Assembly: GCF_029227915.1 (NCBI RefSeq)
Contig: NC_079882.1
Span: 9,424,001 to 9,488,000 of the forward strand
Reading direction: 5' to 3'
DNA length: 64,000 bases
Source: Hydractinia symbiolongicarpus
Lineage: Eukaryota; Cnidaria; Hydrozoa; Anthoathecata; Hydractiniidae
In this document: one piece after another, positions 1-64,000 of the stretch
Position numbering within the stretch: the first letter of the stretch is position 1
Layout: every line of letters begins with the position of its first letter
The notes under the pieces: model-generated
The model's input: the letters and a program-made list of their open reading frames with translations, nothing else
The model's database searches: none
What the model was told of the DNA's origin: nothing
Translations under genes and position numbers: made by a program

Positions 1-582
1 GTCTTTTTTAAAGTACTTCCTCAACTTGTTCTTGTAATTATTCGTCGGCCATTTTGACACAGATATAGTGGTGTCGTAAATAACTTCTTCGCACGATAGA
101 GGACAATCACACAATTCCCTCGCCTTTCTGAAAAACGTTTTTTCGTGATGGTTCACACAAGTTAAATTTTTCTTCATTTTTCGCGGAAATGATTTGTACG
201 TGAAATATCGTTGAAACGAGTCCGGCACATCACCGCACGCGTCGTAACAGTGGTAGATTGAACAGGAGGACAGGCAGTTTTGAGTTGTATACCTTCCTGG
301 AAAGACTTTTAATTCTGGTCTGTCTACTTGGTTAACACACTGCGAAGCAAATGGTGCTCTCTTTAAGCTGACCCTCTTTTTCGTGATAGCGACTTTGTTG
401 TGAAGACCAGTTTCAACGCTGAAGCTTTTACTCCACAGGTTGGGAAATACCTTCGGATCATGAACAACAATAGAGATGTCGTTATTGTCATCTAAGAAGT
501 CAACCTCTTCTTCCTGAGTACTGGTATGATTTACATAAACAATCAACTTCACACCATGCTGACTTCCAGGAAATATTTGTTT
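1..582 (-). pseudogene. Partial duplicate of the DEG/ENaC gene, cut by the window edge
   Basis: Positions 1-582 match 1378-1959 at a constant offset of 1377 with no difference found in the stretches compared, corresponding to residues about 212-405 of the extracellular domain. Homology stops abruptly at 582/1959, so this copy lacks TM1 and its start. It continues past the window start, so its 3' end is unknown. It lies just beyond the DYNC2H1 stop. It may be a very recent 5'-truncated duplication or an assembly artefact. Confidence 0.8.
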
Positions 583-601
583 AATTTATAATTTTTTTAC
601 T

Positions 602-607
602 TTTAAT
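602..607 (-). terminator. Candidate poly(A) signal ATTAAA of DYNC2H1
   Basis: ATTAAA on the minus strand about 57 nt past the TGA stop. It lies only about 20 bp before the channel-gene fragment begins at 582, so the dynein 3' UTR must be very short or run into that fragment. Signal choice is inferred. Confidence 0.35.
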
Positions 608-663
608 CCCAATCTTGTGCATGTAAATACAAATGCAGTGCTCTCAAGAATATCAACACAAAA

Positions 664-3600
664 TCATTCATTCTTCAGAAATAATGCTGCGCCTGACTTT
701 ATCCACTTTTGTTGATCACCACCACAAGGAACGCTAAGTTGAGCAACAATCTTCTCACGAGTGATTGTGCAGTAGACTGGCAGGACGATACACTCATCAG
801 GACTGTGTGGATCAGCTTGATTCTAAAAAAAAGAAAGGGAAAAATAATACCGATTGAGTAATCTTGATATGTTAATGGTTTTTCCTACAATTCCCTCTTT
901 CGTCTGGAAACGAACGAGCTGGCAGTTAGGATCAAAACTTGAATGTCTTTTAACGCACAGCATAACGCAATGCCAGTACTTTCCTGTTCTTTTGTTAACT
1001 CTAATAAGCATGTACGAGTGACCTACGAGCCGAGGTAAAAACGATGAAGATGTTGACAACAACAACAACAACAACTAAAATTATGTTCGTACGTCATATT
1101 TTGCTTCATATTTACACTACTTCCTGTATACTAAAAATGATTTTACAAAAGAAGCAAGTTTTGTAACAACCATCAGCACAAAGATCATTAACAACTCTAT
1201 GACGGAAAAAATGGAGGCACCCATGTACAACCCAGCTTGACCACCAAGATCGCCCATCAAATTATCAAAACTATACTTCTCCTTTTCCACTTCCTTTTTG
1301 TACAAAAAATCTTCAAAATACACGGAGAGCAACAAGAAATTGTTGGAAAAAAAATCTTCACTTGATGAGTGACTAGTGTCTTTTTTAAAGTACTTCCTCA
1401 ACTTGTTCTTGTAATTATTCGTCGGCCATTTTGACACAGATATAGTGGTGTCGTAAATAACTTCTTCGCACGATAGAGGACAATCACACAATTCCCTCGC
1501 CTTTCTGAAAAACGTTTTTTCGTGATGGTTCACACAAGTTAAATTTTTCTTCATTTTTCGCGGAAATGATTTGTACGTGAAATATCGTTGAAACGAGTCC
1601 GGCACATCACCGCACGCGTCGTAACAGTGGTAGATTGAACAGGAGGACAGGCAGTTTTGAGTTGTATACCTTCCTGGAAAGACTTTTAATTCTGGTCTGT
1701 CTACTTGGTTAACACACTGCGAAGCAAATGGTGCTCTCTTTAAGCTGACCCTCTTTTTCGTGATAGCGACTTTGTTGTGAAGACCAGTTTCAACGCTGAA
1801 GCTTTTACTCCACAGGTTGGGAAATACCTTCGGATCATGAACAACAATAGAGATGTCGTTATTGTCATCTAAGAAGTCAACCTCTTCTTCCTGAGTACTG
1901 GTATGATTTACATAAACAATCAACTTCACACCATGCTGACTTCCAGGAAATATTTGTTTCAAGTTTCCACGGGCGTTAAACGTGATGCATCCAGGTATAT
2001 CGTATGTTAAACTGAAATATGACAAACTACAGTCCGTTTTGTAACCAAATCGACATGCCCGTGGAACGTTTCTTATGATTTTATCATATCCAATTGAAAA
2101 TTCATCAAAATTGACGAAATTTAATTTTCCAAGGCGGTTTGAACTCTCATTCCTGACAAAGCCTTTACTAAATACGGTTTCTGTATCCATATCAACAGTT
2201 ATACCAGGCAACAATTTTTCCTTTGCATTATGTTTTATTTTGTTACAAATCGTCACGCTTGGGAATGGCATTTCGTGAACAGTCTTCGTAGAGACGTGCA
2301 GGAACGTATCGCGAGAGTAGTGCGCCTTTAACGCTCGCATAGCAGAGTATGCGCAATAACAAAAGCAGAAGAGGAATAAAGATAACCAAAACAACTTCTC
2401 GACTTTCGAATTACTCGTTATTATTCGAGGAATACCATGGATTGTTAACGAGTCAACATTTTTTTCAACAGAATTTAAAGAAACTGTCTTGATTTCACCA
2501 TCTAACGATTGGCTATCAATTCTGTTTAACTCAACGGAGTCGAGGCGAGTCATCTTTTTTGCTCTAGAGGACGCCATCCCCATCTGCTGCAATTTGAAAT
2601 CTGCTCCTGTTATCTCAATGTGCTGTTAGTACCTTCACAAACAACGCCATTATCACCGAACGTTTAATATTTACAATCAACAAACATTACTTATTATAAT
2701 GTAAAATTGTAGTTTGTAAATGAAAATGCGTGACTATGAGAATGAGAAAAATAAACGAGAATTACAATGGCATACAAATAATTATGACGGTATACAAAAA
2801 GTGAAATTTTAGATAAACAAGCCAGTGAGATGAAGATGAAATGACGATAGTTTTACGAAAACAATAAGAAGTTGTACAAACAAACATCAAATAGCGGGTA
2901 AATGCAAATTAATAAATAATCACCTTCGGTATCCAGGCTACAGTGCATGGTGGGACAGAAGAAACACTTGGAGAATTGCGTTCGTTTTCAGCTAGGTTGT
3001 TACCGTCGAATGTACATCCTTCTAATTGCAATCCACCAATCTAATTAACACAAAAAATAAAATTGGGATGCTTGATAAAATTTTTCTACAAAATAAAATC
3101 AGTAAATGCAGTACCTTCACCGCGTTCTTCGACAAAGAGGTAGCCTTCCAAGTAGACACAATTTTTAGTTGATCCATTGGTGTCGAAGTTGTCCTGAAAT
3201 ATGAAACACTGGTAAATAGCCTGGTTGCCAAAATCGCCATTTTTTAAAAAGTTAACATTCACTTAATATTAACTCCTTTTTTTCCAGCTATTCTTCAACT
3301 AAAATTGCCGAAATTTTTCAAGCCATTTTCGGCTAAAAAAATTACAAGCATTTAAAAAATGAAAATACTTCCGATTGACCATTTGAATTTTCTGGTGATA
3401 TTCCTGTCTTTTTTTCTGATATTTTAACCTCCACCCCCGTTGATACCCTGCTTTCACCAAGTAACTATAACACAGCAAAATTCAAATTGTATGAACCTAC
3501 CTAGCCGTTTGTTGTCTCAAGGCGTTGAGAAAGGTGTCTGGGTGAAATAATTCTGCTAGATCAAGCTTGTCTGACAGCAAGGTTTTGGAATTAGTTTTTT

Positions 3601-6600
3601 CTAGCCAAGAGGCCAACGCCAACGTTTTCTGCATGGCACCTTTCAACCACAGCACAGGATCTTCAGGACCAGCTTCCCACATTTTACTCCAACATTGAGG
3701 AGTTTCATGATGCATCAATGAAACTGCCATTTTCTGAACTGTTGGAGTTACCAGTTGTGTCCCTAGTAATCGAAACATTATTTTTATTAGTATTATTATT
3801 AAAATTGATAGCCTGTTAAGTTCCTATTGGTACTGCTATTAACGAGGGTCCTGGTGCATTTAAAGCTTCCATCTGAGTTATGAAAGTCGTGCAAGCACAG
3901 TCATCGCTCAACTAGAAAATCTCCTGAGATATCAATCCTATTTTCACGTTATACGCTTTGCAGGAAGGATAGATTCACACTTTCATTCACACTAGTCTCT
4001 GGCATGACTCGACCAGGGTTTGAACTGAAAACTTTCCGCACTGGACACGATCGCTTTAGCACAAGGCTACAAGTCGGTAAATACACCTTAACTACATAAG
4101 CCTAACACGATAGAGCTTTGCTTGGCCAAATACGAACTGATTTACCTTTAATGACTTTTGCAAGCGAAGAAAGAGTCGCATGAACATGCTGAACAAGCAA
4201 AACAGCATTGTAATGTTCCAAACGTACGAATGATTCTACTGGTTGTGTATTTTCGTTATCCACCGGCGCGTGTACCTTCTGTTGTAACGTTTGAGAGCCC
4301 TTAAGAAATTTTTTTAACATATTTAAAAGACGTAACAAAATAAAAAAATACAATATAAAGGTGAAAAACGTTTGTTATGAATCTTTCACTAATATTTTAT
4401 TAAATACCTGGTTTAGTTTCTTCCATAAATTCAATATCGGAGCAAGTTCACTTCCCCATTTTTCTTTATCAAATTTATGAGCAGATATATCTGATCTCAT
4501 CAGTATCTTCAATTGAGAAATAACCTAACACGATAAAGACGTAAAATACGTAAAAGTATTCACAACAGTCTACAACCTTAAATATTTTAAACAGCAGTGT
4601 TGATAGGTCTACTCACTTGGCCACTAACAATACGTTGGGCGGAGCGTTCAATATTAGAAGGTAAACCGAAAAAAGATGGCTTGTCTTCGTCAGGTAGATT
4701 TACAACAACATCAGTGAATTCCTGAAAAAAAATATAAGCGTTCTTAAAATTCAATACACCAAAAAAACAAAAAAAAAAATGAAAAAACCCTGAAAAAAAA
4801 GCAAATTAGTTAATTAAGAAAAACAAAACAAAACAAACAAACAAATAAAAAAGTAAAAAAACAACTACATCAACAAAATGTTTTCCAATAACCTAGCCCA
4901 CCTTGTAGTTAGACGATGCAGGTATGGCGATGTTATCTGGAAACAATTTACTTTTGCTTCTTGCACCGCTCTAAGAAATAAGGAGTACGTGTTATCATAG
5001 TAATCCTTACAGCAAATTCATTGTTGCACAAAAACTAAAAAGCAGTCAACATACCAACAAAGAATCCGAAAAATATTGCTGAAGATATGCTGATAGTACT
5101 CTCACGTCAAAATTATTATCAACGCGACCACCATAAATCGCATTCTCAAAAAGTCCGTGTAAAAAGTCCCACTTGATGGATTTGGAACCTGTGAAAATAA
5201 GAAAAAAGTTGAAGTCAAGCTGAAATAAATAATAAATGTGAAATTAAAATACCAGATGATGTCTTACCCGCGGCTTTGTAAAGTCGGTCGATAATATCTG
5301 CACCAGCACGTAAATCTGCCATCGAAAATTCGTAAAACTTTGTCCAACCCTTAAAAGAAGCGGTTATTCGTCAGAGTGACTCACAGACGCACTTATAAAA
5401 GTCACTTGAAAAAGTCATTAGAAAAAGTCAACTAGCCTGTGGAATGTAATTTCTTCGTTCTTCAACAAGGGCGTGAAACCAAGCCAACGCAAACAGGGTC
5501 TGTGCTCGTGAACTTGAGTTTTGCTGGACAAAGTTTGGACTCCAACTTTCGTAAGAGCGCAGCATATTCTTTTTTATACCAGGTGGGGCTTCAAATGTCA
5601 CCTTCAAACTTGACTGCAACAATATAGTAGGAAACTTCGGATGTGTTTCTGTAGTGAGCCATAACCGAAATCCTTCATTTGGTTGAAGACTATTTAAAAC
5701 CTAAAGTGAAGTGAAGTAGTCAATCAATGAATGAGTGGGTGAATGAATAAATGAGTGAATGGGTAGATGTATAATAAATGGATTAGGAAATGAATGAATT
5801 GATAAATGAGTGAATGAATGAATAAATAAATGAATGAACAAACAAATGAATGAACGAACGAAAGAATGAAAGGGACAGAAATATCTCACTTTTTCCAGTT
5901 TAGGCAACCATGCTGTTACTAAATGAAGATTCTTCAAACACAACCAGTCTCCATTTTTAGAGCAGTCAGAAAGTAACTTCATTGCTATTTCGGCTTGACC
6001 TTGACCCATTGCAACCTGAAAAACGTGATCAAAAATGTCACGAATATGAAGCTACACAAGGTGGCGAGACGTGATACTGATGAGAAAAATATAGTTTAAA
6101 ATTGTCACCTGGTGGTACCTATCATGGCCAACTGTTTGATCAGCCAATTCTTGCAATTCCTAAACAGCATTCATGTCACTTTGTAAGAATATAATTATTA
6201 CATAAAACCAAATTTAACCGACTACAAGTAACAAGAATAACCTGTGAAGGATCAGAACCAGGTGAAATGAGGATTAAAATTGGTTCCTTAGCTGTCGTTT
6301 CTTTTACTAGTCGTTTTAAATTCACCGAAGACGCAGCTAAAGCCTTCAAACCTGTAAGAAAGGGTGAGAAATGGCATTATTAAAACCTCAGATAGGTATG
6401 AAGACACGTAGGTTATTTACTGTACATAAAATATATTTTCCTACCCAACGCTTTGGACGCGAACGAGTTCATTGCACTTTGTAAACGATCTGGTCTCAAC
6501 GCCTGTACAACTAACACCTAAAAGACAATCGCATTTAATAACATCTCCTTACCATTGATATATAGGGAGGAATAGTAAGAAATAAGCTCACCCGTTGAAA

Positions 6601-9600
6601 CGCTGACACTTTATTAGTAAGCGAAGATGGGAATTCTTGTTCACATTGCGAACTCTTGCCGAAACCAGACCATAACGACTGATTAGTTAAGTCAAGTGAA
6701 TTGAAAAGGTTACTGAAAGTGTTCTAGAAATCATAAAAATAGTTGTCAGTTAATTAATTTCACATTACAAACTAGTAAGAAATATAAATAGGATAAAACA
6801 AACACAAATGGAACAACTTTCCCACAGAGTATAAAAAAAAATACCTTAAAGGATGATAGAGCAGACAGTCTTTCTTCGTCAACCCAATCTGGTAGTGATT
6901 TCCCCATACCAAGCAAAGATTCCTTGAAAAAATAAAAAAGAGCATATTAATGCTTTAAAGAATCATTAAAACAAACAAACTCTTTTTCTTCTTCATGATT
7001 CTAACATGATAAAAACAAATATGTATTATATTTTACTCTTCTTTGGAGAACAGCACTGACAATCATTCCACAGAAATACTCCCACTCCTAAAAAAAAAGA
7101 AATATTAACAAACTATATTTTGTTATATTTGTTTAAAAAGTGTACAGAAATTTCGTAGCACGACCAGTTCAAATAATTAACATTAAATCAAAAGGCTGCA
7201 CACTCAACGTACCTGCTTTTCAAACATGTCTGGGTAGATACCATGCACAAGATGAAGACCAAACATCTGTCGATCCGCCTAAAACACAAAATCGTATAAT
7301 TAGTATTTTAAGTTGGTGCATTTCGATAGATGTATTTCACGAAGGTTTATTTTTCACATATCAGTCTTATTATTTTCACTGCTTCGGAATTTTAAATTAT
7401 TTCACGCCTATTTATTTAGATAACTGAACTTAACTTAAATTGAACTTGTTCGTACCACGAAGGTTAATATCGAAAAAGAAAAACTTCGAAATTATTCCGA
7501 AATTAGGCGCAAAGTCCGTAAAAATCGGACTGTGTAATAATATTTTTCTGAAAAAAGCTTCGCGCAACCATTGTGAACACACAGAATACGGATAAACAAC
7601 GGAAACATGCTACGGAGGCCATTTTAGTTTTGAAGTGATGGTGCAGGTTTGCAGATCTGTTTGAGCTTTTTGTCTTTGCCTATAAGCTTTTTAATCTTTG
7701 TAGTAATCGTTTTTATTTTTTTTTACTCCGCATATATTTTTACGTTTTTTTTTTACCCACGTACAAATCTTAAATCGCCAATTTTAAGATTTAGCAAGGA
7801 ACCTAAATTTTAAACCAACTTGGCTAGATTAATATTAGCGAATAAGTGGCTTCTAGTAATCTCGCAAAAAAATTTTTCGCAAAATTAACCTTTCCAGGAA
7901 TTTTTGCGCAAGCAGACAGAGTTTTGTGAATAGATAAAAATTCGCGAAATTTGCAAAAATTAATCTTCGCGAAATTAGGGAACTGAAAGTATATTATGTG
8001 GTAAATATATGTAAAATTATTAATAATTAGTCAGCATACCTTAAATAGACATCTGCTTATGTATTCGTACACCAAAGTTTGAACAGTATTCTTTAACACG
8101 CTCGTTCTTTCCTTCCCCTGAGCGTCCTAAAAAATGCACGAAAAATAAAATCTCCCACACTCCGAGGCCACAGTGATAAGTACGTTTGACGTAACTTTTT
8201 TCATACCTTAGCAGATTTAAGCGCTCTTCTAAATAACTCTAAGAAAGAGGCCAGACTAAATCTGTACATATTGTTGACCTTCGCCAGGTCGCAGATTGCA
8301 AAATACATAGCGCTGCCGTGCTCAGCCAGTGGAAGATAAGCATCTCGCTCCTAAGTAAAAATAGGGAGAAATTATGACATTTATTGGTAACCGATAATCA
8401 ATTCCAACATTTGAAGGACTAATCTTGCGCTACCCGTACCTTGTCAAGTGTAACTTGAATTTGATGAGCGTCTTGTAACGATTGTGTGATGGTACTACTG
8501 CTTGATTTCGTTTTATTGAGCGAATCGAGAAGCTCTTTGTTGTCGAGTATGTTTCCTTCGGCATTTGCAAGTGACTACAACAAAACAACACATGCATAGA
8601 TACATTTAAAATTCATATGAGCAGTAAATATAAGGATATTAATCTGCAAAGTAAAATAACCTCTAATAACGATTCTTCTAACTCTGCTAGCTGGATCTTT
8701 AATTCTTCTTCCTTATGAAGCAATTCTGTTTTCTTTACTTCCAACTGCGGTTTCTCGAGTTGTAATATTAACGCAAGAAGCTAAATAAAAAAGACAGTAT
8801 ACACCAACTGGTCAAAGTATCTGGTATCTTCTAGTCAAAGAGATTTTAATCCTGTCGAGGGTTAATTATTTATGTGTATCTAGAAATCCCAACGCACCTG
8901 CCCAGTCAGGCCAGCTCTTGTTGTTGTAAAGTTTGCTTCGTTTATAACCGATGCAATGTCGGGTGTGAGCTCTGGATTAGGATTACGTGTAGTTAAGAAC
9001 ACTCTAAAGAAAAAGTGTAAACATTGTAAAATCAAATAATAATTCAATACAGGGAGGTAAAAGGAAATGTTAAATTACCTGAAACTCTCATTATAATCAA
9101 CCGTTTTTTCACCCACTTGAACTACATAACGTGGACCTATTAAAACAATAGATGTATTTAGAAATGATAACCTATTGCAGGCCATGTTCCACAGAATGAG
9201 ATTGTTATGAGTCAAGCTTTAGAATCCTTAATACTTACCTTGGCTAACAAAATCCTTCCTTAAAATCGGGTACAGGATCGGTTCAACGCCATCAACCTCC
9301 TGAATAACCAGCGTCTTGCCAAATCGGACTGCAAGTTCAAGTGATGTCACAAAGTTTGCATCCTAAAACAAAACAATCGCATAATAGTTTGATGCAAGTA
9401 AATATGTAGAATAAATATATTAAAAATGTACCGTGTATGAACTACTATACCTGTTGATTGACGACTTCCAAACGTTGGTCTTTCATGTGGTGTTTCAGCC
9501 ACTCCGTAGCTTGCTGTGATGGATCAACCAAAAATGGACAACCGGAATCCTGTAAAAGGTAAAGTTGATGAAAATAAAAGAAGTTGGACGAACCAGAGAA

Positions 9601-12600
9601 GAGAAAAGAAAAAGTGCTCGATCATCGTTTTACTTACTTTCAAAATAATCAGTGCATTCTCCATTGACAGTACATCAGATGGTAACCCTTCTCCTTTCCA
9701 AACTAACTGTTCACTCTCCGAGGTTAAATATTTCTTCAAATCAAACTCTTCTATTCCAACGATTTGGCACCATTTGTTGACAAATTTGCGACGAACATTT
9801 TCCGGTTGACAACCAAGGTAGGTGATAAATCCAGCAGCCAGCTGTGAACGGGCAGGAAGCTGTTCAGTTTCCTTGGTAAGCTCGCCAACCTTAATAAAAG
9901 AAAATCCCGATGATGATTCCATTTTATAAATGCGTTAAAATCAAGCTAGTCGACATGTTTTAAACGCATAGTTAGGATAAATACTGTACCGATTAACACA
10001 AACTAGAGTTTATATTTGACTCACCTGCACTGACCATCTTTTAAATTCGCCTTGCAGCTTCCCAACCAATGTTTCAGCAGCCGTAATCGTCTCTTGAGCT
10101 TTATCCACATCAACTTTCAGTTTGGCAGCTTCTTGAGTTCGCTTTTCAAATCTGCAATGAAGGTAATTTTGTGCTTATAAACAAAAAAAAATAGTTAAAG
10201 TCGAATTTGAAAAATTATAAAAATATATGACTACTTACTTTCCTTTCATGTCTGCAACTTTCTTATCGACTGTATCTAACGCTTTTCCTAATTTATCCAG
10301 ACGTTGTTGCGACTTGTCAATACCCCTGGAAATAAAGAGAATTATCATCGCAAAACTGAAATGTGAAGGGCGACAAGATTCCTTAATCAAACACAATGCA
10401 TACTTCTGTAAGTCAGCTTGTTCTTTCTCTAACGGTTCAATCTTTTCCAGCACTTTAGAATATTGAATGTTCGCTCTCACCCATGCAGCAAGAGGCGCGG
10501 CAGCCACACTAGCACGTTTAGCAACCTGCACACAAAATAGTAATTACACTATAATTAAATGTAATGTAATAAATAAATAAATGTAATACAGAAACCCACG
10601 CACCTTGGGATCAAAAGATGATTTTTTACTCTTTAATAATTCCTCCACATTTTCTCGAACTTCAGGTGACACATTGTGCGCATCGAAGTTGCAAATCTCT
10701 TCCTTTACACCTCGTTTAGCCAAAAAGCTAAAAACAGCAACAAGCTAAGTAATAGATGCTACTCACAATACCCACATGGTATAATTTAATCATTTTTAAA
10801 TACCAACCTTCTCATGCTCACCCATGATGTATCCATGATTCCCATCAAACGTAAAACCCCTTCTAGGATATCACGGATAGCATCGGGAGGCATTCGAAGC
10901 GCCCTGATCTCACTCAAGGATTCTGATTTGATTCCACCAACTGCTTTTTGCGCTTCTTCTAACAATGGTCCAATCTCGCTTAGTTCTGCCTCGATTACTT
11001 TCTTACGTTTTTCTAACTTTTCAGCTTCGACTCCTTGTTTCTCTTTTAATCGTTCCATTTCAGTTTTCTGATCTCCTGCATTCTAAAGTAACCAAAGAAA
11101 TTCAATTTAGTAGTTCGGAAAGGAAGTAGACTTCATATATTTAAAAAAATTGGTACAACTACTATAAGTAAAACTCTGCCACGTTACTTTTCAGTACATT
11201 AATTTCAAAACGAATGACTATGCTAAATTATATCATTTTCATAAAATGACAAATAGAAATTTTAGGGAAATCTCGCAGTAATTTAATTAGTCGATCACAC
11301 TATTTATTTTTTTAAAAAAATCAGGCCTTGCCAATCAATATATCAAAAGCATGGATGTTGAAATAACTTTATTCGAATAAAAACATTACATGTGTTAACT
11401 ACTGACAAAAATGCTCATTATATTCAACAACTGCATAGTAAACTTAATACCTGCATACTCTGCGTTATACCCTTCAATGCTGCATCAGCTTCAGCTTGTT
11501 TCTCAGATAGTAACTTGCTCTGTTCGGCTGCTTTTTTCTTCAAATCATCAACCAGTGAGGTGGCTTCATTTAACTTTGAGACACCACCCTAAATAGTCGA
11601 GGAAAAAAGGAAATATAACAGCAGTAGCAGTAGGATTAAAAACATTAAATTGTTTATAATGGAGACAAACCTGTAGATGATTTCTTCTTTTTTCAATCCC
11701 ATCTTTCTTGCTTGTGAAAACATTAATGTAGTTTTGCAAAAAGTTCAAGTATTGTCTTGGAGTTGCACCAGTTTTTAAGCAGCTTTGATGAATCAGATAG
11801 AAGTGTTCGCAAAGTTTTTCATTAATTGGAAAGTCGTACAATGCTTTCGAATTGACATCCTTAATGTTGTTTTTCTGCTCAAGTAACATCTTTGGAACTG
11901 AAAATAAAAATGATTTATACATACAAATACAAACATAAATATAAAATTAAAAATAACTGAATCGAAGATGAAGGTTTAGGATGTAATTCTTACTTTTTAA
12001 CATACTACTTTTGTTCCACCCTTCCAGCCATTGAAAAGAACAACATTTATACAACGCAGGGTTAGCCTCACAATTTACAACAAAATTTGATGAGGAAGAA
12101 TCCATAATTAACACAATGTGTAAATTGCATAACACACGCCGAGCAAAATATGCATGAATCGGCCCACGGAAACCGTCTTGTGAAGCTTGATCTCTCAGAG
12201 GAGCAAGGAGAGGGTCCAATTCTTCAGATGTGTAAAGACCAGGAACGTCACCAGAGCAAAGTAAACTGTTAATAAGTTCTAGAAATTCTGCTTCGACCAA
12301 CTGATGATCTTCAATCAATAAAATTACTTGTTCACCGTCAATGCCAGCACTTTGCATTGCCTGATTTAAAAGAGGGTTAATTAGTACACTAAACGCCACT
12401 GAATTAAGTAAACACATTTCAACAAATATCACTTACTATTTTCAAGTCGTTTTTGAACTGCTTTACGCCATATCCTCTTGAAATTTTCGGACTAACAATA
12501 TTAACTTGGTGCATGTGAGCCACAAGCATAACAGCTGTTCTTCGACCAACACCGCTACGACCAGCCAAGACAAGCGAACCACTTGGCTGTGTTAAAACTC

Positions 12601-15600
12601 GATCAATCTTTGCAACTGTCTCAAGAACTTCTCGAAATATCAGATAGTCAATCTCCTTTGTATCACGAGCTGAAAAATGAAATAACATTGATTTATTACT
12701 AATGTAAGTTTATTCATACCATTTATTTGCTTTTACAAAATACAGTTATCATGGAGAAAATAATTAACAAGAGAGGAAAAATGTGTACATATGTAAATTT
12801 AATTTCGTGGATGGAAAATCTAGTACATTTAAGCGAAAATTTAATTCCTCTAATTGCAGCAAATTTACAAACCTATAGGTACACTAAACCAAAACACTTA
12901 CCAAAAGCAGCAAGACCTTTTGCAACAATTTGCTTGAAGTCTGGTCGTGATAACATGCCAAGGGGGCGACCGAAAGAGCCAGCAACATTTCCAGTGTGTG
13001 ATATACCTCCGCCAGTTCCCCATGTCACATAATACGTGTTTTTAATATCCTCTAATGTAACAGACCAGTCGTTTCTTATAACAGATGCTAACATGCTGTC
13101 AAATTTGTCAGAACTGTCCTTGCTTACAAGACGGTCAGAAAACAACCTCTTTGCCTGATAAGCCCAAATCTTTAAAAGACCTTCAGCAGTATCTCCTGTT
13201 GAATCTGAGATATCATATCTGAGTAGACCAAGTACCCATTGTGTTACATCTCGTGGAGTAAAGATGTAGTGGGGGTAGTCGTCAACCGTAAATTTACCTC
13301 GAACCTAAACAAAATATTTTGTCTTTTACAACTGATGTTATATGTATCATCTGTTGAATTCATTTAATAAAAAAGTAGATATACTAAAGAAGCAAAATGA
13401 ACTGTTACCTGCTCGTAGATCTGTATAGTTGACTTTGAAAGTTGCTTAAGGTTTCTCTCTGAACCCCAAATGGCATGACTTTTATATGAATCTTGAAGTA
13501 AAGCTTTCAGATATTCTGTATAAATGGTCTCCAACTCAGTTTTATTTGGATATCTAAATACATAATTTCCAAGACTTTAGATAAGTTAACAAAAGAAAAA
13601 TATTTGTTCTTTAATAGAGATAAATCACAAACCCAATGGAGCATATCCTCACGATAGATGTAAATCTTGAGCTTAGCTGGTGTCTTCCTAAAGAGCTGGA
13701 GGAGTTCATAGATGCAACAATCTGTACACCATCCAAACCAACCCATTCAAGATTGAAATCGTAAAAGCCATTATAGGTTATCACCTAAAAATATACACAA
13801 CATAAACATGAAACATTCAGTCTACAAAAAAATAAAATAAAAAACCATACAAATAAATTTACCTGTTGTAGAAATGCAACGATTTGACTGGTCCCCCACT
13901 TATCTGGTTTTGGCAGATTAATATCTTTCAAATATAAAATCAAGCGTTCACAATCTTTCGGCCTGTACACACGACCAGTATTGGTACTGATAGTCATGCA
14001 GGTCTGTGCAAGTTTTTGAAGCACATGTAATGGCGATGTTTGAGCATTGCAATGAATTGTTGCGACTTGTGTTGAACGTAATTGCTCAAAAGTGTAATTC
14101 AGCAACAACCTACCAAACAAAAATTCGGAAATAGAGTTGGATCATCTAAAAGATATGCACAATGAAAATAGTAGCGAGCATCACTTACTCTTTTCCACAT
14201 CCCTCTGGACCTGCTAGTATGAAAGGTTGCCGTGCATCCTCAGCTTTTAACCACAGCGAGAAGAAATCCAGGTATCTTTTTACATCGGGCGTAAGAATAA
14301 CAGGTAGTTTAGTCGAAGAAAAATTTTCAACTCGTAGATTATCTGGTACCTAAAACATTGAATTCTGTCTTGATTACTTTACAAATAACGACAATAAAAA
14401 TCTGTTTTCTACTAGGAAAGGCTGTAATAGTGATGCAGGCTCTTTATATAAAAAGTACAATCCTAACCTTCAATTGGTAACTCATCAACCTTCCCTTTTT
14501 CTTGTCATAATATGTATCCAATGGGCGAGATGCATCAGGAAGTGATTCTCCAACCCATCGAAACAACTAAATACATAAACTAAAAGTAGACCACAATATT
14601 TAACAACAATGATACTTTTTTTAATGCTTGTTAAATAATTTCTATACCTCCTTAGCATATGCTAACTTAGATTCTTCGTTTAAGTTTGCTCCCAAGCCTC
14701 TTAATAATGCACATGCAAATTCTGCTTTAACTGCTACACCTTTTAAATGAGACAATCCACTAAGAACAGCACCAACCAATGTGGTCTCAACAACAAAATC
14801 ATTCTGCTTTATAACAAAATCCAAAGCTTTCATGAAGTAATCATCGATCCAACCAGTTAAGAGCTTGTTATCACTTGCTTCCCGGTCAACCCATGACTTG
14901 ATGATGGCTTGTACATCTGTGTCTTCATTACTAAATAATACAAAAACTCAAGTAAAGTAGTCAATACTTTGATAGCTATTACATAATAAAAATGTTCTTA
15001 AACAATAATAAGCACACTATCCATTAACAATATGTAACAACAATACCAATTAACTATTAAAGGAATATTACCTTAAAAATATCATTCCCATTCTCGATAT
15101 TGTAGCTGGTGAAGCAGAACTAAGATCATGTGTCTCAAACAGGAAGTTTACATTTGGACCAAACTGAATACGCTCTCCAGAAGGCATCGTAAGCAATCGG
15201 TTATCGTCCAGTACAGAATTCAATGACTCGATCCATTCAGGATCTATGTCACCATCACATATAATCCAGGATTGCACTTCCAGTGGTTCACGCACAACTT
15301 GTCTTGCTGCGTTTGTCAGCACACCGTCTGACCACTCACGAGTATCCATGTCGATTTGACCTAGTAACTAATTTTAAATTATTTTTATTAGTCAAAAAGA
15401 CATAAAATAGGTTATTATAATTTAGTGAACCATCCCACACCTGCGTTCTTGGCATTGCTTTGGGATTCATTGTATATTGCTTAACAGTTTGACCAATTTT
15501 TGCCATTGCACTTCGTAAAATTCTCCAGAGACAACTTTTTCCAGATCCACTAGGGCCAACAATCACAACACCCATTCTTTGCCTCAGTTGTTCATACAAC

Positions 15601-18600
15601 TCTAATGCCTTCTTTATCTATTAATAACACAACATTAAACGTATTTGATGTAAATATAAAGCAAAAGAATAAGGAAGTACACAGAATCTAAATTTGTGAA
15701 TTTACCTGCACTGCACTTTCCACCAAACCCATCTCCTTCATTGCTTCTTTAAGTGCTTCTTTTAAAGTAGTATACTCAACATCTTGGAAGCTAATACCAG
15801 GAAAAACATCTTTGATCAAAGCATCAAATCTTTTAGAATCAGAGAAGGTTAGCTTTGATAATGTATTTAATCGCAGAGCTTGGACAACCAGTTTGATTTC
15901 TGTTTGTATGTCAACTGTAAATAAAATATAGGAAAAAACAGATTAAAAAAAGCTAACAAAGCAAATAAAATGTAATTACATGTAAAGTTGTTACGGAAAA
16001 GTACCTTTACGTTTCTCTCCTTTTTGTTTTTGCTTCTCACTTTGCAGTATGTTACCACAACCTTTTAAGACAGTCTTCAGAGCACGTAATCCCCAATCAT
16101 AATGCTGCTGCTGTGATAACAGCTCACTAAAAACAATAAATAAATTTAATAAACCGTGGGCTTGCTTTTTTTAAAGTTAGTCTGTATATACATAATTGAA
16201 CTGATACCTTGCCAGTGTAAATATTGCAACAAGTTTTCTACCAAGGTTTTTGCCATCTTTAAACCCCTCAGAAAACAATAAAACTTCTGCAATTAGTTCA
16301 TTGTTAGGTTTTGACATAACAACTGGTCTAAATAACTGTTTCAAATTATCTGGTAGCTTCTGACGGCCACCATAACCTTTACCAGCTGGATTAAGTGTGA
16401 TAAAAATGCCAGAATTGACATCAAGTTCAATCTAAAAAAACATTATTTTAAAATTTGTTCCATTACATGTCCATTATAGCAAACCCATGAGCAATCCAGA
16501 ACTAAAGATGGGAGTCGAAAAGCATATAAGTACCTTTCTTGAAAGAAGTTCAATACTTGGTTCTTTACTCTTAATGGCAGCTTGTATAGTTTGGATCTGC
16601 ATGGAGACTGCAGACAAAACTGCTTCTTCCAATCTATTAAACTCATCAAAACAACCCCATGCTCCACATTTTACGAGGCCAATGAAGATGCGACCCATGG
16701 ACTTTACATCTATACCCTAAAACATGTTAATCAGCAGTATATAACACCACAGCGAAAATACATTTAGAATTCTTGACTTACATAGGATAGGTGACAAAGT
16801 AATTTAGGCCGGAATAAAATCTTACTTCGTCACAGTTGAATACCAAGACTTGTCGACCAAACAAACCACCTAATGCTTTGATACTTTCTGTTTTTCCAGT
16901 ACCAGCAGGTCCATATGGATTACCTCCTAAACCCATTTTCATACCCTGTGTCAAGGTTAAGTAACATTTATCAGTCAAAGGTGTGTGGACCAGTTTACTT
17001 GCATTTCCTTGGTATTCATACGTATATGCAAATTCAGCATCGACCATGTTCATGTAGCAATTGCCTATATATATATATATATTATATATAATCACTGTAT
17101 CCCTTTCTTATTAGGAAGTTTCTGGTAAACACAGTACTGCAATTTTCTTTTAGAAAACAAAGACATGAAAAAATCTATTTAGGTCCACAACTCTTTTGTA
17201 AAATTACCTTTTTTATCCATATAAAACCGAAGTTGCTTTTGCCATGCCCATTCTTCTGTTCCTCTTACATTATCATGCTGTAGTTGATCAACTACATCAA
17301 TGAAATGGATTGTATCCAAGATTAAGGCCTTTAATTTTAATTCTAGTACATGTGTATCTTGGTCGCCACTACTACCTATGTCAGTAGTGGTGTAACTTTC
17401 GAGCTGAGCCTCAAGCTCTCCTTTTAGCATGTGCAGTCTACCATTCCGTAGAGCGTCTTCACATCTCTCAGTAAATAAAATTGATTCTGCTAAACATAGA
17501 ATCTACAAGGAAACATTTCAATAGTTTAGATGTATTTATTAACAAAGATACACTTTTTAACAGGAGGTCACTAACCTGAGAAGGAAAGAGTGATGGATCC
17601 ACATTGCCAGATTTACTAGCTGCATGACATTCCTTTAACAATTTCTGTAAGGTGCCTTTCATTTCTGATGCTAATTCAGCAAGCCAGACCTAAAATGATT
17701 TGATTAAAAGTGGAAATACACACCAAAAAACAGAACATAAAAATTTGTGGCATTAAAAACACTACTTTTTATCAGCAACTTTAAAACATCCCTTGAAACC
17801 TTTCCATAAATAAAGGGTACCATGATCCTTTCAAAAATGTTTACGAGGTACATAATTGATTCAATATCAATCTGAATGTATGTTTTTGTCTTGATATGAC
17901 CACATGTGATGATATTTACATGTGGTCATTTCAATTAGAGAAAATGAAGATTCACTAAAAGTGGGATTTTTCAGGTAAGCAATATTTCTACATTACAATG
18001 CATTTCTGGGAAGACATTAAGTTAGAAAAGACTAAATTTATAAAAAATCCAAATTTATAAAAAATTTATAAAAAACCTTTAGCATAAGAAACTTAGGGGG
18101 TAATCATGCCTAACTAAAAATTGATTAAACATTTATTATACCTCAACTTCGTCAGTAATACTGACAGGATTCGTTAATGGAACTTTCTCTCCTTCTAACG
18201 ATTTCATAGCAAGAATGTGTTTACAGCCCTCATCAAACTCCACATGATGTATGCCAGCAAAAAGTTTCTTTAAATGAGTTTGAATAACATTTGGGTTAGT
18301 GGATTGTCCTAATATTTCTAGCAGATCATCATCGCCAATGAAATAAAAACGAGGAAAAAGAGAGCGTTTTTCCTAAATAAAATAAAAAACATAGATAGAG
18401 CAGAAAAAACCGAGAGATTTTAATATACTTCATCAATTATCCTTTTTAAATGTAGCATAATTTTGAAAATCCTAAACTTACTTCCAAAAATTCGTTAAGG
18501 GATTTTTGACATCTTTGCAACTGATCCAACAAAGTTATCAGCAAGTTACGTATACCTGGTCTTGAAACTAATGACACCAATCTATTGTCATTTGCAACAT

Positions 18601-21600
18601 CAAACATGATAGACCTGCACAATAAAATACATGGTTAGTTGACAGAATATGAATAAAGTTTCACAAATATATCACAATAATAGTTACCTAAAATCCTCAT
18701 CAACCCGCCTAAATCTTTCTTGTTCTCTTGGTAAAGCACCCTTTCCAAATATAGGTTCCAGATAAACCCATTTACGCTGTGCCTGGTTCAAGTTATGAAG
18801 ATACTCATCCAAATCTGCCAGACGTGTTTCCCAGATTGTTGCTTTGTCGGCAAAGCCTTGATAATAAGGGGAGTCCTTTAATGATTGCAACAAGCATTGA
18901 TTATCACCAACCTATGAAGAAGACATATATCTTGAAAACTACAAATAAATGAACCAGTTTTGTTGCATTATGAATTTTCTAAATATTGCACCTGATTAAA
19001 CACCTCTCTCCAATCTTTAATTAATTGCATTTCTTTATTATTAGTATCGGAGTATGGTGTTAGGTTAAATACTGCACCAGCTCCCCACAGATCAAGCTCA
19101 CGTAATGCATCTCGAATAGTCACTTCACCTTGTGCGCGACTGTTTAGCTCCTAAATCAAACACCATTATATAACAGTAAAATATTGATTTTGACTTGGTT
19201 TGATTTTGGCCTTGTTCAACACTATTACTCTAGTAAATTTTCTCCTTGTATTTTTCTAATTTTATGAAATCAAATTATAAAATTTAACCTTCAATTCATC
19301 TCGATGTGCAATAATTTCTTCAGAAGCATTTAAAATATCACCAAAGATAAGTTTTTCAAGTGTTGTACCCTTTGGCATTTTAACCATTCGAAACAATTCC
19401 ATCCAGTGGTCAGTTGAAAGTGTTTCACCTCTTACAAACTTAAGAACAGGTACCACATTCTAAACATTAAAAAGTTTAAGTATATTAAATGTGACAAAAA
19501 ATTTATTGTACTGAAATGCAACTGATGTTCATAGTTTAAATTTTTTAATGTATAGAAAGCAGTATTTATACTTTGTAGGTGTCAACATTCTTTTGTATTT
19601 TAAGTGTCATCACATTAGGCTCTGTCTTCTTTAGTTTATCTAACCAAGTCACAAGCATATCATCAAACTGTCCAGTTTTTGACCTAAAAAATACAGAATT
19701 AGAGTTTCTCCTTAAAAAGTCCCACATCTCAAGCAAATAAGAATAAATATCTATTCAAACACACTGTGGTACCTAAAAGATATCCAATCTTGTTGACTCA
19801 TTGTTTCCAAATCGGCACTAAATTCTTCATAAAGTTTCCACATTTCCTCATAATTGGTGATATCTTGGTCAAGTTCTGTTATCAGAGGGAACTCTTGTTC
19901 ACCAATATCAAAATTTGAACAGTCGAAGCTAAAATAAGATATATAATTATATTTAAAAAAAAGTAACACTACGTAATTAATTCTCTAAAAAGTCGTTTGT
20001 CTTATGTAATAAAGAAGTCTGTTTTGACACAGTCAATTCAGATTGTCCTATGACTGACACTGTTTTTTTTTTATCTAAAATTAAAATGGAATGTTTAACG
20101 TACACAAGCTTTTCTTTTCTTTGTACAAGCTCATTAAATTCAATACGGCGTTCTTTAATATTAGCAACTGCGGCATTGCAGGTTTTGGTATCAGAATCAG
20201 CATCAATGTTGGCAGGTTTAAGTTGATGCCAGCGTGCAGAAAAACGATCAAGTTCTGTAGTAAAACCGTCAACACGACTAAGCAAATCTTTTTTCATAGT
20301 CTCCATCTAATCAAAAGAAGATATAAACATTAGATTTGTACAGTTAAGAAAAAAGCTGAACATTACTTAATGGATTGAGGATCATACCTGGCCTTTAACC
20401 ATCATTTCATGTGCTTCTAACATAAGTTCAAGTTTCTCCCATTTTTGCGAAAGCTCAGCAAGCTTTTCTACTCCACCACCAGCAGTTTGCGCTAAAAGTT
20501 TGTTCTTTTGCTCAACTCGAGTGTACATTTCTTTGAACTGAAACAAACACCAAAAAAAGGTATTTACCAACATAAATATTCACAAAAGTGTTTTGCGTGG
20601 TGGCCACACATACCTGCACCTTCTCCTCTATTATTTTACGGTACTTCTCATTCACTTCACCCATTTCCTCAATAGACTGTGGTACTTGATTAAGTTCATC
20701 CATACTTTTACTAGTATAACCATCTAAGCTGTTATAATCCTGAACAATAGAGCGACGCAATGAAATAAGTAGGGTATCAAACAATTTTGTAATTAAATCA
20801 TCAATTGTGGATTTGACAGGTGAAGTCGACACAGTGATACAATCAACTTTTACAGAACTAAAACAAATAATAAAAAAAGAATATAAAAAATGTGAATTGC
20901 ATGACAAAGCTTAGGAGATAGCAAGAAGATCCTTACAGTGGGAGTTTTTCAGCTTCTTTACCCTTTACCTTTACCATCTTAATGTTTAATTCCCAATCAC
21001 CAACAACTTTTAAATGTTCATCAGTTAATTTATCCATATCCATATGACCAAACACCACCCAATCTCTAAACTGATCTTTTACAGTAGCAAGTCGATTAAA
21101 CAATACCTCTGCTTTTGCGTAAACAGTTTCAAATAACTGAGAATTATTTTCAATAATATTCTGAAACATTAACTGGTTTTCTCCAAGTCCTTTGAAATTC
21201 TTTGGCACTGTTATAAATTTTTTGATCTCACGGTAGTATTTAGATCTTATTTCTTCAAAAGGTGGACGGAACTGAAGCTGCTGTTGTCTGTAATAAAAGA
21301 TAAATAAATACTTGTTATGTTTTAATAGTACATTTACTGAAAGAGATTGTCAAAGAGCATTTTTTACCAATATATACATGAAATTATTTATATTATGATA
21401 AAATGTTTTATGACCAGGAATATTGAACTTCCAGTTAGTGTCGCTTTTCCAGCCTATGAGTGTTTTTTAGTCTAATGTTAGAAAATATTCCTCTTTTTTT
21501 GTGTAATTTGATCTTAGAAAAAACTAACATTTTGACTAAATTGCTTTACATTACTGTAGGCCTCGTTTTTTGCATAAACTCTTTTTTTTTAATTGGTCTT

Positions 21601-24600
21601 GATATGTTTAGTATTGCTGCTTTTTGTAATTCTTAATAAAGTCAGAGTTGACAGTAATTTCATAGAGTCAATTTTGACAAGATTTGAGGACTTTTTATGA
21701 GAATTTATCAGCTTTTTTGAGAAGATGATGGTTGAGGACATTTGAGGAAATTTTTTGCAGAAATTAAAAATACTTTTTCAACTTAATTTCATAAATAAAA
21801 ACTAACTTTTTGCTGTACCCATGTAGCATTTCCATTTTCGTTACCATATATAATTTTTTTAAAACTAAAATTTAGGAGATTTGATGACTTTTGAGGAGAC
21901 ATTTCAAAATTAAGGAAAACTGGGGACATTTAACGAGGAGTGGCAACTCTGTAAAAGAGGTGGTCAAATATAATTGAAATGCTGAAAATATAAATGATAG
22001 AAAATAAATATATCGAAAATTTTTCAAATAAGCTCATCTAAATATTTCAATTACGTTTTCCATCAAAAACCACAAGCCACAAGAAAAAACCAACTTTTTC
22101 TTGACCTTAAAGCTTGGATTATACTAGATGCATGCTTTTAACAGCTAGTCAAAAATGAAAGAAATTCTGCTGCAAGTCACCATTAAAACATCACTAATAA
22201 AGAAGAAATAACACAAGAGTTTAGAGCAATAAATTAAATTAAGCAAATGCTTAACTACCTAAAGGCTAGCTCGACTTTAATTTCCGGAAGATTCTCATTC
22301 AGAGCTTCCAATCCTAATTGATATTGGTGTTCCAAAGCTTTGTAGAGTTGATGATCCAAATGCAGTATCCACGGTTTCATATTGCCATGTTTGAAACCCT
22401 GAAAAAATGACATTTTATGTCTTATCTATATACACAGCTAAAGAAATCACATTTTGCCTTGACACCTGGTGAAACAATAGAAGAACACAATATTCGTGGG
22501 CATGTGTTTTAATTTTTATATTTTTTAGTAAAAAGTAACACATCAGTGAAAAAAACGTGATAACAGTATATAAATATTACAATTCAATCACTGAGGAAGC
22601 CATTGTCTTTGGGATTGTTTCCAGCATTCCTTCAACCAAATTTAGCAATGTTGATATTCCAAGGGTAAATAAAAATAAGAAAAAGGTAAAGAATATACAT
22701 GCTATTACCTGCTCGTTTAAATTACTGATTAGTTGTCTCATCTCAATTAAAATATCCTTCCATTTTGGTTGATGTCTTAAAAGATCAATTCCCATTAGTT
22801 GAACAGCCTGAAACGATTTGATAATCATACAAGAAGGGCAACATGCTGTTAATGAAAAAATAATGGGAAGCTTTAATATTACCTTATCTATCATAATTGT
22901 ATGACATTTTCTCAGTCTCCTATTATCAGTGGTCAACTTCTCTGCAACAGTTTGTAATTTCTTGATGTATATCTCAACTTCTTGGGGATTGTCCCATGTC
23001 ACATGAGTTCTCCCTCCTTTTTCTTTTGATCCAGACTTTGGGTTTTTAACCAACTTCTCAAATGCTAAAGCAGTATCCAACATCATAGCTTGTTGACAGT
23101 CAACCATTTGTTGATCAATTGTGTTATAGAAGTGAGCTACCTAAACCCAAACAATATTAAACATCGACCTGCAATTAATTCACTGTGATAATTACAACTT
23201 GAATAATGTAAATAAAAATACACACTTGTTTTAACACAACTGCTTGTCTGTAAAATTTCATTGCATTAGTAGCCGTATTTTGTATTTTTGCTGGAACAGC
23301 ATAACCCATTCCTTGTAACTGTCGAACTTCTCGGATAAGCTTGACAAGTCGTTCATCATACTGAACCTCCAGCTTGCCATCACTATGACCAAGTTCCATC
23401 AACTTTCCTGCAGTCTTCAATCTAAAAATAGTTCAAGAAAAAATTATACCTTTTTTTGAAAAAGGTACCAAGAAAGAAAAATAGAAGTGAAAAATACCCC
23501 AATGGTTGCTCAGTATCGTCGATACTCTCAATAGTATCCTTAACCCAGCTCTCATAATTTTCTTTCATATATGCAGTCACTTCCTCAATGAATGCAGAGC
23601 AAAATTTTTTGAACTTTTCGAATGAGCTTGTATCTCCAAGAAGATTTTCGGCTGACTTTAAAAGCTCTTTAACCTAAAACAATAACTGACTCTTAAATGT
23701 TCATAGACTTAGAAAATTCCATGTTTTTGTTAATAAAAACTCAAGTTATTTTTACCTTAGCTTGAAGCTGCCTTGCCCAAACAACATGGTTTATCATATC
23801 TGACATGTTCAATCCTTTTGGTGGGCCTTCACCTTTAGCATACGTAGACTTTGCATGAAAATCTGCTTTCAAGTTTTTTACATGTTCTTGCAATTGTCCA
23901 AGCAAAGTTTCCCTATTATAAAAATCTTGTTTAGCACAAATACAAAACGTCTAGGAGGAAGTAAGTAAATATAATTTACAATATGCCTGTAACAACCAAG
24001 CATGCTCTTCTTCGTGATTTTTTACAAATTTCAATTCCCAATTCTATCTTATTAATAAAGTGTGCTTTTCATTAACAGTTAACACAGAAGTCTTGGAAAC
24101 TAAGTTACATAACAAGCATTTAGAAAAGAAACTTTTATACTACTTTATCACAAGAAGGAAACCATTTCAGTATGGTAAATATAAGAAAGATGTATGCAGA
24201 TTAAAATAACATTAAAAAATATGAAAAATCTCCAGCATCTTGCAGGTGGTGTCTGGAAACTTCTTAAGATTTCTACTAAATCAATGCCTGAAGCATCACA
24301 AATTATTTAGAGAAAAAACGTCATGACCATGATTGTAAACGCATCCATTTTCAGAAACAGTTTGGTACATGGGTAGGAAACAGTAAGTGTTCTACAAAGT
24401 TTGGACCAGAAAGATGACTGATTAAATATGTTTTTAATGCACACAATTTTGCACAAACTATTAATACAGAAATACACAGTACATATGTACCTTTCAGCTG
24501 TAAGAGCTTTCTTGATGTTTGGACGATTAATCAACTCCTTATAACGTTGAAATTCCCGTAGCAGCTAAAAAATTTGAATCATCATTACTCATAACAGTTA

Positions 24601-26780
24601 CTTGTTAAAAATTATGCCATTGAACGAAAAACAAAACAAACAGAAAACAAAAAAAGCTACCTGGAATGATTTGGCCTTAGTATTGTTAAATTTTTCTCTT
24701 AGCTTGGTAGCAATTCTATCCTCAATTGGTTCAATACTTTTGCTGTATTGTGCAACAGCCGCATTCCATAGAGGTACTGTAAAAGGATTGTATTGCACAG
24801 GATTAAGACCAGCAAAAGGCTGAAATGCTTGCTCGCTATTAAGAAACTGACGTTCTGATGATGAAAGCAATTTGCTATGTTGTTCATGAATGATTCTAAT
24901 TCGAAGAATCTAGAAGAGGAATTTACAAACCGTTAATGGAAACAACAAAAAACCACGTAATAAATCATTGATATTCTGATCATATTATTTATATACTGCC
25001 CATTGGAATTATGCCCTTGATTAAGGATGCAAACACTCAAAGAATAACATATTTATGAGGTCAGGAATAAGTTGCTTTTATACTAAATTAATTTGTTTTA
25101 AAATGTAATAACCCATTCCCACTATTATGTAGAGCCTGACCAAGAAAATATATTGGATTACAAGCTTTTGATGATTACAGAAAGTTTAAATGTTTTCTGA
25201 TGATTTCTTTAAGGAGTTGGTTTGAACACAGGTGGCTTGTCTCAGCTTTAGGTAACTGGTCCAATTTTGATCCCAGATGGTCATCAGTTACCCACGCAAG
25301 AAAAAATGGCCTCAAAGTTATAACTGCAATATGCAATTGCTTTAAGATTGTTAATAAATTTTTGACATCAAATAAAACAGCAGTAATACAATGATTTTGT
25401 GAATTGCAGAAAATCGCAGAACCAGTTAAGTATTTCACACAGGTTTACTGTATCAATATAACAGATTTTACCTCTTCTAGTCTGCTACATAATTTCATTA
25501 GATTGATAGGAACGTATTTATCTCCCTTCCAAGCATGACCATGATACGTTTTCCAAAATCGCTCAGTTAATGTCTCACACACATTGTTCCATTTTTCGCA
25601 AATTTGTATACCAAATTGAAGGTTTTCTTTCACCACACTAAACTTCTCTTTCCATAATTCAATTGTAGAAATTTTCTTTTGGATATGTCTTCCTATACTA
25701 CCTCCGAATATATCAAACAAATGAGTCATTCGCTGCTGGGGATATTCTTTATGATCATCTTGCTTCCAAAGTTCATCAAAATTATCCATTGAAATATCCA
25801 CAACTTCCAATGTCTCCATTAAGTCAAGTGGATCCAAGTTAACAAAATCCTTAGCAAAATTGGCTAAAATATTAATTCATTCAAATTACATATTTTTTTT
25901 AATTAAATGAAGCTTAGTTACAAATTTGAAGTTATTAGGTTCAAGAGATTCCTATTCAACCACCTATATTGAACATAAAGTATACAAATTTCTATCTAAC
26001 AACTCTGTGGCTATAAAATTTCAAAATATTAAGTCCATAACAACCAGCTTATGATTGTGCTTTAAAAAGCAAGAAAAACCCTGTCTTAAGGGTACACCTT
26101 TACTTTATCAAAACTTTAGGAAATTTACAATTCTACTGCAAGGCTTTATGCAGGCACACTTCCGGTCAGCTAAAGAATTACTTACATCTTTCAAAAATTT
26201 CTTTAAAGGATGCTGCTCTTTCATTGCCATTATTTGCTTGATCGGTCCAATACTGAATTTCATCAGCAGGTGTCAAAATAGATATAAGATTTTCATTACC
26301 AGATTTCTGTTTGGAGTCCAAAAGATCTCCAGTCTTTCGTAAGTAACTTCCCAAACCCGATTCTAACTCACTTAACAAGTTCTGAACTTTAGGATCAATG
26401 CTTTTATTTGAAACATCACTATTTAATATCAATGGTCCAAAGATCTTTTTAATAGCATGATAGAGTGTGCTGATGGGCGAATTAAACATTGACGAAACCA
26501 GCACATTGTTATGAATATTGTCTGCTGTTACAACCTCTGGTTTTATTTTAAAAAATACAATACATTGTTCATCTGGGCTGTTAGATTGAAGCTCGTTATA
26601 TAATTGAATATTCTTTTCACTTTGACATATACTCACAAGTACCAAGATATTACCATCATCAAGGAAACCATTAATTTCTCTTACTTTATACAAACTCTGA
26701 ATACTACTGTCACTTGGTAAAATACCAAAGTAGTTGGCAACAGTAGAGAGGATAAAGTCTTTTCTTTTGTCAGTAGACAT
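664..26780 (-). CDS. DYNC2H1: Cytoplasmic dynein 2 heavy chain 1 (retrograde IFT motor), complete, 74 exons
   Basis: Motor subunit of dynein-2, which carries intraflagellar transport trains from the ciliary tip back to the base. Sequence: hand-joined exons give 12,873 nt and 4,290 aa, close to human (about 4,300 aa); all 73 junctions keep phase and no internal stop was found. The N-terminus has the dynein-2 motifs FLDDGN and [14 protein letters not shown], not those of dynein-1 or axonemal chains. Walker A motifs: AAA1 GPAGTGKT (about 1678), AAA2 GPSGSGKS (1973), AAA3 GPEGCGKE (2284) and AAA4 GRSGVGRR (2643); the last has R for the catalytic K, as I recall for human. The C-terminus ends [19 protein letters not shown], diagnostic of DYNC2H1. 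Start is the ATG at 26778-26780, stop TGA at 664-666. The last intron (823-2923) contains a whole channel gene. Exon coordinates follow in the next nine entries. Confidence 0.96.
1117..2592 (-). CDS. DEG/ENaC family cation channel subunit (HyNaC/ASIC-like), nested in the last DYNC2H1 intron
   Basis: A 491-aa, uninterrupted reading frame with the full DEG/ENaC layout: cytoplasmic HG gating motif (HGIPRI, residues 52-57), TM1 (about 66-86), post-TM1 motif FPSVTIC (110-116), a large cysteine-rich extracellular domain, pre-TM2 segment [14 protein letters not shown], selectivity-filter-like GAS (458-460), and TM2 (about 459-480) with a short basic tail. Length fits the family. These channels form trimers, conduct Na+ (sometimes Ca2+), and in cnidarians many are gated by RFamide neuropeptides; that ligand here is only inferred. 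The gene has no introns, unlike its host, and lies wholly in intron 73 of DYNC2H1 on the same strand. The first ATG was chosen; in-frame ATGs follow 9 and 15 nt downstream. Confidence 0.93.
   Translation of the reverse strand: MQQMGMASSRAKKMTRLDSVELNRIDSQSLDGEIKTVSLNSVEKNVDSLTIHGIPRIITSNSKVEKLFWLSLFLFCFCYCAYSAMRALKAHYSRDTFLHVSTKTVHEMPFPSVTICNKIKHNAKEKLLPGITVDMDTETVFSKGFVRNESSNRLGKLNFVNFDEFSIGYDKIIRNVPRACRFGYKTDCSLSYFSLTYDIPGCITFNARGNLKQIFPGSQHGVKLIVYVNHTSTQEEEVDFLDDNNDISIVVHDPKVFPNLWSKSFSVETGLHNKVAITKKRVSLKRAPFASQCVNQVDRPELKVFPGRYTTQNCLSSCSIYHCYDACGDVPDSFQRYFTYKSFPRKMKKNLTCVNHHEKTFFRKARELCDCPLSCEEVIYDTTISVSKWPTNNYKNKLRKYFKKDTSHSSSEDFFSNNFLLLSVYFEDFLYKKEVEKEKYSFDNLMGDLGGQAGLYMGASIFSVIELLMIFVLMVVTKLASFVKSFLVYRK
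3790..4085 (-). mobile_element. tRNA-derived SINE, diverged copy in DYNC2H1 intron 70
   Basis: On the minus strand it starts with a tRNA-like head. A B-box-like motif (plus strand GGTTTGAAC, about 4017-4025) lies inside it, and it ends in a TAA-rich tail near 3790. It aligns over most of its length to the better-preserved copy at 45750-46013. It occupies most of the 383-bp intron 3763-4145 and does not touch either exon. Confidence 0.6.
5704..5876. repeat. Imperfect (GAAT/TGAA)n microsatellite
   Basis: A run of about 170 bp of TGAA/GAAT-type tetranucleotides inside DYNC2H1 intron 63 (5701-5889). It produces a spurious H/S/F-rich reading frame continuing from exon 63 on the minus strand. Confidence 0.85.
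8040..9889 (-). other. DYNC2H1: DYNC2H1 exons 47-55: AAA5 and start of AAA6 (about residues 3174-3548)
   Basis: Exons: 9638-9889, 9451-9549, 9239-9362, 9079-9136, 8898-9003, 8661-8780, 8440-8574, 8207-8350, 8040-8126. Conserved blocks are [38 protein letters not shown], and LTTRNPNP with [10 protein letters not shown]. No P-loop is expected or seen in AAA5. Exon 50 is only 58 nt. Confidence 0.9.
10025..11588 (-). other. DYNC2H1: DYNC2H1 exons 41-46: stalk coiled coil and microtubule-binding domain (about residues 2883-3173)
   Basis: Exons: 11451-11588, 10808-11082, 10604-10727, 10404-10525, 10239-10325, 10025-10151. Exons 41-42 encode the heptad-rich outgoing helix. The [20 protein letters not shown] and SWVSMRRFLAKRG blocks with exons 43-44 form the globular microtubule-binding tip, and exons 44-46 the returning helix ([20 protein letters not shown]). 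Confidence 0.92.
11671..13304 (-). other. DYNC2H1: DYNC2H1 exons 37-40: AAA4 (about residues 2473-2882)
   Basis: Exons: 12902-13304, 12437-12669, 11994-12360, 11671-11897. The P-loop reads GRSGVGRRT, with arginine where other AAA modules have the catalytic lysine; I recall the same substitution in human DYNC2H1, so it is a family trait and not damage. Walker B-like [20 protein letters not shown] is in exon 39. Confidence 0.92.
13409..14566 (-). other. DYNC2H1: DYNC2H1 exons 32-36: AAA3 (about residues 2205-2472)
   Basis: Exons: 14468-14566, 14189-14349, 13863-14109, 13633-13784, 13409-13553. Walker A GPEGCGKE spans the exon 33/34 junction (final codon split 2+1). Walker B-like [17 protein letters not shown] is in exon 34. 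AAA3 is the regulatory nucleotide site in dyneins. Confidence 0.92.
14648..15617 (-). other. DYNC2H1: DYNC2H1 exons 29-31: AAA2 (about residues 1953-2204)
   Basis: Exons: 15441-15617, 15072-15367, 14648-14930. Walker A GPSGSGKS in exon 29; Walker B-like [18 protein letters not shown] and [20 protein letters not shown] in exon 30. In dyneins AAA2 binds nucleotide structurally. Confidence 0.93.
15706..17064 (-). other. DYNC2H1: DYNC2H1 exons 24-28: AAA1, the main ATPase site (about residues 1627-1952)
   Basis: Exons: 16826-17064, 16534-16716, 16208-16431, 16005-16126, 15706-15914. Walker [10 protein letters not shown] is in exon 24 and Walker [13 protein letters not shown] in exon 25, with [14 protein letters not shown] in exon 26. 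All catalytic signatures of the primary ATP-hydrolysing module are intact. Confidence 0.94.
17208..20306 (-). other. DYNC2H1: DYNC2H1 exons 14-23: linker region (about residues 1028-1627)
   Basis: Exons: 20104-20306, 19773-19928, 19572-19683, 19289-19459, 18992-19150, 18688-18911, 18482-18614, 18142-18372, 17576-17689, 17208-17502. This is the linker (DHC_N2-type) that swings across the AAA ring during the power stroke. Strong matches are [20 protein letters not shown] and [20 protein letters not shown], hallmark linker motifs of dynein heavy chains. Confidence 0.92.
20388..26780 (-). other. DYNC2H1: DYNC2H1 exons 1-13: N-terminal tail (about residues 1-1027)
   Basis: Exons: 26186-26780, 25472-25863, 24661-24909, 24491-24564, 23756-23912, 23498-23673, 23226-23421, 22883-23140, 22709-22807, 22259-22398, 20937-21287, 20614-20857, 20388-20537. 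The tail dimerises the heavy chains and binds intermediate and light intermediate chains. Conserved family stretches include [17 protein letters not shown] (exon 3) and [20 protein letters not shown] (exon 11). The introns here are the gene's largest (21288-22258, 23913-24490, 24910-25471), and the one at 24910-25471 carries an old dispersed repeat. Confidence 0.9.
25225..25345. repeat. Dispersed repeat, copy in DYNC2H1 intron 2
   Basis: Shares the blocks GATCCCAGATGGTC / CAGTTACCCAC / GGCCTCAAAGTT, in the same order and spacing, with 61262-61375 (GGTCCCAGGTGGTCC / CAGTTACCCAC / GGCCTCAAAGTT). Both are diverged copies of one interspersed family of unknown class. Confidence 0.55.
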
Positions 26781-27770
26781 GCTACATTATGCTACTTTCC
26801 ATCTAAATAGAATGTATTTACATTTTAATTCCATAGAGGATTATAGTCCTGGTAGCACCTACAGCATATACATAAGCTGTTAGCATGTTGCTAGCATGTT
26901 GTGTAAAACTATGAACCCAATAAAAAAATCTATTTAAAAACAGAAACTAGGAGCATACTGAGACTAAGTGTATAATATTCAAAATTTAATTAAGGAAATT
27001 TTCCAATACAAACACCTGTGCTAAAAAAAATTCAGAAAATGACATCGTCATTACCTTAGACAGTCATATAGTTCAAATCTTACATCATTTGGTGCCTTAC
27101 ACAGTGTACTCCATACCACTAGAATTAAATAATTCTCATACGATAATTGAAAACCAACAGCAAGTATAAAAATAACTAACATTGTAAGTCTACAAGGGTT
27201 CAATGGTGTTCGTTTAACTTAAATCTGGTTTCAATGCCCTTGATACTGTTTTAAAAGTTTGGCTTATACTTGGGTTTTTTATAAACATCGTACTTTATTG
27301 TTTTAAGAGATGTTGTTATAGAATTTTAACATTTCAAGCCTTAAATAATTCTTAGGGTATTTTTTTAAAAAAATCAACTAATTATTTAAAATTGCTAAAA
27401 AATTCTACATGTTAAACATGGTTGACCAATTGAGGTAATGGCTAATAAAAAAACAAGAAAAAATTTTGATATCACATAATCAACTATGGCACTCAAATGT
27501 AGTAAAATTCAATTTAATGGAACATTCAGGGCTTTCCCCAAAACAGTATTCTTTCAAAGAAATTATGCAAAGGTAATTCATTTTGTGTTTTCTTTAAATT
27601 GTCTGTTTTCTGCCTTTGGTATAGCTGGCCACCTTAAACAGTTAGTAATTGTACTAAAGAATGCATGAGGGGGATCATTAGCATACGTAGGAGGGGTGGT
27701 CCTGATAACATGTGTCACTTATATTAAATAAATTTAGAAAATATATACTGTTCCCTTATGACTTTCTGAA
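26781..27770. other. 5' flank of DYNC2H1, no gene seen
   Basis: AT-rich sequence upstream of the DYNC2H1 start. It presumably contains the promoter and any non-coding first exon, but I see no TATA box or other site I could defend. Confidence 0.5.
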
Positions 27771-28025
27771 GTTGGACACTACGGCATTGACGTTGTGCAG
27801 AGTTTTTGCTACTTAGGTTACATAATCAGTCAGCGTGATGGCTGTTTCAATGCTAATATGGCAAGAAAAACGACTTTTAAAGTTACTGGAAGTGTGCTAT
27901 ACGTGGAAGACCAAGAAACCAATGGAAATTGATTACTTCAAGCATACATGCTGACCTAAATGGATGTAAAACATTCAATTTGGTAAGGTTTAATCTGCAT
28001 ATTACTTTAGCTGATTCGAATTGAC
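27771..28025 (+). mobile_element. Decayed non-LTR retrotransposon (LINE) reverse-transcriptase tail
   Basis: The plus strand encodes SFCYLGYIISQRDGCFNANM, resembling the F-C-Y-L-G block near the end of LINE reverse transcriptases. After a frame change it encodes RGRPRNQW followed by a DL...NL pattern, the usual RGRPRxxW C-terminal block. The 40 or more residues normally between these blocks are missing, so it is an internally deleted fossil. Confidence 0.5.
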
Positions 28026-28759
28026 AAAAAAATCTTCATCAGGAACATTGCATAGCCCAATGATCAGAGGAAACATCTCAACACCCCTGCAGTGACGTAT
28101 CCAGTGTTTTTTTGGGACTACTGTTTTCTTATATCCAAATTTTACTTAGGTTAGTATCTTTGTGAGGCACCACTATGGTTGGTGCAGAAGGGGAAATTTT
28201 GGGTTTTGAGGTCCCTAGATTGCTCTGCGGCACTCAAAACAGCAAAATTTTGTACAATTATTACTTGAATTTTATTACATAATTTTATATATTTTTTGTT
28301 TTTAGTCTTTGTTGCTTATAAATACCTGTAAAACTTTCTTCACAAAATTAATACTTACAATATAAATACATAGGCGACACGAAGTCTATTCCTTGTAGAT
28401 TTATTTGAGAACCTGTTCAAAGTCATATTCCATATTTTTCTTCACTGTTTTACAGTAGTGATGGCTTATTAAACTCGCGAAGGGAAAAAAGAAAACTTGC
28501 ACATGTGTCATAACCTGTAACAGGTTCAGCAAACTTGCGAAGGATGAGAGAAAATTTGGATGCGTTTTGAAAAGGTTTTTGAGGCCTTAAAATGGTGGTC
28601 AATATAAAGGGTTTCTGCTAAATTTGCCAAACTTGTTTACAGGACTTTTCTCCCTTGTTTAACTGTGAAGGAAAGGGGACGTAAATGTCACGAAAGAAGC
28701 CCTAAAAACGAAGATGCAAAATTTTTATTTGACCAATTTTGAACATCGTGCACTAAATA

Positions 28760-29488
28760 CAGTACTGTGAAAAAGTTTATGAACATCGTGGTTCGTGTTT
28801 ATTTCATGTTACACACGAACCACGATAGCCCACAATGCGTATTTTTTTAACAATCATAGACATCACAATCATGTTTCGTGGGCTACACGAACAAAAAATC
28901 AAACATTACGCCGTGGTGTCCACGATAGATAACTTCTATTGTAAAACAACAAAGACAGTATTAGCTTATCAATTAAATCAAAAACCGATGGCAAAAAAAT
29001 AAATTACCACTTATAAATTATCGCTTATAAAGTTTTAAAATGCGATCTAAAAAAACATTTTTATCGCCGCTTTTCGTTTTTAAACTTTTAAAATGCGATC
29101 TTAAAAAGCATTTCTATTGGCGCAGACAAATTTAACTTTTCTAGACAAATGACATTTTCTTAAAATACAATCGCGTCCATGACGAAAAAGTATACACCAA
29201 GCCAAAACTACGAATATACTTTTTTATCTTGGTAAAACCTGAAACAAACAAATTAACTTTAATGAAAGACTTTTTTGAAAAGAAAAAAAATTCAATTATA
29301 CTGGCTATAAAAATCGTGGAGCTCGCGGAAATAATCGTGGGACACACGATCCTTCGTGGAGATAATAATATTAGAGTGGTGGCCACGATAGAATGTTTGT
29401 TATGCATAAAGACCACAATTTTATCGTGGTTCGTGTGCACCACGCTCGTTACACGAACACGATGTAAACAAACCTTTTCACAGTACTG
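28760..29488. mobile_element. TA-flanked non-autonomous TIR element (MITE-like), 729 bp
   Basis: Both ends carry CAGTACTGTGAAAA followed by an A or G and GTTT, in inverted orientation, immediately flanked by TA (28758-28759 and 29489-29490). Inside are several inverted motifs built on CACGA/TCGTG, and two copies of a roughly 51-bp unit (29030-29125) that is the reverse complement of the minisatellite unit at 51911-52371. No transposase is encoded. TA duplication suggests a Tc1/mariner or pogo-type source. Confidence 0.75.
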
Positions 29489-30768
29489 TAGAAAATAAAA
29501 ATCACAAATAGAAAATGGAACAATCACATTTTCATTTTACCACACTAATGAAGGCTTAAAACTGCTTTGATAAGGAATATCTATGTTCTCTATAGTTGTT
29601 TATAAGTACTTTGTAAGTACTATCATCTAACTTATCAGGACCAACTAGAGCAATGCAGAGAATTCAATAGAGCAATTTCACAGAAAGTCTGGAATTTTAC
29701 AGCAAGAAATAGCTTTCCTTTCATTGTTTTCTTTTTGCACTCTACCTCCTTGGACCATTCTTTTGTATAAAATTGTGATTACCTACCAGGTCCCATGGCT
29801 GTATTGATTTCGACAGGAAACCGTTCACTAGCCTACATTCACAGACGTAACGTTGGGTGAAGCTATCGTTCACTTGACTTATTATTAAATGGCCGAGTGA
29901 GTAAAGATGGTGGTAGGCTGGTTGTTTTAAAAACATTTAAATGTTACGAATGTTATCACATGTACGTCAAATCCAAGCAGTTTAATCATTTTGAAGGATC
30001 GCAAATTTGCTGACGAAAAACATACTACTTAGAGCTTATATTTGCTTAATTTACTAGTTTTTTTTTTGCATTATTTATTTTTTTGGGATAAGGATTTGGG
30101 ATCCAATACCGGTAAACTGGTAGCAAAACCTCTCTGGATACATCAGTGCCCTGGATCACTTGTTTGTAAGTTAAATCCCAGACTCTTTAGGTGATAACTC
30201 CCCAACAAAATGTGGTTAGACATGCTTATGCACAAATTAAACTTATAAACAGTATCCACAAAAGCTTATGCTCTATTCGATTTTCCATAGATGCATTCAA
30301 ACTTTTCCGCGATGAGTGGTTTGGCTCTAGCATTTGCGTAGTCGGAAAAAAGATGCTATGATTTGGTGAAGAGAGGTCTTTTCCTGTGAATATCTTTTCA
30401 CAGAAACATTTTTGAGGTTATAAACTATCATCAAGTGTATATTGATGCCTTCTGATTTATTTCAATTTATTTAAAGTCTTAAGAATGGCTTCATGTGATG
30501 AAATGGACAGATAATAATTACTTTGCTTCACTTCACTTTTTTCCTGTCACACAAATGCCAAAACACAAAGAGCTTTATTGCTTTCCAATTTACTGTGGTA
30601 CACACCTTTGAATTAGGAAATAATCTACTGAATAAATTGTTGTATTTAAGTTTACCGATGTGTATAAATGACCACTCTGAGTGCAGTGAGCTTGTACGAA
30701 GGCAAAAAAGACGTTATTCATTTTAGCCTTTATCAATTTTAGGACGTTCTCAATGGATGCTTAAAGCA
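29489..30768. other. Non-coding stretch, nothing recognised
   Basis: No frame with protein-like composition, RNA gene or clear repeat structure was found. Confidence 0.5.
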
Positions 30769-30892
30769 GGGAGAACAGGTTAAAACCCTTGCTTTAAGAA
30801 AATGAAAGCTAGATATAGCTAGCTTAACTAGGGAGAACAGGTTAAAACCCTTGCTTTAAGAAAATGAAAGCTAGATATAGCTAGCTAAACTA
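30769..30892. repeat. 62-bp tandem duplication
   Basis: Two head-to-tail copies (30769-30830, 30831-30892) beginning GGGAGAACAGGTTAAAACCC and ending in GATATAGCTAGCT; only a few bases differ near the end. The near identity suggests a recent duplication. Confidence 0.9.
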
Positions 30893-30922
30893 GATAAGTA
30901 TGAAAAAATGGGGTTGTGGAAG

Positions 30923-30952
30923 CCCCCTCTAGCCCCCCCTCCCCCCCCTCCC
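30923..30952 (-). other. G-run tract, candidate G-quadruplex
   Basis: The minus strand has four G-runs of 3, 8, 7 and 5 separated by A, A and CTAGA. This stands out in an AT-rich intergenic region. Folding is inferred from the motif only. Confidence 0.5.
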
Positions 30953-32174
30953 AGTTCTTTATATAAATATTCTTTTCTATTTTCAAAAACGGCCAAATTT
31001 TTCCAAGCATATTTTCTGGAAACTTTATCTATGACTTAAAACTGTGTTTGTGCATACTACAAACTACAAAATAATTCAAAAAACAGAAAGAAACCCGAGC
31101 TACACAAGTCCAACTCACTGAAAATTCGAACGATGCTTCGCTACGATTTATCTGCGCTGTTTGTTTGGATTTGGTAGCGTACTTTACCAAGTTGACTTTC
31201 ATCCACAACATCAAAAAGTTTGTTTACAACTCATACAAAAAATGTAATTTATTACTTTGATATCCAATTTATATGTAAGATGTATATTAACAAATGCGAT
31301 ACCTATTATCAATTCTAAACTTGAACTGTTACAGTATAACTAGCATTGCCACAACGTAAAATTTAAAAAATCTTGTTTGCTGAGCGAGCTTGGTTTCTTC
31401 TAAATACACGGAAGACTGAGAGGAATCCTCCCCCCGCGAATAAATAAATGCCCCTAAAAAGAAAGTAAACTCCACCGCCTGCATAATTCGTTTAACCTCA
31501 AAACTAGAAATGTGATTCGGCACATCAACTTTCATTCCAGTGCGTTTAACGTCTTTCCGGTGATCAATGCCAAGAAAAACACTCAAGGCGTCACGCATAT
31601 TTACGGGACGAATTTATTTGTGTGCATGCGCTGAATCACGCTCGTGAAAACTAAACTTTTTAAAAATGGTAACCATAGCTACGCCGAGCAAGGGAAAGAC
31701 AATAGATTGCAACGCTTCGTTGATTTTAAGTTTTTAAATAGTTTATAGTACGCGCGGTTTTCTACATTGAGAATTTTTCTGAAGAGGAAGGAGCGATGTA
31801 GCCGGAGGAATAAGTAAGTTATAAAAAAGTTTATTGTTTTCTCCAGTATTTGACGTGGGACTTCGTCCCCTTCCAAAACATTAAAATTGGTAGTGGGTGT
31901 AGTAAAATTGTAATATCTTTTTAACTAAAGTTTTCTGTAGGAAAGACTCTTAGATTTAGCTTATCAACACCATCCTGATGGTAAGTTTAGTAAATTAAAA
32001 ACCATTTCACTTTTTTTTGTGGTGTTTTTATTATCACAAAGTCGAAGGAAAAAGGCACCTTCCACACCACGGTGAGTCAGCCTAGCTATTCAATGAACAT
32101 CCAATAAAAATATTTACATTATATATACATGATATACACATTGTGAAGGGATGCTCTATAAACATCAGCTAGAG
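30953..32174. other. Intergenic region downstream of the RAG1-like gene
   Basis: Composition rises in GC around 31400-31640, where an 89-codon minus-strand frame exists, but it matches nothing I know. The RAG1-like mRNA probably ends in this stretch. Confidence 0.4.
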
Positions 32175-35100
32175 CTAGCTAGTAGAGAGTTTTCTCTTTT
32201 TTATTTCAGGAACCATCCCTTGTCCTACGGGGTTACATCGCAAATAATGCTCCTTTGTCATTAAAAGTAGACGATTTGTGTCCGGTTTTACTGCATGGTA
32301 TAGCCGTGCAATGCCATTGAATTCAGCATGGATGCTTTCTGCACCTTGTTCTCCATAGAACCCTAAACCTGTACCCCAAGCAGAAACAAAGTTTACGGCA
32401 TGATCCTCAAGTAGATGTAACTTTGGAGTGATCGATTGAAGGGGAAATATATCTCGAAGAAACACCATCAGTTCTTTTACATTTAGTTCTAAAACAAATG
32501 TTTACATGTTATGGCTTTTATATATGTGTGTAATTTGTGCAAAAATGTGACCAATTATTAGTGTTTATATAATATACCTACCAAAGTTTTCAATTTTGTC
32601 TTGGTTCATAACTTCACGTGTATTTAATGTTTTGTGACATTTCGAATAATGTAAAAACAGCTGTTTAAAGTTTTCAGCATGTAAAATAGCATCTGCATGT
32701 ATGTCTGATCCATTGTATCCAAGTTTAGTGACAGTGATTGGAAGTATATTGCACATTTGGATAAAGTTGTTAGGCTAAATATCAAATGTTGTTGATTACA
32801 GTTTCTGTTAATGCACTTTTTTAATAATAAGCAAATATTATTAATTACTATTCAAGCCCTAGTTCGTTAATGGTAAGTTGCTTATTAAAAAATATATAAT
32901 ATAGAACATTATTTTTTCACCTCAAGCATTTTATTTACATGATTTCCAATAAAGCTACCACCATAATAAGCTTGGCGTTTAATGTTGAGCTTGTTGAGGA
33001 TAGCATCAACTGCTTGCACACAAGGACCATCAGTTTTTTTAAAATTGTTTGCTTCTTTTAACTCCTCAATACGGTTGGTCTAAAATATTGAATTAAATTG
33101 AGAATATTTTTTTGCATTTGTTTTGAAAAAATTTGTCTTCAAATTTAATATTTATACCTTTTCAATCTTTTTTGCTTCAAAGTGTTCAATTCTTAGTTGG
33201 TACATGTTTTTAATTTTATCCTCATTGTTTGGGTCTCGCATTACAGCTGCAATGATGGTGTCATTAATCAATTGGATCTTTTCATCACAGTCTTCAATAT
33301 TTTTTTCTAACAAGTCTATTTCTGATGTTAAAGCAATAAACTTGTTAAATTCCTCTTCTTGGGTTTTCTGATTAGCGTTTGCCATCTTGGTTGCTAACGC
33401 GATGTCCACACTGTGGCATTTATCTTCAAACATTGTAAAAAATTTTAAAAAACATCCCAAGGAAATGTGTAGTCCAGGTAAAGATGCCTAAAATTGAGTA
33501 ATAAAACTTGACTGATTAAATATTACTTTATTATCACTAATATATATAACTATGACTAAAATGTATTTTAAAACAATAGTTTTGGAGGCAACAGTGATCA
33601 AAAATATACATACAGTATAGTATAGCATGAATTTTACTTACCTGGTCAATTGGAATGTTAAAAAGTGGGTCATCAATTACATTGTAGTTGAATTTTGCAT
33701 TCTTCAAATTGCCACCAGAGTCTCTAAATTTTGCTAAATTCTCCTTCAAAGTTTCCAGGGTTCTTACAGGAAATTTTCCACGCATATCCACAGGTTTCTG
33801 TATTTCTTCTTTTGTTGCTATGCAATACAAACATGGGTGTCTCCCTGAATATTTTAAATGAAAATAAAATAAAATGTGATTTTTTATTTTGACTAATACA
33901 TTTTATATTTTGTACTTTTTTTATATTTTGTACTATTTTTACATACCGTTAGCTCCGGTTATGCCATATGCACTGCTTAAAAATTCGTAATCACCCGAAA
34001 GAAATACTCTTACTCTCTGGTCACTAAATGTAGAATATAGGTATAAATTTTAAACATAGAAGTGTTAACTCTAACAAAAATGTGATAAATACCAACCCAA
34101 ATTTGCTGGACTGTAGTCTATCAATTTGTTCTGTAAATCGACTTGTCCCAATTTTCAAATTTGATCTTCTATCCTTGGCCTCAAAGATACTGAAGACCAC
34201 AGTGTTTGACTATAAAAATCATAGGAAAATAATGTTTTTTTTCTAAAAGGTAGTAAAAGTTATCTAGGACTTTCTTTTACCTTGCTGTTTGGATTCTTTG
34301 TGTTACATATTTGAAATGAAAGCTTGAATGAACCACCGCCATGATCTCCTCCTATTTTTACATGTATTTCATTATTCATGAAGGGGTAATCAGTTAATAG
34401 TCCATTCCTAAATAGAAGTAGAATTGCATCTGTCTTAAATTTTTATTTTTATTTATTTTTTAAGTTTTTTTTAACTATATGTATCTTTTTCCTAAGAGTA
34501 AGTAAACACAAAAACCTACTGTCTTAGACAGTGAAACATTGTTTTGACTTGGGATTCCAGGCTTTCAACATAAACCCATGCTGCACTTCTTATTTCAAAT
34601 TTGCCTTTGTGCCCTTTAACTTCGAATGAGAATGGAGCTAGTTCTGAACGCAATTGATCACCAGTCCATTCCGTAGCCACTTTTCTTTGTTTTCTCTGTG
34701 ATGGTATGGATATGTTAAAGGTTGATAACCATCTATATGCAGAATATTATTATTTTTTTAAATGTGCATACTATATACCTTAGGAAAATAAAGTTTGCAG
34801 TTTTCTTTTTTGGTAAGAATTTAATTTGACAGATGCTAAATAAAATAAATTTGATGAGCACTAATCCACCAACACTGCTGACACACTTTCTTTCCTTAAG
34901 GTATTAATTTTGCATAAATGCTATTATGATAAATATATAAACAGGTAGATGTATAACACCTTTTTCATAAGAATCATACTTTTCATTTGAGTCTCATGAT
35001 TTTAAAAGTCTTATTTAAAAAGGTGTAACATGTCTATTCTGTCTTTTTTGTGAATTTTCATATATATAATTATTTATGTATTAGTACTCAATTTTCAGCC

Positions 35101-36491
35101 ATACCTTGACATTGTTTTTAATTTTGACCAGGGAATACTCAAGTCTGCCTTCATTGCTACAAATTCCTCTGGAGTTATACTCTTTGTTGTTATATTGGCT
35201 CTCTTGAGTATTTCTACTCTCTCATTTTCCTTCAGACTCTTGACTAATTTGCCAGTTTGTACGCTGAACCCACTTTCATTTCCACCAGAAGAAAAAAGTA
35301 ATTGGTTTTTTAAAAACTTGTTCCTTTTTTCTATGGTCCGCTTGCAAACTTCATTACTATTTTTAACCGGTTTCGGTGTTGAGGTGAACATGTAGGGCTA
35401 AAATAAATTTGTTTGAAATCATTAGTTTAATTTTATTTAATTTTTAAAATATCAAGGATATATATGTATATATATATAATGTAAAAAAATTTGGATATGT
35501 AAATCAGTTATTTTTGTAAATATATGCATTTTCCATTAACTGAGATACATACCCTAGGTCCTCCACTTTTAAATTCTATGCTGTTATTTATATCAGTTGA
35601 TTGTTTCATTTTATGTTTTAAAACATGCAAGGTGGCATCCTCTATTTCTCTTGGAACAGGAGATGACTCGTCCAATAAAAATACATCTCTTATTGAATAA
35701 TTTGCACTTGTATTTGAACTTGTGGATGTGTTGCACGATATATTGTGTAATTTAAGCTCATGTAATTTATCCAATGTAAATTTCTCTCCACATTTGTTAT
35801 CACAGTCAACTTGTAAACTATTTACCATGTGGTTTCGGTGCAAACTTGGTTTTAAATTTGATTGGTTGACAAGAGTGATGATGTCATCGCGTTTGCACTT
35901 AGGGCATTCACTTTCATCTTGAAAACTTCCTTCAAGATATATAAGGATGCATTCTTTACAAAATGCATGTTCACATGTGATAACCATTAAAGGTTGTCTC
36001 AGAAGATTTCCACAAAGCATGCACAAACAAAACTTGTAATGTGGATTTTTTTCTAAGCCATGGTGACTGACAACGGGTGGAATAATGTCATTTAAATTTT
36101 TGTCACTAATTTCCTCTAAGGCTTTTCTTGACCATATCGGCTTAAAAGTACTTGGTCGTCCTGTTTTCTTCTTTTTTGATGGCCTGCCTCCTTTTTTCAT
36201 ACCTTGAACATTTTCACATACAGAGCAAACTTCTGTATGGGGAGACCAATTTTTAGGTTTCAACTGTGTTGTTGTATTCCTATTTTCAATATTTTTAAGT
36301 GTGTTGTAACACCGAAAGCAAACATATTTGGGATGAATGTTGTCCACATCCTCCTGGATATGAACAAAAAGTAGTTCTAATTCCTTCTCCAATGTCATTT
36401 TCTGTTTTGCAATACCTTTACTTTTAGTTAAAAATTCTCCACAAACTCTACAAAGTTTTGCCAACATGTTTTCATGGTTTGTGGCGGCCAT
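32175..36491 (-). CDS. RAG1-like protein: RAG1-type N-terminal zinc region and RING, divergent RNase H-like core
   Basis: Exons: 35553-36491, 35105-35397, 34520-34732, 34281-34407, 34097-34209, 33947-34023, 33642-33844, 33158-33487, 32921-33079, 32582-32774, 32175-32488; all junctions in phase, 986 aa (vertebrate RAG1 about 1,040). N-terminus: CRVC (14-17), IHPKYVCFRC (52-61), WSPHTEVCSVC (82-92), two GRP basic motifs (102-113), C3HC4 RING (C157, C160, C173, H175, C178, C181, C196, C199), then a C2H2-like finger (C230, C234, H244, H249). This order is that of RAG1. Core: GGDHGGG (D503), SGDYEF (D573), CLYC (592-595), PGLHISLG (659-666), a charged helical insert in exon 8, then HLLEDH (907-912) and GEQGAES (928-934). 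The last two parallel the RAG1 HxxxxH zinc pair and catalytic-glutamate region. Function as a recombinase or E3 ligase is inferred. Start at ATGGCC; an ATG 30 nt upstream (36521) is possible. Confidence 0.8.
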
Positions 36492-36521
36492 ATTTTTTTC
36501 AAAAAGTAGGGTCTGTTTCAA

Positions 36522-38014
36522 GTCTTTAAATTTTTAGGAAAAAAGTGAAATGCATTCCAAACATAGTTTTTTGAAGAGCTTAAGGTCTGAACTAAATGCT
36601 GTAAAAACCTCTTTGGTAAAAAAACTTTGGTTGTCGAGATATTTAATGATGTAGCTAGGTCATTTTTTGTGTTTACTTTCGTTTTGTTTTTTTACCGCGT
36701 AACTTCAAAACAAAAGCAAGTAAGATGTTTTTTTCGCTTAGTTACGTAACCTGGCCTCACTTCCTTCAATTAAAATAGTACATTTCCTTAGTTTGTTGTT
36801 TAAATCGCCGTAAAAAGCATCAATTTTGGGATAGGCAATCTGACCAAGAATCGGGCTTTCGCCTCTGAGGCGCTATATTTAAAAAACAATTTTTCGCGCA
36901 TGCGCATAATTAAATTCGCTATTTGCGTACCGCTAGAACTAGCGTGGCGTTCGAAAGATCCTCCGACCGAGGTGATTATCGTACATTCTCGTAAAAATAT
37001 TTTTTGAGAAAACTGTCGTTTAACAACATCGATCCCAGGGCTCTTTTCTCTCATTTTGATATAAGACTTCAAGCTATAGAAAATTTAATACCGTCATTAG
37101 GAAAATACTGACATCAGTTAACCAAGCTTACAAGAGGCGAGCGAAACAGCGGTAAGGTGTCGTATAAAAACGAGCCTCCACATCTACTCTTTTTTATAGG
37201 CAGGCGCGCATTACGTTTTTAGAAGAAAAACAAAAGTGATGTGTTAAACACATTTTTGCTTGCTATAACAACTCAACATATTTACATTGGTCATATAAAT
37301 TATTTGTTTCATTTTGAAATTCTGGCAGTAAAGCAGTGGACGTGATCCAGATCACATCCACTGAACTGAAACCAGATAAATTTATAAATGTATAAAAATA
37401 TATATAAATATAAGGACATAAATATTTGGAAATAACACGAAGTACAAACCTAGATAGAAAATTGTTCAAGAAAAACCACATGACTGAGAAAAAAAATCTC
37501 CTAAAAAAATTTCGCCATAGATTTTCTTCATAAAATTTAGAAACACCAGTACTATATAAAACGATATAATAATTAAAATTTAAATTAATAACGTATAAAA
37601 ATTCAAAAAACAAAAAATTTAAATAATAATTTAACATTTATACTACAAACAGGATCAAATTGAATTTACGTACTTTCGAAAATCTTTTTCGTCTTTTTTT
37701 TTAGAACTAAAATAAATAAAAATTGCATTTAAAAATAAATAAGAGTCAATATTTTCTATCAGAAAATGTTGTCACAGCAGAGAAATCTACAGCACAAGCG
37801 ATAAAATGGTACTAAATTTCTTCAAATTTAGCAGCTCATTTTCCCTCGCAGCAAGATTTTTAGGCCAATAAAATTGCACATTTATGCTCAAAATGGTTTT
37901 TAAACTGCGGTCATTCTCTTGTTCTTGTTTTTTAGCTTTGCGAAATAAATAAAAATTAGAAAACATAGACGAACAAAAAAGTGCAAGGAATCTTTCGGTA
38001 GGTACCGATGGGTA
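36522..38014. other. Intergenic region between the RAG1-like and boule-like genes
   Basis: No coding evidence. A small hairpin (arms CAGTGGACGTGAT / ATCACATCCACTG) sits at about 37331-37360. The promoter of the RAG1-like gene and the 3' end of the boule-like gene should be here. Confidence 0.5.
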
Positions 38015-39581
38015 CTATTTACATACCTGAAAAACAGGTACGGGATGATGGTGTATAAACTGAGGTAGTGATGGCATGTAAACACACGACGAATAATCCT
38101 GCAAGTAAGCCGTACGTCCTTGGTTTTGTGACGGAACATTGTACGGCAAGAAATTAAACTAAAATAAAAGATATCCACAATTAGCCAGATAGCGTCTAAA
38201 AAAACCCAATACTTTAAAGATTCAGAATACCTCTGGAGGACACATGGATGGTATTACGATCGGAGAGTAGTCTCCAGTAACTGGTAGCATCTCTTGTTCT
38301 TGAGGTGATTTGCTTGAAAAATGATCGGGAGATGCTGGTGGAGTTAATGGCTGATAGCATTGGTATTGCGCCACTTGATAATTCGAAGGAATTGGAATTG
38401 GTGCAGAGTTGGTGGTGTGCTGTCCAACCGGAACCACTATGGTTGCTTGCCCTAAAAACCATAGACTTTTGGTTACAATATCGAATAGGGTGCTTCAAGT
38501 ATGTACAAAAAAAAATAAAACAAACTTTTAGGTTGGCTGGGACTTAGATGTTCAAACTGGGATCCATGTCGTCGTATGGCTTTTCGCACGCGTAATTTTT
38601 TTCCATACATTCGGATGGCTTTCTTCTCGACCAGATGGTCGACATTTTCACTCGCATCAAAAGTGACAAAACCGTATCTACATAAAATAGATATAAATTA
38701 AAAACTTGGACGTATCCCTAAGAACTATATAAACCTGTTTAGCAAGAACAGTCACAAAATCAAGGGTATAATTACAAAAGGTCGAGTTTAGACAGCTTAG
38801 TGGTGTGTAGTCAAAATACCCATAACATCAGGAAAAAAACACATCAAAAGGATTCATTAAGGTTGATCAACGCTAACACGCGCCTAACAAATTGCCTCGA
38901 GCCTGAATATGAAAATAACTGTTAGGGTTATAAAAAGATCATGTATTACCCTTTACTTTCGGCAGTAATTCTGTCTGTAACAATGCGAACGTCTTTTACT
39001 TTACCATATTCAGAAAAAAAATCCTCAAGTTGCTTCTCTGTAGCCTAAAAAACGATGGATAAGAACAAAAGTAACTTGATGCCTACGTCTGAATATAAAT
39101 TCGACCTGTAATAGACGTCCTTCGCAAGTTACCTGAGGTGGTATCCCTCCAAGAAATATCTTATTTGGATTTTCTTGCTCTGCATCCGTAGAAATAATAC
39201 AAACAGGCGAAGGCCTGTTCTGCGTCTAAAAAACAAGTTTTGATTGGATTAGACGTATGGTAATGTTTACTCGTTCATACCATTGCATAGCTTCATACCG
39301 CATTGCAATTATGACGCGTTGGCCAGTATAATGAAGTTGTCACAGTAAAGTTGGATTTTAAATGACGCCATTCAACAAACAACTTATTAGCAACAAGTTT
39401 TCATTGCTTGATATTTTAAGAAATAAAACAACACCTTGGCGTCTTTGCAGTTTTTTTTGTCCTAAAACAAAGCTACTCCTTGTACGATGGTTACCTTACC
39501 GTTAATTGTTTGAAATAAAAAAAATCGAAGAAATGTTGTAGCGCTGTCCATTTTCAAACCTACCTTGCTTGGAGAAATCAT
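38015..39581 (-). CDS. boll: DAZ/Boule-type RNA-binding protein, one RRM
   Basis: Exons: 39564-39581, 39133-39225, 38950-39044, 38526-38677, 38231-38451, 38015-38158; phases agree and give about 240 aa (vertebrate BOLL about 283). RNP2 is KIFLGGI (28-34) and RNP1 is KGYGFVTF (68-75), followed by GKKLRVRKAIRR, the position of the DAZ-family KKL...AIRK block that closes the RRM. The remainder is rich in P, Q, S and Y (CYQPLTPPASP; YMPSLPQFIHHHPVPVFQ). Boule/DAZ proteins bind mRNA 3' UTRs and promote translation in germ cells. The very short first coding exon (6 codons) is like DAZ-family genes. The 3' end is uncertain: the stop TAG follows a strong donor CAG|GTATGT, so another exon may exist. 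Confidence 0.75.
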
Positions 39582-41004
39582 ATCAGCTAAATAAATGCTG
39601 TTGACGGAACGAACTTGTTGTTTTATAGCAAAGAAGTACGGACTCTTCGCATTCGTACTTTTATTTTATTACGTTTATTATACACCTCGTATTTATTATA
39701 AGCGTCTCACATGATTAACAAACCGAAATAAACACAACATTAACGAGGCTTTTAACGAGCACCGGAGTACACGGAGGAGTAGTTAGAACCCAGAATGCGT
39801 TCAAAAGATGAAGCTAGCTATTTCGAATGCAATTAAAAGTAAAAATAGCTTTGAAATCTTATATGCTAACAAAACTACGCGCGAAAAATGGTTATATATT
39901 GTCAAAGAGGAAAAAGAAATTAACTTTTATTTAAATGTTAGGGATGAACCGAACCGAAAAAGAATCTGATAATAAAATATGTCCGTCTGTTTCTATCAAA
40001 AAATAAGAAAAATACTGCATAAAAATAAATAGCTTATCAGCAGTATAAATAAATTTCTAAACAAAAAAATAAATTACAGAAAAGGTCTTTTACACATTGT
40101 GTGAATAATTTATTCGACCCCTGGTACACTGATGGCTCTGGTGGCGATGTTAGACTTCGTTTTCACTAAATGTGTTCGGGAGAGACAGAGAATCACATGA
40201 TAAAACTTAATTTAATGATGATTGTATCGGTAACTTAAATGTGTCCCTACTCTGTCTATTCTCCATAGCTGTGCATGATCTAATCAAACCGGGAAGTTTT
40301 ATTGCACAGTGGGAAGCTCCACAGTTGCAGGGCTTTTTGTTATTATAATTTTTTTTTTTTGACATTTCAAGCGTACACTGGTCGTGTCGTTGTGTAAACA
40401 ATTGATAGTGCAAAATTATTAATTTATCGCGCATTTATCCGCGCAAAAACTTATGTGCGCGAAATATTTCTTTTTCGAAGGTGCGCGAAAATGACATTGC
40501 CCAAACCTAAAGAAACAAGTAATACGATTTCGTTCATTTTTTTCTCCGAAAATATATTGTAAAGTTAAAGATTATCAAAATCACAATGCTTCAGTATTTG
40601 TTGTCATAGATCTACGATTGATAAAACTAATTAGTCATTAGTCATTCCTTAAATGATAGGGTTCAACGCTTTTATAAAATAATTATAAAAAACGTAGTTA
40701 TAGATGTCACTATCAAATTTATTACAACAATTTCCATAAAAAACAAATCGAATTTTTTGGGGATTGTATGACATATAAATGGAACTAACATATTTCTACG
40801 ATTTGATAATAATAATTTGTCGTAGCTGAAAACACGACTTTCTGCAGACAAAGACAGAACGGAAAACACATCGCCTATAAGCGTTTGAAAAATATGCTTA
40901 AAGCGATTTGCATGAAAGTTTCATATTTCAAATAAATACTAACATATGATTTCTGATTCATCCTAAACATAAGTTAGACCCAATCAAAGAGGCTGATTTC
41001 AATG
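39582..41004. other. Non-coding stretch upstream of the boule-like gene
   Basis: Contains the presumed promoter and 5' UTR of the boule-like gene. No other gene or repeat was recognised. Confidence 0.5.
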
Positions 41005-41863
41005 CAAGCAGCATTTTGCGCCCAGTCGTAAAAAGCGCCGCGACTTTTATCGCATATGCCAAAACCATTTCCATTCGGCTATATTTTGCTTACATATATT
41101 GCAAAACATGGCTGATGTAAGCAGAAGATATTCGTTGCTGTATAATTTGAGATTAGTCAATATTAATATGACGCAAATATTAACAACAATGCAAGATACG
41201 TAAAAAAACATTTGACATGGTTGCCATTACGCTCCTAAACTGATTCGTATACATATTGCTTTCATTCGATTTTGGGTAGAATTTCAAAACAAAACGAACA
41301 CGTAGTTGCTAGCTCCTTTGAAATGAAAATCTCAATAAAAATTCTTACGTATACTTTAATTCTTACGTATACTTTAAGTAAAGGTTTTGATTGGGAGTTA
41401 AGTTGAAATGTAGCTAAGTAGAGCCTGTTCAAATATTGAGAGGCTGTTTACATGGAACTTGATATTGGGGGCGAAATAAAACGAAACTCATGCTGGCATA
41501 AAATTACCTACATTTTACATAAGGTTCGTTTCAAGGGGGTCGTCGTTAAACGGTTGGGTGCGAAGAATACGTTTTCCACATGGCGTCAGAGGAGAAACAT
41601 GATTTTCAAATTTTATCAGGTATAGAAGTTTCCTCTCTTCAGTTTCCTCTCTTCAGTTTTATTAAGTTTGCCTGTGATTCAGACATCAATACTTCCCAAC
41701 TTCATTGCTACCCACCAAGGGCAACAACAAGATTTATGCTTGGAATGTAAATCAGTTAAATAAAGGAATCGCATATAAAAACGCGAGGTCAGCGAATTTT
41801 TTCTGATAATGAGCATGCGTAGATCAAATCACTTTTTAAGACTGGTCGCAAAATGCTGCTGTA
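41005..41863. mobile_element. Candidate inverted-repeat element, about 860 bp
   Basis: Arms 41007-41036 and 41831-41861 are inverted copies sharing GCAGCATTTTGCG, CCAGTC and TAAAAAG with few differences. No target duplication or coding content could be defined, so the class is unknown and the ends are approximate. Confidence 0.45.
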
Positions 41864-43386
41864 TAGAAACCGGACTAAAGGCTTGTTTTCATTGAGCCCT
41901 TTTATCGCTAGAGCGCAAAAAGCGCGGATTTATATTGCGCAACGCATGTGCAGTAAAAAGAAATTGCCGCTGACTCGGCGCAAATCAGTGCGATATAGCG
42001 CAAATCAAAAAGTTGGCTAATTCGACTTAATTAATCCAATCAGATTGCCGTCGCTTAAGCTTTTTGACCAATGTTTATCTTCATTCTTAGAAAAACTCAT
42101 TACTGAAAATAATTCAAAATAGCTGCCTTTTTTTAACACCTAAGAGTGCTTACATTCAGTATTCTAAATTTGCAGCATGTTTCTTTGTTTCCGGTAAAAA
42201 CCAAGAAGATATTTCGCAGCTAATGCGTAGCCGAAATCGCTATGCACAATTCGCAAAAAATAAATCAATAAAAACTCAACAACATTGCATTCGGAGTATG
42301 TGGTCTCTGAAGCATTATTCAGTCAAGCGTGACATTGAAAGCTAAAAAATGTCGAAGAAAGCGATAAGATGGAAAATCACCAATTCTGCGAAGAAAAATA
42401 AATTTGAAAAAATGCTTATTTGGTGAAAATTGGGAAAATCAATAAATCACAGAATTTTATTTTATTTATATGGGAGCGACGCGTTTATATGTTTAAAAGG
42501 ACTAGTTACGAGAAAAAAAATGTTGAGTTTTTTTTTATTTATTTACAAAATGGCTTTATTTAACAAAACACAGAAAGTTTTAACAGAATGTCTTCCAACT
42601 TTCATCACCTGCAAGGTTTTCAAGATTTTTTCCTCCAGGTGTTTTACAGTCATATTTGCGATAATCCAAGACTCCCCCGTTGCGAAAGACATAATATATT
42701 TATAAAATTTTTCTAGGAAATGCACCTCCTTACCAGAATGAAAATGTCAGAATATATACATAGCCAATTCCTACTAAAAATAATTAGTGTTAGAGATAAC
42801 ATACCAATAAAAATAAGCTGGTGCCTAGCAACTTTCTTTCGTGTTTATGTAAATAAGTTTTATATTTTGGATTAATGTTTTTACATGCATGTTAAAACGT
42901 GCCCAAACAACATTATGAAATATAAACATAGTATTATCTCCTGTTGGTTCTTGAAAGCTCTAATAATACATTTTAAGCTTTTTTTCCAAACAAATCCAAA
43001 GCTGAAAAAGCTCGGGCGAGAAGGAAGTTAAAAACATTTTTAAAGCCTTGGACATAAAACAAAAGTTATTATTAAAAGACAGAGGAGCAATATAAGATGC
43101 TATATAGCTTTCATTTAATGTTGTAGAATGAACCTTTTGGAGATTTTTTTATATTTACTTGCACTTAATGCTAGAAAATAAATCTTTTGTGGAAATGCAT
43201 TTTGCTTGTCTGTTGGCAATAAAAGTTTAGTAATATTATATAAAGCAACAAGATCTAAAAAATACACAAAAAAGCGTACGCTCATTTTTTCGCATAGTTC
43301 TCAATACAAACTTTATATTCACTTATCTTTTTATTATAAATTATATATATAAAAAAGTTAGAGTTATTTTAAAATTTTTATTAACT
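41864..43386. other. Non-coding stretch, nothing firm
   Basis: CpG- and GCGC-rich for about 120 bp at 41900-42010, otherwise AT-rich. A 60-codon minus-strand frame at 42543-42725 looks protein-like but matches no family I know. Confidence 0.35.
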
Positions 43387-43937
43387 ATGGTTCAGCGGAA
43401 CGAAGAAAGAGGAATAACAACTCGGAAGAGAGGTATAAGTACAAAAGGTAAGATTCTTTATATTATTATTTTTGTTGTTGTTACAACGCCATTATTACCG
43501 AAACGGATTCAGCGCACGCGGAGGTTGCAACGAATAACCTTGATCAAATCTGTGTTGCTTTGCTACAGAAAAGTCGATTAAAATAGAAATGACAGAAGCT
43601 ATACAAGAAACACAAGAGATTAGACCAGTTCCACTGGCAAAACATAATGGACTGAGGTCAAAGTATGCAGTCTGCTGTAACATTCAAGGTTACAAAAACA
43701 TAGCCTATGGTTTGTCCACACAGACCCATTTTATAGATATGCAATATACTTCAAGATTTGCAATGGTAAAAAAATAACATTCAATATCAAACTAATATTT
43801 ATATATATATAGACTTTACTTCATATTCTTTTATGGTATTTTTTGTTACAGAAAGAGAGGAGAGCAAACTAAAGGAAACAGAAAGAGAGGAGAGTAAACT
43901 AAAGGAAACACATAGCAGGAGGATGGAGAAACGATAA
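43387..43937 (+). other. Possible small spliced gene, unidentified
   Basis: Short plus-strand frames at 43387-43581 and 43589-43777 are followed by a good donor (ATG|GTAAAA) and a good acceptor (TTTTTTGTTACAG, ending 43850). An exon-like stretch then encodes two copies of EREESKLKET and stops. I could not join these into one convincing protein, and no family is recognised. Confidence 0.2.
43851..43910. repeat. 30-bp tandem duplication
   Basis: Two copies (43851-43880, 43881-43910) of GAAAGAGAGGAGAGC followed by AAACTAAAGGAAACA, with a single C/T difference. Read in one frame it repeats EREESKLKET. Confidence 0.9.
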
Positions 43938-45749
43938 AGACGCACAAAAGATAAATTTTTTTATTTACGTTAAGTTTAGATTTAGATTTGTGAACAAAGT
44001 ATTAGACAACCTAGGGCAATGCTCATGCACATAAAGTTGTAGTAATGATCGCCAAGACGAAAATAAATAACATTTTTTTTCTAACAGCAGTAACACGAGC
44101 TAAGCTTAACACTTCAACTAATATAGGCCTGATCATTGTAACACCTTATTTCTATCATATACCAAACTAACCCTTGGATTATCTAATACTATAGTTGTTT
44201 TTTATTTTAGTTGTATTTTATTTTTGAAAACATATATGTATATTACTTTCTCTTCTTACTATTTCTTATATTCCCTGCACAAAATTGTTTACCTGAGTAG
44301 CTGAATAACAAGATAATTCTAAATACAAAAGGTTTGTTGAAAAGCATTAAATCTTCTGTAACATCTTTAAAGAACTAAGGTTGTATAAAGTTTTTTTTTT
44401 TTAAATGACCAAACAAAAAGTCACCTTTCAACTTAGTATCTACATATGGAAATTTTGATGAAAATCTCTGAAGATTCCTTCATAACAAAATACGTATGTT
44501 TTCTTTGCTTTACGAGTACAGGGTGTTCACTCTTTATTTTCCAGAGATTTCTCTGACATTTTTTGACTAAAATTTCTGACATTTTCCTCATTTTTTAGCT
44601 ATAATGGAGCAGAACTACTCTATTTGAATCTTGGATCATTCTAAAATTTGATAAAATTATAATGAAAAACATACTGTAAAAAATGAATTTTAATTCTTTA
44701 AGAATAGACCAAAGATTCAATCCTTGCCAAAACTTTGAAAAAAAGAAAAAAGTTTTGTTTGGCTATTTAAACCTAAAATTCATCACATTTTCCTGCCATA
44801 TAAAAATTCTCATATATTCTTGACTTTTGCCTGGCATTTTAAAATACATTAGAAAATTCCTGACAATTTTTGACATTACTGACAGACCCTATTAAAATAG
44901 CAAAGTATATGCATTCTATAGTTTTTAAAAATGAAGGGTTTGGAGTAGATAGTTAACCTGATAGATCATTGGCATGTTTACTAAAATATTTTTGAGAAGA
45001 AGTAGGAAAAGCTAAATATACAAATAATTTCTGGATTTAACGCAATAATAAAAATGTAAGGATAATTTTGATTTTTCAGTTTTTATAAACTACAACCCGG
45101 GATATAATATTTGTGAAAATGGCTGTTTTTTTGCTATTTCTCAAAATGGTCAAATAACATCCCTTGGCCAGTACTTTGCAGCAGGTGGGCCAAAGAAGTT
45201 TTAGGGTGTAGACCAAGTAAACAACATTAAAATGAACTGGCTTCACTTTTCAAAATGTCTGCATTAGGGAACAATCTGCTCCTGGTAAGAAATTGGGGCA
45301 TGCTCACGATTTAGTATTGGACTTAGCTAAGTAACCTAAGATCCCAAGTCCAAGTCCTAAGTCAGCTTTGAACATTGACAAGTTGGAAATGTCTGTTATT
45401 TAAAATAGAAACAGCATTCTCAACTGGTGGTGGTCCTTTCCACTAAACTATGTCCAGGTTTGTAGCTATACTTTCAATCTATGTGTTGTTTATAAAAGTA
45501 ATTTGAAATAACTTTTTTAGGACTTATTTCTAAGTAAACTACCAAATAATTTGTACTTACTCAACAAATTGTCTTCCTCCAATCTTTTTCACCAAACTAG
45601 CTTGATTTGATAAATAACATTGAATTGTACCTCAAGAATTTGGATGTATTAACATGCATCCTAAAGTTGTAAACAACATAAACAGTAAAAACAAGGTATT
45701 CTGAACATTTTATTATTACTATTGTTATTATCATTGAAAATATTCACCC
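43938..45749. other. Non-coding stretch, nothing recognised
   Basis: AT-rich, no protein-like frame, RNA gene or structured repeat found. Confidence 0.5.
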
Positions 45750-46013
45750 AGGGTAGCCTCTTCAGTTCCTATTGGCACTGCTATCAACAAGGGTCCTGTG
45801 AAGAGGGTCCTAGTGCATTTAAAGCTTCCATTCGCGCTATGAAAGTCATGCAAGCACAGCAATCGCTTAACTAGGCAACCACCTAAGATATCAATCCTAT
45901 TCTTATGCTGAGCACTAAGCAGGACGGATAGATTCCCCCCTTCCACCAGGGTTTGAACCCAAGACCTCCCGCACTGGAATCGAACACTCTACCACGAGGC
46001 TACCAGTCATTAA
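45750..46013 (-). mobile_element. tRNA-derived SINE, better-preserved copy
   Basis: The minus strand begins ACTGGTAGCCTCGTGGTAGA, an A-box-like tRNA head. A clear B box GGGTTCAAACCC follows (complement of 45949-45960), then a roughly 170-bp body shared with 3790-4085 and a TAA/AAT-rich tail. The internal RNA polymerase III promoter is inferred from the A/B boxes. It lacks a functional tRNA fold. Confidence 0.7.
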
Positions 46014-49000
46014 CAACACAAGTCAAATAAAAAACGAAGCAAATTTGTTTTTGCAAGCAAGGCCAGAATGAAATTTTATTTGCCAAAGTTAACTCGCTCT
46101 GGTTTCTTATAAAACTTCTAGTCCAGACATAGACAATGATGATAAAAAATCTCTGATGGTTTTTGAGGTTCTAAATACCTTATGTAGTATTTTCTATACC
46201 AATATAATCTCCTTATATTTTCCACTGTACTAGTAAAATTTCTAAAGTCTTTTTTTCACCAAATTATTTGCACCAATGGACAAAGCTTGAAGAGGGGATG
46301 AGAAAAATGATGTCAAAATTATTTCTTGCATAGCAGAATTATAGTCCAATAAACACCGAAACACAGCCTGAACTTCTGGGGTTTGTTTTGAAAAACGGTA
46401 TGGTTTTCTATAATATTTTTTGACATTAATTGTAGATATGTACATAGGCGAGAAAAGGTACCTGTTTGGCTAAAATTTAGAAAAAAAAAATATAACTAAC
46501 AAAGAAAGATGTAGAAAGAGCTATATAAATATTATTGGGTAGGCTGGAAAAAGGTTGATACAGTGAGAAACATGCTATTATCATGTCTTTTTTGAAGTTA
46601 ATATCTTTGGCTCCCAGACAGACATGTGATCATTATAATCAGTCTTTCTAATTTAATTTATTTAGTGCGAAACAAAATTGTTGGACATAAAACGTCATTT
46701 GACCGCTTCAAGTGGCAAACATGTGTTTCATGTAAGCAAATTTGTATTTCAAGAGTGTGTATGTCAGCAATTGAAATTTTTTGTTATAATCACATGCTCC
46801 CATACACAAACAACAATTAAATTAAGAGAAAAATAAGAGCAAAATTTCTGTAAGTTCAAGCTACATCAAATTTAAATGAAAAACCATGTTGGGTTAAAAT
46901 TCCTGGTCAATGAGGAATTGTTGTGAACATGTTGACATTTGCCTTAAAAATTGCTAGGTTATATTATTAATGGACCACAAAAATTAAATAAGCAGTCACG
47001 TTAAGTGAAGATAACATACAATGTAAAGTATATGAAAATAAAAATGCTTGGACATAAAGGATTAGAATTCAAAGATTTAACACTATCGATTTTATAAAGA
47101 ACTATTATAATTTATTTTAATAATACAATAACTATGTCTGTGTATATGTCTGTAACAGAATATATAACAAAGCTTAAATTATCAAACTGTTTCTTGAACT
47201 TGGTATATCCTTAGCACTGTAACGTTATAACTATCTTCTCGATTTGTTACATATAACTATTCGAACTGTTCTGTATTTTATGTATACATTAATTTTTATC
47301 CCGTGAGGAAATAAAAAATCATGGTTTAAAATTTTAATAGTAGTATGCCTTTTTGTGTACAGGATTCAAGGTTTGAACGAGAAGTTGCTCACTTTCACGA
47401 AGACAAAGGTTTTCACTTTGCATAAAGGTTTTCAATTCATATATAAACATAAATTCAAGTTTATTCAGTTCAAATTTTTTCACGTTGGGTTTTTACTGTA
47501 GCAGGTTAGTATGTTTTTGTATTTCATGTTTTGTACTACATTTGCCACTATCACTTAAAGCTTAATATATATATTTATTATTTAGTTTGAACTGATTTTT
47601 CTTCTTCTACATCACCATTGTCATTGTATCCAACGTTATATGAAATTGTTATAACACCTGCAGTGAAAAATGTGTTAAAAATTGTGCGTGGGTTCTAGGT
47701 GCCTGTGAAACCTAACAAGCACTGATATCTTGCATTTAGTTGTCAGTGTTTGAAAATCACCACCAAATCAATTTAAAAACTATTGAAAATTACTAATAGT
47801 GAATATTTCAATTTTCACATGAGTTTTTTATTGCTATGGTTCGACTAGTTTTTTTGAAATCAAAATACTAAGACTTAATATAATTGTGGAAATCTGTATG
47901 TTATTCTTAGTGAGCTTATAAACCTATACTAATACAAGGAGTTGTGGAGGAGCTTTAATTGTGCATTAATCAGTTAATCTAGTATGGAATGTACAACAAT
48001 AGGCTGATATCACACTATGTTGTGTGCAATTGCTTTGTGCCAAAGAAATAATGGCTATGACAAGTGGTTGTGTGAAAAAGGTACTTTGTATTTGTCTTTT
48101 TATTTGTATTTAATAATTTGCTATTATTATTAATGAAGATAACCTTTATTGAGAGTAAAAAATTCATGATAATTATTTAGTTATATTTTATGAAAATTAT
48201 GCGAAGATTTTGTTATTTCTCATTAAATTATTATATGTAAAAATTTTGCTTAGATAATAATTTTCAGAAGATTTGTGTCTTCAAGAATTCACTTACTTCC
48301 CCTGACTCTGGTTTAATTGACACAATGCACAGGCTTTTTATCATTCCATATTAAATTTGTTGTGTTGTGAAAATATAAAATTGGTGTAGAAGTGGCGGGA
48401 TGAGTCAGTCGTTTTGGGAGTTTGATCCGCCATCTTTAGGCAATTTACAAGTTTGAAGCCTTGAAGTGTCATTTAGGGTTCTTTTAACAAATTTTAATTT
48501 CAATTTTGTGTTTTTTTTTAATTTCTCTTTTTCACTATTTAATGTCCCTTTCATTGTTTTTGTTGTCGTTCTGCCTCAGGAATATTTCCTGTTTTCTGAA
48601 GCATAATTGTTTAACAAATGAAAATGTCCACACATATTGCACAAACTATTTTTTACATTGATTTTAAAAAGTTTAGGTTCCCAGCATATAAAATGTACAT
48701 AAAGAAAAGTACTTATAGGTTTAAAAAGGATACTTTGTTAAATATCACAAATTTGCATTTTATTATGTGTACAGTTCTGATGTTAGGGGAGTTTGTTAGG
48801 CTTCCAGTAAAAGTCATTAAATTTCAAATAGAACTTAAATAGAACTTTGAATAGAATATTTAAAATAGAATGTCAAAATCATTTTATTGAAAAAAGTGGT
48901 GTGTTAGTAGTGTATTAGTAATCTTGGTTTATCAGTGTGTTAGCTACAAATTCTCAATTGAGGCGTTATGCCCCAATTTGGAATTTCGATGAGGGTCTCC

Positions 49001-49307
49001 TGCAGGAACCCCGGTGGCATTTTTTTGGGGTTACAATTATTTTTTTTATTTTTTCTGCAGATGCAGAAAGGCCAGCCTGAAAACGAAACCCAATAAAAAA
49101 AATGAATTTTGTATAACGTATTAACCCTGAGTGAAACAATGAACGCGATGACGTGCAAGCAGATTTGCTACATGTTTTTGGCATTAAAAAATATATTTCT
49201 AGAGATTTTTGATTTCTTTTTCTCCTTTTAAAAAGATTTTTTAGACTTTATTAAACACGTTTTTCCTTTTGTATTACGTCACAAGAACATTCGTCCAAAA
49301 GCTGTAT
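46014..49307. other. Long non-coding stretch, nothing recognised
   Basis: More than 3 kb of AT-rich sequence. No conserved domain, tRNA, or well-formed repeat was found; short frames here have no recognisable motif. Confidence 0.5.
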
Positions 49308-49353
49308 AGAACATGGGAGCAGGTAAAGGACACCTAACCTGCTCCCATGTTCT
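49308..49353. repeat. Perfect short hairpin
   Basis: The arms AGAACATGGGAGCAGGT and ACCTGCTCCCATGTTCT are exact reverse complements (17 bp) around a 12-nt loop. It is GC-richer than its surroundings. It could be a small transposon remnant or a structured RNA. Confidence 0.9.
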
Positions 49354-51687
49354 GGTTATATTTAACTTGCATGGGTCCGCACTTTTCTTGCAGTATTCTC
49401 TGTGACGATGAAAGTCAGACTGACTTGTGGCATGGTTCCAAATGGTCTTCTGTCTTTCGATCGAGTTTCAGTGTAATGCATCAGCCGAGCATAAGAGTGT
49501 TGGCATGAAGGAAAGGGGCAGACTTTAATGTTCTCTATACCTGTTCTTTATATACGTTTTCAGAATAACACCAACCGTTTTTGATCGTGGGCTTTATAAA
49601 CTTCGCTTATTTAGTACATTCTCTTTAAATAAAAGAAAAATTATCCTAAATAGCATGCTTTAAAAATAAAAATAAAATAAAGTCTCGACTGACCCAACCT
49701 ACCTATACCTTCACAACAAAATTAAAAAAAAAAAAATCTACAAATTTCCAAAATCGATCTCTGTACGCATGATTTTTGTTTTTTTAAAAAAAATATTTCA
49801 ATATGATATATTAATATTTCAACAAAATCTAATATATAGTAGCAACAGGTGTGCATGATTTTTTGTTCAGATTTAAAAAAGATTATTTAAAAAAAAACAG
49901 ATTGTGAAATTTACTGATGAATAACTGGAGTGAGTAAGATTACTCAAATAAGTACGATAGAAAAAGTCTGCGTCACCATCAACTTTGTTCCCAGGGTTTG
50001 TTATATAATATAAAAAAACCTAGCAATCATTGGAGAATGGTCTCCTAAGTTACCCAGCGATAAAAACATAGCTGTTATATATAAATACAGATTAAAAAAT
50101 TAATAGAAAAGAACTGCTAAAGCAAGTGTGAATTAAGGTTGAAGGACACTGCTTCAATCAATGCATCTCATAATACAGAAATTACTGCTAGATTAAGGTT
50201 TCCTTCGTTTTCTGAGGTATTGTGATGTAAATGTGAGGCAACCGGTCAGTCGAATCTAGAGTATACTAACTTTATCCCCAGATCATTTTCTTCTCAACTG
50301 CACCGCACTTCCAGGAGCTGTAATGGGAGCATGAATAAAACATTAATGTCAATTGCCCTCAATAATGCCACTCTCATGCTCAGCTTGTGTAATACACTGA
50401 TACTCAAACAAAAGATGGAAAACCATTTTAAACCAAGCAGCAAGTCAGTCTGTCCTTTATTGATGAAGAGCATACTTTTCATAGAAACTTCTGCAGTAAT
50501 TTAACCTTATTTTTCACAAAAGTAGTGCTCTGTAATAAATCAGAACAGCAGTACATTTTAAGCAAACCTTGGTTCCAGGTACATTTGTAAGGTATAAATG
50601 CTAAAGACCCAGGACTTATTGCCAGGTAATTTATGAAAAAATAATCAATTGCTTTTTTCATTTTTTTTGAGCAACTATATCCAGCACAACGCTTCACAAT
50701 AGACCAAAAAAGATTATGAGGTGTGTGATCATGTTTTTTAGTAAAGTATAATCGCCAGATTTTAAAAATAACCATCTTACAATCGGCAGGTCGGAAAATT
50801 TACATAAATATTTTTTGTGCCACTTGGCTTCTACATTTTTTATACTGGGTTGAAATTCCTGGTTGTGAACAATGCTGAAACCTGTATTGTGCTTGTTCCC
50901 CACATCAGAAGAGCGACCTCTATGCAGTGTACTTTACATTTTCTATCTTTTTTGTAATTTTTAAATCTGGGGACCTCACAAAAACATAAATTATTTTGGG
51001 CATGCAATTTAAAAAATAAAAATAAAAATATTAATCAAAGACATAAAGATCACACCCCTTGACACGATAGAAACAAAACTTAGCTAAAAGCAACAAGTGA
51101 CATGACAAACCCCTCTTAGTGACTATATATGTAATGGTATTGTAATCAATATAATAATACAATGGAGTAGAGTGTTATGGCAAGCATATTTTCCTTGTAT
51201 TTTCACATTATGCATGCAGTTAAAATTTTTTGTTGCAAAGGAAAAAAATTTACTTGTCTCAAGCTACGGGCCACTATAGCAAAAGTTTTCATCAAAACGC
51301 AACAAAGTTGCTAGTGATGGAAATGAAGCAAGTGGACCAACCCCTTAAACTTCAGAAAAAATTGTAACAAACTTGATTTCTGCAACAACAAAAATGTAAT
51401 TTTTAGGTTTTAAGTTTGTTTTTGATGCATGATCCTCTAGTGGCCCCAAGTGCAAAACAAATTTTGCATCACATTTCTTAATTTTATTTATCAGCACATT
51501 TTTTTATTTCGCTTTCCGTCAATACCTCGGATAGTGTTAGGATCGTTCCAACTCTGTAAGAATTTTTCGGAAATTTCTAACCATTTGCCAGCCCTATTTG
51601 GCGTTTTCAGGTACTCCCCTTGCATTTACGCCAACTTACTCTGAATTGAAATTCCAGCAAACGAAAAGTTTCCCCACTTGCAACATA
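49354..51687. other. Non-coding stretch with broken minus-strand frames
   Basis: Minus-strand frames at 50294-50903 have a fairly protein-like composition (HNLFWSIVKRCAGYS) but are broken by several frame changes and stops. They may be a decayed transposase; no family assigned. Confidence 0.3.
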
Positions 51688-52747
51688 CAGTGCAGTCTGA
51701 ATGTAATCTACCGTGGACGCGAAACTCGCATGAATAGTTACACAGAACAATAACATTGCGATAGCTTTTGTTTTTTTAAGGAAATAATTGCCTTGCTGAT
51801 AAACAATGACCCCACGTGATCGATTGTTTAATCACAACAGGTTGCAAGATCAATTTTAGCAATCTATTTTGCGCAAACTCTTTTGAAAATTTTAATTGCA
51901 GTAATTAAGCGTTTTTTTTTAGATCGCATTTTAAAAGTTTAAAAACAAACAGCGGCGATAGAAATGTTTTTTTAAATCGCATTTTAAAAGTTTATAAAAG
52001 AACAGCAGCGATAGAAATGTTTTTTTAGATCGCATTTTAAAAGTTTAAAAACGAAAAGCGGCGATGTTTTTTCGATCGTGTTTTAAAAGTTTAAAAACAA
52101 AAACGGCTATAGAAAAGCTTTTTTAGATCGCATTTTAAAAGTTTAAAAACGAAAAATGGCTATAGAAAATCTTTTTTAGATCACATTTTAAAAGTTTAAA
52201 AACGAAAAACGGTGATAAAAATGTATTTTTAGATCGATTTTTAAAGTTTAAAATCGAAAAGCGGCGATAGAAATGTTTTTTTAGATCCCTTTTTAAAAGT
52301 TTAAAAACAAATAGCAGTGATAGAAATGTTTTTTAGATCGCATTTTAAAAGTTTAAATAAACGAAAAGCGGCATTTAATAGTTGTGAACAATGCTTCTCT
52401 AATGTTTCTTAGATTAAAGGCACTGAAATCTTTTTAAGTAATTAAATCAACAATACATTCTCGCGCAATGTATTATAAAACTTTGCGAAAGATTTTTATT
52501 ATTTAATTACTTCATGCTAATACTTAAGGGAATAGCTTATCAATACATTTACACAATGCATCTCACTATTAGAAGAAATATAATTGCTCCGATATTTCTT
52601 CGCGAGCGCAGTGTTTTTTTAACACGCAAATATAAACTCGCAAAACGCTCAAGGGATTTAATTAAAACAAAAGACAAACGACTGCCGTCCTCCACGCAAA
52701 GGTGTGATATTAGCGTGTACGCGGTAGATTACATTCAGACTGTACTG
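51688..52747. mobile_element. TA-flanked non-autonomous TIR element carrying a minisatellite, 1,060 bp
   Basis: The ends share CAGTGCAGTCTGAATGTAAT / CAGTACAGTCTGAATGTAAT plus CTACCG in inverted orientation. They are flanked by TA (51686-51687 and 52748-52749). No transposase is encoded. The core is a nine-copy tandem array. The CAGTAC start and TA duplication are shared with the element at 28760-29488. Confidence 0.8.
51911..52371. repeat. Minisatellite, about nine copies of a roughly 51-bp unit
   Basis: Unit: TTTTTTAGATCGCATTTTAA, then AAGTTTAAAAACGAAAAGCG, then GCGATAGAAATG, with scattered substitutions and small indels between copies. The reverse complement of the same unit occurs twice inside the element at 28760-29488. 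Confidence 0.9.
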
Positions 52748-53299
52748 TAACAAAAAAACAAAAAAATTATTGTTTTTTTGCAGTCTTTAGTTTAGTTGAC
52801 AGTATTTTAGCTAGTGTATTTTCCAACACATATAATAATCATAAAAAGGAGGGTGTTATGACAATAATATATATTATAACTATTTAAGCAAAAGTAGCTA
52901 ATTTTTGTTAAAATAACAGAAACTTTAAACTTTTGTTTGTCTATTTCATTACAAAAAACATAATTGGTCGAATTTTTAAAAATAATGAATAATGAGCGCA
53001 TCACGCATTTTAGTTTCATTGCAACAAATAACCATGAATGAAGATTCAACTGCAAGTGGCCTTAGAAGGAGGTGTCCAGAGCTATACATAGCTCCTGAGT
53101 GGTGAATCTGCCCAAACAATTCTGGTATGTGGTGAAGGGATAGTAACCATGTTAAACCATTTAGCTGTTCGTGATGCTGCAGGGTAGGTCAATTTGAAGT
53201 AAAAATCATCCAGAGTCTTACAATAATACGCTACTTCAGTGATGGTTTTAGGTTGTTTGTTTTGTAAAGTACAAAAGTTTCAGTATTGCTGAAATACAC

Positions 53300-53357
53300 A
53301 AGAAAGATTTATTTAAACAATGGTTAGCTAGAACCATTGTTTTAATAAATCTTTCTT
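53300..53357. repeat. Near-perfect 26-bp hairpin with 6-nt loop
   Basis: Arms 53300-53325 and 53332-53357 pair at 25 of 26 positions around AGCTAG. The one mismatch lies within the T/A-rich middle of the stem. Size and pairing would allow a small-RNA precursor, but a MITE relic is as likely. Confidence 0.85.
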
Positions 53358-53980
53358 TTGGTACAACGCTCTTATTGAGAATTAAAAAAAAGGCAATAAA
53401 ATACTAAATTTTTATGCTGTGAGACTAATTATTTTTACAGAAAATGAGAAATATTCATAATAATCTAACCCTTATTAAATTCACTTTGTTTACTTCCTTT
53501 CCTCAATACAGAAAATGAGCGAACAACTTAAACTGTAAAGAGGTGTATTGGTAATATATGGTAGATCATCCTTTAGATTCAAGGCTAAGGATATCTAGTC
53601 ATAGTTTGATAAAAAGAATATTGAGGGTATAAAATTGGGGTCTGATTCCATAAATTTTCAGAAAATAAAGTTAACAAACGTCTAGGCTAAGATATACATT
53701 ATGCTCTCCTTGGAAAGTGTTGACGACAGAGCTGTCTAAATCTGAACAACTATGTTGTAAAAGGTAAATGTAAGCTCTGGAGGCATACCTTTTCCACAGC
53801 GGGAACAAAATTCTATGTTTCTGCTATTTCTAACACAATGGTTTACATTATCTGCGACCAACGCAGTGGACTTTTTTTGGGGGGTGCGAACTATGGGGAG
53901 CCATCATCGTTAAATTATAGATGACAAGCCAAAAATATCAAAACATTTTGGTCCAATCCGAATTAGGCTGGTGAATTTTT

Positions 53981-54076
53981 ACAAAATGTCAACGGCCAGT
54001 TCTGCATCCGCATAATTCAATACCGAAATTTTTATTTATTAGGTATTGTATTATGCGACGGCCTGTTGACATTTTG
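53981..54076. repeat. Imperfect long hairpin
   Basis: Inverted arms sharing CAAAATGTCAAC, GGCC, GCATAAT and CAATACC around an AT-rich loop of about 17 nt. Probably a very short MITE or foldback relic, 120 bp outside the Tigger element. Confidence 0.6.
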
Positions 54077-54294
54077 CTAGAAAAAAATTTGCCGTTAAAA
54101 TCTTTTCATACTAAACTAAATAATTTTCTAATAATAAAGGTAGCTATAGGATTAGGATAAAACTTCTTTGTGAACTATGTCACAAAAAACAAATACAGTC
54201 GACGCTCGTTTTCTCGAACTCCCAAGGGACCGAAAGAAAAGTTCGAGATAGCGAGCGTTCGAGATAGCGGAGGTTCGACATAACGAGCGTATTT

Positions 54295-54424
54295 CATGAA
54301 AAGTTCGAGATAACGAGTTTTTCGAAATTTTTTGAAATTTTCAGAAAAGGGCAAGGGTCCATGAAAAGTTCGAGATAACGAGTTTTTCGAAATTTTTTGA
54401 AATTTTCAGAAAAGGGCAAGGGTC
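54295..54424. repeat. 65-bp tandem duplication in the transposon's left subterminal region
   Basis: Two identical 65-bp copies (54295-54359, 54360-54424), each starting CATGAAAAGTTCGAGATAAC. Each adds one more TTCGAGATAACG motif. The duplication looks recent. Confidence 0.92.
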
Positions 54425-54585
54425 AGTAGTTCGGTCATAAGTATCTGTGGGCAAGCTTTTAAAATTAAAATTCACCTGAATTAAGGGTACTTGAAGGAAC
54501 TGTTTGGTCAAGAAAGGGAAATGGATAATAAAGAAAACAGCATTTTGCGTACATGTATACTTATTGTTGATTACAATTACATACA

Positions 54586-56817
54586 TTATTTTTGATCGAA
54601 AAAGCTCAAAATACTAGTTTGCTTCTTGTTTTTCATTTCACTTTTAAGAAACAAATCTTCAAAGCGAAGCAGGAGGCGTTGCATGTCATTTCCATCATCA
54701 GTGAATAGACAAGCATTTTGTAAAGTCTCCACCGCAGTGTTTATTTCTGATTTTGTTGGCTTGCTCACTGGCTCATCAAACACCTCGATGACATCGGCAT
54801 TTTCATCATGCTCCTCGTCATTCTCATCTGTACTTGGCCGTACCGACTCAAGGATTTCTTCATCAGTCACGGGATTTTCGATTGTGGTCAAATCTTGGTC
54901 AATATCGACAACATCACGGGCCGAGAGATCAGCAGGAATAATGGTATCGTCAATGGCACGCAGTTGTGTGAGATCTTTCTCCAGTTGTTTAAATGGATCA
55001 TCAATATCATCAGTTGCATTCTGTTGAGCTTTCTTGGAAATCTTTGATTTCTTGAAGCAATTTACGATGGTTTCTTTCTTCACTTTGTCCCACGACGAAA
55101 CAAGTATTTGAAGAGCACGCAGAATTGAAACTTTTGGAAGATCTTTGCCTTTTTCTAGGTTTTGAATCATCATGTTGACCAATTTTTGGCGATAAAGAGA
55201 CTTAAGACATCTTATGACACCTTGGTCCATCGGTTGTGACACAGAAGTTGTATTTGGAGGTAAGAAAATCAATTTAATGTTGGACAGTCCACCGACATCA
55301 GGGTGAGCGGGACAATTATCGATGATCAAGACTATCTTTCGACCTTCTTTTAGAAACATTGCATTGATTTCTCGCACCCACTCTTCGAAAAGAGAGCTAT
55401 CCCATCCAACTCTTCTTCTGCGCTCTATACCTGCAGGGTAGGGATGTTACATTTTTGAAGCACCTTGGTTTCTTCGATTTACCAATCACAAACATTGGTA
55501 GCTTATCTCCGACAGCATTGGCAGCTGCAAGCCCGGTAATTCGGACTTTGCTATTTTTACCCCCAGAGCATTTTTCGGATTTGTAGTGATACGGTTTATT
55601 TGGCAAGCATTGGTAGAAGAGACCGAATTCGTCGGCATTGTAAATATCTTCTAGTTTGTAGTTAGTTAATAATGTTGGTAAAGTGGTTTCAAACCAAGAT
55701 GCTATCATATCAGGTTGAACAGAATTGCTTTCACCAACGACCGTCTTGAACGTTACATTGTGCCTGAAATAGAAAATAAAACAAATACCGACTTGTATAA
55801 AAGATTTATTGTTAACCTGTTCGTGCATTTTTTCGAATACGAATGTTCGAATTTCAATTCGAATGTTTTTAAAAATTCTTGTGTGAACACCCTGTGAACA
55901 TTATCATTATTACTTGTGCATGGCAACAAGGAAAAGCAAACCAGGAGAAAAAGGAGAAGATGGATCTTGCAAAAATGATAATTGATCAAAGTTTAATCAA
56001 TGTTGTAATGATAAAAGAATTTGAATTGGCTTCACATGTTAAGGGGTTCCACGTTTATAAAGCATTGTGGACTCCAAAAAATGGGGAGACTTTACAATGC
56101 GAAGGAGAGCCTAATAATCCCGTTGACAAATATGCTGTGTGTGTCAAGAAAGAAAACAAGATAGTTTGACATTTACCACTTGGAAAATCTGGAAAATTTG
56201 CTAAAACAATATTTTATTTCCTCAGAGCTGATGAATTAAGCTCGTGCAAAGTAACTGTGACTGGAAAACCAGTTAATTTGGGAGATGGTGAAGGCATGCA
56301 AGTGCCATGCAATTTGACATTTATTGGAACGGAAAAGTGCATCGAGATACTCGAGAAACATATTTAGTTTATGTTAGTCTTTTTAAGATTTTAATATCAA
56401 AATAAAACCAATTCGAAAAAAAGAGATTTAATATTCTTACCTTTTTTTCCATTTACCAAGCCAACCGTCTGAAGCTTTGAAATCTTCTACTCCAAGCTCC
56501 TGTGCATAGCTTTTAGCTTTCTCCTTTAGTATTGTCCCATCGATTGGTATGTTTTTGCTTCGTTGTGAAACAAACCATTTGAACACGACAAGATCTACTT
56601 CTGAGAATTTACCATCTCTGATCTTTCTTTTCTTGCTCGAAGATTTTTCGAGAGCAGAAAAAAGTTTTTCCTTATTGGCTAGCCAAGTTGATATCGTGTT
56701 TTTAGGCACCCCGTACTTTTTAGCGATATCTTTATTTGGAATACCTTTTTCCAATTCTTTTAATGCTTGGCATTTTTCTGCCAAAGTTTTTACAACGAGC
56801 TTTCTTTTCGGTGGCAT
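54586..56817 (-). pseudogene. Tigger/pogo transposase, two exons, one frameshift
   Basis: Exon 1 (56441-56817) starts MPPKRKLV and carries the psq/CENP-B-type helix-turn-helix region (GIPNKDIAKKYGVPKNTIST, then SDGWLGKWKK). Exon 2 (54586-55763) carries the catalytic DDE region: D in NADEFGLFYQ, D in IIDNCPAHP, and D in PPNTTSVSQPMDQGVIRC about 31 residues later. The exons join in phase (KKR|HNVTF). One extra G in a G-run near 55390 shifts the frame after KKSWM; without it the protein would be about 517 aa, usual for the family. The C-terminus QTSILSFF is a PCNA-binding motif. It should cut and rejoin the element, but the frameshift makes this copy non-functional as read unless it is a sequencing error. 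Confidence 0.9.
55960..56367 (+). pseudogene. HIRAN-like domain pseudo-ORF inside the transposase intron
   Basis: 136 codons from ATGGATCTTGC to TAG with a TGA at codon 70 (56167-56169), where a glycine would be expected before HLPLGKSG. Motifs match small cnidarian HIRAN-like proteins: FHVYKALWTPKNGETL, EPNNPVDKYAV, HLPLGKSG, VTVTGK, then MQVPCNLTFIG. HIRAN domains bind DNA 3' ends in HLTF-type proteins; the role of the stand-alone form is unknown to me. It runs opposite to the transposase and fills most of the 677-bp intron (55764-56440). An AATAAA follows at 56401. It is a captured or inserted fragment; a host retrocopy is possible. Confidence 0.6.
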
Positions 56818-57208
56818 TCTGACAAAGGAAATCACAAAAAAAACATTGCAAAATCTACCTGTTTTACAATGGAATGTCTTCTTTTTATTGCAACATTTTG
56901 TGACTTTAAAAAAAGCAGCGCAAGGTCTTCTTTTTTCAAAATTCCTCTTCAAGAGTTCGAGATAACGAGCGTAAATCAGTCCAAGGGACTGAGAAAAAAG
57001 TTCGAGATAGTGAAAGTTCGAGATAACGGAGGTTCGAGATACCGAACGTTTTTTTTGCCTACTATTGCTTACAGAACTCAAGGGACCGAAGAAAAAGTTC
57101 GAGATAGAGAAAGTTCGAGATAACGGAGGTTCGAGATAATGAGCGTCGACTGTAATTTTCTTTGGCGAATGTGCCTATGCTTTCTGTAATAGCTATTATG
57201 CTAAAACT

Positions 57209-58091
57209 CGATGGCCCCTATGGCTCACGTTTCTTCCAATTTAAAAGCACTTCTCTTCTATGATCCAAACAGTTCTCTTCTGTATTCCCACATTTCTCTT
57301 CTGCCTGTGACCCCAAACTTTCTCTTCACAAGTAATTTTCACAAGTAAATCTGGTCTGCAATTTTGCACCCACGGTCTGTATAATTTTTTTCACTTTTCG
57401 CAAGAAGTATACTTGCCTAACACATGCTCAATTTACGAAAGTAAATATTATTTCTAAAATATTGTAGCAGGTCCCGAAGCATGTGCATGAATAAAGTAAT
57501 ATCATCAATCAATTCAGATCAGTAGCAAAGTAATTAATTTTATTTATCAAGAGACACAATAAATGGCAAAATAGATGGCTACCGAGAGTCCTCAAAATCA
57601 TGGTGGTGTCAACCAAGCAAAGCACATTTACCTCCAAAAATATCAGGCTGGGATTTTAGATTAAAACAATACGTATTTTGTTTAGAATAATAAAGAAATA
57701 ATGGTCAGTCTGGTTAAAATTTTGGTATTCTTATAAAAACGAGTGTATTAAAAAACATAAACGAGTGCCTTAAACGGTTACGTCATTTATTCACTCTCGT
57801 CTCCCTTATATATGAAAAACGCAAAAAACCTGGAGGTGACGGCTTGGTCATTTATTTAAAAAACGTGAGTTAGCGAAATCTAGCTCAATCAATATTCTGG
57901 ACCGGAATTGGGTCTGGGAATTTTTTGAGTTCATGGAAGAGAAGTGTTTCTCACTTTGGAAGAGAAGTGTTTCGAACGGAAGAGAAGATTTCATAGGAAA
58001 GAAGAGAAGTGTTTTAACTAAGAAGAGAAGTGTTTTGACTAAGAAGAGAAGGGTTTTTTTCAAGAAGAGAAGTAAGCCATAGGGGCCATCG
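57209..58091. mobile_element. Foldback/TIR element with AGAAGAGAAG subterminal repeats
   Basis: The ends share CGATGGCCCCTATGGCT in inverted orientation. The left arm has about five CTTCTCTTC-type motifs. The right arm (57930-58075) has about seven spaced repeats of AGAAGAGAAGTGTTT on the opposite strand. The middle carries no coding sequence. Target duplication not identified, so superfamily unknown. Confidence 0.65.
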
Positions 58092-58598
58092 TACCGATCA
58101 ATCTCCAAGTGAGTGTCTGGATCGTCTACACCATCTATAGTATTTTCGCCCTTGTAATCTATGCTGATAATGACTTTTTCATTTATTTTTCTGTATTTAA
58201 CATCTGATTTCTAAAGACTGCAGGGTCAACAGCTTGAGAACATTTAGCTTTCAATTCAACATATTTAAAAGAGGATACGAAACTTTTTTAAGACCCTAAA
58301 CCCATTCTTGTCGTCATTTTTTTTTCTGCTTTGTTTTCACCTTTCTTTATATTTGTTTAAAGGAACTTCAAATTGCATGTCTTTTTTTACCAAAGAGGCG
58401 CTTCTAAGGTTCTCAGCTCTGACAGTTGCATAACTAATTTAAAACTCGCACATCCTCCAGGAATGTCATATTTTCCTAGAATTCCTCACTTTTATAGTCT
58501 CCTCGCAACTCCTCCATTTTTTTCCACAAGTAACATAATTTAGAATATTCTATTTGTCCTTACTAGACATTAGGGTTATCCTAGAATGTAGAAAAAGG

Positions 58599-58800
58599 GA
58601 TATCATTGCACTAAACCTTTTGAGTATCTACTTCATATTAGAGAGTTTAGGTACGAAGTTTAAATCTATGACGTTGCAATTGATCATTTCGGACATAGTT
58701 AGTTAGTTACGATTTGGAAACCTATCCCCGCAAACGAGATGGTAAAAAGAAAAAAAAAGATATCATTGCACTAAACCTTTTGAGTATCTACTTCATATTA
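58599..58800. repeat. 42-bp direct repeat, 160 bp apart
   Basis: Two identical 42-bp copies (58599-58640 and 58759-58800) starting GATATCATTGCACTAAACCT. The sequence between them is unrelated. No gene is seen in 58092-59089. Confidence 0.9.
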
Positions 58801-59089
58801 CATTGCATAAGGCTTTTTTTAAATTTTTATATTAGATGATTTGAACCGAGCTTGTTTTCCCTGGGATAATGGATACGCATAGGTAGCCGAAAAAGGAAAA
58901 TCGTCAACACTTCCAGCATCTACCAAACGAAAAGCCACAGACTGATTGATTTACCCTTTAACACAAGGAAGGCAAAGCAGGATTCGGGAAATTCAAAACA
59001 CAACTAAGAATGCCACGGGGCAAATTAATAACTAGTTCACGCCTTTTTTAGCAAAAATATGCGGGGTTTGCATCAGAACATCCACTTAA

Positions 59090-59501
59090 AGGTTACCTCT
59101 CGCGAAAAATAAAGTAAATTGCATATGAAGGAGCTTGAAAGGTTGTCTAGGAATTTAAATATTTTTTTTAAAAATTCTTGATTGGTTCGTTAGAACTTGG
59201 ACTAAGAAGATTTACTACTTATGCATGATGTCATGAATATGCTCTGCACGGATGTTATATCATTTTTGACAAGCCATATAGAATTAAAAATGGTTTCTGG
59301 CCGTTCACTTTGACGCGTTTTGAAAATTTTACATAAATTTCAATATTTAGTTCCCATAATTATGCTCAATGCTAACTCATGACGTCATAATTTCGCATAA
59401 TATCGAGAACGGACAAAGATTTTTCGAAAAAAAAAGATTTCTAGAGAACTTTTAAAGATCTTTCATATTTGCTCAACTTGATTTATCGCAGGAGGTAACC
59501 T
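59090..59501. mobile_element. TTAA-flanked MITE, 412 bp
   Basis: The ends share AGGTTACCTC followed by a GCGA block in inverted orientation. They sit inside a TTAA duplication (59086-59089 and 59502-59505). TTAA targets are typical of Kolobok and piggyBac elements. No coding content. Confidence 0.75.
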
Positions 59502-60178
59502 TTAAATAAAAATGCCAAAGGCTCAAGGAGCGATGAGATTGATAGTTGATTGATAGTTAGGTTTTAACGGTTAAGTATTAGTCTCCATAGTAGGGATCGT
59601 TTATGGTTTTTAGCAATTTCGCAGATCTTAAAATGCGAGAAGTAACATTTGTTTGAATCTTACAATTTTTTTAAATATAACAAGACGTATGATATACGCA
59701 AACAACCTCGTGAGTAAAGTATACAAAAAGCTGTCTATCACATTGTGACTTCTGTTACAATGTGATAAACAAAGGTAATATTGCGATTTTATATGAATCG
59801 AAGTTATCCATCTACACTCGATAATAGTTTAAAGCCTCAAATATGTTTTCGTAGAAAGAAATAATATAAAAAAGACATTTCTTCAGCAAGCTTCCGCATC
59901 TTTCTGCCTGCGACGCAGTTGTTAGAGCCGAAAGGGCTTACCGCGGAAAATGTAAACATTCAGAAAGGTCTATAGGTCGCCTCAATGCGCTTGCGTACAT
60001 GGAGGTTTCTAAGCAATCACCTATTGGCAATAGCATGATAACAGAATCTTCTCTATATCAATAATACCCGTATCCTGTTTTGTTTACGATTTTCTACCAT
60101 CTTATCACCATCGACTTTAAAACATCTTCTATAAAAATTTTCTTATAAATTGTATTTATATATGTATTTATAAAAGTT

Positions 60179-60830
60179 TTGTTTACATTTTCAATTGGCT
60201 AAAACAAATCAGGTAATAAAGTGATTTTATTACCTAGCACTTTTATTGTATGTCAATTTAAAGTTACTATAACCGTGTTTTTAAACGACGGGGAGTGCAA
60301 ACGCTTTGTTATAAATTATTGCACGGAAAAGTCACGGTCAATTTACATTGCTATGCCAATTCGTATGAAATGTTTTGTTTTATTGTTCGAGTCTTTTCAA
60401 TAAAGTTGACAAGAAATCCTTTTGTGATAAAAAGCGCATAAAAAATGTTTTGTTTTGTGAGTGGTTCTTCTACGAGTTTTAACAACAACTTATATACCAA
60501 TGCTTTTTACTGTGTTCGTGTGTCTCTTACAGTTTTCTTAAGACGGTCACTATAAAAATTATATTATTTTAACATTATTTTTTTTTCTTTGGGCAATTGA
60601 TTTGTGAAATTTTAATTGGTTAAAAAAAAGCATGTGATAGAATAAAGCGTGATTAGCTGGGAATTGTATCGTATATTAATTTAAATTTACCGTGACGGAT
60701 TTTAAAATCATAAGGAGTGTAATTTCTTTGCTACTAATTAATGTACGGGGAAAAAGGCACGGACAACTAAAATTGTTATTGGTGTTATCTATTCCGCTTA
60801 CATCGTTTTACTCGCAGCTTGAAACTAACA
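60179..60830. repeat. Diverged tandem duplication, about 400-bp spacing
   Basis: About 60179-60420 and 60585-60830 share, in order, a TTTCAATTGGCTAAAA / TTTTAATTGGTTAAAA block, an ATAAAG-TGATT block, an AATTTAAAGTTAC / AATTTAAATTTAC block, a GGAGTG block, and an ACGG-AAAA-CACGG block. Old, degenerate copies; no coding evidence. Confidence 0.45.
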
Positions 60831-61407
60831 AAACCTTTTCTGCAGGCAGCACAAGTTTGTTTTTATAAAAGTACTTGTCGATAACGCCCGTGAAAAAATC
60901 CGCTTAGGCAGATGGACAATTCCAAATAGGTTTTTTACATGTTTCGCTGACTTCATCATTACAGATCCAAAAAAAAAATTGCGAAATTTTGTGTATAGGA
61001 TTATATGTTTTCGAGGACACCCAAGGAGATAAAAGGGTTTAAAAATTTTGCTGACGTCAGCATCGGCCCGTCAACACCCCCAAATTTTTTTTTTCAGAAT
61101 TTGTATACCTGGTGCCTTCATCGTATAGACCTTGAAACGCTGATCAAGAAAATGTATAGGATCATGTATCTTTGACTAACGGTTGGAAAGATATTGGGAA
61201 TTGAAGGTTTTTGATGACGTCATCGACCCGTCTATTCCGAAACGGATTCAGGGACCCAGGTTTAGGAAACTTACCCAAATTGGTCCCAGGTGGTCCCCAG
61301 TTACCCACCCGGTGAAAAATCATTGACGTCACTACCTCGTTTCCAAGTTATTTGGCCTCAAAGTTTTAAATGCACTCTAATGACTTCATTAATTTAATAT
61401 AGGATAC

Positions 61408-63960
61408 TAGTCGTTAGCCCGTGGAAAAATCCACGGGGTCGCCCGTCCTTTAAATTTACCCGTGGCAACAAAGTGGATAAAAATATATCGCATTTGATAT
61501 TCGTGTTTCCGTAGCACGATTTTCTAACTCAGCTGGGGGTCCGCGCAGAGACAGACAGACGGAATACGGGTATTATTATAGAGACTAGCCGGGAAACCCG
61601 GCGTTGAAACGCCGGGGTAAGCCACAAGTCAAGGTGTGACCCGCCATTGAACACTATGTGGAGTGCTTAATAAGAGCCGTAAACTATACTACACGGTCAG
61701 GTGGAGCGCTTTAGTACAGGTACGCAGCATGTCGTTAATCGAGTAAAGCGCACACAACACTATAGTGTTTCGGCTGTAGTGTATTTTTGAAAATATAACT
61801 CTACTGTAACTTTAGCCAAAATAAAAACACAATTTACAACCATTTGTTACCCCGTCATAGGAAAAACAATTGGTCAATTTTATTTTATTTTGCGAAATAA
61901 GTTTCAGTAAAGGTTAACAAATTAATTGTGACATTGGACTGAGCACTTAGTACAGGTAAATCGTGCAACACATGCGTTTAGGCTTAAGACCCTATTCAAA
62001 AAAACTATTGAAGCTTTGGTTTACAAAACACAGAATACACTCTGTTGAAACGCCGGGTTAAGCCACAAGTAGCTGTGTTACCCAGCAACACCAGATTGAG
62101 TGATTAATAAGAACCGTCAACTGTGCCACACATTCAGGTAAAGCGCTTTAGTACAGCCATATAGTGTGTAGAAAATCAAGTGAAGTGCACACAACTTTAT
62201 GGTGTTTCCGGTGTAATATACTATTTAAAAAATAACTTTCAACAACTTAGGTAAAATAAAAACCCAGATTACAATTCAATGCTACCCCGTCAAAGCGAAA
62301 GCAGCTGGCCAACCTTCTTTATTTTTCAGGGAATGTTCCCGGGAAAAGTTCAAAAAAATGTTAAGCTGAGCGCTTAGTATAGGTAAACAGTGTGTACTTT
62401 TTTTCTGTAAAAACGTTATCACAACTTCGGTTAAACAGAAACACAGGAAACAGCCCGTTGTTACCACCGAACTAAGCGCTTAGTACAGCTAGACTGTGTC
62501 GCACATGAGTATAGGCATAACACCATTTTTAAAAAAACTTTATCGCGACTTCAGTTTAAAAAAAATCAGGAAACCGCCTGTCGTTATCAAGTTCAGTTAA
62601 AAAAATATATACTCAGCAATTTTATTTCTCAGCATAAGCTTTCATAGCAGTAATAAAATTGGTAGCTGCCTATAACTGCATTTAGCTACTTTCACTTTTT
62701 AGCCAGAGGTAGAGCTAAAAGGAGCTAGATAGGTAGACCCAACTTCAACATAAAAATAAAGAACAATATACCAAACTGAATAAAAACTTTAAAAGAATAG
62801 GAATAAATAAAGATAGCTATAGCTAGCTGCCTCAAAATGTACGTTGTGTAGCTAGCCAAAAACTTAAAATTGGTTTGTTTAAGATTAAGAAAATGTGATG
62901 AAATATTCACCTTAACATGTGAAAACAAACTAAATAATCCTATAGGATAAAAAGTACTCAGAAGAAATAAGGAGGATTGAAAGGAAACCTACAAACTTCA
63001 CACCATTACTTCCAAACCAAAATGGCCTTAGGGGTAGCATGTTTCCTCCCGTCGGCATGTTGAGACCGCGAAGCACTTGGATTGGTCATTAGTGAAAATG
63101 GAGCCTCGTGATTGGTTTATTACAATGAGCGGCAAAGCCAGGCCGGTAAAAAAACGGGGTCTGCCGGGGATTCGAAATAAAGCTGCAGGGCCGCGGGGAT
63201 TTTCGGCGGGTCTCGCTACTTGCTCCGCCATGTTGCGCAGAGACAGACAGACGACGGCTATTATTAAAGAGACTAGCCGGGAAACCCAGCGTCGAAACGC
63301 CGGGTTAAGCCACAAGTAAAGGTGTGATCCGGCATTGAACACTCTGTGGAGCGCTTAATAAGAGCCGTAAACTGTCCCACACGATCAGGTGGAGCGCTCT
63401 AGTACAGGTATACAGTATGTCGTTAATCATTTGAAGCGCATACACCATTATAGTGTGCGACTGTAACATATTTTTCAAAAAATAACTTTCCCGCAACGAT
63501 AACTGATATAAAAACAGAGTTTACAAAGTGTTGTTACTCCATCATAGCAAAAACAATCGTCAATTTTATTTCATTTTGCGGAATAACTTTTTGCACAAGT
63601 TAAAAAATTAATCGTGACACTGAGCTGAACGCTTAGTACAGTTAAACCGTGTTGTACAGGCGTAAATCAAGTTAAGCGCATACACCATTATAGTGTGCGA
63701 CTGTAACATATTTTTTTTAAATTACTTTCCCGCAACAATAGCTGATATGAAAACAGAGTTTACAAACCATTGTTACCTTGTCATAGCAAAAACAATCGGT
63801 CAATATTATTTTATTTTGTGGAATAAGTCTTTTTAAAAGTTAAAAAATTAATCGTGACACTGGGCTGAGCGCTTAGTACAGTTAAACCGTGTTGTACAGC
63901 GTATAGGAATAATACCCTTTTGAAAAAAACTTTCTCGCAGACACAGGGATGAGCGGTTAG
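61408..63960. repeat. Cluster of degenerate hairpin-bearing repeats
   Basis: Units begin with short hairpins (CCCGTGG...CCACGGG at about 61427; CCGGGAAACCCGG and GGCGTTGAAACGCC at about 61590 and 63275). They are preceded by GCAGAGACAGACAGACG and TATTATTA-A-AGAGACTAG at 61540-61585 and 63235-63274. The motif GAGCGCTTAGTACAG recurs at about 61945, 62368, 62470, 63629 and 63866. A 240-bp tandem period is clear between 63434 and 63674. Likely nested non-autonomous transposons; class not identified. Confidence 0.6.
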
Positions 63961-64000
63961 TCCAGGCGTGATTCCCAAGAAAGTTTATAAATTAATTGTC

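Follow-up and report, generated by a model that had tools for sequence, protein, structure and literature searches.

The minus strand of the window (the whole 64-kb stretch of DNA that was analysed) carries, at 36491..32175, a gene in which RAG1-like zinc motifs precede a transposase-like region: is it a relative of the V(D)J recombinase, a mobile element or a gene of the host? The locus is very probably an intact, multi-exon gene for a DDE transposase of the Chapaev type (cut-and-paste DNA transposons of the CMC/Transib group). The gene adds a member to the Chapaev kind; the combination of Chapa domain, RING and catalytic core was itself published in 2015.

Eleven exons were rebuilt from the sequence, through predicted junctions. 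Once joined, they give 2961 nt, coding for 986 amino acids followed by a single terminal stop: all joins are in phase, reproducing the intact eleven-exon gene that the initial annotation had proposed. The ten introns range in length from 71 to 372 bases, and G+C content is 0.358 in exons versus 0.213 in introns. The junction search considered GT-AG sites exclusively. For intron 9 the second-ranked donor (TGAG/GTGAAA) was picked by eye, as was one of two equally ranked donors in each of introns 6 and 10; intron 5 begins at a weak donor, and choosing another pair of sites there gives a protein of 985 amino acids, likewise open. When the joined exons were shuffled, stops appeared in 1000 out of 1000 cases, with at least 48 stops per shuffle; exon frames had been picked from open stretches, so that openness within the exons is partly selected for, and independent support for the gene model comes from the in-phase joins and from the family matches. 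The exon chain and its motifs are confirmed as real, well above chance.

Exon 1 (36491-35553, residues 1-313) contains a RAG1-like, Chapa-type zinc region, a RING and a finger-like motif. Three motifs, with residues counted by hand, are found before the RING: C14xxC17, IHPKYVCFRC (with C58/C61) and WSPHTEVCSVC (with C89/C92). The whole protein matches the Pfam model RAG1_imp_bd (PF12560) with an E value of 2.5e-9 and 37.6 bits, the best stretch being residues 42-108 (36168..36368, minus strand); residues 1-152, searched alone, reach 1.9e-12 and 47.8 bits, the cut-off of the model being 23.3 bits. We infer that this model covers the Chapa domain. In PDB, residues 1-140 retrieve three RAG1 sequences (E of 1.8e-5, 5.4e-4 and 5.4e-4), the sole other match, at E up to 10, being a ribosomal protein (0.28). 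The alignment to the RAG1 N-terminus spans the motifs IHP..C..C and W.PHT..C..C, while the first C..C pair is aligned without significance.

The RING, of the C3HC4 type, lies at 35895..36023 on the minus strand (residues 157-199; Pfam zf-C3HC4_2, 1.1e-7), with C157-C160-C173-H175-C178-C181-C196-C199 as ligands. Taken alone, it scores higher to BMI-1, RING2 and BRCA1 than to RAG1. When the whole protein was searched by phmmer, the RAG1 chain 1rmd_A, spanning residues 153-247, was found with an E value of 0.00089, behind 23 sequences among the matches listed. The RAG1-specific signal sits, therefore, in the zinc region preceding the RING, and is reinforced by the order in which the motifs occur. 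The idea that a generic RING could be the only element in common was rejected, as both Pfam and PDB report RAG1-specific similarity upstream of it; the profile search suggested in the initial annotation thus found RAG1 similarity beyond the RING, and the RAG1-like architecture of the N-terminal zinc region was borne out. The list of zinc motifs also held, in composition and order, up to the last item: the finger following the RING, annotated as C2H2-like and located at the position of the RAG1 C2H2 finger (35733..35804, minus strand, residues 230-253), reads as C/C/H/C (C230/C234/H249/C253), and Pfam finger models do not match these residues. An AlphaFold prediction of the exon 1 product alone had a mean pLDDT of 36.4, unusable as a model.

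Ten exons, again on the minus strand, encode the rest of the protein. Within it, residues 379-558 match Pfam DUF1280 (PF06918) with an E value of 1.3e-16 and 61.3 bits (cut-off 25), which upholds the proposal of a transposase-type core. The match starts in exon 2 (35397-35105), includes exon 3 (34732-34520) and exon 4 (34407-34281), and stops in exon 5 (34209-34097). DUF1280 proteins are described as putative Chapaev transposases, placed in clade II together with RAG1, in the part of PMC3985635 that deals with them. The assignment to Chapaev is made through DUF1280 and through published descriptions, rather than by comparison with Chapaev proteins, and names no subgroup. The KDZ transposases, an idea derived from the C-terminal motifs, were set aside once DUF1280 was read as Chapaev.

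Candidate catalytic residues are distributed along the core. The proposed first catalytic aspartate is D503, within GGDHGGG in exon 4, and the proposed second is D573, in exon 6 (34023-33947). Exon 7 (33844-33642) contains C592xxC595, the proposed counterpart of RAG1 C727/C730. Exon 8 (33487-33158) codes for a further portion of the core, and exons 9 (33079-32921) and 10 (32774-32582) are taken from the joined reading. In exon 11 (32488-32175), which includes the stop, are found H907x4H912, putative zinc histidines, and E929/E933, either of which may be the catalytic glutamate. The resulting order (D573, C592xxC595, H907x4H912, E929/E933) is a likeness at the level of motifs only: the order D...CxxC...HxxxxH...E is common to Chapaev, Transib and RAG1, and the CxxC and H(3-4)H expected of Chapaev between the second D and the E are both present. 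The spacing of 19 residues between D573 and C592 is also found in mouse RAG1, between D708 and C727. When residues 314-986 were shuffled 20000 times, D-x18-CxxC was found in 186 shuffles, in 8 of them together with HxxxxH and E, and in none when a tryptophan was added; the pattern was written after inspection of the sequence, and these figures are descriptive.

If these assignments hold, the zinc region and the RING might serve in dimerisation or in ubiquitin attachment, as is reported of RAG1; D503, D573 and either E929 or E933 would form the active site of an RNase H-like core that cuts DNA at the CA..TG ends of the element itself and pastes it elsewhere.

In 2007 Kapitonov and Jurka reportedly described Chapaev transposases that carry both a Chapa domain and a RING. 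The Chapa domain, according to the relevant passages of Kapitonov and Koonin 2015 (PMC4411706), is named after Chapaev transposons of the lancelet and of the starlet sea anemone, and two Chapaev subgroups have a RING after it, an arrangement shared with RAG1; the same passages describe TransibSU as retaining a truncated RAG1 N-terminal part, corresponding to the Chapa domain, cite Repbase Reports of 2007 and 2008, and include Hydra and Nematostella among the species of a tree legend. From the comparison, the authors derive an ancient common ancestor that had the Chapa domain, the RING and the catalytic core. The fusion is not a novelty outside vertebrates, since Chapaev proteins with the N-terminal domain and the RING were already described in that paper. 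The gene shares with Chapaev the Chapa-type zinc region, followed by a RING and by a DUF1280 core, as well as animal hosts; unlike Chapaev, it has no recognised end repeats in the flanks scanned.

The N-RAG-TP elements of Aplysia (Panchin and Moroz 2008), to which the locus had initially been compared, are also RAG1 N-terminal-like sequences in an invertebrate mobile element (PMC8355894, PMC2996935, PMC13337447, in the sections concerned). The comparison is fair, but Chapaev matches better: N-RAG-TP, compared here by description, is presented in a passage of PMC8355894 as entirely RAG1 N-terminal-like sequence, unlike the gene reported here.

Could the gene instead belong to RAG1L or to Transib in the strict sense, as close kin of the V(D)J recombinase? 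The RAG1 N-terminal match and the core motif order in common speak for it. With RAG1 and RAG1L (ProtoRAG, TransibSU) the gene shares the N-terminal zinc region and the D-CxxC-HxxxxH-E order, and with RAG1 and some RAG1L the RING; with Transib it shares the motif order of the CMCT-group core, as outlined in part of PMC12730594. Transibs are described, in passages of PMC4411706 and PMC7204232, as devoid of the RAG1 N-terminal region, while this gene has one. The core itself points elsewhere: it matches DUF1280, and the Pfam RAG1 core model finds no match when the whole protein is searched. Searched against PDB to an E value of 10, the core has no match to chains of RAG1, of RAG1L 6b40 or of Transib 6pqn, though a search of the same type links RAG1L 6b40 to mouse RAG1 at 1.9e-48. 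With the 316-residue catalytic half of mouse RAG1, Transib 6pqn comes up at 0.0091 only, and single-sequence search is therefore weak at such a distance. When residues 486-986 of the core were aligned directly with that half of mouse RAG1, the scores stayed within shuffles: the local score is 50, versus 44.1 +/- 7.1 (93 of the 500 shuffles are as high), and the global score with free ends is 30, versus 21.7 +/- 8.3 (81 out of 500), the latter alignment leaving the C-terminal HxxxxH/E motifs unpaired. As neither alignment nor search is significant, the kinship of the core with RAG1 rests on published classifications and on motif order. A RAG2-like partner was not noticed among open reading frames of at least 120 amino acids, nor in ten stretches scanned with Pfam, where a split kelch gene could escape. 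A RAG1L or Transib gene proper was rejected on the grounds of the DUF1280 core, of the lack of Pfam and PDB matches to the RAG1 core and of the alignment scores, and is very improbable. Hardly any credit can be given to another explanation, by which exon 1, coding for a RING/zinc protein, was wrongly joined to an adjoining DUF1280 gene. Exon 1 is indeed a single block of 313 codons, the DUF1280 match begins only in exon 2 and the junction is predicted from sequence; but intron 1 is in phase, its donor and acceptor are the top-scoring ones among the candidates, and an identical domain order is reported for Chapaev in the passages of PMC4411706 mentioned above. The interpretation given in the initial annotation, which saw kin of the V(D)J recombinase in the locus, is partly supported: the RAG1-like N-terminus and the transposase core stand, but it was incomplete, the core being of the DUF1280/Chapaev type.

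Within the Chapaev explanation, the gene may be a transposon copy, either recent or not long immobilised, or a domesticated transposase, that is, a host gene under selection, with a DNA-binding, ubiquitin-ligase or cutting role and with its ends lost. The latter is a special case of the Chapaev explanation, and the confidences assigned to the two overlap. The initial annotation concluded from the intact frame that the locus is not a decayed transposon; such a frame is equally compatible with a transposon copy of recent date and with a host gene under selection. In favour of domestication are the ten introns without a stop, the absence of a second copy in the 64-kb window (tblastn, E up to 1) and the lack of end repeats above controls. 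For the ends, regions 26800-32174 and 36492-42000 were compared: no exact inverted repeat shared by the two flanks exceeds 14 bp, a length attained or surpassed in 92 of 164 pairs of control segments taken from the window (200 were drawn, and 36 dropped because they lay too close together). Among end pairs starting with CA (28000-32174 versus 36492-40000), the best has a score of 14, equalled by 16 out of 20 shuffles; scanning without the CA rule gives scores up to 17, made up of 12 matches and a 5-bp duplication, a figure that has no control. Between 30500 and 38500, among the 25 listed of 95 inverted pairs, I23 alone flanks the gene (22 nt, 77% identity, 31266-31287 and 37280-37301; again with no control). 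No terminal inverted repeat or target-site duplication above controls was thus seen in the flanks scanned, although the scans might overlook ends that are imperfect or lie farther out.

Outside the window, relatives were sought in collections that may omit the source genome. Two stretches of the viral contigs collection fit the search pattern, and neither is a relative; a DNA pattern for GEQGxESIH had one hit in the viral contigs (L001), with a best tblastn E value of 0.92 and phage-like open reading frames, indicating a chance match. Searches with exon 1 found eight stretches, none of them a relative, in the genome contigs collection, and nothing in the plasmid collection.

Every point listed for domestication is compatible, too, with a transposon copy that is recent or has decayed only mildly, and the full order of catalytic motifs gives no sign of an altered role. 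In our judgement a transposon copy is the likelier of the two, because of the DUF1280 gene counts in Hydra: the portion of PMC7642931 on this family gives 13, 31, 4, 0, 4, 3 and 2 genes for seven cnidarians, non-zero in six of them, the first two figures being those of H. viridissima and H. vulgaris. Domestication in general is an unlikely, though not negligible, alternative. Somewhat more doubtful still is its specific form, a fixed host gene derived from Chapaev, which would have kept the zinc region, the RING and the full set of catalytic motifs while its ends were gone, and would represent a RAG1-related capture independent of the V(D)J recombinase.

As a Chapaev-type transposase, the gene offers an intact example of a family with a RAG1-like front end, and helps in sorting out the ancient parts of the V(D)J recombinase. 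The accepted view is unaltered by this gene alone, because the ancestor of RAG1 had already been inferred in 2015 from the combination of Chapa, RING and core, as the corresponding passages of PMC4411706 state. The gene would carry greater weight if it proved to be single-copy and under selection.

Six of the ten stretches of the window scanned with Pfam gave matches (one to a sodium channel, three to dynein heavy chain and two to a transposase), which suggests an animal genome, perhaps that of a cnidarian; tRNA (bacterial code) and Rfam searches had no match across the window. An amiloride-sensitive sodium channel (Pfam ASC, 3e-69) is present at 1123-2580 on the minus strand, the matched stretch being intron-free and within a long open frame. 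Pieces of a dynein heavy chain, which we take to be of the cytoplasmic dynein-2 type, extend on the same strand from about 11950 to 25876 (AAA_8, 5.3e-26; DYN_lid, 8.2e-22; DHC_N1, 1.8e-6, just under the cut-off). A short open frame at 38476-38697, minus strand, without Pfam matches at E up to 0.01, presumably resembles an RNA-binding motif of the boule/DAZ kind. At 54592-57174, again on the minus strand, a Tc5/pogo-like transposase is found, with DDE_1 (6.1e-27) in one frame and both HTH_Tnp_Tc5 and CENP-B_N in another.
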